64,000 nucleotides of DNA, taken from IMG/VR virus record IMGVR_UViG_3300044612_003086, positions 62,001 to 126,000 of that record. One strand, 5' to 3'. The notes below the pieces were generated by a model. The model did not search any database. It saw nothing but the letters and a program-made list of their open reading frames with translations, and was not told the origin of the DNA. The stretch is from a virus. The first letter of the stretch is position 1; each line of letters opens with the position of its first letter. This document shows, one piece after another, positions 1 to 64,000 of the stretch. A program made the position numbers and the translations under genes.

Positions 1-614
1 GGATTTGCCGTTTTTTCGGCAACGTGTGCTCTCACTATTGCTTTTTGTCCGATTCTTTCAACTATCCGATTGATTGCAATAGACGCAAGACTATTAGCCT
101 CTCTTGAAATTAGTTGTCCAGATTTTTTATCAAATCCAATTTTTTGATTATTTTTTATAGAACTAAATACTTCTGAGCGCCTAGCTGAAGATGAGAACAA
201 CCTTGCCTTGAAGTCAACTATGTTGATTTTTTCAATAGGGCTCTTGAATTTATCAATCCCCCTGCTAGACGGGGAACGAAATCCATTGGTTTTTGTCTCT
301 GATGGAAATCTTGAAGCGTTCAGTATTTTCTTCTGTGATGTCACGATTGGGGTAGATGGAACGATTACTTCTGGAGAATCAAAATTTATTCCATCAACTA
401 TTCTCTGTACCGAAGAGTTAATTTCCTTGAAATCAGTTGCAACAAATCCAGCAGGAAGTGATTTTGTTGCGTACGACTCACGCGAAACAACACCATCTAT
501 TAGGCTGTTTCCGAATTCGGTTAGTGATTTAACAATAAACTTTGAATCATCATCAATAGCTATGGCATGCGGCATATTGCGCAGCGCATCTTTTATTATG
601 GAAATACGTTTCAC
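1..614 (-). CDS. Unassigned head-module protein, C-terminus beyond left edge
   Basis: Open frame read leftwards from a GTG at 614-612 and still open at position 1, so at least 204 residues are present and the C-terminus lies outside the window. The GTG overlaps the TGA of the upstream gene (GTGA overlap), which supports translational coupling and this start. The visible part begins MKRISIIKDALRNMPHA. It is rich in Ser, Lys and Ile, with no recognised domain, signal peptide or membrane segment. Because it follows a long chain of coupled head genes on the same strand, a virion or head-assembly role is inferred, but no function can be given. Confidence 0.7.
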   Translation of the reverse strand, partial: MKRISIIKDALRNMPHAIAIDDDSKFIVKSLTEFGNSLIDGVVSRESYATKSLPAGFVATDFKEINSSVQRIVDGINFDSPEVIVPSTPIVTSQKKILNASRFPSETKTNGFRSPSSRGIDKFKSPIEKINIVDFKARLFSSSARRSEVFSSIKNNQKIGFDKKSGQLISREANSLASIAINRIVERIGQKAIVRAHVAEKTAN

Positions 615-2662
615 TTGCCACCTCCGGAAATGAGACTTCGAAGTACTTGTTTTTGATTTTGTAGTACGTCAAGTCTTGAATTGAACAGTTTAGAAATAAT
701 GTTTAAGTGAATTTTTTCCCCATCAGACATCCCATACCCATTCATGTCGGATACAAATTTTTTTGAGTTAAAACTTCTTGCCCGATTAATCATTTGTGAC
801 AAAAGTTTCATAAAAAGAACTCTTTGCTCTGCTCTTAGTTTTTGATAATAGTCAGAATATGCTGGAGTGAGTTGTGCGCCATAAAAATCATTGAGACGCA
901 TCTTCATTCTTTTTGTTATTTCTATTTTTGAGAGGTCAATCAATCCTGATGTGGTGTTATCTGCCAATACCGCCCTGGTTCCATCAGCTGTATCTATTGG
1001 ATAAATTGAGGATGCTGGTCTTGAGCGCTGGTCTGTCAAGAAGTCGCTTACAAGCATTCTTGCAACATCCGCAATATCAAGGTTTTCAAATTTTTGATTC
1101 GGGTTGAATACGCCACCAGGCACAGCAGACTCCACGTCCTGTCTCAGATACATTCTTTTATCGTTTGGTTTTCCAACAAATATCACATCCGGAGACTCCA
1201 TGCCCAGATGCTGCTGGAGGTCTGACGCAAATCTCTCCGCTAGGTGCTGATAGTTTTTTGGCTTTTCGTAAACGAAATACTTTTGAGCCCCAGACTCAAC
1301 CGCTGATATTGAATTTGATATTTTCTCCTTGCGGACTAATTGTTGATTTGCTAGAAGTTTTGCGAGAACGATAGGTGTAATTCGTGAAAAACTACCTCCG
1401 TCTGCAATGAAACTTATTGCATCATCAAGATTGTTTATTAGCTTTCCTCTCCCGGAAAGTGAAACCGTAGTTCGCGAGGTGCCCTGTTCTTCTTTTGGCA
1501 ATTTCTGTAGTTTTCGCTTACCAAATAGCTTCTTTGCCCAGGCTGTTGTCCCATCAATTATTTCATTAGGATTTTTGATTCCATCAAACGATTCGGAATA
1601 CTGAATACCATCGCCTATTTCGTCGGCAACATTTCTCAGCCTTGCTCCTGGGTCTTTGCTGTTATTTATTTTTTGTGCTGAATTGACTACTCTTCCAAGT
1701 TTTCTTCTCTCGCCAACAGAGAGATTTCTGGCCTTAGACAGGCTTATTGTTGAACCACCAGGTAGAACATAAATCAAACTTTTAATTCCAGTATTGGAAA
1801 GAAGTCCAAGCTCTTCTCCGCCGAGGTCGGATGAAGAAAGAGTCGACATAAGGTAGTAGGCGCCTTCCATGTCCCTGTTATCCGGGATAGCTCTCAGCAC
1901 CTTCGTTGGAACTACTGGTTCCAGAACGAATCCATCACGCCTAACCATTCTCCTGGCTTTAGTGTTGGACGACAGGTTGAATTGACCGATTTCTTTTATG
2001 AGCGCTTTCACCTTGTCTGATGACGCTCTTCTGTTTTCGTTTCCAACGCGGGTAATTTGTGGTTTCCTGCTTGCAATAAGAGAGCTGTCGATTGGTCCGC
2101 CAGTAACAGTGCGACCCTGAACAGTGGATGGAAGTCCTGATGTGCCAGCTCCTCGTATTGCTCTAATTGTTGCTCCGAGAGCGGAAGGAATATCAAAAAG
2201 TTTTGCACCGCACGTAGAAAGTCTGTTGTCAGTGAATCGCCCGCCGTACTGGTACCCTTCCGGACACCTGTAACCACGATTCTGACCCGGCCTTGAGCCA
2301 CCCCTGCTCCCACCAAATCCAGGAGTTATTGTTCTGTATGTTGCAGAACGAATAGGGGAACGAATTGGTCCTGTATCTCCTGGCAGAAATGTGCTGAGCA
2401 ATGTGCTTCCGAGTTGGCGGCCAAATTTTGCCTTAGTGCTCATGATTCCATTTGAATCAATTTTATGCTTTCTCCTGGTATTGCCATTAAGACGCGACAG
2501 GGCCTTATACTCAACAATCTTTTGACTGATTGCTCCACGCCCGCGAATAAAGTCAAACTTTGACTTAGTGTCCAAATCAGAAAGAATAACTCTCGTTACG
2601 ATACGAGAAGTTGACTCCGGACAGCAGTATTCTGTATCGCTATTAACCACAGCACTCCTCAT
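611..2662 (-). CDS. HipA/PI3K-like kinase-fold virion protein (putative)
   Basis: 683 residues. Near residues 130-155 it carries the pattern RCPEG..yGGrFTD...sTCG, which also occurs in the 2458-residue neighbour. From about residue 430 the layout resembles phage HipA/PI3-4-kinase-like proteins: a beta strand with Lys (KYFVYEKP), a helix (HLAERFASDLQQHLG), then LTDQRSRPASS followed by DGTRAVLADN in the place of the usual catalytic-loop and metal-binding motifs. The expected DRH-type catalytic residues are degenerate, so activity is doubtful. The ATG at 2662 overlaps the upstream gene by 20 bases; a GTG at 2650 preceded by GAGGAG is an equally good start. Kinase-fold assignment is by pattern only. 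Confidence 0.45.
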   Translation of the reverse strand: MRSAVVNSDTEYCCPESTSRIVTRVILSDLDTKSKFDFIRGRGAISQKIVEYKALSRLNGNTRRKHKIDSNGIMSTKAKFGRQLGSTLLSTFLPGDTGPIRSPIRSATYRTITPGFGGSRGGSRPGQNRGYRCPEGYQYGGRFTDNRLSTCGAKLFDIPSALGATIRAIRGAGTSGLPSTVQGRTVTGGPIDSSLIASRKPQITRVGNENRRASSDKVKALIKEIGQFNLSSNTKARRMVRRDGFVLEPVVPTKVLRAIPDNRDMEGAYYLMSTLSSSDLGGEELGLLSNTGIKSLIYVLPGGSTISLSKARNLSVGERRKLGRVVNSAQKINNSKDPGARLRNVADEIGDGIQYSESFDGIKNPNEIIDGTTAWAKKLFGKRKLQKLPKEEQGTSRTTVSLSGRGKLINNLDDAISFIADGGSFSRITPIVLAKLLANQQLVRKEKISNSISAVESGAQKYFVYEKPKNYQHLAERFASDLQQHLGMESPDVIFVGKPNDKRMYLRQDVESAVPGGVFNPNQKFENLDIADVARMLVSDFLTDQRSRPASSIYPIDTADGTRAVLADNTTSGLIDLSKIEITKRMKMRLNDFYGAQLTPAYSDYYQKLRAEQRVLFMKLLSQMINRARSFNSKKFVSDMNGYGMSDGEKIHLNIISKLFNSRLDVLQNQKQVLRSLISGGGK

Positions 2663-3287
2663 CGAGTGATTTCTTTTTTACAACACTCTTCGACACTGTG
2701 CTGCCTGTTTCGTCCTCGCCTTCAATCTCCCAGTTTTTATCTTCTCTCAAAAAGTCCATAAACTTTGGCTCCATTTCACAGAAGTCGCGCAAAACAAGAA
2801 ACGCGTGCTTGTAGTCATCTTCAGTTACAACTTCAATTCCTTTTGATTCCTGTTGAACAAAGTCGTGAAAAAACACGTCGTCAAAAATTGCGTCTTTTTT
2901 TGCCCCTCTAACAAGATTTGCTGGCTTTGCGTTGCTTGCCAGCCTTCTGGCAAATTGTGCATCAGTCCAGTTGGTCAGCTTGCGAATCTTCTTTTTGCAG
3001 TTCTTCATTCCTGGATGGTGGCATCCTTCATTTGGCCATAAACCAGTTGTTTCATGATGAAGCCATGCGCAAATATTGTTCAGCGGATACAGTTCTGGGT
3101 GATTCGCTAAAATCACTCTGCATCTCCTGAACCCGCCTGGTTTTTTCATGATTGGACGCCAGTAGCGAAGTAGGCGCTCTAGGTTCCCTCGACGCGGTCC
3201 ATATCCACGAAGAATATCGCCGGTGACAATCTCCTGAGGGAGTAGCCCTCCTAGTGGGTCGGCTTTTATTTCGTCTTCGTTAGACAT
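2643..3287 (-). CDS. Conserved phage head-module protein, function unknown
   Basis: 214 residues, starting inside the end of the upstream gene (8-base overlap). The central part has a pattern I associate with a family common in actinobacteriophage head modules: GNLERLLRYW, then GGFRRCR, then ICAWLHHETTGLWP. The spacing of Arg, Trp, Cys and His is conserved-looking, but the function of the family is not known to me. The C-terminus is acidic and then basic and ends in ECCG. No membrane segment. Position between the giant head proteins and the kinase-fold protein suggests a structural or packaged role. Confidence 0.55.
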   Translation of the reverse strand: MSNEDEIKADPLGGLLPQEIVTGDILRGYGPRRGNLERLLRYWRPIMKKPGGFRRCRVILANHPELYPLNNICAWLHHETTGLWPNEGCHHPGMKNCKKKIRKLTNWTDAQFARRLASNAKPANLVRGAKKDAIFDDVFFHDFVQQESKGIEVVTEDDYKHAFLVLRDFCEMEPKFMDFLREDKNWEIEGEDETGSTVSKSVVKKKSLDEECCG

Positions 3288-3792
3288 CGTTGTTATCCTC
3301 CAATTGGCGCAAAATATTCATTGCGTTCCAGGCGTCGTCGCGCTGTTGCAGCGATTTAAATGAATAAATATCCCTCTCAGACTTTACCATTCCTCCGCAG
3401 CAACTAGTTTGAACTTGAACAACATCAGTCTTTGTGTTTAAAAACTCCTGAATGCGGTCAGATTTTTGTTTAAGCGATTTTTGTTTTTTACCCAATTTTG
3501 AAACAACATTTAGACCGTCAAGCATTTTTTTGTCTATTGGCTTAGTTTTTAAAATAAATGTGTCGTACCATGAACCCTTGGTTGGATTTTGTGGTGAATC
3601 CCAAAGAAATCGTAAAAATCTTGACGAGCGGTTCTTTCTGACGCCGATTGCTTTTGCTGCAAAAGAGAAAAAGTACACGAATACGGCACTTCCGTCCGGA
3701 CGAACAACTGCACCATCTTTGGAATTTTTATTCGCGTCGATTATGTAATAAATACGGTCTTGGCCTACTGAACCAGCCAATACAGCTTTCAT
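3280..3792 (-). CDS. Hypothetical protein of the head module
   Basis: 170 residues. No family recognised. The N-terminal half looks like a small mixed alpha/beta domain (YYIIDANK, then AVFVYFFSFAAKAIG). The middle is lysine-rich (KLGKKQKSLKQKSDR). A CCGG tetrapeptide lies near residue 133. The start overlaps the end of the 2458-residue gene by 4 bases and its end overlaps the next gene by 8 bases, so it is translated as part of the same chain. Confidence 0.55.
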   Translation of the reverse strand: MKAVLAGSVGQDRIYYIIDANKNSKDGAVVRPDGSAVFVYFFSFAAKAIGVRKNRSSRFLRFLWDSPQNPTKGSWYDTFILKTKPIDKKMLDGLNVVSKLGKKQKSLKQKSDRIQEFLNTKTDVVQVQTSCCGGMVKSERDIYSFKSLQQRDDAWNAMNILRQLEDNNDV

Positions 3793-6700
3793 AGCATTGC
3801 TCCGCTTCTAGTCACAAGGCTAGGACTTTTCTCTTTTCTCATCTCTTCAAGAAGCTTTTTGGCGTTTTCTGCAATCTCGCGCATTATTTTTTCCCTAAGG
3901 ACTGTCTCTATGTCGTCGGAGCGCTTTGCTGCTGCACTATAGCTCCTGGCATCAAAAAGATTAATTCCTTCTGGGTGAGCTATCCCTACATTATCAAAAC
4001 CAAGTTTTTTATATTCATCTTGTATTTTTTTTGCAGCTCTATAGTTTCTTAATTTTTGCATGCTTTGCGTATTCATTTTGCTTCCAGAGTTAATTGAGTA
4101 AAAATACTCAATCTCTTCTTGTGAGAATCCTGCCGAACGAAGCCGCTCAGCAATCGAGCGATTATTGACTACGTCAGAAATATCTTCTTTGCCAGAATTT
4201 TCAGATAGTCGGGAGAATGGGTAGTTGATTTTCTCAACTTCATCCTTATCAAAACCGCCAAGAATTTGTGCTTCGAATACATCCCTGTCCACCCCTTGAC
4301 CCAAGCTGCCAGGAGTTGGGAATTTGCCATCTCTATCTCTTCCACTATTTACGGAAGAGAAATCATCCGACATGCCAGCACCGAGAAGATTTAACGTTGA
4401 TACTAGATTTCTGCTTCTCGAACCTGGGCTGCTACCACCGATATAAGCATCAACGATGTCATCACGGTTCATTGAGTTTAATGCAACCGGTCTGTGGCCG
4501 GTGCTTAACGAATCACCCTTACCATATGCAACTCTGTTCGATACATTTGGCTTGAGTACAACTTCTATGTCGCCGAATGCGGTAAGTCCATCACCGACAA
4601 TATCTTCGTCCATGATTTCAAAATTTGCATCCATGTCAATATTGCCTGAATTGTTTTGCAATACTTGATTTTGTTTTGCCTTTTTATATGAATTGTGAAC
4701 AAGATATCCACTTACTGGCCTCAATTCATTTGGAATATCAGAAGATAGACCGATTGATGATTGATAGTCTTTGGCAAAATTAATTGCGGACATTCCGATT
4801 CTCTGCGAGGAAGTGGCGTCAGTATCTCCGTCCGACATTTTCCCTGTTAGGACCTGCCTGCGCGTCCTTGACAAAACCCCACGCGTACGATTGTTATTGC
4901 GTGTTTCTGAAACATTCTTCATAAATGCCCTAAACCCATCGGCAAATGAGTTTTGTAGTTTTTTTCTGTTACTCACTGGTTTTCTTGGTCCTGAGTAATC
5001 GCCAAGTTTTTCCATCGCGCGCATGGCTGTGTTTTTGTCTATCGCTCCACTTCTTTGGAGCTCCCTGACAGCGACAAGAGCCAGGTCTTGATTTCCAGCA
5101 GCAGCAATTTGGTTTGCCACCTTTGCTATATCTTCTGATGTCCCACCGTTTCCAAAGACGCTCATTGCCGCAATCGCCTGGACCATGTCTCCGCGCTCGG
5201 ATTTTTCTACTCCGGCTTTTGTTAGCGCGCTAACTGCTCTTGCATTTGCATTTCTATCGTTTCTAGCTCGGTTCGCGGCACTTGTCATGTCTCTTCCAGA
5301 GCTGAACCATGTCCTTCGCGCAGCTGCCCTACCTGTGATTTCATCAGAATCGTCTGGTAGGACTATTCTGCGATTGGAACGCAACGACTGTCTTGTGGTG
5401 ACTGCTTTTTTGTAGTCCGGACGTGCTGTGTATCCGACGGCACCAACCTTGATGAAGTCACCTCGCTCATAGAGCTCGTCGGCCATGTCTGAAATATTCG
5501 TCTTTAGGTCTTCTGCAACTTTCGCAATTTCCGAGTCGCTGATTTCAGCAATATCTCCCTTTTGCCAAGCATTTTCTGCACCAAGTCTTGCTTCTTTGAT
5601 TCCATATACTTCCTGAAAAGCTCTGCCAAGTGTAAGGCCCTCAACGATGTCGGTTTGCACTTCGTTAACATTTAGTGGAACCTGCAATTCATCACCTAAG
5701 CCAAGATTCGCTACGTTTATTCCTGCCCATCTGTGATGTCCATCCAAAATGTATTTATCCATTGTTGCGAGTATCGGCGAACTGAACCACTGCTTATTGA
5801 TTTCTTCAAGGAAGCGCCGTCTGAACTCATCGGACTTTCTATCAAGACCTTCTTGCTCTAGTTGGTCTGCGATTTCAAGTGCTTTTTTGGTTATTCCATC
5901 TGCCATGCCAGACACCTTTGATGCGACAAGCTGCTGCTGCGACGGAGCATACTCGTTTGCGGGGACTGTTTTTTTACGTACGGATGGACCAGTAGACGGG
6001 TCTTCTGGTGTAAGTGTTTCATTTAGGAATTGAATGAATTCACCCTCAAGATTCACCTCGGTGTTATTCCAATCCGTGTTCGAGTAGAACCAATTAAGTT
6101 CATCCTCTGACATTGGGTTCGATGATGGTTTGTTTTTCATTGGATGACGTTTTTTTAGGGATGCGTATCTTTCACTATCCTCAGTAGACAGTCCAGATGC
6201 AGGTTCCCATTTCCCATCGGCTTTACCATTTTTTAACATCCGTATGGCAATTGTGTTTGCGCCTTTTGTTCTTCCGTTTGTCTGGGGCATCTTTTCTCTA
6301 TCTATGCCGATATGGCCAGAACACAGCAGATTTTGCATTGCATCATAAAGCCCACATAGGTCAGCCTGGTAGCTGTCGACATAGTCTTTTTTCATTTTGT
6401 TTACAAAATCTTTTGATGAGATATCGATGCCTGGATTGTTTGAAAGCACATCAGCTTCGTATGCTTTCTTGAAGTTCAACCATCTTTCGTTATTCTGCTC
6501 AATATGGGTCAAGGCGCTTTTCTGCACTGCCTTCTCTAGCTTTGCCTGAGCGCTAGCGGTAAGTGTTAGGTCTGCATCTTTTACAATCACGTGATGGCCG
6601 AGTGACATAAGCGCCAACGCTGTCGGTACGTCTTCGGCAATGTATGTATTTCTGTGATTTGCGCTAATTGCCTTCCTTGTTGAGCGGACCAGTGATTTAC

Positions 6701-9700
6701 CAAAAACCTTTGATATCTCGTCAGTAGTCATGTCATCGACGTTTTTTCCACCAGCAACAACTTTGTCGAAAATGTCTGCCGCTTTTGCGGCTACCTCATC
6801 TTCCAGTTTCGCCCTACTTTCTAATTCCTCTACCGAGCTGATACGTCCACTAGACAGACGTCCGCGCCTGTCGTTTGGTGCCATTCTTGAAAGTCGTTCT
6901 GTTCTTCTTGAGGTGGATGGAGCACCAGGACGAACTCCGCCAGAACGAACAACCCCATTTTCCGACAACGAACTAATATCTTCGTCACGCATTCTCACTC
7001 GAACTCGTCTGTCGAAAGAACTGTGCATTTTAAATGCAGCATTTTCAATCAACTGTGCTATCTGTTCATCTGAGTACCTTCGAAGAGCTTCTGCAACATT
7101 TGAGTCGAGCATGTCTGATGCAATGTCGTCATACTCTTTTGAACCATTACCATTGAGGATTGAGCGCAGCTCACGCATATCAGACGAAAGCTGCTTTCTC
7201 CGCGAAGACCGTCTTTCCTCTCTGGAGAGAGTTGGTCCAAAATGTGTAGACCCAGAAGAAAGTCGTCTTGATGGGGCTTCGCCGAAGGTTGACCCAAAAT
7301 CTGCAACTGAATCAATTATCTCAGCGCTTGTCTCGTCTATATCTGCAGATTCTCTTTCTGTTGAGTCTGGCCTCGATATGCCGAGTTTGCTTCTTCTTAT
7401 TATTTCTTTATCGGCAACTTCTCTAATTTTCTTAGAGTTTCCCTGTCGCCATATGGCGTCATCGGTTCCAGAGCTGATTCCGTCAACAAGGGCATCAAGT
7501 ACATCAACGGTGTCTTTCTGTCTTACAATTTCAGCTCTTATCGTTCCATCTTTGTCGCGACTAATGATTCTCAGTTTCCCTGGAGGTGCGACGAACTTTT
7601 GCTCATCATCTTTTTCGGCATTTGGAAAGACTCCGCGATTTCCTTCTGCAACACTAATGATTATTTTCCTCTTTACGCGGCCCGTTTCCTTATCTGTCCC
7701 CCGAGGTGATGATGTCGGTTTAGAGCGAGATGTGAGTACACGTCCAGAAATGAAATTATCTACATTTATTTCATCCCCAACCTTTTTCCCCTTTACTTCT
7801 ACTGCTGGGAAGTCGGATACAACCTCAAATTCAAATGGCGAATCTATCGACGACGAATCAATTGCTTCCATTGTTGGGATGAGTATGTTGCGCACCTGTT
7901 CAGACAGCGAACCCTCGTCCTTGCGCCTCGGGTCTACGGCAAGGCCAAGACGGTTGAGGCGAGCATTTCTTGCATTCATCGCCCTACCTACAACAGTTTG
8001 CTTTTCCGGAGTTAACATCTGCGCTATTTCTGGGGCTACGAAATCATCCATCTCTCGGATTGCAGCAGCTTGTTCTTTGGTTATCTTTCGACGCAGGCGC
8101 GCTTTCTCTCGTTTCGCATTGTCTATAGCTTCTTTTTGCGATTTAAATTTCTTTATTTTCTTAGGTTTTGGTTTGAGTAATTCATCTACCTTGCCATTAA
8201 ACTCCCTACCGGCCCTTGCTGTTGCACGCGAATCACCACTCTCTGCAATTCGTGAAATGTATTCAGAACGGAGAATTGAGCGCTCCTCCATTAATTCTTG
8301 AACTTCCGGGTCGTCTTCTAGCCTGTCTTTAACCAGGACGTCAATATCAGCGGCACGGCGAATCAGTTGATTTTCTGATTTTGTTTTTGCTGAAGATGTT
8401 ATGTCATCAATTCTTTTTGCTTTAGCAAATGCTTTTATTTCTTCGTCATCCACCATTCCTGCATCACGTCTTGTTTTTTCGACTACCCTGTCGAATCTCG
8501 ATGCCTCACCCTTTGCTCCAACTCCGAATTTTTTCCTCCACTCAGAACGCGAATCAGAGTACATTTTCTCGTAGTAGTCAAGTATTTTTTGACCTTCTTC
8601 AATTTTCTTGCTGAGGTCAGCCACTTTCTCTGTTCGCTCTGTTATTGATTCCTCTGTTGCATCTTCTGGTAGTTCAGAAAGCCCATTGAGCTCATTCGTA
8701 AAATTATCCAGTTGTGCGCGTATGTCTCTTCTTTGGGCATCAACCAGTGCAGCTTGTTGGAACATCTCTTCTTCATCGAGTTCCGAATAGAATTTTTTAA
8801 ATTCTTTAAGTTTTTCCCGTCTTTCCTCTATTGTTCGTTTTTCAATGTCTCCGGACATTTCATCGATTTCTTCATCGGAAAGGCGGTCTGCAGAAGAGCT
8901 GGAAGTCGGCCTGAATGTAGTACTTTCCAGTATTGCTCGTTCTTCTGCATCAATATCTGCGCGCTCGGCAGAAAGCCTGCTTCGCTCAACGTCATCCATC
9001 CACTCCAATGCTGCGTCTACGTCATCTCCGAAAATAAGTCCCTGTTCGCGTAGTGCATGTAGTTCTGCACCAACCTCAAGACCCCATATTTCGCTGCCTT
9101 CTGTATATTCGGTTGGGTACTTGCCAGCAAGAAATGCAGCCACTTCACTGCGCTTTAATGCATCTGACATATTTTTCAGGTCCAAGCCATCATTGGAATC
9201 CATCATCAAATCCATAACATCACCGCTTGTTAGATTTGTCAACAATCCTCCACGCTCTTCATCGAAATCAACAGTGACAATACGGTTTCCGACAAACGTC
9301 ATCGCACCAGTTCTCTTGTCTTGTTTGTACTGAGGGATTTCAATTTTTCCGCCGTTATCGATAGCTTTGCGAAGAATTTTTTGAATGAATGCCTGGCTTT
9401 GAATTCCGTGTGAAAACTCATGAAAAGCAATATGTTTAGTAAATGACCTCGGCCCGTCTACAAGCCCTGCCATGTGGCGTGCTGCATATTCGGAATTTAT
9501 TAAGAAGTCTGCTACTGCGCTCTTCGCCTCTGAGTCACTGACAACCCCAACAGCAGATACGGCAAGTCGTTCATCTGCACGCATGTCTGGCAGCATCGAT
9601 TCCTGGTTTGTCATGATGCGCTCTAGGTTTACGTGCATTACTCCACGTATTCCACCAGCACCTGGCCTCATGCTTCCGTGAACCGCAGTTCCTGCTTCGT

Positions 9701-11165
9701 CATTAGTGAAGAAATTGTATTCAATTCGGTCGAAAAATTTAGCGGTTCCTGGTTTTGTTTTGTACAGATGCAAAGCTGTTTCAAAATATGCTCGCTCTGT
9801 TTCGTAATATCTCTTAATGTCAGCTTCAATTAAGCGCTCTTGTTCTGGCTTGGTCAGCGCTTTCCAGTTAGCCACCTTCTGCAGGCGGGCTGTTATGTAC
9901 CTGCGAACCTCGTCTGGTCTCATTCTGGACATATCGCCCATTCCAGAAACATTCGATACGTTTAGGTCCCAACCATCTCTGCCGCCCGTTGCGACGAACA
10001 GCTCATTTAGCTTTTCTACTGCCTCGAATACGTCGGCATTTACTGCTCGTGCAGCATCGCTTCTGTCAACACCCAATTCGCTATACAGTTGCGAAACGCT
10101 TTCATCGAACTTGATAGCCGCATCCTGGGCATTTATCAGTCCGTTTCTAAAAAGTCGCTGACCTGGCTCAACGTCAACCGTACGCCAATCTGGGGAATCT
10201 AGTCTTTCTCCAGTTATCTCGTCGTAATACGGGCTTCTTGCCATTCTGACCGGAGCCCACGGAACATTTGAATCCCACTCATTGTTTTTTATAAAGTTAA
10301 GTAGTGTTCTTACTCCGTTTGTAAAACCACCAAGCTCCCCTGATTCCTGCATCTCTTTTGCCTTACGCGCAGCAAAGCGAGAGAATCTCGACGCGCTAAA
10401 ACCAAAACAGTTGGTTCCGAACATGTCCGTAAATTGGTTTGCAGCAGGGGTTCCCGGAGGGCATCTGAATTTGTTTAGCTCGTCACGGACTACGCCGAAT
10501 CGAGCAGCAGCTCGCGCAATGAGATTTCCACCAGGAACACGAGAAGAGAGAGGTCTGCCAGGGAGGCGTTTTTTTTCTAGTCCGTTTTCTTTTTCTGTTA
10601 GTTCACGTAGTTTGGCTCGTCGCTCATCGAATGACATGCCTGCAGTAATAGAGAATCCATCTATTTCTTCTGCCGATTCCTGGATTACATCATCTGTTTT
10701 TGCATTTACTTTAAATTTTGTAAGTTTTATTTGCGGTTTGCGATTAAGCTCAAAAAGCATTTCGTCGAGATTTTTGAAATTCCCAGTTGTCGGCTCAATC
10801 CACCCAATGTTTGGCATGGTGTCCATGCCATTTTTGCTTTCGTATGATGGACTAAGTACAAACCTTTTTCCTGGCTCCCACTTCGCTGCAGTTTCCCATC
10901 TGTGACCAAATTCGTCGGACTGAACGCCAGGTCTAGTGTCTCCAGTGAATTCACGTTTCTTATTGTCGGTATCTTCGTATGTTTGGCGATTTTCGCCAAG
11001 AGCTTTTACTGCGATATCGGCAATAAGTCTTTCCTGTTTGGCTGATTCAATAACTGAAGCCTTGAAAGTAAGAGCCTTTTTATCAACGTCACCAATAGTG
11101 CGCGCAGGCGCCAGCATGCGACGCGATACAACTACTCGTTCCTTGTCGGTGAAATCACCCGTCAT
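3789..11165 (-). CDS. Giant multidomain virion protein: zincin, ART-like and ParB-like regions
   Basis: 2458 residues. In order: the motif RCPPGT...FTDmfGTNCFG near 242; a zinc-metallopeptidase signature HEFSH near 580-585, with possible later acidic ligands near EIWGLEVGAELHA; a charged, probably coiled-coil stretch at about 760-1080; an ADP-ribosyltransferase-like segment at about 1110-1215 (GDEI..DNFISG, then DEQKFVAPPGKLRI) in which the usual ExE reads EQK, so it may be inactive; LSSG motifs at 1302 and 1437; a ParB-like motif (YILDGHHRWAG) near 1807; and a C-terminal region with GYLVH and IEVVLKP...YGkGDSL patterns seen in actinophage capsid-maturation fusions. Located between the acidic protein and smaller head genes. 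I infer a packaged, possibly processed effector protein. Domain borders are approximate. Confidence 0.6.
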   Translation of the reverse strand: MTGDFTDKERVVVSRRMLAPARTIGDVDKKALTFKASVIESAKQERLIADIAVKALGENRQTYEDTDNKKREFTGDTRPGVQSDEFGHRWETAAKWEPGKRFVLSPSYESKNGMDTMPNIGWIEPTTGNFKNLDEMLFELNRKPQIKLTKFKVNAKTDDVIQESAEEIDGFSITAGMSFDERRAKLRELTEKENGLEKKRLPGRPLSSRVPGGNLIARAAARFGVVRDELNKFRCPPGTPAANQFTDMFGTNCFGFSASRFSRFAARKAKEMQESGELGGFTNGVRTLLNFIKNNEWDSNVPWAPVRMARSPYYDEITGERLDSPDWRTVDVEPGQRLFRNGLINAQDAAIKFDESVSQLYSELGVDRSDAARAVNADVFEAVEKLNELFVATGGRDGWDLNVSNVSGMGDMSRMRPDEVRRYITARLQKVANWKALTKPEQERLIEADIKRYYETERAYFETALHLYKTKPGTAKFFDRIEYNFFTNDEAGTAVHGSMRPGAGGIRGVMHVNLERIMTNQESMLPDMRADERLAVSAVGVVSDSEAKSAVADFLINSEYAARHMAGLVDGPRSFTKHIAFHEFSHGIQSQAFIQKILRKAIDNGGKIEIPQYKQDKRTGAMTFVGNRIVTVDFDEERGGLLTNLTSGDVMDLMMDSNDGLDLKNMSDALKRSEVAAFLAGKYPTEYTEGSEIWGLEVGAELHALREQGLIFGDDVDAALEWMDDVERSRLSAERADIDAEERAILESTTFRPTSSSSADRLSDEEIDEMSGDIEKRTIEERREKLKEFKKFYSELDEEEMFQQAALVDAQRRDIRAQLDNFTNELNGLSELPEDATEESITERTEKVADLSKKIEEGQKILDYYEKMYSDSRSEWRKKFGVGAKGEASRFDRVVEKTRRDAGMVDDEEIKAFAKAKRIDDITSSAKTKSENQLIRRAADIDVLVKDRLEDDPEVQELMEERSILRSEYISRIAESGDSRATARAGREFNGKVDELLKPKPKKIKKFKSQKEAIDNAKREKARLRRKITKEQAAAIREMDDFVAPEIAQMLTPEKQTVVGRAMNARNARLNRLGLAVDPRRKDEGSLSEQVRNILIPTMEAIDSSSIDSPFEFEVVSDFPAVEVKGKKVGDEINVDNFISGRVLTSRSKPTSSPRGTDKETGRVKRKIIISVAEGNRGVFPNAEKDDEQKFVAPPGKLRIISRDKDGTIRAEIVRQKDTVDVLDALVDGISSGTDDAIWRQGNSKKIREVADKEIIRRSKLGISRPDSTERESADIDETSAEIIDSVADFGSTFGEAPSRRLSSGSTHFGPTLSREERRSSRRKQLSSDMRELRSILNGNGSKEYDDIASDMLDSNVAEALRRYSDEQIAQLIENAAFKMHSSFDRRVRVRMRDEDISSLSENGVVRSGGVRPGAPSTSRRTERLSRMAPNDRRGRLSSGRISSVEELESRAKLEDEVAAKAADIFDKVVAGGKNVDDMTTDEISKVFGKSLVRSTRKAISANHRNTYIAEDVPTALALMSLGHHVIVKDADLTLTASAQAKLEKAVQKSALTHIEQNNERWLNFKKAYEADVLSNNPGIDISSKDFVNKMKKDYVDSYQADLCGLYDAMQNLLCSGHIGIDREKMPQTNGRTKGANTIAIRMLKNGKADGKWEPASGLSTEDSERYASLKKRHPMKNKPSSNPMSEDELNWFYSNTDWNNTEVNLEGEFIQFLNETLTPEDPSTGPSVRKKTVPANEYAPSQQQLVASKVSGMADGITKKALEIADQLEQEGLDRKSDEFRRRFLEEINKQWFSSPILATMDKYILDGHHRWAGINVANLGLGDELQVPLNVNEVQTDIVEGLTLGRAFQEVYGIKEARLGAENAWQKGDIAEISDSEIAKVAEDLKTNISDMADELYERGDFIKVGAVGYTARPDYKKAVTTRQSLRSNRRIVLPDDSDEITGRAAARRTWFSSGRDMTSAANRARNDRNANARAVSALTKAGVEKSERGDMVQAIAAMSVFGNGGTSEDIAKVANQIAAAGNQDLALVAVRELQRSGAIDKNTAMRAMEKLGDYSGPRKPVSNRKKLQNSFADGFRAFMKNVSETRNNNRTRGVLSRTRRQVLTGKMSDGDTDATSSQRIGMSAINFAKDYQSSIGLSSDIPNELRPVSGYLVHNSYKKAKQNQVLQNNSGNIDMDANFEIMDEDIVGDGLTAFGDIEVVLKPNVSNRVAYGKGDSLSTGHRPVALNSMNRDDIVDAYIGGSSPGSRSRNLVSTLNLLGAGMSDDFSSVNSGRDRDGKFPTPGSLGQGVDRDVFEAQILGGFDKDEVEKINYPFSRLSENSGKEDISDVVNNRSIAERLRSAGFSQEEIEYFYSINSGSKMNTQSMQKLRNYRAAKKIQDEYKKLGFDNVGIAHPEGINLFDARSYSAAAKRSDDIETVLREKIMREIAENAKKLLEEMRKEKSPSLVTRSGAML
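6846..7262 (-). other. Two LSSG motifs in the 2458-residue protein
   Basis: The codons for RRLSSGST (LSSG at 7262-7251, residue 1302) and GRLSSGRI (LSSG at 6857-6846, residue 1437) bracket a serine/arginine-rich linker of about 135 residues between the ART-like half and the ParB-like half. A weaker FSSGRD variant lies near residue 1957. The same motif recurs in the protease-headed polyprotein. Interpretation as processing sites is inference. Confidence 0.5.
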
Positions 11166-11182
11166 TGCGGGTTGCCTTTTTG

Positions 11183-12805
11183 TTAGAGATTGTCGATTTG
11201 CTCTTCGAGCAGCTGAAACTCAACCAGTGAGGCGAGGAAGTTTGCATCATTTGGCACCTCATTCTTTTCTGAAGCACCAGCAATCCAGTTTGCTGGAATC
11301 AAGCTTTCGAGCTTCAGAGCCCGCGCCCGCTTCATGATGTGCTTCTTCGCTGCTTCTTTATCCTTGGCGCGACCAAATGCCTGAATTGCATTGCGCAAAT
11401 CAGCTTCGGTAACAATTGGGTATGAACCGTCCGGAAGAGCCATGCCTTCTTTTGCAAGGTCCATTCGTCGTTCTTCGTTGAAAGCACGCTTCAAGGCAAG
11501 CTCTGCTGCTTCTGCTTCAATTGCTTCAGCTTCATCTTGCTCGTATCTGTCGTATCCCAGAACCTCTCCATCGAGGGCAACGAAAACATCGTATGACTTC
11601 CCGTCGAATCCTTCGATTTCAACTGCGTACGAATCAAATCCTTCGAATACGTCTGGCTCAACAGCCACGACATGTCCATCGAATGATTTTACTGCGATTT
11701 CTGCAGCTTCAGTGAAGTCAATCAACTTGTACTCAGACGCCTCTGATTTTTGCTCAAATTCATTTACGTCAAGTTTGTGGAAACCCATAACTTCAGCAGT
11801 TGTTCCGTCAATGAATATTTCCTTGACATCTCCACTCTTTGTTTGCACATCAACCACAAACATGTCCGCATCTGCAGAATAGCCAGAGTCGATAACACGA
11901 CCATTGAACATCTGTTCAGCAAGTCCTTCAACATGAAGGATTCCTGGCATTCCTTTTTCCGCAATGCATCCACCTGGGCAGTCATCGCATACTGGGGCCG
12001 AGCCAGCATAAGCCTTGCGCTCCAGGGAGCAGACGTAACCTGACGCACCAATGTCCGATGGCTTTATGCCCATCGACTTAATACGTGTTTCACGGAGGGC
12101 ATCCCAGTATTCATTACCGGCATCAAAAGACTTTTCCTCAGTATCTTCTTCTTCGTCTTCGTCCATTTCTTCTTCGTCTTCTGCGCCCTCTTCGGCTTCT
12201 TCTTCCATGTCCATGTCTTCTTCTTCCATGTCCATGTCTTCTTCGTCTTCTTCGTCTTCTTCGTCTTCGTCCATTTCGTCTTCTGACATATCCATGTCTT
12301 CAGCCTTGAACTTACGGCGTCCCTTTGGACCCATTCCGTACATTTTTTCGGATTCAGAATCCATCTCTTCCTCGTCTGCGTCAGTGTCGAGGTTTTCGTC
12401 ATCTTCTTCGTCCATGTCGTCCATTTCTGGTTCGACATCTTCTTGCATCTCTGGAACCATGCGCTTTTTGGCCATTGACTCTTCTTCGTCTTCGGCCATT
12501 TCCTCGTCATCCATTTCTGCGTACATTTCTTTCATGGATGGTTTCTTCTTTTTCTTCTTGTTGCGAGAAACCATGTCCTCTGACATTTCTGGCATCATGT
12601 CTTCTGTCATATCTTCCGACATGACGCTTTTCCCATCCAATCCCGAAACTGGAACCATCTTCATTTCAACTGGTACCGCGCCGCATTTGGCGCAAATTTT
12701 TGCGCCCTTGACAAATCCGCACTCGCCAGAAGCAAGTCCTTTCGCGCACTTCAGCACGTCTCCGTCGCTGTCGATGCTGACATTAACCTTCTCGTCGTAG
12801 CTCAT
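11183..12805 (-). CDS. Acidic head-module protein with zinc-ribbon and PepSY-like segments
   Basis: 540 residues. The N-terminus has paired cysteines (CAKG...CGFVKGAKICAKCG) typical of a zinc ribbon. Residues of about 55-225 are an extreme Asp/Glu/Met low-complexity tract. A second Cys cluster follows (CSLERK...CDDCPGGC). Two PepSY-like beta-alpha units include FDGKSYDVFVALDGEVLGY. The C-terminus has DGSYPIVTEADLRNAIQAFG...HIMKRARAL...IPANW, a motif that recurs in phage head-maturation and capsid-associated proteins. The extreme acidity would suit a scaffold or DNA-mimic role, but this is inference. It lies between the two giant proteins, just downstream of the protease polyprotein. Confidence 0.6.
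   Translation of the reverse strand: MSYDEKVNVSIDSDGDVLKCAKGLASGECGFVKGAKICAKCGAVPVEMKMVPVSGLDGKSVMSEDMTEDMMPEMSEDMVSRNKKKKKKPSMKEMYAEMDDEEMAEDEEESMAKKRMVPEMQEDVEPEMDDMDEEDDENLDTDADEEEMDSESEKMYGMGPKGRRKFKAEDMDMSEDEMDEDEEDEEDEEDMDMEEEDMDMEEEAEEGAEDEEEMDEDEEEDTEEKSFDAGNEYWDALRETRIKSMGIKPSDIGASGYVCSLERKAYAGSAPVCDDCPGGCIAEKGMPGILHVEGLAEQMFNGRVIDSGYSADADMFVVDVQTKSGDVKEIFIDGTTAEVMGFHKLDVNEFEQKSEASEYKLIDFTEAAEIAVKSFDGHVVAVEPDVFEGFDSYAVEIEGFDGKSYDVFVALDGEVLGYDRYEQDEAEAIEAEAAELALKRAFNEERRMDLAKEGMALPDGSYPIVTEADLRNAIQAFGRAKDKEAAKKHIMKRARALKLESLIPANWIAGASEKNEVPNDANFLASLVEFQLLEEQIDNL
12125..12290 (-). repeat. Trinucleotide-rich low-complexity DNA coding Asp/Glu/Met
   Basis: Imperfect repeats of CTTCGT, CTTCTT and CCATGTCCATGT on the plus strand, coding DEDEE and MDMEEEDMDMEEE on the minus strand. 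The exact repeats make this stretch prone to length change and to assembly error. Confidence 0.75.
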
Positions 12806-12947
12806 AGAACTCCTGTTTGTGCAGGAAAATGACCGGTCTGGACATTAACCATTAAATTGTGCTCTAAATTATAACGTATCATGTCGCAGCAGCGTGAATT
12901 AGCAACATTAACTAATTTCTGCAAATTTATTTACTACTGCAATATTC

Positions 12948-15900
12948 CTATTCTTTTGTTCCTGATTTGCCGAACATGGTTCGACCTTCTTCTTGAAGTC
13001 TCTTACGTGCGTTTTCTAATTGCTCTTTACTGAAAATGTCCTCAATTGTGTGGCTTGTGCCAAATATTTCATTGAAACGATTGACCACATCCTGAAGCTC
13101 GTTGGATGAGTATCTTGGCTCATCACCCTTAATCTTGCTGAAAGTCTTGCCGCGTGTTTTTGCTGCATTGTTTAGAAGAACGGAAAGATTGCTCGTACCA
13201 AGGATGTATTCCTTATTTCTCTTGGTGTTTCCACCAGAACCCTTCTGGGTGTTTGATATGAACTCAACCATCGCCTCGGCAACATTTGCCTTGCTTGCGC
13301 GAAGTTCACCGTCAAGCTTTTGACCATTTTCTGGCCAAACGCTTTCCGCATTCTCAATCATCCCTGTCCGAATCATCTCCTGGATTGCTGCAACTGGCAC
13401 TCCGTCACTTTCCCATGACTTCCTGTCTTTCGGATTGGTCAAACCGACATCATCCATCCCGAATGACCGCTTCATTCTTTCTCTTAGCTGAGCCATCCAT
13501 TCGTCTCTGTCAAGACCAAGATTTTCGATGAGATTATCCAACTTGAAATCTCTTCTTGATGTCTTTGCGCCAGCTGGGTTTGTTTCATTGACCGTCGGTG
13601 CTGGTGCTTCTGGAACAAAGTCTGGCATTCCCTCGTAAATAAGGTCAGCCTCGGCAGAAGCTTCGCCATCAGCGTCTTCTGGGTTTGGCGTAAATCTTCC
13701 AGTTGCCCTAAATTTTGCCACTGGGTCGACTTCTCCAAGAGTGGAGTATTCATCTGAAGAAATGATTTGATTTTCTTCCCTGTCGGCCCAGAACGGATAT
13801 GCGTCTTTCCCAAATGTTTCAATGATGAATCTGTCGCGCATATTGGCTCTACCGAGATTTTCGGCAAAACGTTGAGCTGACGACATCTTCTCCACGCCCG
13901 GCTCGTCTGAAGTTACTGGCGAGAACAATCTCCATCCACCAAATTCAGGTCTATTGCCGAGTTCTGCAACGAGGAATCTGACGGCATTGTGGGATATTCC
14001 AGAATCATCATCAGAAATCCTCTTTGCATCCTCTGGCGATAAATTTAGCAATCTTGAAAGGTCGGTGTTGGAAATTGGTTCCGACTTGGTCCACTTTACA
14101 TCAGCAATTGTGTTGTCTGGATTTCTGACAACATCAAACTCTGTTGGAATTCTGATTGATTCCTTCAGGCTCTTTACTGGAAGCATCCATGTATCTGCAT
14201 CTGGATTCGAAAGATTTTCATTCCCAGATACGCGACCGATAGTTACTTGTGGTCGACGCTTCATTGCGGCGGCAGCCTTATCCAGGCCCTCATTTATCTG
14301 TCGTCTGCGCTCTTTTACTGTTCCGGACTTACTTGACGTATCTAGCGTTATTCCGCGTTTTCTAAAACCATCCCAGAATCTTCTGGCAAACGCGAATGAC
14401 TCTCCAGTCTTTGAGCCTCTAATTGCAGCAAGATTTGTAGCATTGATATTGTCCGCATAAGTGGACCCGCTACTCATTCTTCGTGCTTTTCTGTCAGCGC
14501 GATTTGAACTGTTTACTGAACGTGGCCCACCAACTGCTGCTGTCCGTTCTGGCGCTTGGACTCCTGGCGTTTCTGGTGCTGAGGTTTCTGTAGTGGCCTG
14601 TCGCTCAACATCTCCGCCACGAAGTCTTGCTCGTCTTGCCGACCTGTTGGTCCCAGTTCCTGGAACTGCTGTTTCAGGTACGCTATTTACGCGACCGCTT
14701 GAAAGTATCTCTCTTGCGCCATCAGGGAATACTTGCTCACCATCTCCAAATGGGTTCCAAAATCCAGAAGGAGCCTGCTGCTCCTCGGTTAGGAACTTTT
14801 CAATATATTCAAAACCCTTTGGATTTTTCTTTGGGTCGATAATCCATGACGTTGCCTCAGACAACTGAATGCGCTTTTTTGCGCGAGTCATCATGACGTA
14901 AATAAGGTTTTCCATTTCACGACTTATGTCATTCCCTGGAAGTATCGAACCATCGTCTTCAAACTTTGGCTGGAAGAAATCGTCTCCGGCAACCACGTTG
15001 TCGAATTCCAAACCTTTGGCTGCGTGTGTTGTTAAGAACGATGCATCAACTTCTGGCTCGTTTGCTGAGTCAGTTATCATTCTTCCAACAAGGCTGAGGA
15101 GCAATCCAGTCTCTTCTGGATTATCTCCCTTTATTCTTACAGCGTCATATGCTGGTGCATTCGATGAGCCAGCCTTACGTGGTACGTACTGCTTTTCTAT
15201 TGTGACTTTTCCTTCCAGATTGAGGTCTTTAATCATTTTCTCAATCCGGCGTCGCATCATAGGCTTTTCGCCGTTCTTGTCACCTGTGTACTGAATTTTT
15301 CCTGCTGCGTCCCTGAACTGGTAGACATCAATTATTCCTTCACCGGAAATAATTACTCCATTCTCCCATTTCCCATCTGCACCAAGACTTTCGGTATCCA
15401 GTTTCCAGAAAACTTCTCTGCTTGGTGTCTGGCCGGTTGGGTTCGGGATGATGTTAAATCGCTTATCACGATTCATCTTGTACGCACCCTTGGCTCCACC
15501 GCCGCCTTTACCTGCTTTTTGTTTTCCGAGAGCAATTAGTTCCTCACCAGAAACCGTCGAAGAACTTCCATCTATATTCTTGAATGGGTCAACATCGAGT
15601 GGTTCTTCTATTTCTCGTATTCTTGCTCTAGTTAAGACCTCGCCAGTTTGTGGGTCCCTTCGACCTAGCAATCTGTTTAGCCAGTCAAGTGGGGAAAGTT
15701 GATTTCCTTCTGCGTCTCGAACCTGCAAAAGCTTGAGCATTGAACCCAGTTGACCATAGGATGATTTTTGACCTGCGCGTTTTCTGATTTCCTCCATTGT
15801 CCACGCATTGCCAATAATCTTTGATTCGCGTGGTCGTGTCCCAACAGGACGGAGGACAAACTGATAGTGGCGTAGGAATTCAACCATGTCTCTGTATTTT

Positions 15901-18900
15901 TCGGCAGGCAATCCAACGATTTTGTCTGGATGCGCTCCGATGAATTCCAAGGCAGCTGTAAGGGTGTTTTTGTTTGAATAAGAAATATATGCCCACGTAC
16001 CATCTGCGCTTGTTGGTATCTGACGGTAGAGGATTCCTTCCGATTCTGGAACGATGTAACCACGAGCCTTGTCCAGTAGCTCATTTCTCTCTTTTTCTGG
16101 CATATCTGCCAGTGACTGTCCGTCTGGACCAGAAATTCCGTATTTCTTTTGTATTGAATCAAGTTTCTTACGCAAATCATTTCCGGTGAGTGTTCCAAGA
16201 TTGAAGTCATGAGAAACCACATCCTGAAGTCGGCCAAACAACTTGTAGTCCGCAGAAACCTCATCAATCCCATTCTGCCTGTCGGTCATGTTTCCACGAC
16301 CAAGCATCAAGTTTCCAAGGAACGCAACTGTCTTTCCGTATCTGAATGAGTCAGTCAACGTCAAGTTGAAATCTGGATTGAGTCGAGCGAATGAGTCAGA
16401 TGAACCACGGAATCCATAAATTGATTGCCGTGGGTCACCGACCATGACTATTGCAAGATTATTATTCGCAATATTGTCTTCAATCACCTTTTGGAGAACT
16501 GGGTTTACGTCCTGAGCTTCGTCAAAGAAGAAAGTCGAAATGGGCTTATCTTCCGTTGCATATCGGCGACGCAATCCGGCGCGTGCTCCACCACCTGTGT
16601 AGACATAATCCACACCATCAACTTGGACTATTGAGCCTGGGTCAAGTTTTTTGTCCTGTGCTCTTGCATCTTTCACTTTTCTTGTGCCGTGACCAACCAT
16701 TCCAGCGTCTGTACGCAGATTTGGTTTTTGCATAGCCCAAATCTTTACTTGCTGGTCGTAGTTGGGCAGCACATTGCTCTTCGGGTCGAGCGTGTCAGAC
16801 CACATTTTGAGTGCTAGGTCAACCCACTCTTGTGGTATCTGGTCGAATGCTGTTTCGGCAGGGTCGATTGGGTCGCCAGACTCGGCAAGTTGCTTATTTC
16901 TTTCAATTTCGTGTGGACGAAGCTTGAAATGTTTTTCACTAAGCGCATCATCATCACTCTGTGAATAACGAGTAAGGGCGTTGATGAGAACAAGACCATA
17001 ATCGTCAGCAGTCAGCTCCACCCCTTCGTGGGTAAGTCCGTCTGGGTATTTCGTGCCGAAATCGTAGTGTCTCGCTACGTCGCGACCACCGCTTTCTGTT
17101 TCAAACGAAACGTATCCCAAAGTTCTGAATCCAGCTTTTTTCAATCCTGTTGTATCGACAGTTTTTCCACCATATCCCTCTGCAGACGTTTGTCTTGTTG
17201 ATTTAGGGTTTGCTGATGAGTAGTACTCGTTGCCGGCGCCAATGCCTATCTTTTTTAGTTTCTCTTTGAACTCTGGAGAAATTCCTGGCCTGTCTTCGAG
17301 CAATAGGGACCAGTATGCCAATTGGTTAATCGAAGAGCTTCCTGTGTTGTCAGGCATTCTACGTGCTGCTTCTGCAGCATTTTTCTTATTGAATGTTATG
17401 TAATAAAACTGTGACTCCGGAGATTCCTTGGCCATACGAATAACAGATTGTTCAACTGTGGTGGTTTTACCTGCTCCGGCTCCTGCGCGAACAGCAGCCA
17501 ATCCACCTTCACCAGTTTTTGTGAAGTGTGCAACTGTATCCATAACGTCTTTTTGTTCATCAGTCGGCTCAAACTTCATTCCAAACATTTCCATGAACGA
17601 ACCCTCAGTTCGCTCAATCTTGCGCTTAGGGTCCTTGGCGCCAACAATTGGTCCGCGGCCAGAAGAAAGACGCTTGTTAATTTGGTTATACGTGTTGCCT
17701 TCTTCGTCCTTGATAACGAATCCGGTTATGCCGCTTGAAAGACGATTATTCTCGTAGTCCTCAAGGATAGTTTTTACTGCAGATGGACCTTGTCCACGAA
17801 CACGCACGCGTTGACGTACTTTGTTTTCTGGTGTTGGTGTGCCGACAACTGGCTTTTTCTTTGGAATTGGGATAGTGATTCGACCAACGATTGGCGCTTC
17901 AATTGTGTAGTCTTCTTTACCCTTGCGTTCGCTGTCTGGAACACCAGCGCGCTTGCGCAGCGTTGCTGACTTATTCATAATGTAGTCAACAGCCTGCTGT
18001 CCGCCTTCAATTGCACGACGGATTGAGCTTGGGTCGTCCTGCAGTGCTTTGCGCCAGAACGCTAGGTACTGAATATGGTCTTCGCGTATTTGAGGCTCTA
18101 CACCGAGGAATCCCATCGCAAATGAAGCACCGATTTCTGCGATGAGTTCTTCAAATGCGTATTTCTTTCTCTGTTCTGGGGTGCCCTTCATTCTGCCGCT
18201 TAGGTCTCTCTTTAGTCGCGATGGATGGGCTGTCCAGTGAATAATTTCATGCAGAACTGTTCCATAGAAAGCAATTGGTTCAATAAAGTTCTCAAATGGA
18301 GGAACATTTATCGTGTCGTCGTTTGGGTCGTAGAATGCGCTGACTCCCTGTTCCTTGTATCTAGGACCAATTTCTTTGATTACATTTTCAATGTCTTCAA
18401 GTCGTTGTGCCGCATCAAGTTTTTCTGTTTCTTTGACTTCGTAGACCCATGCTGGCAGTCCGTCCATTTGGTCGGCGTTGAATACTGTTTCAATTTTGAA
18501 ACCTTTTTCACCAGTACGAATTCCGTCATCATTTTTTATGTCAAACGGAACGAGGATATTGACACCAATTTCTCCTGGTTTTGGTTTTGCTTTCTTATTC
18601 AACTCACGCCACTGCGAACGTCCAGCCCAACGATTTGTTTTGTATTTGCGCTTTGATGCGACCTGGGAAAGAATCAATTGATTCATGCCTTGATAAATAC
18701 GATTTCTTCTTGTTGGATTTCGACCGTACAACTCTGGCGAGCGCCAAGGCACTTGCCACTGGCCAGCTTTGCTTGGGTCCTTTAATATCTCATCAAGCGC
18801 AGCAATAATTGCTTCACCCATTTGCTGGTACATGTCTTTAATACGAGCTGCATCTGCTTCTTGATTTTCATCTTTTCCAGATGACAGTGTCTGGCCATCC

Positions 18901-21812
18901 CTGTATTCCCAGAGTGGTCCTAAGTAGTCTTGCTTTTCACGACGAGTGCGCTTGTTTTCTGGCTTTTTTAGGAAATTCTCAAATCCACTAGAAAGTCTTG
19001 GCGCGCTCTCGGCAGCACGCGATGCACTGCCTCTTCGAATCTCGGACATGTATCTTTGTTCTGCCTGGCGCACCTCCGTTCTTGTTACACCAAGTTTTTT
19101 GGCCATATCCTCAATGGATACGCCATTCATACGCTCTTCGTAAATATCCTGGTCTGTATAGTCTTCTGGGTTCTTTTCTGGTGGAGCGATTTTCCCTCGT
19201 TTTGGACGTGGCATTTCTTCGCCGAGGAAATCTCTAATAATTCTGTCGTATGTATCAGTTCCGCTCTCATCGAATGGAAGGTTGTCGTCGCCGTAGGGAT
19301 TATCTGGGTCGAAATCGTCATCGAGCGCAGGAAGTCTTCCGGATGAGAGTTTTCTATCTGGCTTGTTTGGGCTTGCACCGTCGAACCCATATGAGTTCAT
19401 CCAGCGAGCAAGAGTCTCTTTATCGTTTGGGTCCCATGTTCCAGTTGACGGGCGACGCTCATAGACTTCGCTGCGTAGCGCACTATCAAGTCCTTTAAGA
19501 AACTGGCTCTCGCCGTCTTCGCCAACATAATTTTTATTCTTGTCCTTTTTGTCTTTTCCGGCAAAATACTTATTTGTTGCATCGAGGTATGTGCCTAGTG
19601 TGCGAACAAAATCGTAATACCACTCTTGATACGCCTGTCCGCTCTTTGCTTTTTCGTTGAATTTTGCTGGGCGCTTCTTATCGTCGCCTTGCCATGCTCT
19701 TCTTGCTTGGTTGTACCCAAGCTCGCGCCCTCTTAAGAACTCTGCGGAACGTGTATTGTCTGTTTGGTAGCGAGGCACTTCTTCCCAGCCGAAGCCCTTA
19801 TCAACCCATTCCTGTGCAGTCTTGTCAAATGCTTCTCGTCTTGCCTGTTCATCTGGTGCGACACCAAACTTACTCTCGGTTTCTTTTCCAAGACCGTGAC
19901 GTGAAGTATTAAATCGTGAGCGTTTCTCAGCTCCAGAAGAGAAGGGTTTTGACGGTGTTGCCGGTTTTGCATCTTGCACGCCGACGAAGCGGGGTCGTGT
20001 TGTTCCTTCATCTACCCAGCCATCGTTGTCGGGGTCGAAGTCGCTCCCCGTTGGTCGTCGATTTCCTGGTGTTCCGCCGGTTGGCATGTCAATGTCGCCA
20101 CGGCGATTTCTTCTGTCTCGACGGCCACCGATTGATGGTCTGTCAATGAGTCTGCTGCCAACGTAGCTTCCTAGTCTTCGGCCAATCGCTTTTGACTCAA
20201 ACTCAGAGCTATCTAGAAATTTTTTTTTTATGTTTTCCAGAGCGTTATCGACTGCTTCAATAAAATCTAAACTAACCCCGGATTTGAGAACGATTCCATC
20301 AATATCCACTTCTGCATCAACCATGTAGTAATCGAGAATTGGGTCAATTTCTTGCTTGACACGGAACGCGTCATTTGGGTGAAGCGGAATGCAGTATTGC
20401 TCATCGAATGAGTTGTCATCTTTGCCAAATTCAGAAAGTGATTTAAATTTGCTACGCTTCTTTTTTCTCTTACCTACCGCTCCGCGAAGCATGGCCATGA
20501 CAAACTCGCCAGGGTACTTAACTTCTAGGTCTTCAATAGCTTCATCGAAATTTGCGTCTTCTTCAATTTCGTATTCCTTTTTAGCAATTCCATCGACATT
20601 GACAACGCCTTTTGGAATTACTGCAAAACGACATTTGCCTTCTGGTTCGATGTCCATATCAACAATCTTGCATGACCCATCATTTTGGAAGAACACGCAA
20701 TTTGCACACTTGACCCCGATTGATGCGATGGGATTTTCTGAAGCCGGTTTATATCCAGCCCACACACCATCTTTGTCTTCGTTGAACTTGCCGTGGCGTT
20801 TTACAATTTTTAGCAAAGCGTCACGCAGGTCCGCTTCCTCTTTATCGAGGTTGTTCTTATCTATTGGCTTGTTATTGCCCTCTTCGTACTGAACTGCAGG
20901 GAGCGGAACAACAACAACACCCTCCATGCCTGGCTTGACAGCTATTGGCATTGATGGCATCTGCTGTGGGCGGACCATTCTTCTTGGCTCATTTGGCGGA
21001 ACCATCATTGGTGCTGTTTGTGGTGCGGACGGTCTCTGCATCACTATTTCTTCTGGCGGGCCGAACATCATTCGACCACCCGTTCGACTCCAGCCACACT
21101 TGAATCTCTTAACTGAACCGTCAGCCACACGACGAGCAAATGTCAGATTTTCGTCGTCCATTTCCATGAGCGATATTTTTGCGCCAAGCATTCCTGAGAG
21201 TTGCTTTTCAATTTCCAACTTGTTCGGCTTTTCATCATCCATCATCATTACGGAGCTATCTTCGCCGTATGGGTCATCTGTCTTCACGGAAATTGTGCCA
21301 GTCAGTTGATTGGCTCCATGAAGAACTGGAGACACTTCATAAAGCTCCAACTCGTAGATTACGTTTGCCTGAGACTTTTGGTCATACTGTGCGCGCAGGG
21401 TTTTATATCCAATCGACCATTCTTGTTCTTCTCCAAAGAAAGCAACCATCGTGAAAGCTTCGCGGCCCTTTTCTGACTGAAGATTAAATTGAACTTTTGC
21501 AAATAATCCGCCGATTCCAGCAATCTTCATTTTTAGTGGTAGGCGTGGGTCAGACGGTGGCACCTCGTAAATTTCGAGTACTTTGCCGATTGGGTCATTC
21601 CAGTTATGGCCCCACACAACACGCGGCTTGCGGCGCTGAAGACTCTTCGTAAAAGCACCACTTGCGCAAATATCACCAACAGAGTCTTTATTGCCGATTC
21701 CAGCTACAAAGCACTCAACAATTCCTTGCATCTCATCGAGATTGACGGAGCCGGCTTTCTGTGAAGCGGAGCCAAGGGATGTCGACTTGTATTCAAAGTG
21801 GTCAGTGGTCAT
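12948..21812 (-). CDS. Prohead protease - HTH - ArdC/metallopeptidase - UvrD helicase polyprotein
   Basis: 2954 residues in one frame. Residues 1-190 are an HK97-type prohead protease: GHNWNDP near 67 (His), EEQEWSIGY near 130 (Ser), and YEVSPVLHGAN near 165. Then follow a Cys cluster (CANCVFF...C...GKCRF, 374-394), an Asp-rich turn DPDNDGWVDEG near 596, a helix-turn-helix (VSIEDMAKKLGVTRTEV) near 904, and an ArdC-like N-domain at about 990-1100 with a zincin motif HEIIH near 1187 and a following EELIAEIGA. A UvrD/Rep helicase spans about 1400-2340: Walker A AGAGAGKTT near 1444, FFFDEAQD near 1762, GDPRQSIYGFRG, THAAKGLEFD near 2260 and a final VMMTRAKKR. A 500-residue unassigned C-terminal part follows. 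LSSG-type motifs lie at the domain borders. Normal prohead proteases are about 200 residues. It follows the portal, as expected for the protease. Confidence 0.85.
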   Translation of the reverse strand: MTTDHFEYKSTSLGSASQKAGSVNLDEMQGIVECFVAGIGNKDSVGDICASGAFTKSLQRRKPRVVWGHNWNDPIGKVLEIYEVPPSDPRLPLKMKIAGIGGLFAKVQFNLQSEKGREAFTMVAFFGEEQEWSIGYKTLRAQYDQKSQANVIYELELYEVSPVLHGANQLTGTISVKTDDPYGEDSSVMMMDDEKPNKLEIEKQLSGMLGAKISLMEMDDENLTFARRVADGSVKRFKCGWSRTGGRMMFGPPEEIVMQRPSAPQTAPMMVPPNEPRRMVRPQQMPSMPIAVKPGMEGVVVVPLPAVQYEEGNNKPIDKNNLDKEEADLRDALLKIVKRHGKFNEDKDGVWAGYKPASENPIASIGVKCANCVFFQNDGSCKIVDMDIEPEGKCRFAVIPKGVVNVDGIAKKEYEIEEDANFDEAIEDLEVKYPGEFVMAMLRGAVGKRKKKRSKFKSLSEFGKDDNSFDEQYCIPLHPNDAFRVKQEIDPILDYYMVDAEVDIDGIVLKSGVSLDFIEAVDNALENIKKKFLDSSEFESKAIGRRLGSYVGSRLIDRPSIGGRRDRRNRRGDIDMPTGGTPGNRRPTGSDFDPDNDGWVDEGTTRPRFVGVQDAKPATPSKPFSSGAEKRSRFNTSRHGLGKETESKFGVAPDEQARREAFDKTAQEWVDKGFGWEEVPRYQTDNTRSAEFLRGRELGYNQARRAWQGDDKKRPAKFNEKAKSGQAYQEWYYDFVRTLGTYLDATNKYFAGKDKKDKNKNYVGEDGESQFLKGLDSALRSEVYERRPSTGTWDPNDKETLARWMNSYGFDGASPNKPDRKLSSGRLPALDDDFDPDNPYGDDNLPFDESGTDTYDRIIRDFLGEEMPRPKRGKIAPPEKNPEDYTDQDIYEERMNGVSIEDMAKKLGVTRTEVRQAEQRYMSEIRRGSASRAAESAPRLSSGFENFLKKPENKRTRREKQDYLGPLWEYRDGQTLSSGKDENQEADAARIKDMYQQMGEAIIAALDEILKDPSKAGQWQVPWRSPELYGRNPTRRNRIYQGMNQLILSQVASKRKYKTNRWAGRSQWRELNKKAKPKPGEIGVNILVPFDIKNDDGIRTGEKGFKIETVFNADQMDGLPAWVYEVKETEKLDAAQRLEDIENVIKEIGPRYKEQGVSAFYDPNDDTINVPPFENFIEPIAFYGTVLHEIIHWTAHPSRLKRDLSGRMKGTPEQRKKYAFEELIAEIGASFAMGFLGVEPQIREDHIQYLAFWRKALQDDPSSIRRAIEGGQQAVDYIMNKSATLRKRAGVPDSERKGKEDYTIEAPIVGRITIPIPKKKPVVGTPTPENKVRQRVRVRGQGPSAVKTILEDYENNRLSSGITGFVIKDEEGNTYNQINKRLSSGRGPIVGAKDPKRKIERTEGSFMEMFGMKFEPTDEQKDVMDTVAHFTKTGEGGLAAVRAGAGAGKTTTVEQSVIRMAKESPESQFYYITFNKKNAAEAARRMPDNTGSSSINQLAYWSLLLEDRPGISPEFKEKLKKIGIGAGNEYYSSANPKSTRQTSAEGYGGKTVDTTGLKKAGFRTLGYVSFETESGGRDVARHYDFGTKYPDGLTHEGVELTADDYGLVLINALTRYSQSDDDALSEKHFKLRPHEIERNKQLAESGDPIDPAETAFDQIPQEWVDLALKMWSDTLDPKSNVLPNYDQQVKIWAMQKPNLRTDAGMVGHGTRKVKDARAQDKKLDPGSIVQVDGVDYVYTGGGARAGLRRRYATEDKPISTFFFDEAQDVNPVLQKVIEDNIANNNLAIVMVGDPRQSIYGFRGSSDSFARLNPDFNLTLTDSFRYGKTVAFLGNLMLGRGNMTDRQNGIDEVSADYKLFGRLQDVVSHDFNLGTLTGNDLRKKLDSIQKKYGISGPDGQSLADMPEKERNELLDKARGYIVPESEGILYRQIPTSADGTWAYISYSNKNTLTAALEFIGAHPDKIVGLPAEKYRDMVEFLRHYQFVLRPVGTRPRESKIIGNAWTMEEIRKRAGQKSSYGQLGSMLKLLQVRDAEGNQLSPLDWLNRLLGRRDPQTGEVLTRARIREIEEPLDVDPFKNIDGSSSTVSGEELIALGKQKAGKGGGGAKGAYKMNRDKRFNIIPNPTGQTPSREVFWKLDTESLGADGKWENGVIISGEGIIDVYQFRDAAGKIQYTGDKNGEKPMMRRRIEKMIKDLNLEGKVTIEKQYVPRKAGSSNAPAYDAVRIKGDNPEETGLLLSLVGRMITDSANEPEVDASFLTTHAAKGLEFDNVVAGDDFFQPKFEDDGSILPGNDISREMENLIYVMMTRAKKRIQLSEATSWIIDPKKNPKGFEYIEKFLTEEQQAPSGFWNPFGDGEQVFPDGAREILSSGRVNSVPETAVPGTGTNRSARRARLRGGDVERQATTETSAPETPGVQAPERTAAVGGPRSVNSSNRADRKARRMSSGSTYADNINATNLAAIRGSKTGESFAFARRFWDGFRKRGITLDTSSKSGTVKERRRQINEGLDKAAAAMKRRPQVTIGRVSGNENLSNPDADTWMLPVKSLKESIRIPTEFDVVRNPDNTIADVKWTKSEPISNTDLSRLLNLSPEDAKRISDDDSGISHNAVRFLVAELGNRPEFGGWRLFSPVTSDEPGVEKMSSAQRFAENLGRANMRDRFIIETFGKDAYPFWADREENQIISSDEYSTLGEVDPVAKFRATGRFTPNPEDADGEASAEADLIYEGMPDFVPEAPAPTVNETNPAGAKTSRRDFKLDNLIENLGLDRDEWMAQLRERMKRSFGMDDVGLTNPKDRKSWESDGVPVAAIQEMIRTGMIENAESVWPENGQKLDGELRASKANVAEAMVEFISNTQKGSGGNTKRNKEYILGTSNLSVLLNNAAKTRGKTFSKIKGDEPRYSSNELQDVVNRFNEIFGTSHTIEDIFSKEQLENARKRLQEEGRTMFGKSGTKE
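14466..19943 (-). other. LSSG motif series in the polyprotein (putative processing sites)
   Basis: [L/M]SSG codons occur at 19349-19338 (residue 822, KLSSGR), 18995-18984 (940, RLSSGF), 18887-18876 (976, TLSSGK), 17741-17730 (1358, RLSSGI), 17669-17658 (1382, RLSSGR), 14705-14694 (2370, ILSSGR) and 14477-14466 (2446, RMSSGS). A related FSSGA lies at 19943-19932 (624). They separate the protease part, the HTH part, the ArdC/zincin part, the helicase and the C-terminal part, and lie in low-complexity linkers. Codons differ between copies, so the conservation is at the protein level. Cleavage is inferred. Confidence 0.6.
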
Positions 21813-21918
21813 TTAATTCGCTTTCACTAAGACTCAATAGATAATAAACGACCAGATAAATCTGCAGTGCAAGTATTGAGAATTGCTTTTCTTTTACAGA
21901 AACTATTTAGTGAAATAG

Positions 21919-23985
21919 TTAGAACTGAGCGAAGTTCCAGGCTCGGCGTGTCTCTTCTTCAGCAATTTCGACATGTTCTTTTGCAAGAAGATTTGCATAC
22001 ATTTCAATTAGCTCTTGTCTGAAGGATGAAAATCTTCGCTCTTCGTCAGAATAAACAAACGATTTAAGCATTATTTCATTGATATTAAAGGCTGTCTGCT
22101 CATTTATTTTTTTGATATTTGCAACGTGTGAATCAACAGCTCTCAAGAAATCTAGAGGCGGTATAGCTCTTGGCGACAAACCCTTTACATGCATTCTTTC
22201 GCGTTTTGATTCATGCGAGTCATTGATAATCGCGGAAACAACTGGCTTTAGGTCATCTTCAAATTGCTTATTCCATGAGTCAATCGAGAGTATTGAATCG
22301 ATGTCAAGCGTTCCAGCCATGAGCCCTTTTCTTGCCTTGCTTCCACCAGACTTTTCCAGTACAACTCGTTGCTGTCTTTCCAGAATTCTCTCAATTCCTC
22401 GTGAAAGTATTTCCGACCAACGCTCAATTGAAGTTTCTGTTCTGTCTTCGACAGCTGGCTCAGCTGATTTGTACTGCATCTCGCCGCTTTCTGCGGTGAG
22501 CGCTCCAGGCGGAGTTGGTGCAGCTCCAGTTTGCAATGCGGCTGCTTCTGGCGGGAGTGTACTTTGAGCAAGCTCGCCTGTTTGTGCAACCTCGGCCATT
22601 GCGCCCTGCATCGTGTTCGGGTCAAGGGGGATGTTTTCCATCGGTGGGGCCTGACCTGGCATTGGCGGCATTCCAGGAATTGGTGGCATACCGGGAGCTC
22701 CAGGCATACCTGGGGCTGCACCAGGGACCATTGCAGCGTTCTCGTCCATCTTCTTCTTTGTATTCGCAATCGGAATTAAGTTTGGATTAGCGAGGAGTGA
22801 GTCAGCAAGGTCGGACTCAACTTCTTTTCTTGAGGAACCAATTCGGTATTCGTTTCCGCTTATCAATCCAGCCTGAAACTCTGTAAGCAAATATCTATCG
22901 CGCTCTTGCTTGTACAACTGAAGAATTGGAACTTCGCTCGTATCGAAGTCGACATAGTTTTTATCGTCCAACTCATCAAGTGCTCGCGCAATCGGTTCTA
23001 GGTGCGGCAACATTGTTTCCATCCAGAAGACACGTATTTCTTCCGCAGCATTGCTGAATGTTCTTCCAGCTGCGTTTCCTATTACTGATTCCGGCACACC
23101 GAATGCAGCAAGAATTTCTTCTTTCGTAACTTGGCGCATCTGGATATACGCGGCATCGCGCGGGCTCGCTGATGTGTCAACAAAATCAACGCCATCGTCT
23201 GCTGCGATTACTGTTGTATGTCCAGTCTTGGATAGGTTGCCACGGAACCTGCTCTTTAATTCTTCTTTATCGTCTTCATCTATTTCTCCACGGACTACAA
23301 GCAAGCCGCCAGGACGGCCGTCATTAAGGAGATAGTTTCTGTTGTAGAGCTTCGCAAGATTTTCAATTTCAATAGCTACACCAGCAGCCTCGAGCGGAGT
23401 AAGTGACAGATATGGGTCAAGTGGGTGTGGACGGCGAATCCAGCAAACATCTTCTGGCTTAAGTATTACCTTTTCTCCGTAGGGCATGGCAACTTCATAG
23501 CCGGAAACAAATGTTTTCGGATGAGGGATTGGCGCCGTTGCCTGTGGTGGTAGAAGATTAAGGGCGATTATTCCGCCGTCTCTTCCGCGTATTTTCTCAA
23601 TAAATGCTCCGCGCGTACCAAGAAGAAGCTGTGCAGAAAGCCTATATCTAAAGATAAAACTATTTTCCCCAACGTTGGCTCTTGTGTTTAGTAGCTCGAG
23701 CAACGTGGAGCGATTTGCTTCTTTACCAACTATTATCTCGCCCTTGTTGGAATTATCTTTTCGAAGAATCACTGGCAGTCGTGCCTGATTACCGGCAATT
23801 GCATCAATACACCTGTTTACCCAGGTGATTTTGGACATGCCCTCGCGATATGCGCGTTCAATGTCCCATGAATCTCGATATGGTTTATGTACAAGACCTG
23901 GGTTTGCCGAAATTGGTGCACCAAAGGCAATCTGCTTTGAGTCAGACGACTTGAGTGATTTATCTTTTGGAGAGTTCCAGCCCAT
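21919..23985 (-). CDS. Portal protein, HK97 type, with C-terminal extension
   Basis: 688 residues. Forms the dodecameric ring at the capsid vertex through which DNA is packaged and ejected. The first 400 residues follow the HK97 portal layout: ITWVNRCIDAIAGNQARLPV, the LLLGTRGAFIEKI strand, DPYLSLTPLEAAG, then FGVPESVIGNAA and EIRVFWMETMLPHLEPI. A Pro/Met/Gly-rich linker (MPGAPGMPPIPGMPPMPG) at about 415-450 joins a helical C-terminal extension (ERILERQQRVVLEKSGG) that resembles portal-fused head proteins. It is the gene next to the terminase, divergently oriented, and directly upstream of the protease polyprotein, as in standard head modules. Confidence 0.9.
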   Translation of the reverse strand: MGWNSPKDKSLKSSDSKQIAFGAPISANPGLVHKPYRDSWDIERAYREGMSKITWVNRCIDAIAGNQARLPVILRKDNSNKGEIIVGKEANRSTLLELLNTRANVGENSFIFRYRLSAQLLLGTRGAFIEKIRGRDGGIIALNLLPPQATAPIPHPKTFVSGYEVAMPYGEKVILKPEDVCWIRRPHPLDPYLSLTPLEAAGVAIEIENLAKLYNRNYLLNDGRPGGLLVVRGEIDEDDKEELKSRFRGNLSKTGHTTVIAADDGVDFVDTSASPRDAAYIQMRQVTKEEILAAFGVPESVIGNAAGRTFSNAAEEIRVFWMETMLPHLEPIARALDELDDKNYVDFDTSEVPILQLYKQERDRYLLTEFQAGLISGNEYRIGSSRKEVESDLADSLLANPNLIPIANTKKKMDENAAMVPGAAPGMPGAPGMPPIPGMPPMPGQAPPMENIPLDPNTMQGAMAEVAQTGELAQSTLPPEAAALQTGAAPTPPGALTAESGEMQYKSAEPAVEDRTETSIERWSEILSRGIERILERQQRVVLEKSGGSKARKGLMAGTLDIDSILSIDSWNKQFEDDLKPVVSAIINDSHESKRERMHVKGLSPRAIPPLDFLRAVDSHVANIKKINEQTAFNINEIMLKSFVYSDEERRFSSFRQELIEMYANLLAKEHVEIAEEETRRAWNFAQF

Positions 23986-23992
23986 ATTTTAT

Positions 23993-24193
23993 TTACTCAA
24001 GCCCTAATAGAAATCCGAATATTCCACAACCGATACCAGCAACAATCAAACCGACGGGCATGGCAATGAGACCAGCACCAATACTTGTTAATAGTATAAA
24101 CGAAACCATGAATAAATTAGCGAAAGTACGCCTGTTGTACACTGTCTTTGCCCTGGAACTGACTTTATTAACTACTTCTTTTAATTTGGGCAT
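23993..24193 (-). CDS. Small two-helix membrane protein
   Basis: 66 residues from the ATG at 24193. The N-terminus is basic (MPKLKEVVNKVSSRAKTVYNRR). It is followed by two glycine-rich hydrophobic helices (ANLFMVSFILLTSIGAGLIA and MPVGLIVAGIGCGIFGFLLG) joined by a very short turn. It ends 7 bases before the portal start. Size and topology would fit a class II holin or a small membrane-anchored accessory protein, but no lysin is next to it and the function is unknown. Longer in-frame extensions start inside the terminase gene on the other strand and are not supported. Confidence 0.6.
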   Translation of the reverse strand: MPKLKEVVNKVSSRAKTVYNRRTFANLFMVSFILLTSIGAGLIAMPVGLIVAGIGCGIFGFLLGLE

Positions 24194-24255
24194 ATAAGAT
24201 ACAGTAGCGCATAATTTACGATTGTCCGTGGACAAGAAGACGCCGAGATATTTAC
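24194..24255. promoter_or_regulatory. Divergent intergenic region with a TTGTCC-GT-GGACAA palindrome
   Basis: 62 bases between the minus-strand membrane/portal block and the plus-strand terminase. A perfect 6-bp inverted repeat with a 2-base centre lies at 24222-24235. It is the kind of site a dimeric regulator binds, or could be a terminase recognition element. AT-rich sequence with TAAGAT lies beside it. Role unproven. Confidence 0.4.
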
Positions 24256-25569
24256 ATGACACAAAAACCGAATTGGGCTGAAGTTCTCGAATATCTGCAA
24301 CCCAAGATGCCTCCCTTCTGCCCAGAAGAGCCATCAATAAACCAAAGAGTTTTTTTAAGAACTAATTCAATAGAAGCCCTATTTGGTGGTGCAGCAGGTG
24401 GTGGAAAGTCAAGCGCTTTGCTAATGGCTGCTCTCCAGTATGTAGATGTGCCTGGGTATTCGGCCATTCTTTTCCGTAGAACTTTCGCTGACCTTTCGCT
24501 TCCCGGAGCCCTGATGGACCGCTTTAAGTCCTGGATGTCCAACTACGATGATGTGCATTGGAATGCAAATAGCTTCATCGCCACTTTCCCATCTGGCGCC
24601 CGCATTTCATTCGGGTATCTAAATAATGCCAATGACTATTTACGCTATAAAGGCTCGGAATTTCAGTTCATTGGAATGGACGAAGTAACCGAAATCCGTG
24701 AATCTGATTATCGATACCTATTCTCCCGTTTGCGTCGCCCTGCGAGCGGACCAATTTCTCAAGTGCCATTAAGAATGCGTTCAGCATCAAACCCTGCTCC
24801 CAACTGGGTTAGACAGAGATTCATTGTTGAGGGTCGTCAGGAAAACCGCATTTTCGTTCCATCTAAGTTGACCGACAACCCAGGAATTGACGCTGAATCG
24901 TACCGACAGGCCCTTGCTGCACTTGACCCCGTGGAAAGACGTCGCCTAGAAATGGGCGACTGGTGGTCGACAACGCTCGGAACTCTTTTTGAAAGAACTT
25001 CATTTATTATTATCGACCCAGAAGAAATCCCTGAAATCAAAAGTTCTGCCCGTGTTGTTAGATTTTGGGACCTTGCTGCCACCGAACCATCCCAGAGCAA
25101 CCCGAATCCAGACTATACGGTCGGAACGTTGATGATGTTTGACGGCGGTGTTGCCTACATTCTGGATGTAAAACGAGCACGAGTAAAAGGTGAAAAAGTA
25201 GAGCAGCTGATTGCCCAGACAGCTCAGGAAGATGGTCTGGGAGTATCAATACGAATGGAACAAGAACCAGGTTCGTCGGGTAAAGCACTTGCCGACCAAT
25301 ATGCCAGGTATGTGGTTCCTGGGTACGATTTTGGGGCAATACGTTCTACTGGAGACAAAGAAACTCGCGCACGGCCATTCGCCGCCGCTGCAGCCAACGG
25401 AAATGTACGTATTATTCGTGCACCTTGGCTGACTGCATGGATGGATGAATTTTCATCTTTCCCCGAAGCCTGCGACCACGACGACCAGGTCGACTCAGCT
25501 GTCGGAGCATTTACGTTTTTAACTGGCCTGGGGTTGCCACAGAGAAAGCGTGTCTCTATACTGATTTAG
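24256..25569 (+). CDS. terL: Terminase large subunit
   Basis: 437 residues. ATP-driven DNA packaging motor and headful/cos nuclease. The Walker A motif is GGAAGGGKSS near residue 40, and the Walker B region is FIGMDEVTE near 138. The C-terminal RNase H-like nuclease begins with RFWDLAAT near 262 and ends with DHDDQVDSAVGA near 412, giving the acidic metal ligands. Length is normal for the family. The first gene of the plus-strand block, divergent from the portal. No small terminase subunit was recognised nearby; the 167-residue gene that follows has no visible DNA-binding motif. Confidence 0.95.
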   Translation: MTQKPNWAEVLEYLQPKMPPFCPEEPSINQRVFLRTNSIEALFGGAAGGGKSSALLMAALQYVDVPGYSAILFRRTFADLSLPGALMDRFKSWMSNYDDVHWNANSFIATFPSGARISFGYLNNANDYLRYKGSEFQFIGMDEVTEIRESDYRYLFSRLRRPASGPISQVPLRMRSASNPAPNWVRQRFIVEGRQENRIFVPSKLTDNPGIDAESYRQALAALDPVERRRLEMGDWWSTTLGTLFERTSFIIIDPEEIPEIKSSARVVRFWDLAATEPSQSNPNPDYTVGTLMMFDGGVAYILDVKRARVKGEKVEQLIAQTAQEDGLGVSIRMEQEPGSSGKALADQYARYVVPGYDFGAIRSTGDKETRARPFAAAAANGNVRIIRAPWLTAWMDEFSSFPEACDHDDQVDSAVGAFTFLTGLGLPQRKRVSILI

Positions 25570-25608
25570 TAATTACTTAAACTACTACTGAATTAAAGGG
25601 GCAATAAA

Positions 25609-26112
25609 ATGAATGCTGTAGAAAAGATAGAGCAGATTCGCGCACTGATTACCGAACTGGATTCAGAACTTCAGTCCATTGCTGACTCTGATGTTGAGAT
25701 TCCAATTGCTTGTGGAATTTTGGCAGACATCAATTTCCTTAAGCGAGACCTAACTTTTGTTTATGACGGGTACGCACACCTTGTTGGCAAAATCATGGGG
25801 TCAACTGAATCAATCAAATTGGACAACGGCGCAGAAATCGAGAAGAAATCTTCATACGACAGAAAGTCGTGGGACCACAAGGCGCTTGCTTCTGCGGTTT
25901 CGGACAAGTTGGTGAAGATGTCCATTGACATGGATACCGGCGAAGTACTGAAGTCACCACGAGAAATAGCCATGGATATGGTTACGTATTGTGCTCCGTC
26001 ATATTGGCGAGTGAAAGAGTTGAACAAGATTGGAATCAATCCAGACAATTATTGCGAAGTTGGCGAACTGAAGACTAGCATTATTGTCCGTAAGCCAAAA
26101 GATTCCGAATAA
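25609..26112 (+). CDS. Hypothetical protein upstream of the recombination genes
   Basis: 167 residues with a good ribosome site (AAAGGGG 10 bases before the ATG). The N-terminal 50 residues are helical and acidic. The middle contains KKSSYDRKSWDHKAL and the C-terminal part SYWRVKELNKIGINPDNYCE. Proteins of this look sit beside the RecB-like nuclease gene in many actinophages, but I know of no function. An accessory role in recombination is inferred from position alone. Confidence 0.6.
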   Translation: MNAVEKIEQIRALITELDSELQSIADSDVEIPIACGILADINFLKRDLTFVYDGYAHLVGKIMGSTESIKLDNGAEIEKKSSYDRKSWDHKALASAVSDKLVKMSIDMDTGEVLKSPREIAMDMVTYCAPSYWRVKELNKIGINPDNYCEVGELKTSIIVRKPKDSE

Positions 26113-26142
26113 ATACACCACCAACAAGGGATACAAAACATC

Positions 26143-26859
26143 ATGGAACAAAATCAAGTAAAAGACGCTTCATCAATCATGAAGGAACTGTATGCGCAGT
26201 TCCCACAAGAATCAGAACGCACAATCGTCAAGAGCGGCGTATCACTTGTTTACTTGCCAATCAGCGAAGTAATCAATCGACTAAACAAGGTTCTCGGCGT
26301 GGAGGGCTGGTCATTTGAAATTATTTCAGTTCGTCGCGACGAAATTGACCAAGACGAATTGGTAGCACACGTTGCGCTTACTGCAGAGATTGGCGACAAG
26401 CGAGTGGTTAAACATGGATTTGGTGGCTCAAACGTAAAGCGCGCTAAGAGCAATCAAAAGCCAGTTGACCTTGGAAATGACTTTAAGGGCGCGGTTTCTG
26501 ATGCGTTAAAGAAGGCTGCCCAACAATTGGGAGTCGGTCTCTATCTTGCTCGCTCGGTTGACGCTATGGACGCCGAAGACGCAATTCTTCTTGATGCATC
26601 AGATGATGGTTTTGCGCGTATTCCAGAACAGGTTCCAACACCTGCGCTTTCTGAGCTTGAGGAAAAATGGAATACTTTCATCGATATCACCAAGGGGCTG
26701 AAGAAAGAACAGAAGGAAGAGTTGAACTCGTTCTGGTCAACCCACTCTGGAGGCCGACCAAAGCCGACGAAGTCAAGTGCCACAATCGAGGACTTGCAAG
26801 CACTCATCACAGAGGCATTGCGAATTCAGTTTGGTGGGCAGTATGTCACTAATTCCTGA
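26143..26859 (+). CDS. Rad52/Rad22-like single-strand annealing protein
   Basis: 238 residues. Residues 1-135 match the phage Rad52 fold: GVSLVYLPISEVINRLN, GVEGWSFEI, then the signature FKGAVSDALKKAAQQLGVGLYL. Such proteins form rings on single-stranded DNA and anneal complementary strands. The C-terminal 100 residues are a linker plus a predicted short helix pair (LKKEQKEELNSFW). The nuclease gene that starts within its last 17 bases is the expected exonuclease partner, giving a Red-like pair for recombination-dependent replication or repair. Confidence 0.85.
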   Translation: MEQNQVKDASSIMKELYAQFPQESERTIVKSGVSLVYLPISEVINRLNKVLGVEGWSFEIISVRRDEIDQDELVAHVALTAEIGDKRVVKHGFGGSNVKRAKSNQKPVDLGNDFKGAVSDALKKAAQQLGVGLYLARSVDAMDAEDAILLDASDDGFARIPEQVPTPALSELEEKWNTFIDITKGLKKEQKEELNSFWSTHSGGRPKPTKSSATIEDLQALITEALRIQFGGQYVTNS

Positions 26860-27625
26860 TGGTGGATTTGTCGCTCCAGAGTTTCTATCCCCATCATCAC
26901 TGGGAACGTTCAGGCAGTGTCCGCAAAAATTTAAGTACAGCAAAATAGATGGTCTCCATGACCCAAGTGGCCAAGAAGCAATTCTTGGAAATTTCGTTCA
27001 CGACGTACTTGAAGATTTGTACAAACTTCCGCCAGAACTTAGAACTCTTGAGCAGGCAAAAGACCTTGCTCGCAACCAATGGGCGAATAAATGGTCGGCA
27101 GAAGCTTCGTCGGTAATTCACTCAGAGAAAGAACTCAACAGATTTCGTTGGGCTGCTTGGTGGTGTATTGAGAATCTTTGGCTAATTGAGGACCCGACTA
27201 CCGTTTCTCCTTTTAGTATGGAGTCTTACGTTCGCGGAGATATAGGCGGAGTAAAAATTCATGGATTCATCGACAGGCTAAGCGTTAATGGAAATAGCGC
27301 AAAAGTTAGTGACTACAAAACAGGGAAGACTCCAAAGAAAAATTATCTATCCGACAAATTTTTTCAGTTGATTGTCTACACTCAACTTTTGTCTAGCCTA
27401 GACATAGATGTTGACCAAAAGTCCGTTGAACTCCTCTATTTAAAAGACGGAGTGAAGTTTGAAAAAGATGTTTCACTGGATGACATTAAATCAACCGTTG
27501 AGTCAATTCAATCGACAAAACAGGAAATTGACAAATGTTGTAAGACCGGTGAATTTGTTGCCAATAAATCTATTCTTTGCAATTGGTGTGGCTTCAAGGG
27601 AATCTGCCCTGCGTGGAATAATTAA
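26843..27625 (+). CDS. PD-(D/E)XK exonuclease, RecB/Cas4-like, Fe-S type
   Basis: 260 residues from the ATG at 26843, overlapping the annealing-protein gene by 17 bases. Motifs in order: SPSSLGTFRQCPQKFKYSK (with the first cluster Cys), GNFVHDVLEDLY (His), HGFIDRL (catalytic Asp), VSDYKTGK (catalytic Asp and Lys), and CNWCGFKGICPAW (the last three Cys). The four cysteines fit a 4Fe-4S cluster as in AddB/Cas4 nucleases. Predicted to resect double-stranded ends for the Rad52-like partner. Confidence 0.88.
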   Translation: MSLIPDGGFVAPEFLSPSSLGTFRQCPQKFKYSKIDGLHDPSGQEAILGNFVHDVLEDLYKLPPELRTLEQAKDLARNQWANKWSAEASSVIHSEKELNRFRWAAWWCIENLWLIEDPTTVSPFSMESYVRGDIGGVKIHGFIDRLSVNGNSAKVSDYKTGKTPKKNYLSDKFFQLIVYTQLLSSLDIDVDQKSVELLYLKDGVKFEKDVSLDDIKSTVESIQSTKQEIDKCCKTGEFVANKSILCNWCGFKGICPAWNN

Positions 27626-27643
27626 AAAATCAAGGAGAAGATA

Positions 27644-28156
27644 ATGCAAGTTTTAAACGATGATTCATTTGCAAGAATGGTTGCGGAAGAGGTGAAGAAT
27701 AAGCTCTCCCCAACGCATAAGCAGGTTCTTCTAGAAAAAGAAAACTGGGGAAGATGGAAAGATGCCCTTTTAGCATTGTCCGACAACCTCCAAAATCAAA
27801 TCGACAATATCGAATCAGATGCCGAATCAGACAATCTTCGTTATTCCTCGCTTGGGCCAGCTGGCTCCAAGTTAAGTCGAGAAGCAATATCTTATTACGA
27901 CACGAAAGCAACTCGCGTTAAGCGGTTTAAGTTTCATGTAGACAAGCGTCTTGACGAAGTCATGAACATGATTGAAACCGGCGCAGAAATACAGACCGAT
28001 GGATGGGACCAGGTTGAATTTCTTCGAAGGGCAATCGTCACTCATCGCACCCTTATGCGTTCATTTGACCTTGAAGATACCGCCATCGATAGGGCTCTGT
28101 GGTCTACACTTGACAATAAGTGGCTATTCGATTCCGTCACTAGCGATAATTTGTAA
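27644..28156 (+). CDS. Hypothetical helical protein in the recombination block
   Basis: 170 residues with a strong ribosome site (AAGGAGAAGATA before the ATG). Mostly helical and charged by eye (LLEKENWGRWKDALLALSDN; TRVKRFKFHVDKRLDEVMNM). No family is recognised. Co-directional with the nuclease 18 bases upstream, so probably co-transcribed. Confidence 0.6.
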   Translation: MQVLNDDSFARMVAEEVKNKLSPTHKQVLLEKENWGRWKDALLALSDNLQNQIDNIESDAESDNLRYSSLGPAGSKLSREAISYYDTKATRVKRFKFHVDKRLDEVMNMIETGAEIQTDGWDQVEFLRRAIVTHRTLMRSFDLEDTAIDRALWSTLDNKWLFDSVTSDNL

Positions 28157-28220
28157 TAAAGCCACACTTAATGTGCCCAGCAGGGAGATTCACGCTCTAA
28201 ACATGTAATAGGAGATTCGT

Positions 28221-28598
28221 ATGCTTCGTCGTAAAAAGCCATTGAAGCGCACGCCGATAAAGCGTTCAGCAACAAAAGCAAAGCCGCGAAAAGCAATTCG
28301 CAAACGAAGCAAAAAAATGTCTGATACATATGTGGAGCGCCGAAAGCTTGTTGAGAAAGTTCTTCAAGAAAGACCGCTGTGTGAAGCATGCAAAATATTT
28401 GCTACACACGACGGAAAAATAACTTTCAATCACCATCTAAGCAGAGACCTGCATGAAGTTATTCGTCGCTCACAGGGCGGTTCGATTCTGGACGAAGAAA
28501 ATATCCTGGCTGTATGCAGGCCTTGTCACGCAAGAATTAACGCCAACCCGCAGCTTGCATTCGACCTTGGTTTAGCCAAGCATGGATGGGAACGCTAG
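28221..28598 (+). CDS. HNH endonuclease
   Basis: 125 residues. The first 40 are very basic (KPLKRTPIKRSATKAKPRK). The HNH core has a zinc-binding CEAC pair, the first His pair in FNHHLSRDLHEVIRRSQGG, Asn in EENILAV and the last His in CRPCHARI. HNH proteins of this size next to terminase or recombination genes often assist DNA packaging or cut concatemers; others are free-standing homing nucleases. The ribosome site TAGGAG lies 7 bases before the ATG. Last gene of the plus-strand block. Confidence 0.88.
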   Translation: MLRRKKPLKRTPIKRSATKAKPRKAIRKRSKKMSDTYVERRKLVEKVLQERPLCEACKIFATHDGKITFNHHLSRDLHEVIRRSQGGSILDEENILAVCRPCHARINANPQLAFDLGLAKHGWER

Positions 28599-29215
28599 TT
28601 TTCTACAGAACCAATTCTTGGGGCAACCCTTTTGCTTCCTGCCCAGGCATCTCTGAGGGATTCCCCATCATTCGTAGTCACATCTCCGCCATTAAGAAAT
28701 TGTCCGTAACCTCCAGAAACAATAACCAAATCAGCAACACCGAATAGGGCCAGCGTTATTCTCTTGCGACGCCATTTTTCTTCTACGAATATTTGTTGTA
28801 TTTTTGAATCTTGCTTAAACCATTGCAAAAACCCAACACGCTGAGAGCGTCCGAGAAATTTTTTGTTTATTAAGTCACTTTCCATAACTATTGTTCCGGA
28901 TGGGAAATCATCTCCGAATAATGCATAGATAAACATCATTGGTATTGCTGGACCGTTCGGATGTGGACGCGGCGCATCTTTCACTACATACCAAAGAGGA
29001 GGGGTAATCCCGATAATGTCTTCGTCTTTCCAGTTTATGAAAAGATTATTTTCTGAGTCTAGAGACCCATACCAAACCGATTCAGCGCTAGTAGGTTTAT
29101 CTTTAGAAACAACAGTGGAAGGACGCTCAAACTCCTCCGTCGAGAAAGCATGAACTTCCGCCCATCTGTTGTTTAATTTGCCTGATTCCCAAAACCAAAG
29201 TTGCTTAAAAGGCAT
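28595..29215 (-). CDS. Hypothetical protein, possible GNAT-like fold
   Basis: 206 residues, convergent with and overlapping the HNH gene by 4 bases. The segment IQQIFVEEKWRRKRITLALFGVADLVI resembles the acetyl-CoA-binding strand-loop-helix of GNAT acetyltransferases (V..kwR..ri...L), but the rest is not clearly GNAT. Trp and Phe rich N-terminus (KQLWFWESGKLNNRWAEVH). Pairs with the 230-residue gene 9 bases upstream. Function uncertain. Confidence 0.5.
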   Translation of the reverse strand: MPFKQLWFWESGKLNNRWAEVHAFSTEEFERPSTVVSKDKPTSAESVWYGSLDSENNLFINWKDEDIIGITPPLWYVVKDAPRPHPNGPAIPMMFIYALFGDDFPSGTIVMESDLINKKFLGRSQRVGFLQWFKQDSKIQQIFVEEKWRRKRITLALFGVADLVIVSGGYGQFLNGGDVTTNDGESLRDAWAGSKRVAPRIGSVEN

Positions 29216-29224
29216 TAGGCTAGG

Positions 29225-29917
29225 TTAGTCGTTCCACCAATCAACCCATGGCTTTTGTGTAGCAGAAACAGCATCTTCACCAGACATACCAGTGTATGCA
29301 ATCGAGATGATGACCTTTGCGTCATTCTCGTAGTCGTCCCAGTTGCCATCGACGTTGTAGACGAACATCTGGAGGAATTCGTCGGTATTCATAACCGCAG
29401 CATCTGCGAGGTACGTCCGTTCATTCCACTCTTCTTCGCTCCAATTGGAGTTTGTAGCGCGTGATTTTTCAATAGGTGATGCAGCAGTACTTCTAAGGCT
29501 CATTGCATTTCCTCCGAAACCGCCACCCTCTGTGCAGAATGCACCAATTCTTCCAGCGGCATCGTCTGGATTGCCAAGCCACATTGTTGGCTTAAGTTCT
29601 TCGTTTATGCTCTGGCTGTAGCCAAGGTCTTCAAATGCGTACAATATGTCGTTTGGGTTGTCGTAAATGCTGTGTTGAGTCTTGGAATTCTTTGCTTTAT
29701 AAGCCGCAAGAGCCAAAACTCTGTCAGTTGTCTCAATGTCCAAAGTTGTCTCATCACCCTGCCAGAAACCAGCCGTGTTGCCGTAAATCGCTTGTGTGGT
29801 GAACCAGATTGATACAATCTTGACTCTGAATGGGAATGACACATTCAAAAAAGATGGGTCGCTGATTTTTACGGTCCAATCGTAGTTAACTATGGATGGT
29901 GCGATAATTCCGGACAT
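29225..29917 (-). CDS. Hypothetical beta-rich protein of the minus-strand island
   Basis: 230 residues, no family recognised. Alternating hydrophobic pattern and many Asn, Gly, Trp and Tyr (FRVKIVSIWFTTQAIYG; FVYNVDGNWDDYENDAKVI) suggest a beta-sandwich, as in capsid decoration or fibre proteins, but this is only a composition argument. Strong ribosome site (GAAGGAGAAAAC before the ATG). First gene of a two-gene minus-strand unit, whose leader contains the CCGGGTGC hairpin. Confidence 0.55.
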   Translation of the reverse strand: MSGIIAPSIVNYDWTVKISDPSFLNVSFPFRVKIVSIWFTTQAIYGNTAGFWQGDETTLDIETTDRVLALAAYKAKNSKTQHSIYDNPNDILYAFEDLGYSQSINEELKPTMWLGNPDDAAGRIGAFCTEGGGFGGNAMSLRSTAASPIEKSRATNSNWSEEEWNERTYLADAAVMNTDEFLQMFVYNVDGNWDDYENDAKVIISIAYTGMSGEDAVSATQKPWVDWWND

Positions 29918-30043
29918 GTTTTCTCCTTCGAGTAGTTAAACAGCTTACTACAGATATTCTTTTTTAAAAGTTTATTATTAACACTTTCAGTATTTATTAC
30001 GGGTGTAATGTAGTAATCCTTAGGACCGTTATAGGTGCGAGGG

Positions 30044-30074
30044 CCGGGTGCACAGGGCAACGTGCGGCACCCGG
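30044..30074. other. Perfect 8-bp GC hairpin in the leader of the minus-strand island
   Basis: CCGGGTGC at 30044-30051 pairs with GCACCCGG at 30067-30074 around a 15-base loop that can form a small GCA/TGC inner stem. The surroundings are AT-rich, so the stem stands out. On the minus strand it lies about 130 bases before the ATG at 29917 and would be part of a long 5' leader. No T-run follows on either strand, so it is not a typical terminator. Confidence 0.55.
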
Positions 30075-30140
30075 TTCTTGCATGTTCAAAATTAAACAAA
30101 TTAATTTTTAATTGGTTTACTAATCAGTATTTATTTTTAG

Positions 30141-30149
30141 TGTTACGAT
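30141..30149 (+). promoter_or_regulatory. Candidate extended -10 promoter TGTTACGAT
   Basis: TGn plus a TACGAT hexamer, followed seven bases later by A at 30156. A start there would put CTAGCC at the extreme 5' end of the structured RNA. No good -35 hexamer is visible. The TGn form also occurs before other phage operons (33756, 35038, 51224). Confidence 0.35.
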
Positions 30150-30155
30150 TTTTTC

Positions 30156-30305
30156 ATCTAGCCAACATCTACTCTTAGCGAGAGAAAGGCAGGTGGTCAA
30201 AGGTCTAGTAGCGCGAGCTACGGCAAAACTACGCCAGACGTAAAACCACCAGCGCCAGTAGCACCCGCCGGACAGGCTAGAAGTTCGGCGGGTCTTTGCT
30301 TTTTA
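30156..30305 (+). ncRNA. Candidate structured RNA, about 150 nt, upstream of the resolvase operon
   Basis: No protein fits here. Stems visible: CTCT/AGAG (30172-30175 with 30181-30184); GGTGGT (30192-30197) with ACCACC (30245-30250) enclosing GTAGC-GCGA-GCTAC (30208-30221), a stem capped by a GNRA tetraloop, and GGC/GCC (30222-30224 with 30233-30235). A terminator hairpin lies at 30263-30293. The 5' end TCTAGCC (30157-30163) is perfectly complementary to GGCTAGA (30275-30281) in the terminator loop, giving a possible 7-bp pseudoknot closing the whole RNA. GGTGG could instead pair with CCGCC (30265-30269) of the terminator, so a switch is possible. Class not recognised; either a free small RNA or a leader controlling the gene at 30322. 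Confidence 0.5.
30263..30305 (+). terminator. Rho-independent terminator before the resolvase gene
   Basis: ACCCGCCG (30263-30270) pairs with CGGCGGGT (30286-30293). GAC/GTT extends the stem to 11 bp including one G-T, leaving a 9-base loop. It is followed by CTTTGCTTTTT. It ends 16 bases before the GTG start at 30322, so the operon would need read-through, anti-termination or a very short separate promoter. Confidence 0.75.
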
Positions 30306-30321
30306 GGTTAATGTCTACTAA

Positions 30322-30858
30322 GTGAATATTCTTTCGCTCGACTTATCCCTAACGTCCACTGGTTATTGCCACAATGGCGAAACCGGAGTTATATCTGTCG
30401 ACAAAACTGGACCGCATCGTTTGTGGTTGATAAAACGCAAAGTTGAAGACCTAATCATTGAATTCTCGATTGACGTTGTTGCCATGGAGGGGTATTCGTT
30501 TGCTTCCAGGAATTCTCAGGCACATTCAATTGGTGAACTTGGTGGTGTGATTCGTCTCTTGCTTTGGGAATTGGGCAGGCCAGTAGTCGTGATTCCCCCA
30601 ACATGTAGAGCAAAATTTGCAACAGGAAAAGGCAATGCTTCTAAAAATGAAGTAATTTCTTCCATATCTGCAAAAACAGGACTAGTGTGGTCAAACCCTG
30701 GTGCAGATGATAAATGCGACGCTTGGATTATGGAAGAGATGGTTCTGGCTCGCCTTGGGAGTCCTAGATTTGACTGGCCAGCCACGCACGTATCTGGTCT
30801 AGAGAAAGTAGATTGGACGCTACTAAATGCCTACATTGAACAGCTTGGAGAGAAATGA
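30322..30858 (+). CDS. RuvC-like Holliday junction resolvase
   Basis: 178 residues from a GTG. RNase H-like fold: the first acidic ligand is in ILSLDLSLTSTGY near residue 5, the second in VVAMEGYSFASR near 56, and the last in GADDKCDAWIMEEM near 133-140 (two Asp). The length matches phage RuvC-like resolvases, which cut four-way junctions before packaging. Good match to the recombination pair at 26143-27625. The ribosome site is weak (AGG at 30305-30307) and lies right after the terminator. Confidence 0.85.
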   Translation: MNILSLDLSLTSTGYCHNGETGVISVDKTGPHRLWLIKRKVEDLIIEFSIDVVAMEGYSFASRNSQAHSIGELGGVIRLLLWELGRPVVVIPPTCRAKFATGKGNASKNEVISSISAKTGLVWSNPGADDKCDAWIMEEMVLARLGSPRFDWPATHVSGLEKVDWTLLNAYIEQLGEK

Positions 30859-31190
30859 GAAATAACCCAATAAGCCAAGTCGAGATTGAACAAGAGCTGC
30901 TTCGCTTGATGGACAAGCTCGAGACCGAAACTGAGCAGTTCGAAACGCTCGCAATGGATTGTGCAAAAAAAGAAGCGCTTTATAAGTCAAATTGGGCCAA
31001 GGAATATCTTTCTGCTAAAGGCTCAATCAAAGAGCGTGAAGCATGGGCTGATTACAAAATGGACCAGCAGAATTTCGAGTACAAGTGTGCCGAGGCGCTG
31101 GTGAAGTCAAAGCGTGAGTCGCTTCTGTCTATTCGTGCTTCAATGGATGCAATCCGAACACTCAATGCAAATGTCAGGACACAGGTTTAA
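30855..31190 (+). CDS. Conserved small coiled-coil protein
   Basis: 111 residues; ATGA overlap with the resolvase gene shows coupling. Almost all helix: RLMDKLETETEQFETLAMDC, then YKSNWAKEYLSAKGSIKERE, then SIRASMDAIRTLNANV. Similar small helical proteins ending in a SLNAN-like motif occur near recombination genes of many phages; their function is not known to me. Confidence 0.65.
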   Translation: MRNNPISQVEIEQELLRLMDKLETETEQFETLAMDCAKKEALYKSNWAKEYLSAKGSIKEREAWADYKMDQQNFEYKCAEALVKSKRESLLSIRASMDAIRTLNANVRTQV

Positions 31191-31193
31191 CTT

Positions 31194-32042
31194 ATGGCTA
31201 ATGGAATACATGAATCGCTTCTTTCGCTTGCGGTAGATATCGACACGCTTTTCCCGCTTGACAACAATCCGCGGCGAGGCAATGTTGAAGCAATCATGTC
31301 GTCGTATGCAGAATTTGGCCAAATCAAACCTATCGTTGTGCGCCCAAACGGAGATGGAACATCAACCGTTATTGCGGGAAATCATCAATTTGAAGCCGCA
31401 AAGCGTCTCGGGTGGGACAAGATTGCAGCAGTTGAATATGATGTGGACGACAAGCGAGCAATTGCATTCGCATTAGCAGACAACAGAACCATGGAGCTCG
31501 GATATACCGAGCCAGAATTGCTTAATGATTTTGTCTTAGAAATTAGTGATTACTACCCAGAGTTAATGGATGGACTTGGCTGGGATGAATTTGATATTGC
31601 TGAAATAGAACAAAAATCGATACGTGAAAACCACCAGGTGGTTGACAGCGGAGAATATAGGCCACCTGTAATCGTCAATCCAAATGCGTCGTTTGATAAT
31701 CCAGATGATTTGGTTGATGATGAAGAAGATTCTCCAGCATCAATCCAGCCAAGACAATCTGTAGACATGAATACAGTAGAGGTAACCAAAACACGAGATG
31801 GTCAGCATCTTTCAGCAAAGGGCGGGGTAGACCAGCGCGATGCTGCTATTCGCGGTTCAACCACTGTTTCACCCTCGTCTGCTCCGCAGGCAGTTGTTCA
31901 GTACACACTTGTTTTTGATTCACCACAACAGCAATCTCGTTGGTATGACTTCATTAGGTGGTTGCGCTCTGACCCAGGTATAGATGGCTCAACAACGGCA
32001 GAAAGACTGATGAACTTCATTGATGAACACTGCGAGATTTGA
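31194..32042 (+). CDS. ParB-like nuclease-domain protein, first copy
   Basis: 282 residues. The ParB/Srx N-terminal fold spans about 12-110: LFPLDNNPRRG, YAEFGQIKPIVV, TVIAGNHQFEAAKRLGW (the GxxR-type loop has N-H-Q-F) and ALADNRTMELGY. An acidic linker with DDEEDSPAS follows, then a C-terminal domain (YTLVFDSPQQQSRWYDFIRW) typical of phage ParB-like proteins. Sits directly before the PAPS-reductase-like gene, an arrangement resembling the IbrB/IbrA pair. May act as a DNA-binding or nucleotidase/nuclease partner. Confidence 0.85.
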   Translation: MANGIHESLLSLAVDIDTLFPLDNNPRRGNVEAIMSSYAEFGQIKPIVVRPNGDGTSTVIAGNHQFEAAKRLGWDKIAAVEYDVDDKRAIAFALADNRTMELGYTEPELLNDFVLEISDYYPELMDGLGWDEFDIAEIEQKSIRENHQVVDSGEYRPPVIVNPNASFDNPDDLVDDEEDSPASIQPRQSVDMNTVEVTKTRDGQHLSAKGGVDQRDAAIRGSTTVSPSSAPQAVVQYTLVFDSPQQQSRWYDFIRWLRSDPGIDGSTTAERLMNFIDEHCEI

Positions 32043-32051
32043 TAGTTAATA

Positions 32052-33194
32052 ATGACTAGACAGCGACTCTTTTTGGATATGAGCTGTGTTGATGCAGCAC
32101 GTGAACGCATTCGTCACGTATACGACACGTTCGACACCGTTTGTGTGCAGTTCTCCGGAGGAAAAGACTCAACAGCGGTTCTGTATCTTGCAAAAGAAAT
32201 CCACGAAGAGCGCGGGCTTGGTCCAGTGAAGGTGATTTTTCGTGACGAAGAAATGGTTAGTCCTGCAGTAGTCAAATATGTAGAACAAGTTCGAAATTAT
32301 GACTGGGTCGATATGGAGTGGTATTGCTTACCATATCCAGCAGAAGTTTGGGTTCTTGGGCACAGAATAACGACGCTGCTATGGAGTGACCAGAGACGAA
32401 AACAGGACCGTCTTGTCAGGGAGATTCCACCATGGGCAATTACTGGAAAACACTTTGGGTTGAATCACGATGTATCGCTGCCAGAGCAGACCGATTACTA
32501 CACAATGCAGGGAAAGAAGGGAAACGTTGCTTTTCTAACTGGGGTTCGCGCCAGCGAATCAATGGTTCGTTACCGCTCAATTGTCCAAAAGCTTCATGAA
32601 AATTACATCGTTACGCCATACAAACTGAAGCGCGGCATACCACTAAAGTTTGCAAAAATAATTTATGACTGGAACACAAACGATGTATTTAAATTTATAA
32701 TCGAGGAACACGGCGCAGATTACTGTGAATACTATGACCTAGCTGTTGCTACGGGTAGCAACACAAGAATAGGAATACCGCTACACGCCACGGCAATCAG
32801 ACGGATAGGTGATGTGATTGCAACAGAGCCAGAGTTCTACGACCGTCTTTATGAATGCTTCCCATACATTGATGCTCAGCGTAGAGTGTGGCCGGAGTAC
32901 GACGTAGAAAAAGTTATCGCCTCTTATGCCAAAGACGGATTTGCTGGTGCCTCGGCCTTTATTGATAAATACCTAGTTGGCTCACGCAGGCAGATGGAGG
33001 CGCGAGTCTTCGTTTCTAAGTTTCGCAAAAAACACCTAACCGACCCGCATGGTTACCCGGTTGCTTGGCTCATAAGGAACTTGATGCTTAACGAAATTGA
33101 CGTAAACTCACCAACACCAGTCGGGCCAAGAACAAAAGCCCACACCATACGAACAGCGGAGCTAGAACAGGAACTTTACGGCGATGGCTATTAA
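32052..33194 (+). CDS. PAPS-reductase-family (IbrA/DUF3440-like) protein
   Basis: 380 residues. ATP-pyrophosphatase fold with a PP-loop VQFSGGKDSTAVLYL near residue 33-47. Later conserved-looking parts are FLTGVRASESMVR near 160, FAKIIYDWNTNDVFKFI near 200, and ATGSNTRIGIPLHA near 235. The redox Cys of true PAPS reductases (ECGLH end) is absent, so it is unlikely to reduce sulfate. The family includes IbrA and DndC-like proteins that activate or transfer sulfur or modify nucleic acid; phages often pair it with ParB-like genes. It is flanked on both sides by such genes, overlapping the second by 11 bases. Confidence 0.85.
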   Translation: MTRQRLFLDMSCVDAARERIRHVYDTFDTVCVQFSGGKDSTAVLYLAKEIHEERGLGPVKVIFRDEEMVSPAVVKYVEQVRNYDWVDMEWYCLPYPAEVWVLGHRITTLLWSDQRRKQDRLVREIPPWAITGKHFGLNHDVSLPEQTDYYTMQGKKGNVAFLTGVRASESMVRYRSIVQKLHENYIVTPYKLKRGIPLKFAKIIYDWNTNDVFKFIIEEHGADYCEYYDLAVATGSNTRIGIPLHATAIRRIGDVIATEPEFYDRLYECFPYIDAQRRVWPEYDVEKVIASYAKDGFAGASAFIDKYLVGSRRQMEARVFVSKFRKKHLTDPHGYPVAWLIRNLMLNEIDVNSPTPVGPRTKAHTIRTAELEQELYGDGY

Positions 33195-33741
33195 TATTGA
33201 ATATGTAGATATGGACTTGCTCGTGGTTCCAAGTTGGCGCGCAACATATGTCCTCAGACCAGAACTTCTTATCATTTCTGGCTCACTTATGGAGTTTGGT
33301 TTCATTCAACCAATTCATGTAAGGCGCTCGTCTAATGAAATAATTGATGGTTCTGAAAGATTTCTTCTTGCAAGCAATATTGACGATATATATGAACAAC
33401 TTGACGGAAAGATTCCAGTTGTTTTTCATGACGTTAACCAAATAGATGCAATGATTATGCATTTGCGCCTTAATCGTGGGCGCTCAACTGTTGTGGCTGC
33501 AAAAACATCGGAAATAATTAGAAAAGCAAAACGCTCCGGAGACTACAGAGATAGCGACTTTAATGAGTTACTTTCAATGAGAAACGAAGAGCTTTCATTA
33601 ATGCTTGACGGAAGTGTCCTAAAAGCAAGGAAAATAAAAGAACATAATTACGCCAAAGCATGGGTTCCAATAGAGGCTCCATCGTCTCTTCCGGTATCGG
33701 ACAAGATGGTTATTGAATCTCCGCCAAATCCTGACAGATAA
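33184..33741 (+). CDS. ParB-like protein, second copy
   Basis: 185 residues, starting inside the end of the PAPS-reductase-like gene. A short ParB/sulfiredoxin-like fold: MEFGFIQPIHVR, EIIDGSERFLLA (the expected DGxxR loop), IPVVFHDVNQIDAMIMHLRLNRGR. No C-terminal extension like that of the first copy. Sequence divergence from it is large, so this is not a recent duplication. Probably part of one complex with the two upstream proteins. Confidence 0.75.
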   Translation: MAINIEYVDMDLLVVPSWRATYVLRPELLIISGSLMEFGFIQPIHVRRSSNEIIDGSERFLLASNIDDIYEQLDGKIPVVFHDVNQIDAMIMHLRLNRGRSTVVAAKTSEIIRKAKRSGDYRDSDFNELLSMRNEELSLMLDGSVLKARKIKEHNYAKAWVPIEAPSSLPVSDKMVIESPPNPDR

Positions 33742-33755
33742 AGAACATTTTTTTC

Positions 33756-33764
33756 TGCTATATT
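33756..33764 (+). promoter_or_regulatory. Candidate extended -10 promoter TGCTATATT
   Basis: TG-C-TATATT lies 22 bases before the ATG at 33787, in a short AT-rich gap, with an AAGGAG ribosome site between. No clear -35 element. Confidence 0.35.
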
Positions 33765-33786
33765 TTTATAGAGCTTAAGGAGCAAC

Positions 33787-34596
33787 ATGCCTGGTGTACG
33801 GTACGGCCCTGACATTTCTGATGACGCCGCATATATTCTGAATCAAATTGTCAGCCTCCAAGATGTCGAGGCTGACCTCAAGCGTCGTGGGCGAAAACTT
33901 AACGACCGTGACTCGAAGACTTTGGCACGAAACGTAAAAGCAGCTCAAACATTTTTTGGTGTAAGTGCTGCAGACATAAAGAAACGAAAATTCGGTGACA
34001 TGGGAACACTGGCTCAGTATTCCATGGAGGGAATCAATCTCTCTCGCCGCAAGAGGGGGGCCAACGGTAAATGGGTTTACACAAAATCGAAGCGTGTAAA
34101 ACTTGCAAAAGACAAAGATGGAATTGCGAAACGTACAGTTGCTGAAGAGCACGTAAAATACAGAGGAGCGAATCCAGGCCGCACGTTTATTAGTGCTAGC
34201 GAGGACAAGGCAATTCGCAAAAAACTTGACCCAGTTGGTGGTGGAACATACCTTGGAAGGACGAGTCCAAGAAAATTTATGGATGCGCAAAAACGCTTCT
34301 ATGACCGGATGTCAAAAAAAGGCGCAGTATCTTACGGTAACCAACCGGCAAGAAAAATACGCGGTCAGGACGACCTGGATAAAGTCAATATAGCCAAGCA
34401 ATATGGCAAAAGCATCCGTCCAAGAATGACAACCTCACGTCCTGGCGGAAGAAGAAAAGCGACCCCAAAGACTCCAGCTCAGTTGAAGCGTGAAAAGACG
34501 ATTGCAAATGCTGGTCGACGTAGTGGGACTATGAGTACGGCCAAGAAAGCACGTGGGGCAAAAAAGCCAACGAAGCCGCGCAAACGGGCTAAGTAA
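33787..34596 (+). CDS. Very basic protein, possibly DNA-associated
   Basis: 269 residues; ribosome site AAGGAG before the ATG. The N-terminal 60 residues look folded (DISDDAAYILNQIVSLQDVE). The rest is rich in Lys and Arg. The last 60 residues form a Lys/Ala/Pro/Thr tail (GGRRKATPKTPAQLKREK; KKARGAKKPTKPRKRAK) like that of histone H1 or packaged nucleoid proteins. DNA binding is inferred from composition only. It may be a head protein, since connector genes follow. Confidence 0.55.
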   Translation: MPGVRYGPDISDDAAYILNQIVSLQDVEADLKRRGRKLNDRDSKTLARNVKAAQTFFGVSAADIKKRKFGDMGTLAQYSMEGINLSRRKRGANGKWVYTKSKRVKLAKDKDGIAKRTVAEEHVKYRGANPGRTFISASEDKAIRKKLDPVGGGTYLGRTSPRKFMDAQKRFYDRMSKKGAVSYGNQPARKIRGQDDLDKVNIAKQYGKSIRPRMTTSRPGGRRKATPKTPAQLKREKTIANAGRRSGTMSTAKKARGAKKPTKPRKRAK

Positions 34597-34601
34597 TTTA
34601 C

Positions 34602-34991
34602 CTAGCTAGTAAAAATTGATTCCCAATCGCCAAGGTCTACTTCTGCGCCATCACTCGTTGTTTCGTCAATGTCATCTTCATAATAGGCTTCACCCTCTTC
34701 ACCGATACTTTTCTCCATCAGCATTTGTTTAACGCTTTCAACTGGAGAAATTTCAGCCAGAATTTTTCCATCTTTTGTTTCGCCGACGATTCTCATATTG
34801 AGAGAACCCATGCACAAAACGGCAATATCCCAAACGAAGAGCACGAACTCTTCGAGTTGCTCTTCATTCTCTAGTTCTTCATTTTCCTCGAAAAAATAGT
34901 AAAGAATTTCAGATACATGGTTGATTATGTCAACAACATGTTCTTTTTGTTTTTCCTTAGGAATTCGAACAATTTTTGCTTCCTCGGCCAT
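34602..34991 (-). CDS. Small acidic hypothetical protein
   Basis: 129 residues on the opposite strand to its neighbours, convergent with the very basic protein, from which it is separated by 5 bases. The middle has a helical, partly hydrophobic stretch (FVLFVWDIAVLCMGSLNMRIVG). The C-terminal third is acidic (YYEDDIDETTSDGAEVDLGD). No family is recognised. Confidence 0.55.
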   Translation of the reverse strand: MAEEAKIVRIPKEKQKEHVVDIINHVSEILYYFFEENEELENEEQLEEFVLFVWDIAVLCMGSLNMRIVGETKDGKILAEISPVESVKQMLMEKSIGEEGEAYYEDDIDETTSDGAEVDLGDWESIFTS

Positions 34992-35037
34992 ACCCAGAAG
35001 CTAGCACATAGTGTTGGCAAGGGGGATACGTGTTTAA

Positions 35038-35046
35038 TGTTAAAAT
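35038..35046 (+). promoter_or_regulatory. Candidate extended -10 promoter TGTTAAAAT for the neck/tail operon
   Basis: TG-T-TAAAAT lies 43 bases before the connector ATG at 35089. TTGGCA at 35014-35019 is a possible -35 but is 21 bases away, longer than usual. It starts the long plus-strand structural block. Confidence 0.4.
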
Positions 35047-35088
35047 TTAATATCAGCAATTTATTGCATCATTTGACGAGAGGCCGAA

Positions 35089-35733
35089 ATGCTCGCATCT
35101 ATTTTTGACATCAAAACATATATGGACATCTCGCTTACTGCGAGGCAAGAAGACGCCGCGACAATGATTCTTGCCGGACTGCAGAGCGAGCTTGAGGGCT
35201 ATCTAAAAAGACCGATTGAAGTTTCCGAATACACGGAAGAACATCGTCTCACTTCGTCTCACACCGGAATTCCGATGAGCACATTCCTTACAGCAAACGA
35301 TAATACGTATAACTACGGTTTCGAAAGCAGTCCAAAATACGACATGACCACATGGGCTTCTCCACCCCCAGCAATTTATTTTAAAAATACACCAATATCG
35401 TCAATTACGGAAATAAAAGTAAAACCGCTATTTGGTGAAGAGCGAGTTCTTGAAGAAGAGACAGACTATGTAACTCGCCCATATGGGGTTGACTATTATT
35501 ACGGATACGCAGACGATTTGGTCACAGTAACGTACGAAGCGGGATTGGACGGCTCAACAATTCCGGTGTTTAAGTTAATGATTTTGCGTGCCGCCAGCAG
35601 AGAGATGCAAAATATGCACGATGACGTAGTATCCGTTAAAGACCTAAACACGAGGAACACCGGGCCACTGGTTACTGGATTCCTTGATTCTGAACTTATG
35701 GCAGTAAGAAAATACCGCAGAGTAAGGGTTTAA
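35089..35733 (+). CDS. Head-tail connector (gp6-like adaptor)
   Basis: 214 residues. The N-terminal helix bundle is typical of head-tail adaptors (IFDIKTYMDISLTARQEDAATMILAGLQSELEGYLKRPIEV). This is followed by a beta-rich insertion with PISSITEIKV and YGVDYYYGYADDLVTVTYEAG, then a final helix (MILRAASREMQNM). Adaptors dock under the portal and bind the tail. First gene of the plus-strand structural operon. Confidence 0.75.
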   Translation: MLASIFDIKTYMDISLTARQEDAATMILAGLQSELEGYLKRPIEVSEYTEEHRLTSSHTGIPMSTFLTANDNTYNYGFESSPKYDMTTWASPPPAIYFKNTPISSITEIKVKPLFGEERVLEEETDYVTRPYGVDYYYGYADDLVTVTYEAGLDGSTIPVFKLMILRAASREMQNMHDDVVSVKDLNTRNTGPLVTGFLDSELMAVRKYRRVRV

Positions 35734-36230
35734 TGGTGGGCGGAGCTGTCCAATACAAAGTAATCATCAGAATAGATATTGATGAGGCAAAAGACAGGCT
35801 CGACAACATGCTTGACCGCATGAACGATTTCGGTCCAATTCTAAGACACGCTGGAGAAAAGCTCGAGCGCGTTTACTCTGAAAACTTTACGACCATGGGA
35901 GCAATGTCCGCAAAAGCAATGCTTCGCGGTGCCTGGCCACCGCTTGACCCACAGTACGCAGCATGGAAAGCAATGAGATATCCAGGCGCCCCACCATTGG
36001 TGCAGACCGGAGAATTGTTTCGCAGCGTATCCAACTTAACCAAAGGTCCAGTAAATTCAATAAGTGACCACGAAGCAGTATTTGGTGTTGTTGGAAAAAT
36101 TCCAAAGTTCCATCAATACGGAACTGAAAACATGCCAGCTAGAAAAATAATTTTTGTTCCCAAAGATTTTGACAGAGATATGGGTAAAGCTGTCGCTCGC
36201 TATGTCACCGAGGGAAGCAAAATTATATGA
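35733..36230 (+). CDS. Virion morphogenesis / tail completion protein
   Basis: 165 residues; the ATG overlaps the connector stop (TAATG). Matches the phage virion-morphogenesis family (Mu gpG / P2 gpS type): WPPLDPQYAAWKAMRYPGAPPLVQTGELFRS, then HQYGTENMPARKIIFVP. The N-terminal half is helical. These proteins join tail to head or complete the tail. The next gene overlaps by 4 bases. Confidence 0.8.
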   Translation: MVGGAVQYKVIIRIDIDEAKDRLDNMLDRMNDFGPILRHAGEKLERVYSENFTTMGAMSAKAMLRGAWPPLDPQYAAWKAMRYPGAPPLVQTGELFRSVSNLTKGPVNSISDHEAVFGVVGKIPKFHQYGTENMPARKIIFVPKDFDRDMGKAVARYVTEGSKII

Positions 36231-36868
36231 GCGATTTAATGAATGGCGTTCACTTTGCAAAAGAATATGTAAATTCATATCTCCAGCAAGACATACCGAT
36301 AAGACTGGTTAGGTACAGAAACGGCTGGAACCTTCACTCCGGACAACTCCCTGACCCAGAGGACTACCTGGCCCATGAGCCATTGGCCATAGACCATTGG
36401 CCTTCGATAATTACCGTCGCTCTATCTACTGGACAAATGGAAAGAATTGGTTTTGCCGGGCCAGACCCCCTGTATCGAGTCTCGTACAACATGAGGACTT
36501 ACGTTTGGGTTAGAACCGAAGGAACTGCAGAGACGACATTAATGCGAGATAGATTAACAACTGTTGTTCGTTCTGCACTTTTGGACTACCCATGCTTAAA
36601 AGCATATGATTCAAGGACTTCTTTCAGGGCACTAATTGACGAATCAACCTTTCGTGAAGAGTTTTCGGACATTACCCTACTCAAGGGTGACCGGTTTATG
36701 GCTGGTGCATATATTGGTTATACATTAGAAATTGATGAAGTTGTGACGAGACTTGACATCGGAACCATGGACGAACTTCGTTTGGTCGTTAAATCTGTCT
36801 CTTCTGATGGCGCACTTCCATCAATGCTGGACGATGAGAATCAATCGGCAAGCGTTTCGCTTGGTTAG
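36227..36868 (+). CDS. Neck / tail terminator-like protein
   Basis: 213 residues, ATGA overlap with the upstream gene. No strong motif. Beta strands such as PLYRVSYNMRTYVWVRT with an alternating hydrophobic pattern, and a position just before the sheath gene, suggest the tail terminator or neck protein. The C-terminus is Ser/Asp rich. Assigned mainly by position. Confidence 0.55.
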   Translation: MSDLMNGVHFAKEYVNSYLQQDIPIRLVRYRNGWNLHSGQLPDPEDYLAHEPLAIDHWPSIITVALSTGQMERIGFAGPDPLYRVSYNMRTYVWVRTEGTAETTLMRDRLTTVVRSALLDYPCLKAYDSRTSFRALIDESTFREEFSDITLLKGDRFMAGAYIGYTLEIDEVVTRLDIGTMDELRLVVKSVSSDGALPSMLDDENQSASVSLG

Positions 36869-36998
36869 TATCGCTCCAGTATGTTTGGATTTTTCAATTT
36901 TAAGTTAAATAGATAGTTGCATAAAATAAACACTCCCTATCTGTACAATTGAAATCAACATACGGGATTCAACCCCAATACCGAATTAGGAAGGTCCT
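36869..36998 (+). promoter_or_regulatory. Leader of the tail sheath gene with candidate promoter
   Basis: 130 bases without a gene. TGCATAAAAT at 36918-36927 is close to the TGnTAAAAT pattern seen at 35038 and 51224. AGATAG (36911-36916) and CTATCT (36937-36942) form an inverted repeat around it. An AGGAAGG ribosome site lies before the ATG. A separate strong promoter for sheath and tube is plausible because they are the most abundant tail proteins. Confidence 0.4.
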
Positions 36999-38453
36999 AT
37001 GCCTGGTGTAGTGATTTCAACTTCAGTAAGAACCGGCCCGTCAACGGCAACGGTTCGGCAGTCTTCGCAGCTCTTCATTGTTGGCCTCGCGGAGCGTGGA
37101 CCATCAACAGAGGCGGTGCTTGTAGAGAGCATCGCAGAATTCGAAGATGTTTTTGGCCCATACAAGTCAGACTCATACCTTCACCCATTGGTCGAGTGCT
37201 TCTTTGAAGAAGGCGGCACGCGCGCATATGTTGCTCGTGCAGTTGGTGCTTCGGCAACAGTTGGTGAATTGACACTTCAGTCTGGCGGCGATGACGCAAT
37301 GACAATCACGGCAAATGGTGCTGGCGATTGGTCATCAGACATTGAAGTTCAAGTAGAACACCCATCGGGTTCAACATTCAAAGTTAACTTGTTCTTTGAA
37401 GATAGTCTTGTCTACACAACTGGAACAGTTTCATCCGTTCCGCAGGCTGTAGGTAGAATCAATTTGAGCGCAGTCGCATCGCGCTACGTTGTTGCTTCAG
37501 TTGATGACGAAACACTTATCCCAGCCGTTCTTGCAGCCACAGCTCTTTCAGCTGGTGATGCAAATCAATCATCAGTAACGGATTCCACATATACAAGTGC
37601 TCTTGAGCTGTTTAATGACGCACTTGGAACAGGTGCTGTTGCATGTGCTGATTCTTACTCGAACACAATTAGCGCAAACCTGGTTACACATGCAAATGCG
37701 TACAGCAGAATCGCTCTTCTGTACCCAGCAGAAAATGCAACTGCCGCAAACGCAAAGACACTTGCAACAACTATCCAAGCAGCAGACCATGCAGAACATG
37801 CAGCCGTTTACCATCCTTGGGTGCAAGTTCCCACAACGGTTGCCGGTGTTACTCGTTTCATTCCGCCAGTTGGATATGTTGCTGGTAAGCGTGCAGCTGC
37901 ACACAACCAAACAGGTCCACATCTACCAGCCGCTGGTTTGATTTCTTCCGCACGATTCGTGAGCGGATTGAAGACAGACATCAACAAGACAGTTGGCGAT
38001 GACCTAGATGAGTACTCAGTAAATGCACTCAGAATTATCCAGAACACGGTTCGTATCTATGGTGCGCGCTCATGTTCATCAGACACAGACAACTTCCGCT
38101 ACATCACGCAGCAAGATGTTGTCAACTCAATCGTGTCAGAGTGCTACAGAAGCCTTGAGGACCTAGTGTTCAGCCCAATTGATGGCAGAAACACAATCTT
38201 CGCAAACGTCGAGGCTCGCCTCGTTGTAATTCTTGCAGCAATGCGCGACCTTGGTGCTCTTTACCCAGCGTTCGACGTAAATGGCAAGCAACTCGACAAC
38301 GGTTACACCGTGAAGTGCGATACATCGATTAACCCAGCGTCACAACTTCAGACAGGTCTCGTCAAGGCGAGAGTCGGTTTGCGAGTAAGCAGCGTTGGTG
38401 ACCAAATCGAAATCGATATCGTCAAGTCCAACCTAACCGCGTCAGTGGTATAA
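36999..38453 (+). CDS. Contractile tail sheath protein
   Basis: 484 residues. The N-terminus MPGVVIS..VRTGPST, FIVGLAERGPSTEAVLVES, then FFEEGGTRAYVARAVG is diagnostic of phage sheath proteins. The C-terminal domain contains NTVRIYGARSCSSD and a final beta region (GLRVSSVGDQIEIDIVK). It forms the contracting outer tube, which makes this a myovirus-type phage. The tube gene follows 14 bases downstream. Confidence 0.95.
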   Translation: MPGVVISTSVRTGPSTATVRQSSQLFIVGLAERGPSTEAVLVESIAEFEDVFGPYKSDSYLHPLVECFFEEGGTRAYVARAVGASATVGELTLQSGGDDAMTITANGAGDWSSDIEVQVEHPSGSTFKVNLFFEDSLVYTTGTVSSVPQAVGRINLSAVASRYVVASVDDETLIPAVLAATALSAGDANQSSVTDSTYTSALELFNDALGTGAVACADSYSNTISANLVTHANAYSRIALLYPAENATAANAKTLATTIQAADHAEHAAVYHPWVQVPTTVAGVTRFIPPVGYVAGKRAAAHNQTGPHLPAAGLISSARFVSGLKTDINKTVGDDLDEYSVNALRIIQNTVRIYGARSCSSDTDNFRYITQQDVVNSIVSECYRSLEDLVFSPIDGRNTIFANVEARLVVILAAMRDLGALYPAFDVNGKQLDNGYTVKCDTSINPASQLQTGLVKARVGLRVSSVGDQIEIDIVKSNLTASVV

Positions 38454-38467
38454 CGGAGGAATAAACA

Positions 38468-38971
38468 ATGGCCAAAATAGCACAGCGTCAAGTACTTGCG
38501 GAAATTTTCCCAAGCAACTTCGCCAACAACGCCAAGCAGCAGACAAACGTTCAGACGAACCTGCCTAAGTGGACAGGATTCAAGTTTGCTCAGGTGTCGG
38601 GTGGCGAAATCACAGCCTCTGTAGAAAAAATCTACGAGGGTGGAAAGTCTCGCCCAACAGTTCTGTGTGCTCCTTCTGAAATAGGTGACATCACCTTGAC
38701 AGCCCACTACGACGACGATAACGTCGCAGCCGATACGGCTGCAGGTATTGCGGCAAAGATTCAGACGCTGCGCAAGTATGTCGGTGTTGCTTACTACAAC
38801 ATTACGGTATCTACTTACGACTGCGACATCAAGGACCCAACAAACGACCGCTACTACTACGATGCGCTGTTGGTTGGTATTACGGAGCCAGAGGGCGACT
38901 CGTCCTCGGGTGCTCCAGCTACCTTTGCTTTGACTTTCGCAATCTCAGACGTAACGTCAACATCTCGCTAA
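38468..38971 (+). CDS. Tail tube protein
   Basis: 167 residues; strong ribosome site (CGGAGGAATAAACA before the ATG). Tube-type features: FKFAQVSGGEITASVEKIYEGG, then DITLTAHYDD and a closing beta strand FALTFAISDV. Immediately follows the sheath, the standard order. It forms the inner tube through which DNA passes. Confidence 0.85.
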   Translation: MAKIAQRQVLAEIFPSNFANNAKQQTNVQTNLPKWTGFKFAQVSGGEITASVEKIYEGGKSRPTVLCAPSEIGDITLTAHYDDDNVAADTAAGIAAKIQTLRKYVGVAYYNITVSTYDCDIKDPTNDRYYYDALLVGITEPEGDSSSGAPATFALTFAISDVTSTSR

Positions 38972-39019
38972 ATTTGCTAGTTGCGCCACGAGGCGCACTG
39001 GTGTGATAGTTTCTCATAC

Positions 39020-39571
39020 ATGAGCGACAACACACTTTACACATCAGACGAAAACGAGCCAGCACGCAAGAAGGCAACAAAGGATGCTCAGTCATCCGGC
39101 CTTGTGCAGACCAAGGAAGAGTCACAACTAGAGCGTCTTCGCGCTGTGGTGAAGAAGAAGGTTGAACGTTCCTACGTTCTTATCCCTGTTCCGGAACGAC
39201 CTGGCGTGAGCATCAAAGTGAGCCCAAATATCACGCAAAGCCAAATGAAGAATTGGCGCAAAAATGCAGGTGAAGATTCGCGCAACGGTCTCGATGCAAC
39301 AAAGTTTGCTTGCTTGGTTATCGGTCACACCGCAACCGGAATCTTTATTGACGACGAAGAGGTGTTTGACGAAAATGGCAATTTCTTGAATTTCGCACAT
39401 CCGATAATTCTCGAAATGACAGAGGCAGCACGCCCTGTTCCAGACGCAGTTCGTGCGATGTTTGGCGTTGACCCACACGTGGAGTCTGCAGCACTTGCAA
39501 TTCTTGATGCCGCTGGATATTCGGATACGGTCGCAGCAGTGGACCCTACGAAGGAGTCTTCAGCGAATTAG
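39020..39571 (+). CDS. Tail assembly chaperone, G-like product
   Basis: 183 residues from the ATG at 39020 (an upstream TTG at 38981 has less support). Begins MSDNTLYTSDENEPARKKATK. The middle has VLIPVPERPGVSIKVSPNI and ATKFACLVIGHTATGIFIDDEEV, with a helical C-terminus. It lies between tube and tape measure, the fixed place of the chaperone pair, and an overlapping frame continues past its stop. Helps assemble the tail around the tape measure and is not in the virion. Confidence 0.75.
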   Translation: MSDNTLYTSDENEPARKKATKDAQSSGLVQTKEESQLERLRAVVKKKVERSYVLIPVPERPGVSIKVSPNITQSQMKNWRKNAGEDSRNGLDATKFACLVIGHTATGIFIDDEEVFDENGNFLNFAHPIILEMTEAARPVPDAVRAMFGVDPHVESAALAILDAAGYSDTVAAVDPTKESSAN

Positions 39572-39741
39572 TTGAAGATTCCGCAATAAAGTCAGCAGCT
39601 CGACTCGGTGAGCTGTTCCACACAAATCCGCTAGACCTATTGGCTGTAGAGGATGTTGACTGGTTGATGCTTTTGGCCTGTGCTAAAGTTATATCTAACG
39701 ACCGCGAAGAGCAAGAGCGTAAGTCGAAGACTCAGAGGTAG
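39508..39741 (+). CDS. Frameshift extension of the tail chaperone (GT-like product)
   Basis: Open frame in the -1 phase relative to the chaperone, with no sensible start of its own. It is open from 39508, overlaps the chaperone end and stops at TAG 39739-39741. The encoded tail includes ELFHTNPLDLLAVEDVDWLML, the helical pattern of the T domain. A -1 slip on the Pro codon CCT (39545-39547, giving CCC) would fuse the two. An AAGGAG at 39551-39556 follows. No classical XXXYYYZ heptamer is present. Shift site inferred. Confidence 0.65.
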   Translation, partial: CRWIFGYGRSSGPYEGVFSELVEDSAIKSAARLGELFHTNPLDLLAVEDVDWLMLLACAKVISNDREEQERKSKTQR

Positions 39742-39816
39742 TACGGGAAACCCCAGAAACCCCATAGCTCGGCAGTTCCTTACACTCACGTGACTTAAAA
39801 CTCACCTGGAGCAGTA

Positions 39817-42800
39817 ATGGCCGACGAGACAGTCAATATAAAAATAAAGATTGATGCGAAGACTCGTGAACTTCGCAAGGTCATGGCTGAGCTTGGCGCG
39901 CTCAAGAAGATGGAGCGCCGTTTTGCTAGCGGTAGAACCATTGAAAACTACGCCCAATCCACCACCCGAAGTATTTCAGGTATGGCGTCAAAGTGGAAAC
40001 GCAGTTTCGATGAAATAGATGCTGCTACCAAGATGACTGGAAAGTTTCTTGGTGGCTTCTTGAAGCTCGCCATTAAGAGCGTAATTATAGAAATGGCGCT
40101 ACTTTCAGCAACAATGATTGGAGTTCACGCACTCTTCAAGGCTGGTCAATTCTTGGTCAAGGCGTACCAAGGAGCTATGCAGTTTTTAGCTGGTGGGGCT
40201 GCCGCAGCTGCGATGGCAATAGGAACAGTTGCTGCAGCAATACGTGAGCAGCAGGCAGCAATGTTTGCATATAGAGGAAAGGGAGCAAAAGAGTTCGGTT
40301 CATCCATGAATCAAACGAGAATGGCAATGCGAAACCTTCAATCAGATGTTTCGCTTGCAGGACTTGGTGTCGATTCGCTGAACAAGGCATTTGGCGTTAT
40401 GTCTAAGACCATGAATATGGCGCAGATAAATGCGAGCAATAAAACAATCCGAGCTTTGATGGATTTTGGTTCAGCAGGACAGGACCCAGCAAAAGCTGTT
40501 GAACAAGTTGCCGCAGTAGTCGCTGCTCTCTCTGACCAGAAAAAGGGAATCGGCGAGGTAATGGCCGAAGCAAAAAAACTCGGTCCAGAAATGCAAAAAG
40601 CACTGAAAGATGCGAATATTAAAACGAAAGACCAGTTTAAAGAGCTTTTATTTTCTGGAAAGCTTGCTGAAAAAGGAGGTGTTGCTGGACAGTTTGAAGC
40701 AGTAAACAACACACTCATCGGACAACTTAAAGCATATTTCGGAGTAATCCGTAGCGAATTTGCAGACTTCGGCGACCAGTTCCTTGAGCCAACCAAAAAA
40801 GCATTTGAAGAAGTATTTGGGATTATACGAAGAGACCTTGCTCGAGCAAGCGCAGCAATTGCCGGAGGTCCTGGATTCGATTCATTTACCGGTGGTTTTG
40901 TAACGGCAATAGACAAGCTGTCCAACTGGATGGTCACGATGTTGCGGGAGTATTTACCAAAAGCACAAGGAATGTTTGAAAGAATGGGCAATTGGTTTTC
41001 TAACTTCCGCCGTGGTTGGAACTTGCTTCTCGATAAGCTACGACCTCTCATAGATGGCGCTAGAGTTTTGTACAAAGCGTGGGACCCAATCTGGGAAGCC
41101 ATTAAGCGTGGCGCAGACAACCTTACTCTTTTCAGAGAATTGCTTATCAAGAATGAAGACAGTGTTGCCGAATTTGGGCAGCGCATAGGCGACTTGATTG
41201 ACAGCTTGGCTAAATATTTCATGAACATGAAAAAAATGTTTGCTGACATGGCTCCTTTTATAAACGACCTTCTCGCCGGAGTAAAAATGATGTTCGACCT
41301 TTTGTCGAAAATGCAAACTCTCGGTGCTGGAAATGGTCTTGCGTCCGCCCTTGCGCCTCTATTTGGTTTTGCTATAGCGGCACGAGGAATGAAGAGCGTT
41401 AAGGGCATGATGATGCCTGGCGTCGGCGCAATGAGTACCCAGCAAATGAACGTAACAGCAGGAACAGTAAATGTTGGAAGTGCTGCACTTACAGGACCAA
41501 CTGGCCCTTCGGAAATGTCAAGACTCGCCAGCGGAGGAAGGGCTGCAGCTGTCAGTGGTTCGCCGGAAGCAAAAAAGGGTCTCGCCTCAGGACTGGCTAC
41601 TGCTGGTATGGCATCGAAAGCTGGAGGTTCACCGAAAGAATTTCCAGGAGCTGGCTCCATTACTCCATCCACCGGATTCTTTCAGGCCCTTGGCATAGGG
41701 TATCGAGAGCCAACCAATAACGGGATGGCAGCAGCAACAGCCCGAAGGATTGAGGGATACGCACGGCGTCGCGATGCTGCGCTCGGGTTTACAACTGGCC
41801 CTGGCATTGGTTCGCGAATTGGTGCATCAATCATGGCACGCACTAGGGACTATGCATCAGCAGCAGCAATGACCCCGGCAGAAAGGGGTGGTCTCAGCGC
41901 ATCAGAATATGCCGCTGGCGGAGTTGGTGGTGGCGCTACATACGGAGAAGCAATGCGCAACTCAATGACGAGGGCCGGAGCGCATGTTCGTTATGGGGCA
42001 CTTGCAGGAGCCGATAGGGCTCAACTATTTGCGCGAAGAGTTGGTACTGCTGCTTCACGCGGCATGGACTACATGAGACAGGCTGCATATGACCCAAATC
42101 TAAAAAATGCTGACGGACAAACCGTGGGTGGATATGTAAACCTCCAGGAACAAAGAAATGCCATACGAGCAAACCGAGATTCAGCAATCGATGCACGCGG
42201 CGGAAAATTTCTCGCAAGGCAAGCAGAAAATATACGTGCCATGCGACAGAATTTACGCTTAGAAAGAAACATGACAAAATTCGGTGCAGCGCAGCAGAAA
42301 TTCGGTAAGAGCTTCGGTGGTCGAATGGGTACTGCGATGGGGCTTGGAATGGCCAGCCAGTATGCGCCAGAAGAAATGCGTGGAGCAATGGCGCTCGGCG
42401 CAACCGTATCGCAGCTTGACCCGCGACTTGGTATCGCGGTAGCTGGTATAGGTGGCGCCATGACTGCTCGTGGCGGACTCAAAGGCGGCCTTGCTGGAGC
42501 AGCTGGCGGAGCAGCGCTCGGCGCGCAGTTCGGAGGAGCATACGGAGCACTGGCTGGTGCGGTAATCGGAGGAGTATTTGGCGTAATCAAAGGCAGCATA
42601 AATAAAGGTGCTTATGAAATGAAGCAAGCCAGAGAAGTAGCTCGTGAAAGTATCAGGCAAATATTTTCCGGCATTGCAACTGCTGCTGGAACACAATTTG
42701 AAAGAAATAAAAGAACATACGAAGCTGGCGGCATGTTAAGCGGTGGCGGTGCGTTCGGCGATGTCGCCAAAGATTTTGTTTCCAGGAGGATGCGTGCAGC

Positions 42801-44529
42801 CACGGGAATACTCGCAATCTCAAGAACACAAAAACAAAAGGATTTGTATGGGAAGGGTGGCGGTCAAAAAACAATTGAAGAAGTCTTTCAGGAAGTATAT
42901 GCAAATCAAGAGAAGCTAGGAATCAGCATTCCAAAAAGCAAATACGAAGAAATAATGGGCAAGGGCAAATCCGGCAGAGATAAGCGTGCATATGGGTTTT
43001 TGAATGAACTTGGTTTTTCAGGTGTACAAGACGATAATCCATTTTTTCCAGATGACTACAGCAGTATGGAAAATGCAAGCATTGATGCAAAATTTCTTGC
43101 AAAAATGCAAGGATTTAAAGACATAGACAAGCAGGGCGACCTGCGCATGCAGTACCTTACAAAAATCACTGGAAAAAGCGGTGCGGAATTAGAAATTCTT
43201 GCAAAAAATCTTGGTGTAAACATATACGACCCGACGGTTAAATTCAATGAATTGTTAAAAGCGCTTGGCGAGAATGTTGTGAAAACAGCGCAAGAACTCA
43301 AAAATGCATTTGTTGATTTGTTCCTTGCAGCTGGAGATATATTTAGAAAACGTCGTGAAGGAAGAGAGTCCATACTTGCAATAAATTCTTCATCTCGAGG
43401 CCTTCGAGACACGCTTGTTTCAGGAGGCTTGAGTGATACAGAAAAAACTGTTGCCGTAGAAGGTTATTTTGAAAATTATTTCCAGCAGATATTGGCCTCA
43501 ACCGGTGGAGACCCTGTCGAAGCTTATCTTGCCACAGTTGGTTCATTTGGTACAGAAGGACAGGGCGTATATGCGCCTGGTCAGGTATTCGAGGGACAAT
43601 ATGGGGCCATTAATCCAAGCTACCAAACTGGAATACAAGAAGTTAAAAAAGGAATAGGAAATCAATACGGTGGTCAATTGCAGGCCATGCTTGGAGAATT
43701 AGGTTTTAACACTGACGCAAATATGGCTTCTCGACTAATCAGCGGTTTGAGCGACCAGGATATGACGAAGTTCTTGAATCTAACAAATAGGGGTGCGCTA
43801 TTTACTGGAGATAAAGGCGACTATACAGACGAGGACATAAGAAACATTCTATCGACGGTTGGTCTTGGTGGACTAGCGCTTGAACGGACACCAGAAGAAG
43901 CACTTAATGAAATTGCCAACAAGACTGCCGACTTAGCTACGGCATCAGAAGGACTGAAGTCCGCAGTTGAAGAATTCAATGGATACCTAGATGGATTCTT
44001 TGAAAACATGCAGGATAAACCAGAGTGGTGGTCAAAGTCTGCAATGGCTGAAATTATGAACCAGGACACCACAACTCCGCGTGGTGATACAACTTCAAGC
44101 AGGCTTTCGCAGACAATGGCCCGTCACGCAGCAATGGACAGCCAACTAACTGGCAAACGAAACGTAACATCCGCCTACAGAACAGTCGGACTTGGCTCAA
44201 TCAATTCAGACCATGTAACCGGAAGAGCGTATGACCTTACTGGCCAAAACCTTGGCGCATACTCGCGTCTTGTTCACGAAAACGGCGGGTTTGCAGAGTT
44301 CCACGGAACGCAAGCAAATCGACACCTACATGTAGTCCCAGCTAGAGCTGGAGACACTTCATCTCCCATGGCGCCTATGGGGATGTCAACAATGACAGCA
44401 GGTAGTGGTGGAAGCACAAACTACTTCAACATCGAGATTAATGGAGCAACGCAGTCACCAGAGGCAATCGCAAACATGGTGATGGCAAAGATTGCTGAAA
44501 AAGAAAGAAACGCCAGGGAGCGTAGCTAA
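39817..44529 (+). CDS. Tape measure protein with C-terminal M15-type peptidase
   Basis: 1570 residues. Measures tail length (about 230 nm at 0.15 nm per residue) and is ejected ahead of the DNA. Helical N-terminus, a hydrophobic region at about 70-145 (ALLSATMIGVHALFKAGQFL), Gly/Ala-rich stretches (GGLAGAAGGAALGAQFGG), and long helices. Residues of about 1448-1510 match a D,D-carboxypeptidase/endolysin-like M15 fold: SAYRTVGLGSINSDHVTGRAYDL (SxHxxGxAxD with Asp) and NRHLHVVP (HxH), the zinc ligands. This would open peptidoglycan during entry. The ribosome site is GGAG before the ATG; the stop overlaps the next ATG. Confidence 0.9.
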   Translation: MADETVNIKIKIDAKTRELRKVMAELGALKKMERRFASGRTIENYAQSTTRSISGMASKWKRSFDEIDAATKMTGKFLGGFLKLAIKSVIIEMALLSATMIGVHALFKAGQFLVKAYQGAMQFLAGGAAAAAMAIGTVAAAIREQQAAMFAYRGKGAKEFGSSMNQTRMAMRNLQSDVSLAGLGVDSLNKAFGVMSKTMNMAQINASNKTIRALMDFGSAGQDPAKAVEQVAAVVAALSDQKKGIGEVMAEAKKLGPEMQKALKDANIKTKDQFKELLFSGKLAEKGGVAGQFEAVNNTLIGQLKAYFGVIRSEFADFGDQFLEPTKKAFEEVFGIIRRDLARASAAIAGGPGFDSFTGGFVTAIDKLSNWMVTMLREYLPKAQGMFERMGNWFSNFRRGWNLLLDKLRPLIDGARVLYKAWDPIWEAIKRGADNLTLFRELLIKNEDSVAEFGQRIGDLIDSLAKYFMNMKKMFADMAPFINDLLAGVKMMFDLLSKMQTLGAGNGLASALAPLFGFAIAARGMKSVKGMMMPGVGAMSTQQMNVTAGTVNVGSAALTGPTGPSEMSRLASGGRAAAVSGSPEAKKGLASGLATAGMASKAGGSPKEFPGAGSITPSTGFFQALGIGYREPTNNGMAAATARRIEGYARRRDAALGFTTGPGIGSRIGASIMARTRDYASAAAMTPAERGGLSASEYAAGGVGGGATYGEAMRNSMTRAGAHVRYGALAGADRAQLFARRVGTAASRGMDYMRQAAYDPNLKNADGQTVGGYVNLQEQRNAIRANRDSAIDARGGKFLARQAENIRAMRQNLRLERNMTKFGAAQQKFGKSFGGRMGTAMGLGMASQYAPEEMRGAMALGATVSQLDPRLGIAVAGIGGAMTARGGLKGGLAGAAGGAALGAQFGGAYGALAGAVIGGVFGVIKGSINKGAYEMKQAREVARESIRQIFSGIATAAGTQFERNKRTYEAGGMLSGGGAFGDVAKDFVSRRMRAATGILAISRTQKQKDLYGKGGGQKTIEEVFQEVYANQEKLGISIPKSKYEEIMGKGKSGRDKRAYGFLNELGFSGVQDDNPFFPDDYSSMENASIDAKFLAKMQGFKDIDKQGDLRMQYLTKITGKSGAELEILAKNLGVNIYDPTVKFNELLKALGENVVKTAQELKNAFVDLFLAAGDIFRKRREGRESILAINSSSRGLRDTLVSGGLSDTEKTVAVEGYFENYFQQILASTGGDPVEAYLATVGSFGTEGQGVYAPGQVFEGQYGAINPSYQTGIQEVKKGIGNQYGGQLQAMLGELGFNTDANMASRLISGLSDQDMTKFLNLTNRGALFTGDKGDYTDEDIRNILSTVGLGGLALERTPEEALNEIANKTADLATASEGLKSAVEEFNGYLDGFFENMQDKPEWWSKSAMAEIMNQDTTTPRGDTTSSRLSQTMARHAAMDSQLTGKRNVTSAYRTVGLGSINSDHVTGRAYDLTGQNLGAYSRLVHENGGFAEFHGTQANRHLHVVPARAGDTSSPMAPMGMSTMTAGSGGSTNYFNIEINGATQSPEAIANMVMAKIAEKERNARERS

Positions 44530-46064
44530 TGGCCTCAACCGGAACAATCAGACTCTTTACTATTGGGTATACGGCTTCAGATTCGTTAAGCCTATTTAAG
44601 AACTACCCACTTAAAAGAAAGTATATTCAAGTCGAAAATACGTCAACACCTGTTTTCCCGGAATCGTATTCTCTCGTGTCTGCGCAAAAATACTGGTTTC
44701 CATTTGCTGAAGTAACACCATCTGACGAAGAATACATAACATATACAAACGGGGATGAATATACATTTAGTGAACCAGACTTTCAACGGACCCCAGAGAA
44801 TTCAGCAAATCCGAATAAGAATAAAGTAAATGACTATTCTGTCGGAGCAAGAATAGTTTTTGGAAACGAAGTCTACGAGGCAGTAAATTACAAATTCAAC
44901 TGGTCAGACACTGAGTTTGACTATTCAAAAAATCCATATCTTTCTGATTCCATTTATAAATGGAAAAAACTCAGCGACTCATCTAACACTTGGATACAGT
45001 ATTGGTATCATCCACAGTTAAAAAGATTCTTCCCATTGGCCAACACAAACGCGCTTCAGTCATTGCCGGACGTTGGGGACTTTGACGCATCAAAATGGTC
45101 ATCTTTTATAGGTGACTCAGCAGACTTGAATTTGACGAATTTTACTAATTCGCAGATAAAAGAACTCGTGTCTGGTGGGCTATCTCTTCTTGCAGCTAAA
45201 ACGATAGTACTTGATGCTGATACACGAATTTCTAAAATATATAGCGGAACGATTGCCATGGATACGTTGCGCAAAACCGGAGCAATACAGAACTACGAAA
45301 ATGGATTAAGCACAAGTGGAACAACGGTTGTGGTATCTAAATCAACCGGTGGCTCAGAAGGGGAGGGTGGTGACTACTCATACTCCCTAGACCAGCCCCA
45401 GATGGTGCAGTTTTACAATAATCCAGATGGTTCAACAGCCCCAAGACCAGCACGTTTTGTTTTCGATTATCGCCCAAATAACGTTTCATATTCAAACATT
45501 GGCGCTGAATGGACCGAGATTCCGCGAGTAAATAATACGCCTTTTGTTGACTTCAAGAACTTCAAACTAATGAAGATTAGTTTCGAATTTTTGGTTGGCG
45601 ACAACAACAACATCTTCACCTCATGTGACGAAAAATTACGTGAACTTCGTACTATGGCCATGCGGCCAGAACCTGTCATATTTTTAGGTTTTGACTCAAT
45701 GTTCACCGAGCAACTCACCTACCCAACTTGGACCGGTGGAAGTGGAATCGTTTTTGCAATTGTCGATATGTCAATTACTTCTGTTCAGCGAACAAGGTCA
45801 AGTAATGATTCTGTATTTAGCCAGACACCAACAGGTGAAATAAACAGAGCAACAGTAAATATGTCAATTTTAGAATTGCCTCTAGAAACGCCGCTTATAG
45901 CAGTACTTCCAAAAATTACTCCAAGTACTTCAACTCCCGGAGGAACAACCAACAATCCAGATGACTTATGCACTCAGATATTCACTAAAAATCCAGGAAT
46001 ACCAGCGAATATTCGCGCAAAAATGCTGTCTACTGCTGGATGCCCTGGAATCCCAACTAAATAA
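44529..46064 (+). CDS. Baseplate/tail hub-associated protein
   Basis: 511 residues, ATG overlapping the tape-measure stop (TAATG). No close family is recognised. Aromatic-rich, beta-type sequence (YWFPFAEVTPSDEEYITYTNG; TWIQYWYHPQLKRFFPL), then a compact domain with FKLMKISFEFLVGDNN. Position right after the tape measure fits a tail-tube initiator or hub spacer such as the LysM-type gp53/XkdP proteins, but I see no clear LysM motif. Confidence 0.6.
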   Translation: MASTGTIRLFTIGYTASDSLSLFKNYPLKRKYIQVENTSTPVFPESYSLVSAQKYWFPFAEVTPSDEEYITYTNGDEYTFSEPDFQRTPENSANPNKNKVNDYSVGARIVFGNEVYEAVNYKFNWSDTEFDYSKNPYLSDSIYKWKKLSDSSNTWIQYWYHPQLKRFFPLANTNALQSLPDVGDFDASKWSSFIGDSADLNLTNFTNSQIKELVSGGLSLLAAKTIVLDADTRISKIYSGTIAMDTLRKTGAIQNYENGLSTSGTTVVVSKSTGGSEGEGGDYSYSLDQPQMVQFYNNPDGSTAPRPARFVFDYRPNNVSYSNIGAEWTEIPRVNNTPFVDFKNFKLMKISFEFLVGDNNNIFTSCDEKLRELRTMAMRPEPVIFLGFDSMFTEQLTYPTWTGGSGIVFAIVDMSITSVQRTRSSNDSVFSQTPTGEINRATVNMSILELPLETPLIAVLPKITPSTSTPGGTTNNPDDLCTQIFTKNPGIPANIRAKMLSTAGCPGIPTK

Positions 46065-46073
46065 TGAGAACGA

Positions 46074-47813
46074 ATGGCTGCTGACCTAACAACATTTGCT
46101 GGATGGCGCTACTCCCGTCAGTATAGGGGGCCATACCAGGGGAAGATTCTTATTGCCGACCTGTCAAACACGTCATCAAATGGTTATGCGGACATTTCAA
46201 AACTTGTTACAAGTGTGAATGTTAGCTATTCGATGGATATGGCCTCTCAGTTGAGCTTTGAGCTGGTGGACCCAGAGCTACGCATGTCAGGACAAAATTT
46301 TTTCACTCTGGGCAGGGACATAATATATGAAACGCAAACACTTGGACGCATAGATGACGGGTCGGGAAGTGCTGCGCTCGTTAAACAGTTGTTTGAGATT
46401 TCCAAGGTGACAGTATCCCAGGGCCCTGGCAGTAGTCCTACTTTTAGTATTGATTGCTACTCCAAGGCGATACAGCAAATGAAGAGAGATAAACGACCCG
46501 ACACAATCAAAGGGCAAGGAACGGATTTCGTTAGGCGTGCAGCTGCAAAATACGGTTTAAAGTTTTACGGACAAGAAACAACAAAGAAGCAAAATATAAC
46601 AAAAGCTTCTGGAGAAAAACAAGCAGAATCATTGTGGGATGTAATTACCCGTCTTGCTGGAGATGCAAAATTTGTTTGTTTTGAAACTGATGGATATTTA
46701 ATATTTGCATCAGAACAATTTCTTCTTCATAAATGGGGCACCAACGCAAGACAGGTACCGAAGTTTACTGTTGACAAAACAACTGGCCAAAAGAAACAAA
46801 CTGGTAAAAAAACGCAACGATGGATACCCCTTCAGTATCCTAATCAAAGTACGCCTCAATTTCAGTATCTTGGTACACCAGGGTATTTTAAGTTGACACA
46901 ATACCCAAGCATCACGAAGTCTGACAATGACCCGTATGCCGCAGATGGCTCCTGTGTTGTTGAGAGAACCAACGGAACGCAGATTCGACCAGGCATGACG
47001 GCGTATGTTGGCAACGTTCCGAACATGTCGGGTTTTTATATAATCGAATCTGTTTCATTTGACGAGATGTCTTCAGAGCCAGTAAGCGTCTCTTTTAGAA
47101 CGCCGCAGCGTGATGAAGAAAAGAATAAACCAAAACTTCTGCCAATTGGCGTCACGTATCAACAAACATACGTTCCGTTTGCTGGGACACAGACCACTCC
47201 AGTAACTGTGGTCCAATCTGCAAAAAACGCAACAGGGAAAAAGATTACTTCAGAATCACTGGATGCACGCTTACTCCCGATACCTGACCAATCAAACCAA
47301 TTGCGTTACCCAAGAATGCAGTATGCAAACCTGACCATTACCTACCCAATGCTCAAGGGGGCAATAGCACAAGGCGGAGCAGGCCAAGCAAGCACAAATG
47401 ATGCCGATTCAGTTCTATATACAGGCAACATAAATCTTTTCTCGCGTCCAGTTCTTCCATCAGGGTCTGATGCTCTGACAATATTTTCAATTACATACGA
47501 GTTTGAATTCGGAAGTGAATGGAGGGCAGTATTGCTCCCGGCCATATATACACAGGGTGGCGTGGCCGTACTAAAGAGCAGCGCAGAAGTAATAGCTAAA
47601 TATAACGCTGACGGGGGATATCTTGGAACAGCAAAATACCTTGCTGTTGTTCGTGGTGAAACTAAGCAAAAAGCTATCTTGAATGCTCGTGATTATGCAT
47701 ATTTACTATCCAAACAGCAGTCTCTGATACTAGATAAGCGTTTTCCTGAATACTCTGGGTCACGTGGTTCTATTCCAAATACGGCAGGCGATTCGACATC
47801 GCTATGGGTCTAG
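46074..47813 (+). CDS. Baseplate hub protein (gpD/gp27-like)
   Basis: 579 residues. The opening strand pattern KLVTSVNVSYSMDMASQLSFELVD is typical of phage hub proteins that mimic tube subunits. Later comes a segment YSKAIQQMKRDKRP, FVRRAAAKYGLKFYG, and VERTNGTQIRPGMTAYVGNVP...FYIIESVSFD, which matches gpD-like hubs. The hub carries the spike encoded next. Tight spacing to both neighbours. Confidence 0.75.
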   Translation: MAADLTTFAGWRYSRQYRGPYQGKILIADLSNTSSNGYADISKLVTSVNVSYSMDMASQLSFELVDPELRMSGQNFFTLGRDIIYETQTLGRIDDGSGSAALVKQLFEISKVTVSQGPGSSPTFSIDCYSKAIQQMKRDKRPDTIKGQGTDFVRRAAAKYGLKFYGQETTKKQNITKASGEKQAESLWDVITRLAGDAKFVCFETDGYLIFASEQFLLHKWGTNARQVPKFTVDKTTGQKKQTGKKTQRWIPLQYPNQSTPQFQYLGTPGYFKLTQYPSITKSDNDPYAADGSCVVERTNGTQIRPGMTAYVGNVPNMSGFYIIESVSFDEMSSEPVSVSFRTPQRDEEKNKPKLLPIGVTYQQTYVPFAGTQTTPVTVVQSAKNATGKKITSESLDARLLPIPDQSNQLRYPRMQYANLTITYPMLKGAIAQGGAGQASTNDADSVLYTGNINLFSRPVLPSGSDALTIFSITYEFEFGSEWRAVLLPAIYTQGGVAVLKSSAEVIAKYNADGGYLGTAKYLAVVRGETKQKAILNARDYAYLLSKQQSLILDKRFPEYSGSRGSIPNTAGDSTSLWV

Positions 47814-47824
47814 GAGGATAAGCA

Positions 47825-48205
47825 ATGGCTCGTAATAGACCGGACATCGTTGATAATCAAAAAGCATCATCGCACCCGCTTAAGGCTGGTCGGATATTCA
47901 CAGCAAATGTAACGGCAGTCAATAGTTCTGGGCAAATTAGTGTTTCCATTCCTGCTATTGGTTCAACATACGGTCCGATTACTCCAATTGGAACAACAAC
48001 TCTTAACAAATACTCAGTTGGAGATGTAGTGAAATGTTCATTCACGGATGAGTTCTTTAATGAAATAATGGTTTATGGGTCTGCAAAAATAAAAGCCGAC
48101 GTTTATGCCTCAAAAGTTCTTTTTGAGCAATTGCAGGCAACCGTTAGCGCTCTTCAGACGCAAGTGGCAAATCTTCAAAGTCAACTTAATTCGCATAGTC
48201 ATTAG
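47825..48205 (+). CDS. Baseplate spike / gp5-like OB-fold protein
   Basis: 126 residues; ribosome site GGAGGATAAGCA. The N-terminal part is a small OB-like barrel (FTANVTAVNSSGQISVSIPAIG; YSVGDVVKCSF). The C-terminus is a heptad coiled coil (LFEQLQATVSALQTQVANLQ) ending in SHSH. HxH ends in spike proteins can bind a metal at the trimer tip. Small for a spike; the tip may be completed by another protein. Confidence 0.65.
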   Translation: MARNRPDIVDNQKASSHPLKAGRIFTANVTAVNSSGQISVSIPAIGSTYGPITPIGTTTLNKYSVGDVVKCSFTDEFFNEIMVYGSAKIKADVYASKVLFEQLQATVSALQTQVANLQSQLNSHSH

Positions 48206-48216
48206 GAGGTGAAAAG

Positions 48217-48522
48217 ATGGACATGATTCAATTCCCGGTTCAATTTGATTCGACTGGTTTTAAAAAGCTAAGAGACGGAACAACTGACTATTATGCACAA
48301 TTGCTTTCAATTATTATTCTTACAGAACCAATGACCCATCCATTCACTCCAGCTTTTGGTGCTAACGACCCTGCGTTTAGGACTGTAGATAAAGGGCTAT
48401 TTGTTTTAAATGCGTCGAGGTATGTTCCAGAAATAAGAATAACCAATTTATCAACAACATCAAACGAAGGAAACACTGGTAAAACCAAAGTTTCTTTCGC
48501 TTTTGAAATACAAAGCTCGTAG
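48217..48522 (+). CDS. Baseplate wedge protein, gp25-like
   Basis: 101 residues with a very strong ribosome site (TAGGAGGTGAAAAG). Matches the GPW/gp25 family: LLSIIILTEPMTHPFTPAFG, then VPEIRITNLS and a closing strand KTKVSFAFEIQ. gp25 nucleates wedge assembly and sheath growth. Followed by the J-like protein, the conserved order. Confidence 0.85.
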   Translation: MDMIQFPVQFDSTGFKKLRDGTTDYYAQLLSIIILTEPMTHPFTPAFGANDPAFRTVDKGLFVLNASRYVPEIRITNLSTTSNEGNTGKTKVSFAFEIQSS

Positions 48523-48529
48523 GTTTAAA

Positions 48530-49993
48530 ATGCCAGCAGATTTTTCAGAATACGTCAACCTCACAATTTTTGACAAGGAACCAGGCGACATTTATCGCGA
48601 CTCGATTGAGTTGGCTCGACTCAGCTTGCCTGAATTCAATCTCCGTACTGGTTCTCCAGAAGACGCGATTTTTCAGGCAATGGCATATGTAAGTGCGTTG
48701 AATATTGCTGCAATAAACAGACTTCCAAATAGGCTTATGGCAGGAATTGTGGGAATGCTCGGATTTATTCGCCAGGAGGCTATTCCAGCAGAGATTGATG
48801 TCACCATCACGCTCAACACATATGATGGCGGAACAATACCTGCTGGAACGGTTTTCAGCTTTGAAGCGTTGTTTGAAGATGAATTACAGGAATTTCCATT
48901 TCAGACAACATCTGCACTGGAACTGGAACCGACTGATTTGGAGATATCTGTAGATTATCCGAGCGCATCAGCAACCATTGTGTGTTTAACGCCAGGAATT
49001 ATTCCACCAATAGATGATGGAGCTCAGTTAAAAATACTTTCTTCTGGAACACAAATCCAAACAGTAACGGTTAGAACGCCTTCAAATTTTGCAAATGGAA
49101 TTAACTCAGACTCAGATACAGACTACCTATCACGAGCTACAACTTATTTGCGTTCTCTTACTTCGTCCCTCACAAGAGCAACACAAGTCGACTCATATGT
49201 TCTTTCTGAATACCCAGACGTTATAAGTCGTGTCAAAACATATGACTTGACTAATGGCGATGATACAAGCGGCGACATAACTGTAAAAAGACAAGCCGGA
49301 GTCATAAAAACATTCTTGGATAATAACCTGGCAACAATTCAGACAGCAGCACCACACCTATTCATAACTGGTGACACAATTGAATTAGAGGTTTTTGACC
49401 CTTCGGTAAGTGCAACATTTAATGGCTTGCATGAAATAACTGCTACCGGTTCAGATACGGTTAATTTCGTCAAAGTAGCAACAAACTCAGCAAGCACCAC
49501 AGTTACTGCTTCTGCTTACGCTGGTCAGGATGTGTCTGGTTTCGTAACTGTTTTTGGATATGGCCTAAACACTTATTTAACATCAATTGAAAAAACAAAC
49601 GTTGTTGCTGACATTCGCGCAAAATCAGTTGCTGGATTAACTTTTGAAATGTTAGACCCAGAAATTTGCACATTAGAAATTTCTGGAGAAGTTGTGATAA
49701 GTGAATCGTATGATGCTGCATCCGTGGAGGGTGCCGTACTTAATGCGTTGGTCGACTTCATAAGTCCGGCAAAATATCCATACACCCAAGATAGAGTGAG
49801 ACAGACACAGCTAATATCACTTATAAGCAATGTCCCTGGTGTGGTTTTTGTTGAATCACTCACGCTCTCTCCAACTGGTTCCGGTTGGTTGCCACAACTG
49901 GGCAACGACTTGCTATTTCATAAAAAAGGCTCATTGCCAATAATTGCAGTTGAAGACATTGACCTTACGTTTACGGTATTGGAAATAAGTTAA
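48530..49993 (+). CDS. Baseplate J-like protein
   Basis: 487 residues from ATG 48530; a TTG at 48503 inside gp25 is a less likely start. Features of the J/gp6 family: VGMLGFIRQEAIPAEIDVTI, GTIPAGTVFSFEALFE, ALELEPTDLEISVDYP, and a C-terminal TLEISGEVVISESYDAASVEGAV with YPYTQDRVRQTQLISLISNV. Forms the wedge ring with gp25. Confidence 0.88.
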   Translation: MPADFSEYVNLTIFDKEPGDIYRDSIELARLSLPEFNLRTGSPEDAIFQAMAYVSALNIAAINRLPNRLMAGIVGMLGFIRQEAIPAEIDVTITLNTYDGGTIPAGTVFSFEALFEDELQEFPFQTTSALELEPTDLEISVDYPSASATIVCLTPGIIPPIDDGAQLKILSSGTQIQTVTVRTPSNFANGINSDSDTDYLSRATTYLRSLTSSLTRATQVDSYVLSEYPDVISRVKTYDLTNGDDTSGDITVKRQAGVIKTFLDNNLATIQTAAPHLFITGDTIELEVFDPSVSATFNGLHEITATGSDTVNFVKVATNSASTTVTASAYAGQDVSGFVTVFGYGLNTYLTSIEKTNVVADIRAKSVAGLTFEMLDPEICTLEISGEVVISESYDAASVEGAVLNALVDFISPAKYPYTQDRVRQTQLISLISNVPGVVFVESLTLSPTGSGWLPQLGNDLLFHKKGSLPIIAVEDIDLTFTVLEIS

Positions 49994-49995
49994 CA

Positions 49996-51207
49996 ATGGC
50001 TACAACACGTAACCTTTTGCCATACGATAGTGCGCTGCTTCGAGTAAATGATAGTGGACAAATTGTTGAACTCGGCGCATATTCAAACGATTGGGAATCA
50101 ACTAACTCGGAATTAACAATAGTTTCAACTAACTTTTTGGTTGATACTCGTTACGTTCTGCAATTAAACCCATCATCTACTGGTGAAATATTAGTAACAC
50201 TAGAAGATGTTCCATTATATCTCGAAGACAATGGACGAATTCTTTCCTTTAATATGCGAATCAAAGCGCTGTCTTCTGTCGATTTATCAACAATGATTTA
50301 TCTTGATGGTTCATCAACTGGAATTGAAGGAAATATTCAGTCATTTAGCAGCGGTGAATACAACGCTATTCAGTCAAATAGAATAACCGTTCCGGATGAT
50401 TCAGAGCTTCACACCTTAAGTGTAAGAATATCTATCACTGGACATAATGCGTCAAACATATGGTTGACATGTCCACACCTAATTCACGACCTGGATTTCT
50501 ACTCTAATGATTTCGTATCTGGAATACGAAATTTTCTACCTGATTTTTACTGGGAACTTGACTCATCTCAGTCATATCCGACTTATCCTTTTTTTAGACT
50601 TATTGACGTGCTTACATCTGCTGCTGGTGACACAAAATCTGAATACGAAGAGATGTACGGTCTTGAGGCCGAAGAGCTGGTAACACAGGACGAGGGAATT
50701 CTCAGTTGGGTTCAGAGTTCGCTTGTTTCTCCATCAGCGGCTCGAGACGCGTATTTGAGTTGGCTGGCTCAATTCAATGGGGAAAGAATCCATCGTAACT
50801 TTCAGTTATCTGATGGGACTCTTTATTTCAATAACGCCGGTCTTCAGCGAGACTTTGTGGAGTGGCAGCTCTATGGGAGCCATTATGGAAGAGGTGCTGG
50901 GACAAGACATGCAATGATTGAATCTGCAAAACAGATGACAATCAGGACAAAAGATGGAGAGGCTTCCACACAGTCTGTTTCGTTGACGCCATATTTCGGT
51001 GGAGACCCTTTTGCGATTCGCATTCAGACGCTAACAAACGAAACAATTGATGCAAATGTCGGTGAATCAAGCGATGCCATACTCCAATCAGTGAATATGG
51101 CTAGACCTATGGGATACGTGGTTACTCACCAAACTATTGACGAATTCTTCTTAACACTTGATGACGTCACGTATGGTTTGCTTGATGGAAGCATCTCGTT
51201 CGGGTGA
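49996..51207 (+). CDS. Baseplate / tail fibre attachment protein
   Basis: 403 residues. Starts 3 bases after the J-like gene, as P2 gpI-type proteins do. The C-terminal half contains IRNFLPDFYWELDSSQS, LLDG-type helices and WLAQFNGERIHRNF, followed by HYGRGAGTRHAMIESAKQMT, a pattern of tail-protein-I-like proteins. The N-terminal 170 residues look like a beta-sandwich (TRYVLQLNPSSTGEILVTLE). Likely links wedge and fibres. Confidence 0.65.
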   Translation: MATTRNLLPYDSALLRVNDSGQIVELGAYSNDWESTNSELTIVSTNFLVDTRYVLQLNPSSTGEILVTLEDVPLYLEDNGRILSFNMRIKALSSVDLSTMIYLDGSSTGIEGNIQSFSSGEYNAIQSNRITVPDDSELHTLSVRISITGHNASNIWLTCPHLIHDLDFYSNDFVSGIRNFLPDFYWELDSSQSYPTYPFFRLIDVLTSAAGDTKSEYEEMYGLEAEELVTQDEGILSWVQSSLVSPSAARDAYLSWLAQFNGERIHRNFQLSDGTLYFNNAGLQRDFVEWQLYGSHYGRGAGTRHAMIESAKQMTIRTKDGEASTQSVSLTPYFGGDPFAIRIQTLTNETIDANVGESSDAILQSVNMARPMGYVVTHQTIDEFFLTLDDVTYGLLDGSISFG

Positions 51208-51223
51208 CCAGTATGAAACATAA

Positions 51224-51232
51224 TGCTAAAAT
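51224..51232 (+). promoter_or_regulatory. Candidate extended -10 promoter TGCTAAAAT for the fibre genes
   Basis: TG-C-TAAAAT lies 29 bases before the ATG at 51261, in an AT-rich gap. A TTTAGGAGATT ribosome site follows. Same TGnTAAAAT form as at 35038. Confidence 0.4.
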
Positions 51233-51260
51233 AAAACACAATAATTTAGGAGATTTCTAA

Positions 51261-52283
51261 ATGGCCGGTACAGGTGTAAGACTATTTCTATCTGGTGATA
51301 CTGCATATGCAGCAGACATAAACACGTATCTCATGGACCAGGTGGTTGCGCGTTTCGCGACCACAGCAGCGCGCGATGCGGCGTTTGGCGACGGAATTCC
51401 CGTATCCCAAGGAGGAAGCGGCAAGCCAGCGCTGTCCGAAGGCCGCATTTGTTATATCGATGAATTGAACTTAATTCAATATTACAACGGCGCTTCGTGG
51501 CAGGACTCAGCGCAATTTACGGTTGGAGATGGTGCAATCACCACGCAAAAGCTAGCTGCCAACTCTGTAACATCTGACAAAATTGCCCCAGGCACGGTAA
51601 TAGCAGCAGATATTGCTGCTGGGACAATTACCGCAACAGAACTAGCAGATGGTGCTGTTACATCAGGAAAGATTCTTGACGGAACGATTGTCAACGCTGA
51701 TATAAACACTTCGGCGGCAATTGCATACAGCAAGTTGAACCTAGCAACATCTATCGTTAATGCTGATATAAATGCTTCTGCTGCGATAGATAAAACCAAA
51801 ATATCTGGAACAGCTGTGACCCTGGCTGACACTGGAGTGATTACCAGTGCGATGATTGAAAACGATTCGATTGTCAATGCCGACATCAAGAGTAACGCAG
51901 CAATTGCTTATAGCAAATTGAGTCTGTCTGGTTCGATTACGACAACAGATTTAGCTACTGGTGCAGCTCGCTCTGGGTTTAGGTCACCGATTGTTGCTCA
52001 GCAAGGTGCGACACACACAATTGCGGCTTCCGATGTTGGTGGTTTAGTGGTGCTTTCGTCTTGTACTTCGGTTGTCATACCAACCTCTGATGCAACATTT
52101 ACAGTTGGGGACAGAATAGATTTTCTTCAAACAGGCACACAAGTAGTTACATTTAGCGCCACATCCCCACAAACCGTTGGCGGGTTTGACGCTCAATTAA
52201 AACTTGGAGGACAGTTCGCAGTTGCAACACTTGTAAAGTATGCAGCAAATACATGGGTTCTAGTTGGAAATATAACGAGTTAA
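51261..52283 (+). CDS. Tail fibre protein with internal repeats
   Basis: 340 residues. Residues of about 90-230 are imperfect repeats built on IVNADINxSAAIxYSKLNL and GAVTSGKILDG, as in trimeric fibre shafts. The C-terminal part has AASDVGGLVVLSSC and VGDRIDFLQTGTQVVTFSAT, a small beta domain found at fibre or neck-appendage tips. Preceded by its own candidate promoter. Probably a receptor-binding or fibre-shaft protein. Confidence 0.8.
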   Translation: MAGTGVRLFLSGDTAYAADINTYLMDQVVARFATTAARDAAFGDGIPVSQGGSGKPALSEGRICYIDELNLIQYYNGASWQDSAQFTVGDGAITTQKLAANSVTSDKIAPGTVIAADIAAGTITATELADGAVTSGKILDGTIVNADINTSAAIAYSKLNLATSIVNADINASAAIDKTKISGTAVTLADTGVITSAMIENDSIVNADIKSNAAIAYSKLSLSGSITTTDLATGAARSGFRSPIVAQQGATHTIAASDVGGLVVLSSCTSVVIPTSDATFTVGDRIDFLQTGTQVVTFSATSPQTVGGFDAQLKLGGQFAVATLVKYAANTWVLVGNITS

Positions 52284-52284
52284 C

Positions 52285-53385
52285 ATGATTCCTGGAATAG
52301 TTGAGGCAGGTGGGGGCAGAATCCTCCCAACAACGTCTGACGATTTTAATCGCGCAAACAGCACAGACATTACTGCTGCTGGAAAAAAATGGACAGAGAC
52401 AAGTGGTGACTGGGCAATCACCAGTAACCAACTGACCACCTCAACCGCCGCAGCTAGCTACCCGATAGCCACATTGCGAACTAATACAAAAAACGCAACA
52501 GTTAAAGTTGACAGAGCAAACGGGGATGGATGGGGTGCTGCATTCTGGGTGGTGGACCAAAACAACTGGTTTGCCGCCAACACGGAGATGACGCAATCAA
52601 GTGTTCAAAACCCTGCTACTAGCGGCAGCTATGAACAGCAAACATTTACCGGAAACACGTGTAGCGGTGGGAAAATATATAACGGCGACAGTTCGTTCCC
52701 CCCGTTTGGTGGAACTTGCTACGACGTAGTTTGTATTAGTTACTCTGGGGGAACACCTGCAACGTATGAATATCGAACACCATCAGGACTGTCTTGCTAT
52801 CAGGATGGAATCCATTGTGGTGGTGGTTATGTTCTCTATGGCTATCAAGCCGGAGACGAATACCTCTGCGGTGGAACGTGTTGCTGCTCACTCGTAATGA
52901 CAGACCCAGGAACGCCAGGGACATGCAATGAATATCAAATTCAAAACTGTTGTATATATCTTGATGCAACTGACCCTGGTTGCCCTGGTGCCTGCAATGG
53001 ACAAAGCCCAAGACCGCAGTACACGACCACGACGGTATACTACACAAATCCTGAAACAAGAACCTGGACATACTCGCAAAAAGCAATAATAAGAAAAGCC
53101 GTTGCTGGAACGGTTTCGATTGTTGCAAATACGAACACAGTCACATCTACCGAGACGGTTGCCGCGGCTGGGGCTGCTGGTAACCCAACAAGACCAACTT
53201 CACTAACCGTAACACTAGTCGGTGAAAGTATATCAATTTCAGCACCAGGGGCAGCAGGCGGAACAATAACAGGAAGCCATACCGCAACGGGGGCCAATAG
53301 AGGCAAAAAACATGGCGTTTCTATTGCTCCAGCGACAGTCTCTCAGTCAAATGCTGTCGACAACTTTGTGTATACTAAACCGTAA
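52285..53385 (+). CDS. Fibre-tip protein with a cysteine-rich insertion
   Basis: 366 residues. N-terminal 110 residues resemble a concanavalin/LamG-like sandwich: DDFNRANSTDITAAGKKW, SGDWAITSNQL, DGWGAAFWVVDQNNW. The LamG pattern then breaks into a 14-cysteine insertion at about 115-240 (includes CGGTCCCSLVM and NCCIYLD), after which strands resume (TVSIVANTNTVTSTE; LTVTLVGESISISAPG). Starts 2 bases after the previous gene. The Cys-rich knob is unusual for a phage protein folded in the cytoplasm and may bind metal. Receptor-binding role inferred. Confidence 0.65.
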   Translation: MIPGIVEAGGGRILPTTSDDFNRANSTDITAAGKKWTETSGDWAITSNQLTTSTAAASYPIATLRTNTKNATVKVDRANGDGWGAAFWVVDQNNWFAANTEMTQSSVQNPATSGSYEQQTFTGNTCSGGKIYNGDSSFPPFGGTCYDVVCISYSGGTPATYEYRTPSGLSCYQDGIHCGGGYVLYGYQAGDEYLCGGTCCCSLVMTDPGTPGTCNEYQIQNCCIYLDATDPGCPGACNGQSPRPQYTTTTVYYTNPETRTWTYSQKAIIRKAVAGTVSIVANTNTVTSTETVAAAGAAGNPTRPTSLTVTLVGESISISAPGAAGGTITGSHTATGANRGKKHGVSIAPATVSQSNAVDNFVYTKP

Positions 53386-53543
53386 TGAGCGACACAGCAG
53401 TTAATTACGGGGAAGAGCGATTGAAGATATGCTTGGGGTGCCCGCGTTTATTCAGGCCGACAATGACCTGTAAGGAATGTGGTTGCTTCATGAAAGTAAA
53501 AACGAGACTTAAAACGGCAAAGTGCCCAATAGGAAAGTGGTAA
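53385..53543 (+). CDS. Small zinc-ribbon-like protein
   Basis: 52 residues; ATG overlaps the fibre-gene stop (TAATG). Cysteines in CLGCP, then MTCKECGCFM, and a final KCPIGKW. This pattern (CxxCP...CkeCGCfm...CPxGKW) is shared by small proteins of marine T4-like phages next to fibre or oxygenase genes, as far as I recall. Likely binds zinc or an Fe-S cluster; role unknown. Confidence 0.75.
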   Translation: MSDTAVNYGEERLKICLGCPRLFRPTMTCKECGCFMKVKTRLKTAKCPIGKW

Positions 53544-53547
53544 AAAC

Positions 53548-53880
53548 ATGGCTTTTACAATAATCACAACAACAAATGGTCCAGTGGTTAAGAGTGGTAC
53601 GAATCACTACACGCTCCACGATATTGCTGCATGTATTGATATTGCTGAAACAAACGCAACTTTTGTTGACGAAATGGGCACTCACATTGCCAATGAGTTG
53701 ATGGCCGCAGCCACGGAATGGACGGAAGCATTTGTCGGCGGACTGCAACCATCACAGAACAAAGTTGTTTACTACATGAACTCTGGGGCGCATTTCAAAA
53801 TGTTTGTCCAGCAGTATGATATGTACAAGCGGAACATGGAAAATCCACCGCCTGCGAGCGCCTCGGTTGTCGTTGAGTAA
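53548..53880 (+). CDS. Hypothetical protein after the fibre genes
   Basis: 110 residues, starting 4 bases after the zinc-ribbon gene. Acidic helical middle (FVDEMGTHIANELMAAATEW) and a C-terminus with NPPPASASVVVE. No family is recognised. Co-directional and tightly packed, so probably part of the fibre operon. Confidence 0.6.
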   Translation: MAFTIITTTNGPVVKSGTNHYTLHDIAACIDIAETNATFVDEMGTHIANELMAAATEWTEAFVGGLQPSQNKVVYYMNSGAHFKMFVQQYDMYKRNMENPPPASASVVVE

Positions 53881-54928
53881 AGCAGTCCAATTTCCTCCAT
53901 TTTTTGGGAGCACGCCAAAAATTGGTAAATCAGAAGTACTAGAAATTGATTCAATTAATGACGTTCATCTTGGCGGCGGTGTTGTCTGTTTCAGAAATGC
54001 ATTTAATCCGAACAAAGAACTCATTATGCCATGGGCTGACAGAAATGCACAGCTGGCGCATGAGCAAAGATGGAAATATCACACCGACAGCTCCGGTCAG
54101 AAATATGCGGTAAACGAGGACGGCAATAAATTCTCAATTGAACAGATAGAGGAAGTTCCAATTCGTGTTCTTCAGCCGGTACAGCAAGGCACCGAGCCGG
54201 AAGTTGTTGAGATATTCCAGAACTGGGAAGACCAAATTTATAAGTGCTTAATTAAGTACATTCACAGATTCCCATTTGCTCTCGGAACAATATGGTGGAG
54301 GAGCAGGGGGCACCTTCTGCGATACGACGAGGGTGATTATTTGGGAATCCATAACGATAATGACTCAAACTATAGGGCCACAAACGGTGAAAGATTTGTC
54401 CCCAAGGGGCAGGTGCAGATGCGTCAAGTTGTTGCCGTAATGGCATACATCAATGACTGCGTATCGAGCACATCCGAATTGGATGGAACAAACTACATAG
54501 GCGGGGAGTTGTTTTTTCCATACCTTGATATTGAGCACCAAGCAAAATCCGGAGATATAGTAATTTTTCCTTGCAACTTTATGGCCACCCATGGCGTCCA
54601 CACTGTTACGCATGGGAAACGATACGGGTATCTAGAGTTCTTTTCACAAGGTTCATCACATGATGACGTCTTAATAAATGTGTCGGAGCCAGATGCTGTT
54701 GATGACTGGTGTCGTCCGCATTGGATTGACTCCCTGTATGACGATTACTCCCTCTATGCAAAACACTCAGATTACGGTCAATCGGATTTTGATGAAGCAA
54801 GAACAAATCCTGTTTATCAGAATCGGGCGCTTGAGGGGGAAAACGGTTTATCTCGGCCGTATTACGCGAGCGATGTAATAAAAGAAACAGAAAACAGGGG
54901 TAAAGTTTACCCCGACCAACTTATATAA
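53873..54928 (+). CDS. 2OG-Fe(II) oxygenase, prolyl-hydroxylase-like (paralogue 1)
   Basis: About 351 residues if it starts at TTG 53873; an in-frame ATG at 53816 would add 19 residues inside the previous gene, and the start is uncertain. Double-stranded beta-helix core: GIHNDND (HxD iron ligands), EYIGG-type strand with GGELFFPYL, FPCNFMATHGVHTV (second His), HGKRYGYLEFFSQG (Arg for 2-oxoglutarate). The N-terminal LGGGVVCFRNAFN resembles those of three minus-strand paralogues across the junction. Substrate unknown; peptidyl-Pro, sugar or DNA base are possible. Confidence 0.85.
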   Translation: MSKAVQFPPFFGSTPKIGKSEVLEIDSINDVHLGGGVVCFRNAFNPNKELIMPWADRNAQLAHEQRWKYHTDSSGQKYAVNEDGNKFSIEQIEEVPIRVLQPVQQGTEPEVVEIFQNWEDQIYKCLIKYIHRFPFALGTIWWRSRGHLLRYDEGDYLGIHNDNDSNYRATNGERFVPKGQVQMRQVVAVMAYINDCVSSTSELDGTNYIGGELFFPYLDIEHQAKSGDIVIFPCNFMATHGVHTVTHGKRYGYLEFFSQGSSHDDVLINVSEPDAVDDWCRPHWIDSLYDDYSLYAKHSDYGQSDFDEARTNPVYQNRALEGENGLSRPYYASDVIKETENRGKVYPDQLI

Positions 54929-54949
54929 GCAGTCCCTGAAGCACCATAT

Positions 54950-55780
54950 TCATCTCGGTTCCTGCCAAGATGGATAGTCACCTCTTGGCTTATCAAGTGA
55001 ATTGTTCATTGTTAAGTGTTTTCCAAAAGTATTGATTCCATGTATGAATCCCAAATGCTCTGGAAATTTTAAATCGATGCATATGTCTCTCAGTTTTCCG
55101 TCGCGAATCTGTTCCCAAATATAAACCATCGTTTCAGAGCCAGTTCTTCCATCCACGTAGAATTTTTCTGCTATTAGGTTTAGCATTTCATCTTCCCATT
55201 TGGGATTTTTTGGTGTTATTTTGTCTTGAAACAGATGCTCTTTTGGCGGCGACATACTGCCAGACGCAATGAGCCGATTTACGTATTTTGCTGGAGCGGC
55301 AGATACGTGGACATCAAAAAGCCCGCCCGACAACAATGCCGCTGCTTCCCGTGCTGATGGTCCTGAAAGAATCATGAGTCGATGCTTTTTATCAGTTAAA
55401 GCTTCATCTTCAATGGGGTACCCCCTAATTGCTCCCTCACAGTAGTTATCTGTTAGGCCAGAAACGATGGTCCTCCACTGGTGTTCTTCCTCGTCTCCAT
55501 TCAAAGAATTTAAGTCAATATACAAACCTTTGTATTTGTTTATTAATACATTTCTTGGTGTTTCCATGGCTGCATCATTTGTGCCTATGCAGATAATCGC
55601 CCCACACTCATCAGCAAGCTTCTCCAAAGTGAATAAATTATTTATTCCGCAATCCGATGCTCTGTGTATAGTCTCCATTGACCTATCCATCGATGCGAAA
55701 AATACAGAATGTCCTGCTAATTGCAATGACTTTGCGATTGTTGCACCCATTTTCCCGGGAGAATTAATTCCAATTTTCAT
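54950..55780 (-). CDS. NAD(P)-binding 6-phosphogluconate-dehydrogenase-like protein (DUF1932-like)
   Basis: 276 residues. Rossmann start KIGINSPGKMGATIAKSL and a nucleotide-binding ending strand GHSVFFASMDRS. IDLNSLNGD follows, then the DUF1932-type pattern CEGAIRGYP...HRLMILSGPSAREAAALLSGG and PAKYVNRLIASG. The C-terminal 80 residues are a helical domain. Length suits a beta-hydroxyacid dehydrogenase. It closes the minus-strand oxygenase block, converging with the plus-strand oxygenase gene, and may act on a product of those enzymes. Confidence 0.75.
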   Translation of the reverse strand: MKIGINSPGKMGATIAKSLQLAGHSVFFASMDRSMETIHRASDCGINNLFTLEKLADECGAIICIGTNDAAMETPRNVLINKYKGLYIDLNSLNGDEEEHQWRTIVSGLTDNYCEGAIRGYPIEDEALTDKKHRLMILSGPSAREAAALLSGGLFDVHVSAAPAKYVNRLIASGSMSPPKEHLFQDKITPKNPKWEDEMLNLIAEKFYVDGRTGSETMVYIWEQIRDGKLRDICIDLKFPEHLGFIHGINTFGKHLTMNNSLDKPRGDYPSWQEPR

Positions 55781-55789
55781 TGATACGCC

Positions 55790-56566
55790 TCACTTTATTG
55801 GACCAACAGGAACAAACTGTTGGACCGAATTTGCTGAATGACTAGTAATAAAATCAAGATGATACGAAAAGTTCTGCAATTCTTGTCTTTTATGTTCTGC
55901 CGGTGGGCTTATATCGAGAACGCCGTGGCAGAACCAGGAAAGATAAGCAAATCTCTCTCCCGTTTCTATTGGTGTTATCTCATGGCAACCAGAAAAGTTA
56001 GAAGGGTACACAACGATTGAACCAAACTTGGGGAATACGGTTATGCCCCATGGGCGGAAACTTAGATTTCCACCTGTGTATTTATCGTTTAGGAAAATGC
56101 TACACGTAAGAGTATTTGCTATTGGTGCCAATGAGATTGGAGTCAAACCATCATCTGCGTATGGGAGATTTGCGTCGGAATGTGGTCCTATCATTTGTCC
56201 CGGAAGATACCTAATTACATGACCCCTGGTCCGCCATTTTACGGCACCTGCGGCAGATGGGAATATCTCCAAGTACTTACTGACACAGTTGGTTCCGGAG
56301 TCCTCCAAATCGCTCAAGGTTTGAAAATCTTTTTTTTCTATTCCCAAATGATTTACATTTAAGTATCTATGTGGGGCAATCTTTGCTTGTTCTAAATTGT
56401 GGTTATACCCACCAGAATTTTTTAAATTCTCATTACCCAAATTTGAGTAACCCTCATGGTTGGTGGACAGGAGGAGGTTTTCAAGATACTTATCGACATC
56501 TTGTTGTGTTGACTTTATTGCATTGTCAAACTGAACAATTCCATTTCCTAGATGCGTTATGTTCAT
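55790..56566 (-). CDS. 2OG-Fe(II) oxygenase (paralogue 2)
   Basis: 258 residues; ATG overlaps the upstream stop by one base. N-terminus MNITHLGNGIVQFDNAIK. Core: MIGPHSDANLPY (HxD), GGNLSFRPWG, YPSNFSGCHEITPI (His), TGERFAYLSWFCHG (Arg). Same architecture as the genes at 53873, 56566 and 57467, showing repeated duplication. Ends 10 bases before the dehydrogenase-like gene. Confidence 0.85.
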   Translation of the reverse strand: MNITHLGNGIVQFDNAIKSTQQDVDKYLENLLLSTNHEGYSNLGNENLKNSGGYNHNLEQAKIAPHRYLNVNHLGIEKKDFQTLSDLEDSGTNCVSKYLEIFPSAAGAVKWRTRGHVIRYLPGQMIGPHSDANLPYADDGLTPISLAPIANTLTCSIFLNDKYTGGNLSFRPWGITVFPKFGSIVVYPSNFSGCHEITPIETGERFAYLSWFCHGVLDISPPAEHKRQELQNFSYHLDFITSHSANSVQQFVPVGPIK

Positions 56567-57474
56567 TAAAAACCGTCCGAAACCAGAGACATGGCATAGA
56601 AGTGTTTATCTGGCCCACAATTTTGTATGTATTCTCTAAAGTCTTTGCGCAAGTTGGGTAGGTAAACGTTTGTAGAAACCTTTGCAATTTCTGGTTCCTT
56701 AACAGGGTCTGCGATGTGCTCGTGATATTCGCTATTTGGGCTTCCGTGTGAATACCAACCCAAATATGAATATCTCTCCCCCCTGGAAACTGGAAGCACT
56801 TCATGTGATGCTATGTAATTTGATGGGAACATTAGTATGTCCCCCTTTCGTGGTTTGTAATTTATATTTAGTTCGTTAAAGAAATGGTGTCCTCCAGCAA
56901 ATGAATTTACAGCATCATCGCCAGATTCATCGCAATCGTTAATGTAGACAATGCAGGATAGTGTATTTCTTGTTGCTAGCTGGTCGGATGGGTGTTCGTA
57001 TCCATAGACGTAGTCGGCGCTTGTGTCTGAATGGACGCCAAGGTATTGGCGATTACCCACAACTCCAGATGGTGGAGATGAATACCTAACGATATGCCCC
57101 TTAACCTTCCACCAAATATTTTTGTAAGAAAGGGGATATCTGAGCATGTATTTGAGCAAATACCTATCTTTCGAGTCCTCCCAAAACTCAAGCATTTCCC
57201 TAAACTTATCTGAACATTGCTGATGGGCGGACGAACACCTACTTGGCATCGATGCAAATGTGTCGTAATCAAAAATGTAGCCGCTCATATTTACTAGCGC
57301 TTTTTCGCCAGTTTCGGGATGAATTGTTTCGGTGTACATAGCGGAGGCGTCTCTGTCGACAAGCTCCCTACAGGAATTAATAGCAAATTCCCAGTCAAAG
57401 TCGATAGCCGACGGAAACAGACAAACACCAGCACCAAGTTCCATCATTTCTACGTCATTAAACTTATTAACCAT
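56566..57474 (-). CDS. 2OG-Fe(II) oxygenase (paralogue 3)
   Basis: 302 residues from ATG 57474 (8-base overlap with the upstream stop and a GGAG before it); a longer reading from 57552 would overlap 86 bases and is unlikely. Core: YLGVHSDTSADYVYG (HxD), GGHHFFNEL, FPSNYIASHEVLPV (His), RGERYSYLGWYSHG (Arg). N-terminal MMELGAGVCLFPSAID matches the paralogue pattern. Confidence 0.83.
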   Translation of the reverse strand: MVNKFNDVEMMELGAGVCLFPSAIDFDWEFAINSCRELVDRDASAMYTETIHPETGEKALVNMSGYIFDYDTFASMPSRCSSAHQQCSDKFREMLEFWEDSKDRYLLKYMLRYPLSYKNIWWKVKGHIVRYSSPPSGVVGNRQYLGVHSDTSADYVYGYEHPSDQLATRNTLSCIVYINDCDESGDDAVNSFAGGHHFFNELNINYKPRKGDILMFPSNYIASHEVLPVSRGERYSYLGWYSHGSPNSEYHEHIADPVKEPEIAKVSTNVYLPNLRKDFREYIQNCGPDKHFYAMSLVSDGF

Positions 57475-58300
57475 GGTCATTGCTCCGAGACCTGTGCGCT
57501 GCTGCTCTTGCTGGTGGCATTCCGGAATACTTGCCGTTGATGTATTCATCATAGTCTTCAGTGATTGAGCTCAACCAAACTTGTCCACCTGTGTCTGAAA
57601 TCTCCAACTGTGGGTTTATCCCTTTTTCTTGAGATTCTGAGCCCTGGGCAAACCAGGCAAGGTACGTGAGTCTTTCTCCACTTGTGATAGTGGATATCTC
57701 ATGGGCGGCTACGTAATTAGCCGGAAACAAAAGTATGTTTCCTTTTTGCGGTTTGATTGCAACGTCTGCATACGGAAATAACATTTCACCGCCACAAAAC
57801 GCTCCTGGCGCTGGGGTTTCCGACCAGTCGTTAATGAAAACTATTGCACTCAGAACGTTTCTAGTTGCGTGTTCCTTGCTGGGCATTTTTCCATATCTGT
57901 AGTTCACATCATTATCCGAATGAAGCCCCAGTGAACCACCGGTTGAATAAGAGAGGATATGTCCAGAAGTTCTCCACCACAGGCAGCTAAGGATTGCTGG
58001 AAACATTTCAATGTACTGCAAAAGACAGGAATATATCGCTGGCTCAAATTCGTTGTATATTTCGCTACCCAACCCTTGTAGTCTGAGTGGAGCTTTTGCC
58101 ATGTCCTGCAGGCTATAAATAAAACCGCCCTGATTTAGCGCGTGGATTGGATTTCCGTTTTCATCTAGGACAACGGTAAAATTTTCTTCTATTGCCTTTT
58201 GCTTCAACTTCTCTATCTTGTCTGAAAATTTACTGAATTCGATGTTCGCAGCGGCCACAAACTCGATTATTCCATGACCATGATTTATCACGGAGCTCAT
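57467..58300 (-). CDS. 2OG-Fe(II) oxygenase (paralogue 4)
   Basis: 277 residues, ATGA overlap with the peroxidase-like gene. Core: SLGLHSDNDVNYRYG (HxD), CGGEMLFPYAD, FPANYVAAHEISTI (His), SGERLTYLAWFAQGS (Arg). Starts MSSVINHGHGIIEFVAAANI. The HxD loop is closest to that of the plus-strand paralogue (GIHNDNDSNYR). Possible role in hydroxylating virion or host proteins. Confidence 0.85.
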   Translation of the reverse strand: MSSVINHGHGIIEFVAAANIEFSKFSDKIEKLKQKAIEENFTVVLDENGNPIHALNQGGFIYSLQDMAKAPLRLQGLGSEIYNEFEPAIYSCLLQYIEMFPAILSCLWWRTSGHILSYSTGGSLGLHSDNDVNYRYGKMPSKEHATRNVLSAIVFINDWSETPAPGAFCGGEMLFPYADVAIKPQKGNILLFPANYVAAHEISTITSGERLTYLAWFAQGSESQEKGINPQLEISDTGGQVWLSSITEDYDEYINGKYSGMPPARAAAHRSRSNDHG

Positions 58301-58911
58301 AGCAGGGACCTTATGGCTTGTTTTATTGAATTATCCTCCCCGAATAAAGCCTGCTCCGATATCGGTGATTCCGCCCAATTAAATCGACCAACATAAACGC
58401 CTTCTCGTGATGTTAAGAATTTTTCCCAATTGTTCGGAACCCTCATTGCAACTTCCCCCGCTCTATTTCTTCCAGCAGCCGCAGCGGCACTCAAGTCGGC
58501 CATGCTGTCGTTAAAATTTCTTATTAGCTCTCCATTTAGGAATGAGTAAACGTCATGCCTATTTTGCCCGTTAACGTCTATTTTTTCTGCTATCGGAAAT
58601 GTAACGTAGGGATAATTTTTTTTTATATTTTCAAAAATTTCCAAATTGTCGCCATTCTCCATGTTCCCAAATTGGTTGCATGGGTAACCGACGACGCTAA
58701 AACCGCTATCACAAAATTCTTCATGAAGTTTTTGCAATTCCCAAAAATTTTTAGCTGTTCTTGCATAAGACCATAGACGACTGCACTTTGGCGAGTATCC
58801 GGTCTTTGATACAACGTTTACATGGAGGAGCACTTTACCCCTTAACTGTCCAAGCAAATTTGGACAGCCATCCAAAGAGCTTATTTCTATATCAAAAATC
58901 GATTTACTCAT
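58297..58911 (-). CDS. Glutathione-peroxidase-fold protein lacking the peroxidatic cysteine
   Basis: 204 residues from ATG 58911 (8-base overlap with the upstream stop). Thioredoxin-like GPx pattern: HVNVVSKTGYSPKC, where the usual NVASxCGxT has Thr in place of Cys/Sec (ACC codon); ELQKLHEEFCDSGFSVVGYPCNQFG (with the conserved Gln and the FPCNQF Cys); FPIAEKIDVNG; NNWEKFLTSREGVYVGRF (the Trp/Asn region). A Cys five residues after the Thr might substitute. Peroxidase activity is therefore doubtful. Coupled on both sides to the oxygenase operon. Confidence 0.8.
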   Translation of the reverse strand: MSKSIFDIEISSLDGCPNLLGQLRGKVLLHVNVVSKTGYSPKCSRLWSYARTAKNFWELQKLHEEFCDSGFSVVGYPCNQFGNMENGDNLEIFENIKKNYPYVTFPIAEKIDVNGQNRHDVYSFLNGELIRNFNDSMADLSAAAAAGRNRAGEVAMRVPNNWEKFLTSREGVYVGRFNWAESPISEQALFGEDNSIKQAIRSLL

Positions 58912-59203
58912 CCTCTGACACCGTACATGAGATTTTGGTATTAAGAAATTCACCTATTCTTAGAAAACCGCTTCCAGATTCCGTATCAATATCGATTTGT
59001 ACCGTCGTAATAATTGGTGCCTCTAGTTCAAATCTGCTACTTATACTCTTTCCGTTATTGCCGATGACCACATTTTCTCCAGGCACCACGTGGGTTCCCC
59101 TGCTATGGTTGATTGCAATTGAGCCATCTTCGGAAAGAGTTAATCTGCAAACTTCTTCCCCAAATGGTGTATCAACGGAGATATCCCAAGACCCCAAAAT
59201 CAT
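58904..59203 (-). CDS. Small beta-barrel protein, lipocalin-like pattern
   Basis: 99 residues. The pattern GSWDISVDTPFGEE, RLTLSEDGSIAINH, VVIGNNGKSISSRFELEAPI and SGSGFLRIGEFL resembles a small bacterial beta-barrel domain (GxWxvxxxTPxGx...). Function unknown; may bind a small ligand. It is 7 bases after the upstream oxygenase gene and overlaps the peroxidase-like gene. Confidence 0.6.
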   Translation of the reverse strand: MILGSWDISVDTPFGEEVCRLTLSEDGSIAINHSRGTHVVPGENVVIGNNGKSISSRFELEAPIITTVQIDIDTESGSGFLRIGEFLNTKISCTVSEDE

Positions 59204-59210
59204 GGCATCG

Positions 59211-59819
59211 TTACTGTGAATTGCGGCCTCTTGCCCAAGGACTCATGTCCGGGTATACCGTTGTATTTGGAATTCTTGGGTGGAGGTTAAAGCTTACGCA
59301 AACTCTAGGTTTGTCTTCATTGTGTCTTTCTGTCTGATGGGGAACAAATGAGTTGAAAAATACAATCTTCCCTGTTTCTGGTTCTATTTTTGTAACCATG
59401 TTGTATGCGTTCATGGCTTCTCCGTAAAGGCAAAGTCGGCATCCTGGACCAACAGCATCGATGTAAATAACACCAGACCAGTACTCGCTTGGAAAAAGAT
59501 GCGCATTCGAACTATGTCTATGGTAAGGAGTTGATTGTCCTTTTTCTAAAATTCCACACCATATGTCTGCAAGGACAACGTCGCCAAGTACTTCGTTGGC
59601 CCTATGCTCAATCATGTCACGCAAACCCTGACACTCTTTTGTGTTTGGCAGAACGTAATCAACCCCACTCTGCACGTCAACAAATTCTTTTGCATCTGGG
59701 AAATCTGGATGTATTCTAGATTCCAAAATTTGAGACGCTATTACCGAATAATCAATTCCTTTAATGAATGATTCATGGGCTCTGATTGGAACTAACCAAA
59801 TCCAGCCATTGTTATTCAT
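59211..59819 (-). CDS. Putative 2OG-Fe(II) oxygenase, TIGR02466-like
   Basis: 202 residues from ATG 59819 (AGGAG nine bases before it; 8-base overlap with the upstream stop). Core: STPYHRHSSNAHL (iron ligands), WSGVIYIDAVGPG, GKIVFFNSFVPHQTERH (distal His), KPRVCVSFN (Arg). The N-terminus WIWLVPIRAH is also typical. Different subfamily from the four paralogues. Confidence 0.8.
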   Translation of the reverse strand: MNNNGWIWLVPIRAHESFIKGIDYSVIASQILESRIHPDFPDAKEFVDVQSGVDYVLPNTKECQGLRDMIEHRANEVLGDVVLADIWCGILEKGQSTPYHRHSSNAHLFPSEYWSGVIYIDAVGPGCRLCLYGEAMNAYNMVTKIEPETGKIVFFNSFVPHQTERHNEDKPRVCVSFNLHPRIPNTTVYPDMSPWARGRNSQ

Positions 59820-60483
59820 GCGCAAAATCTCCTGTTGCTAGCCCCATTGGGGGAACATCTTTTGTCCATACATTAATGACCATTACTTGCCTTAGTCTAG
59901 ACCCTGCTGGTGTCGTGTTATGTACCACATGGCCGGAATCAAATACTACGAGCCTGTTCCCCTTGTACCTAATCCTCTCTCTTTCATTTGGTGGAGAAGA
60001 CGCGTATGCGGCAAGTACAGATGGCTCCAAGGCCAACGTTGAGCCATCCTCCAACCTTGAGTTGTGGATTTCGAGAAAGCCACCGTCATCATTATCGCAT
60101 CCATACCAAACACAGCCAATCCGCGGTCCGTAAAACGTACCTGTCAACAGATATGCAAATGTATCCTCATCTACATGCTCCCCTATGAACTGACCTGGTT
60201 CGAATGTCCTGGTCCAGTATTCGAAACCAATGACCTCTTCAATCGGAAAAGGTAATCTCTTTTTCCAGATTTCTTTTATAACTAAATGCTTGAGGCTTCT
60301 TGGTTGGCTTTTCCCCCATCCATCCCAAAACATATAGGACGATAGCTCCTTGGAATCCCCGTGATACGAGTTGAGACTTGTCGCTATTTGTTGACCATCT
60401 TCATATTTCGACGCGAAAAAAGTTTCATCGCGCAAGACTTGTTCGTACAATTCTGCCGGAACGCAGTTATCTTCAACGAACAT
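59812..60483 (-). CDS. 2OG-Fe(II) oxygenase, prolyl-4-hydroxylase type
   Basis: 223 residues. Core: GQFIGEHVDEDTFAYLL (HxD), FYGPRIGCVWYGCDNDDGGFLE, DSGHVVHNTTPAGSRLRQVM (distal His and Arg). Shorter than the four paralogues and not closely similar to them. Ends inside the TIGR02466-like gene start. Confidence 0.8.
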   Translation of the reverse strand: MFVEDNCVPAELYEQVLRDETFFASKYEDGQQIATSLNSYHGDSKELSSYMFWDGWGKSQPRSLKHLVIKEIWKKRLPFPIEEVIGFEYWTRTFEPGQFIGEHVDEDTFAYLLTGTFYGPRIGCVWYGCDNDDGGFLEIHNSRLEDGSTLALEPSVLAAYASSPPNERERIRYKGNRLVVFDSGHVVHNTTPAGSRLRQVMVINVWTKDVPPMGLATGDFAHE

Positions 60484-60486
60484 AAT

Positions 60487-61203
60487 TTATAAAAACTTTT
60501 CATTCGGAAATTTACTTCTGAGGTAAGCAAGGTCAAAGTCGAACATCAAAACAAGACGTCTTGATGTACCATCATGTCTTACCGAGTGCTCAAACGGCGG
60601 GCCATCCTTGAAAGCAAGAATCTTGCCTTCTTCCCAACTTTTTGTTTCGTCGCCTACGGTTATTCTACAGTCCTTATCGTTTATTAGGCACAGGTGACTT
60701 CTCATTAGTTGGTCAGAACCAAAATGCGGATTTACTACCGCCCCAGGATGCATTATGCTGAACATTCCGCCAGAACATTGGTTGCTGTCAGCGAACTCAG
60801 CAACTATCGAGTTAAACGTTTTGAATTGTTTCCTAACGTGCTCTAGGTGTGTTTCTAGATTGGCTTTTGTTTTCCACCTCAGTATTTTTTTTACCATTTC
60901 CGTATTTGCCCACTGCTTGGGGTCACTTGCTGGTGGAGTTCCGGCAACCGCTACGTCCCAGGAGCCTGTATAAAGCTTTCGCCTATCCCCTTCCGGCAAG
61001 TCTGATTGTGGATTTTCGTACCTTGCGTGAGAGAGGGTAACATTTGGGGCAGGCAGAGAAACCTTGTTATCGGAGTATGGGTGTTGAGTGTTTTCGTAAA
61101 CGATGTACTCGTCACGTATCTTTTCCCAGTTTTTCTCAATCTGCACACACACGGGCAAGGACCTGATTAATTCATCCCAGAACCTTGGCTGCAAGTCACT
61201 CAT
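60487..61203 (-). CDS. Aspartyl/asparaginyl beta-hydroxylase-like oxygenase
   Basis: 238 residues. The signature is FSIMHPGAVVNPHFGSDQLM, RSHLCLINDKDCRITVGD, WEEGKILAFKDGPPFEHSV (His) and RRLVLMFDFD (Arg). This is the AspH family, which hydroxylates Asp/Asn side chains. N-terminal 120 residues are a less conserved lid region. It adds a third oxygenase subfamily to the block. Confidence 0.85.
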   Translation of the reverse strand: MSDLQPRFWDELIRSLPVCVQIEKNWEKIRDEYIVYENTQHPYSDNKVSLPAPNVTLSHARYENPQSDLPEGDRRKLYTGSWDVAVAGTPPASDPKQWANTEMVKKILRWKTKANLETHLEHVRKQFKTFNSIVAEFADSNQCSGGMFSIMHPGAVVNPHFGSDQLMRSHLCLINDKDCRITVGDETKSWEEGKILAFKDGPPFEHSVRHDGTSRRLVLMFDFDLAYLRSKFPNEKFL

Positions 61204-61239
61204 TTTTTGATACTAACACGTTTCACGTGCTTAAAGATT

Positions 61240-61965
61240 TTAATTTTTAATGAAAACCGTTTGTCCGTATCCGTTGGCCAGGTGGTATGTGTGCCCGTCG
61301 CTGTTTTTAAGAATTTCATGCATGCTTGAATATGGGTGAATATGAAAGTCTTCCCTGTAAAGCTTCGTATTGTGATTGGACATGCCAATCAGTAGAACAC
61401 CACCAGGATTCAGTGATTCAACCAAATCTTTAACAAGTTTGTCATTGCCCACAAGAGACCAACCCCAGCAAATGGCCATGTCAAATGTGTTTTCAGATAT
61501 TTCATTTGGCTCGACGACGCAGTATTCGTTAAGCTCATTGATGCCCGGGCCAGGTAATTCTAGTTCCCCGGCAATATGCTCCAAAAAGAACAATGAGTGA
61601 TTATTCACAAAACACAAGTCTGTGTCTGGAAATTTTGCTTTATACATACTCCAAAGTAGTATTTCTGCATCGACGAATAACAAGGAATTTGGCTTCTTTG
61701 TCATTAGAACTTGTTCTTGAGCGATGTATTCAGCTTCGATTATCGCTGCCCATTCTGGTTCCATTCCCTTAATGAGTTCATAAATCCAGTATGTGTTCAG
61801 TCCTGCTACAGCAACATTTCTCTTGTCAAGATTGATTGATGAAAGCCAGCTTGATACCGCGCTTCCTGCATCGCTCATCAACTGAGCAAAATCAATATTG
61901 TTGCTAAATTGGGTCTTTGATGACTGCTGCGTCACCAGAGCGCTCCTAATTGCAAAATTATCCAT
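61240..61965 (-). CDS. Methyltransferase-like Rossmann protein
   Basis: 241 residues. The C-terminal half shows a class I SAM-methyltransferase-like order: NSLLFVDAEILLW, FDMAICWGWSLVGN, LVKDLVESLNPGGVLLIGMSNH. The usual glycine-rich motif I is replaced by NVAVAGLNTYWIYE, so SAM binding is uncertain. 8-base overlap with the upstream gene. A modifying enzyme working with the oxygenases is possible. Confidence 0.5.
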   Translation of the reverse strand: MDNFAIRSALVTQQSSKTQFSNNIDFAQLMSDAGSAVSSWLSSINLDKRNVAVAGLNTYWIYELIKGMEPEWAAIIEAEYIAQEQVLMTKKPNSLLFVDAEILLWSMYKAKFPDTDLCFVNNHSLFFLEHIAGELELPGPGINELNEYCVVEPNEISENTFDMAICWGWSLVGNDKLVKDLVESLNPGGVLLIGMSNHNTKLYREDFHIHPYSSMHEILKNSDGHTYHLANGYGQTVFIKN

Positions 61966-62266
61966 TTTGGATTACCGCCAATACAACTTGTCTCTGGAAC
62001 CAGAGATGCCTTGCCCTATTTGTTAGTAGAAAATTTCTTTTACGCGTTAAGTCGTAGTATGGTTTTCCCTGTTGGTTAAATGTCGAACTGCTCATGTGAA
62101 ATGACTGTCTCAGACTAAAAAAAATGTCGTCGAACTCGACTTCGGATATTTGATTGAACTCCATACCGGCTATGTACATTATCTTTGCGAGTTCGCGCTC
62201 TATTTCCTGCAAGTGCGAAGCAGCATCGAAGAGAGGCTCTTCACCGTGTTGTCTAGTCTGTTTCAT
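61958..62266 (-). CDS. Small hypothetical protein
   Basis: 102 residues; overlaps both neighbours (14 bases upstream, 8 downstream). Helical (LQEIERELAKIMYIAGMEF) with an aromatic-basic C-terminus (YYDLTRKRNFLLTNRARHLW). No family recognised; translational coupling supports it as real. Confidence 0.6.
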   Translation of the reverse strand: MKQTRQHGEEPLFDAASHLQEIERELAKIMYIAGMEFNQISEVEFDDIFFSLRQSFHMSSSTFNQQGKPYYDLTRKRNFLLTNRARHLWFQRQVVLAVIQNG

Positions 62267-62561
62267 CTGTAAATTCCTCGGTCCAGTCGTCGTTTATATC
62301 AATCGGGTCTTGTCCAAATTGGGACATTGGGTCATTCCCCTGTAGGCGCTCACAAAATAATGCAGCGCCGTCCGGAAGAACGAAAGAAAAAGTTTTTGGG
62401 TTCCAGTGCAAAACATTTTCTGTTCTATCTGGATTGTCCATTGGGTTGGTTATGTCTGGTTCTGATTTTGACTGCTCAGGACAGATGTTGTATTGCCCTG
62501 TAGCGATGGCAGCGTCCACCAGCGGAACATTCCTTTTGATTGGCGGTAAATTCAGCTCCAC
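62253..62561 (-). CDS. Small hypothetical protein
   Basis: 102 residues from a GTG. Pro/Asp/Asn rich, with VLHWNPKTFSFVLPDGAALF and an acidic C-terminus (DINDDWTEEFTDETD). No family recognised. Overlaps the downstream gene by 14 bases. Confidence 0.55.
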   Translation of the reverse strand: MELNLPPIKRNVPLVDAAIATGQYNICPEQSKSEPDITNPMDNPDRTENVLHWNPKTFSFVLPDGAALFCERLQGNDPMSQFGQDPIDINDDWTEEFTDETD

Positions 62562-62571
62562 AATGAAACCA

Positions 62572-62787
62572 CTACGAGAGTCGCTGCAGAGACTCTATTT
62601 GTCTAATCAGATTGTTGAAAGACTTGTATCTTGTTGCGTCTGATTCTGGAGTCTCTGGGTTTTCAAAATTCTCATCAAGTGTTTCTGGATTGACGCCAAG
62701 AGAAAGGGCAAGTACGTATATCGAGTATTCAAGATATTGCTTTGCTTCTTGTCGTGCTTGTTGTTTTTGTTCATCCGAAAGCGCCAT
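62572..62787 (-). CDS. Small helical hypothetical protein
   Basis: 71 residues with a good ribosome site (GGAGAAAATCAAC). Helices QKQQARQEAKQYLEYSIYVLA and FNNLIRQIESLQRL flank an acidic turn. No family recognised. Confidence 0.6.
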   Translation of the reverse strand: MALSDEQKQQARQEAKQYLEYSIYVLALSLGVNPETLDENFENPETPESDATRYKSFNNLIRQIESLQRLS

Positions 62788-62799
62788 GTTGATTTTCTC

Positions 62800-63045
62800 C
62801 TATTTAAGTGTGTCCATTGTCAGATTCGATGCTTGTCTAAAGTGGCCGACTTGGCGCAATAACTTTTCTTTGCGAGTTGGTCTATCAGAATCACGAACAT
62901 TAAGGTTTTCCATAACTTCATCTTCGGATATCTCAAGAGGGTCTATGGCGCTCAGAAGCAATGTATGAATCTGGGCGTTAATCAGCTGCTGATGCAGTCT
63001 AAACCCAGCAGCAATCTTTGCCTGTTTGCTAATCCCAAATTGCAT
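62800..63045 (-). CDS. Small helical hypothetical protein
   Basis: 81 residues: AGFRLHQQLINAQIHTLLLSA, then a charged stretch RDSDRPTRKEKLLRQ. Co-directional with its neighbours, 12 bases before the next gene. No family recognised. Confidence 0.55.
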   Translation of the reverse strand: MQFGISKQAKIAAGFRLHQQLINAQIHTLLLSAIDPLEISEDEVMENLNVRDSDRPTRKEKLLRQVGHFRQASNLTMDTLK

Positions 63046-63051
63046 TTTTGC

Positions 63052-63273
63052 CTACGAGTTAAGTTCATTCAGCTTGCGCTTAATCAGTTTTACTGCATTT
63101 ATTGACTCATTGAGGATTGGGACCTCGAAATTGTGCTCAGCCTCAAGAATAAATGTGTCTGGGTCTATTCCGTGCCCAATCAGTCTTTCAAACAACACCT
63201 TTTCGGCGTCCCTAAGGCTGCGCTCAAATATCCCGCGCTTCTCGTTATTTGTCAATTGAGACGAAAATTCCAT
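63052..63273 (-). CDS. Small hypothetical protein
   Basis: 73 residues from ATG 63273 with GGAG seven bases upstream (a GTG at 63276 is also possible). Contains FERSLRDAEKVLFERLIGHG and a basic C-terminal helix (AVKLIKRKLNEL). No family recognised. Confidence 0.55.
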   Translation of the reverse strand: MEFSSQLTNNEKRGIFERSLRDAEKVLFERLIGHGIDPDTFILEAEHNFEVPILNESINAVKLIKRKLNELNS

Positions 63274-63316
63274 CACCTATCTCCGATTGTGTTGTTTGCT
63301 TTGAATCATACCACCA

Positions 63317-64000
63317 TTATACTATGGGCTCCGAAAGTGCTGGCAGCCCAGCAAATGTTGGGCCTATTTGATTTCCGTCCGCGTCAAGACCTGTCTTAAT
63401 GCCCTTTGTCCAAGTCCATGGGCGTTCGATATTGTTCTGCGACTTGAGTTGACCATATTTTGACCTTGCCTCCACCAGCTCCTTATCGTCCCATAGTGTC
63501 ACTACCTCGAATTCTGCGTCTTTAATGATTTGAGGCGAGTAGATGTTAAAAAAACACAAAGGCGAACCGGCTGGGAAAACTACTTCCTGATTTTCTTTTG
63601 TTATCTTCCAGTTCATTTGAACTTCGTCAGGCCACCACCACGAAGGAATCGTTGCTGACAGCCCGACAGCGCCGTCTATAAAGTAATTTGGAGAGCCCGA
63701 AATCCAAGTCTCATACCCTGGCTCGGTGTTTATAATCCATCCCATGTGTAGGGAAATGGTTCCTATTATTGATGATGTGGCTTGCTTTCTGCCGCTTTTA
63801 GTAAATTCGCCTGCAAGTATTTCGGGGGGAGTGTTTCCGCCGGACCATTTAATTACAAGGTCCTCCTCCATCTGCACTTCCCATCCCATTACATTCGCCA
63901 CGGAGACTGGCATGCATTGATAAGCGTGTTTTTTATGTGTCTCGTCCATCCAGTCTCTCTTTAATCTTGACTGAACTATCCGAGGTGGATTTGGGTCTGT
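63317..64000 (-). CDS. DUF6065-like protein, 5' end beyond right edge
   Basis: At least 227 residues; the frame is open to position 64000 and the part before the ATG at 63949 (PPRIVQSRLKRDW) continues the family pattern, so the true start is outside. RDWMDETHKKHAYQCMPVSV, NVMGWEV, GTISLHMGWII and SWWWPDEVQMNWKI resemble proteins annotated DUF6065, whose role is unknown to me. The C-terminus is polar (FAGLPALSEPIV). Family match from memory only. Confidence 0.6.
   Translation of the reverse strand, partial: TDPNPPRIVQSRLKRDWMDETHKKHAYQCMPVSVANVMGWEVQMEEDLVIKWSGGNTPPEILAGEFTKSGRKQATSSIIGTISLHMGWIINTEPGYETWISGSPNYFIDGAVGLSATIPSWWWPDEVQMNWKITKENQEVVFPAGSPLCFFNIYSPQIIKDAEFEVVTLWDDKELVEARSKYGQLKSQNNIERPWTWTKGIKTGLDADGNQIGPTFAGLPALSEPIV

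Follow-up and report, generated by a model that had tools for sequence, protein, structure and literature searches.

The window analysed here (64,000 nucleotides; positions 62001-126000 of an IMG/VR record of 133,891 bases) holds one open frame that joins a prohead protease, an ArdC domain and a UvrD-type helicase, and thus raises the question of whether this 2954-residue chain is an artefact, a single giant protein or the source of several products. As set out below, the evidence, read from the sequence, points to a precursor that would be cut between its modules.

The frame, its domains and its relatives

The gene, hereafter P1 (12948..21812, minus strand, as are all P1 features below), starts with ATG and its translation from the window runs through 2954 residues with no internal stop, so the intact single frame reported in a preliminary description stands. 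It is flanked on one side by the portal protein gene (21919..23985, minus) and on the other by that of an acidic 540-aa protein (11183..12805, minus), a candidate scaffold whose C-terminus, compared by eye, is similar to the tail seen in protease proteins from cultured relatives; the terminase large subunit is encoded on the opposite strand (24256..25569, plus). Elsewhere in the window, at 31194-33741, a phosphoadenosine phosphosulfate reductase-like gene is flanked by two ParB-like genes, with a RuvC-like gene nearby, possibly forming a DNA modification cluster.

The protease, the ArdC domain with its HEIIH motif and the full SF1 helicase assigned in the same description were all recovered by profile searches, and ArdC by a structure search as well. 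The S78 prohead protease domain (aa 20-222, 21147..21755) matches PF04586 (2.3e-9, 38 bits against a cut-off of 21) and phrog_80 (1e-25), and the positions of its catalytic His and Ser are invariant in an alignment of 25. ArdC, comprising ArdC-N and an MPTase-PolyVal zincin (aa 991-1285 by Pfam/PHROGs; phrog_7245, 4e-57), carries HEIIHW at position 1188; its aa 993-1289 (17946..18836) match residues 8-295 of the R388 ArdC structure 6sna over nearly the full length (3e-33), and Foldseek relates the segment to ArdC at 6e-15 (TMt 0.75-0.78). The UvrD-type SF1 helicase (aa 1399-2325, 14838..17618) was assigned by Pfam and PHROGs, with PF00580 in its N-terminal part (2e-16, 60.8 bits), PF13361 in its C-terminal part (29.7 against a cut-off of 25.6) and the Walker A motif AGAGAGKT; PADLOC matches to GajB were discarded, as they reflect the common UvrD helicase fold only. 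The helix-turn-helix that had also been placed in the chain is represented by one weak match (phrog_351, E 0.048). Besides these domains, P1 contains a header (aa 537-619, 19956..20204; FESKAIGRRL...DPDNDGWVDEGTTRPRF) with 71% identity to the N-terminal header of another giant protein, P3, and a C-terminal module, G (aa 2449-2954, 12951..14468), conserved in 11 genomes. A structure model of aa 1-640 had a mean pLDDT of 48 and was left out of use. A DxDSDGxxxDGT motif resembling the header is also seen in a 471-aa protein with proline-rich repeats (PGQKPSPSKPRDQKPADRYP), encoded next to the capsid gene (L018:1093-2508, minus).

Copies matching P1 occur in 13 viral contigs and cover the whole frame in nine of them, eight at 99-100% identity and one (L006) at 80%, the other four running off the end of their contig. 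Among viral contigs, 540 stretches are related to the protease domain, and relatives were drawn from the best 80 of about 540 matches per query; among the matches listed, at least 26 non-redundant long relatives have S78, ArdC and helicase in this order within a single frame. The HExxHW zincin motif is intact in every long P1 protein examined, and in two P1 proteins (L073, L078) a second Walker A (ALAGTGKT) marks an additional helicase-like cassette. The fusion is split in two relatives (L066, L086), both at the same place. Another (L075) has a break elsewhere than at the run of adenines discussed below, probably a local error, and carries that run out of frame through this earlier break. Domains in separate genes, which had been named as evidence against the proposed delivery polyprotein, were found only in the distant cultured phages Cantare, GMA6 and ChisanaKitsune, which have the protease in a gene of its own and in which no ArdC/UvrD fusion was seen, and not within the clade.

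A tetrapeptide between the modules of three giant proteins

The modules of P1 are separated by a tetrapeptide, L-S-S-G (also LASG or M/FSSG), often preceded by R or K. Counting forms with L, F or M first, P1 has eight: FSSG at aa 624-627 (19932..19943); LSSG at aa 822-825 (19338..19349), 940-943 (18984..18995), 976-979 (18876..18887, directly ahead of ArdC), 1358-1361 (17730..17741), 1382-1385 (17658..17669, ahead of the helicase) and 2370-2373 (14694..14705); and MSSG at aa 2446-2449 (14466..14477). Two companion giants share it. P2 (3789..11165, minus; 2458 aa, with a zincin-like HEFSH motif) has three separators, LSSG at aa 1302-1305 (7251..7262, minus) and 1437-1440 (6846..6857, minus) and FSSG at aa 1954-1957 (5295..5306, minus), and P3, encoded outside the window (genome 37854-44471, minus; L016:18854-19000 plus L017:1-6471; 2205 aa), has seven, all LSSG. 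P3 opens with the header common to P1 and contains DnaQ-like exonuclease and HEWGHW modules. Homologs of P2 and P3 were found in 11 of the 11 relatives searched, and the separator, in its L or F form, occurs in those of all ten relatives available in full and of G000.

Among 4-mers, LSSG shows the strongest over-representation in P1, P2 and P3 taken together (15 observed against 0.22 expected), whereas its count in the window's other listed ORFs is close to the chance level (1 against 0.53). Across 31 relatives, LSSG was observed 162 times against 1.8 expected, LASG 21 against 2.2, MSSG 6 against 0.5 and FSSG 6 against 0.9, most other one-letter variants being near chance. The separator codons are mixed (97 different 12-mers at 137 sites), which argues for selection on the peptide and rules out a DNA-level repeat or recombination site as the source of the motif. 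In terms of placement, only 4 of 191 separators fall within the ArdC and helicase envelopes, against 90 expected; three of these four belong to L073/L078, in which a second helicase Walker A is present, and L089 has a separator motif inside a domain at aa 2146. The separator ahead of ArdC is near-invariant in 25 relatives, though across that region most of them show only 34-45% identity; of the four separators in the modelled stretch, three are predicted to lie in low-pLDDT linkers. A peptide recurring between modules and avoided within them is what a processed polyprotein would be expected to display in its sequence. In the divergent relative L158, the separators are mostly GLSSG.

Cutting P3 at the motif yields modules of fairly steady length whose order differs between phages: B-U-C-O-x-J-E-P in G000, B-C-E-M-J-O-S-a-T in G007 and B-O-x-C-T-N-E-K-K-U-M-d-x in G009, the letters being approximate, as they come from single-linkage BLAST clustering and some P3 are cut at the fetched boundary. 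Module C is a DnaQ-type exonuclease (PF00929, 5e-10), located in P2 in G006; module V is an ADP-ribosyltransferase (PF03496, 2e-7), module M has a weak GNAT match and module E carries an HE(W/Y)GHW motif. Ends of P3 homology blocks lie within 15 aa of a motif in 62% of cases, against 17% under a shifted null with a maximum of 35% in 500 trials.

The flavour of the motif also drifts jointly in the three giants. FSSG predominates in all three in G023 (4/4, 3/3, and 9 F against 5 L), and in G007 and G012 the residue ahead of the motif is mostly S in the three giants, whereas R or K is common elsewhere. Agreement of the motif within genomes exceeds that of shuffled genomes (p 0.004 and 0.02, in a test that ignores shared ancestry), and the change to FSSG is a single event on the tree. 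This is the pattern that one trans-acting reader with a drifting taste would leave.

Predicted slippage and cutting of the giants

A reading that would account for these features, and that we consider on balance the probable one, is that P1 encodes a virion-precursor polyprotein. On a run of ten adenines located between protease and cargo (20220..20229; T10 on the plus strand), slippage by either RNA polymerase or the ribosome would let the gene yield both a free prohead protease of about 533 aa and the fusion of protease, header, ArdC, helicase and C-terminal module. The fusion would enter the procapsid together with P2 and P3, perhaps via the header common to P1 and P3. There, S78 during head maturation or, less likely, another phage protease would cut in trans at L-[S/A]-S-G, probably as LSS|G. 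ArdC and the helicase would be released from P1, and a DnaQ-like exonuclease and a zincin-like protein from P3, joined in relatives by ADP-ribosyltransferase and acetyltransferase modules; the freed enzymes would be ejected with the DNA, protecting and processing it in the new host. The protease-headed polyprotein of the preliminary description is thus strengthened and extended by the inter-module motif, the shuffling of cassettes and the two companion giants, but the chain as a functional unit gives way to a cut precursor and a protease made by slippage. Polyvalent proteins (Iyer et al., 2017; PMC5512222) offer an analogy that makes delivery into a new host, as proposed in that description, plausible.

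The identity of the cutting enzyme is the point at which a rival fares best. Either while the particle is assembled or once the proteins have been injected, the separators may instead be cut by zincins, namely the MPTase of P1 or the zincin-like modules of each giant, S78 being confined to head maturation of the K|S type, the cut known from HK97. The capsid protein has the pattern L[ST]S..E[IV]K. A capsid delta-domain site of the same motif was at first attractive, but it failed the covariation check: L-[ST]-S at the end of the delta domain is retained even in the FSSG lineage, so that the L-to-F switch of the separators is not mirrored there and specificity of S78 for LSSG lacks covariation support. 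No change private to the FSSG lineage is seen in the S78 core (aa 23-178), and the likeliest HK97-type cut of the capsid protein is EIK|SIG. These observations favour a zincin, as do the HExxHW motif preserved in all long P1 proteins examined, the zincin-like HExxH motifs of P2 and P3, and the proposal, in the polyvalent-protein study, that MPTases of this kind are autoproteases (PMC5512222). Against it, a single drifting specificity would need to be common to three different zincin-like modules, and R388 ArdC, which has the same domain, is transferred at full length according to that same study (PMC5512222). Moreover, the P3-x-P1 geometry, like that of the A-X-E| cut of SPN3US gp245 (PMC10052503), suggests LSS|G as the site and a cutter of the assemblin clan, and S78 is part of the P1 chain itself. 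A comparison of S78 and zincin at residue level has the single tree event of the L-to-F switch to draw on. Taken together, we consider S78 about twice as likely as the zincin to be the cutter, and zincin-processed polyproteins remain doubtful, although they are the strongest of the alternatives.

The predicted slippage itself has been weighed against the A10 run being a chance or structural feature with no recoding, the full fusion then being the sole product. Homopolymers are prone to sequencing error, and KKK is required at the site anyway; synonymous shuffles of P1 produce an A10 anywhere in 19% of cases and at this site in 2.4% (one genome). Since A10 is not rare under synonymous shuffling, the weight rests on conserved place and phase. 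Nearly all relatives (37 rows) have a run of A9-A11, mostly A10, at the protease-cargo junction; L158 misses it at the usual place and L146 is too short or has no run. None of the 19 P1 ORFs checked has another run of nine or more adenines, and the window has no other homopolymer of ten. The phase of the run is fixed: it begins at the third base of a codon, with five different codons, all ending in A (ATA, TTA, CTA, GTA, ACA), in that place, although P1 uses the two lysine codons evenly (AAA 110, AAG 109). Stops follow in both other frames after 7 and 5 codons in G000 and after 4-9 codons throughout the relatives. The stand-alone protease ORFs of L066 and L086, at first sight assembly errors, break at an A9 run and read as the protease alone. 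Long run, fixed phase, nearby stops in both frames and conservation reproduce the layout of Thermus dnaX, in which slippage yields a short product (PMC5009743). We therefore take A10 to be a likely slippage site that yields a stand-alone protease besides the fusion, and its absence of function to be unlikely; the predicted short product would end just ahead of the header that also begins P3. As the run is conserved and likely to recode, a single DNA frame need not mean a single product.

Unlikely, too, is that the separator is a binding tag borne by linkers (for a scaffold, the capsid wall or the portal), with the giants packed and ejected whole. A recurrent binding motif in linkers would leave much of the same pattern, its location and co-drift fitting a common binding partner as well, and the virion RNA polymerase of N4 is packaged unprocessed, as stated in the polyvalent-protein study (PMC5512222). 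However, the motif occurs about once per module boundary, its four-residue core is strict and arranged in a P3-x-P1-like geometry, and the ends of modules are tied to it, which speaks against such a tag. Finally, an assembly join or sequencing error of neighbouring genes, for which the common place of the split in L066 and L086 might be invoked, is practically excluded by the 13 contigs with matching copies and the 26 non-redundant relatives with the fused frame.

Known systems and cultured relatives

P1 combines several disparate conflict and DNA domains in one phage chain with the hub domains ArdC-N and MPTase, which places it among the polyvalent proteins; these are likewise multi-domain chains of portal-terminase phages with ArdC-N, zincin MPTase, UvrD helicase and ART or GNAT domains, and the authors who described them compared them with viral polyproteins whose parts are set free by embedded peptidases (Iyer et al., 2017; PMC5512222). 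In those proteins the assemblin-like peptidase is "always" C-terminal, whereas it is N-terminal in P1 of all relatives examined; an explicit separator peptide, co-drift in several giants and a slippage site do not appear in the passages of that paper that were consulted. The head proteins of SPN3US/phiKZ and the internal proteins of T4 resemble the proposed model in having a capsid protease, a short P3-x-P1 motif on several head proteins and ejected cargo (PMC10052503); there, cutting serves mostly to trim propeptides off the products of separate genes, in contrast to the release of whole enzymes from three polyproteins that we propose. The likeness to Thermus dnaX extends to a slippage site within a single long frame, stops close by in the two other frames, and a short and a long product (PMC5009743), but the slippage predicted in P1 would divide a phage head protease from a cargo extension. 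A literature search covering mostly journals outside subscription found no paper on the separator motif or such a phage polyprotein, and both the separator code and the slippage site appear undescribed so far.

In retroviruses, recoding sets the ratio of the short Gag and long Gag-Pol products, after which a protease cuts between modules. P1-type chains, from a little-known phage group, resemble such a polyprotein in a DNA phage, although there is no homology, the P1 protease is in the short product and the virus is a dsDNA phage. That they are a full counterpart, with the ratio set by A10 slippage, one protease of drifting taste acting on the L-x-S-G of three giants, and swappable cassettes loaded into the head, is an idea to which we give somewhat less than even credence. 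If the proposed model holds, a sequence-defined processing code would be available for phage polyvalent proteins, the payload enzymes of a large group of uncultured phages could be read from sequence by cutting at the motif, cassette boundaries would point to new anti-defence proteins, and retrovirus-like control of product ratio via slippage would become testable in tailed phages.

By capsid and portal protein, the closest cultured relatives are the Gordonia phages GMA6, ChisanaKitsune and DalanDe and the Brevibacterium phage Cantare. Inspection of their head genes revealed no recurrent LSSG; unlike in P1, their protease adjoins the capsid gene and the cargo is in separate genes with a different header. 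A Cantare-type protease used as query found two loci only. The capsid maturation protease of DalanDe (1633 aa; L111:16425-21326) has a long cargo-like region N-terminal to the protease, a fusion that looks independent of P1. Streptomyces phage Gilgamesh encodes a 4624-aa hypothetical protein, gp48, between portal and protease genes (L096:11979-25853); considered as a cultured carrier of the motif, it was rejected, having no over-represented tetrapeptide of the LSSG kind. The head cargo proteins (ART, HNH, zincin) of GMA6, Cantare, ChisanaKitsune and DalanDe (L094, L095, L110, L111) share an N-terminal module, [LI]-E-x-K ... VR(T/D)xExxx(Y/W)GxP(I/Y)G, with a similar LFETK at the portal N-termini; judged by its sequence, the module has the look of a header for capsid targeting that includes a prohead-protease site.
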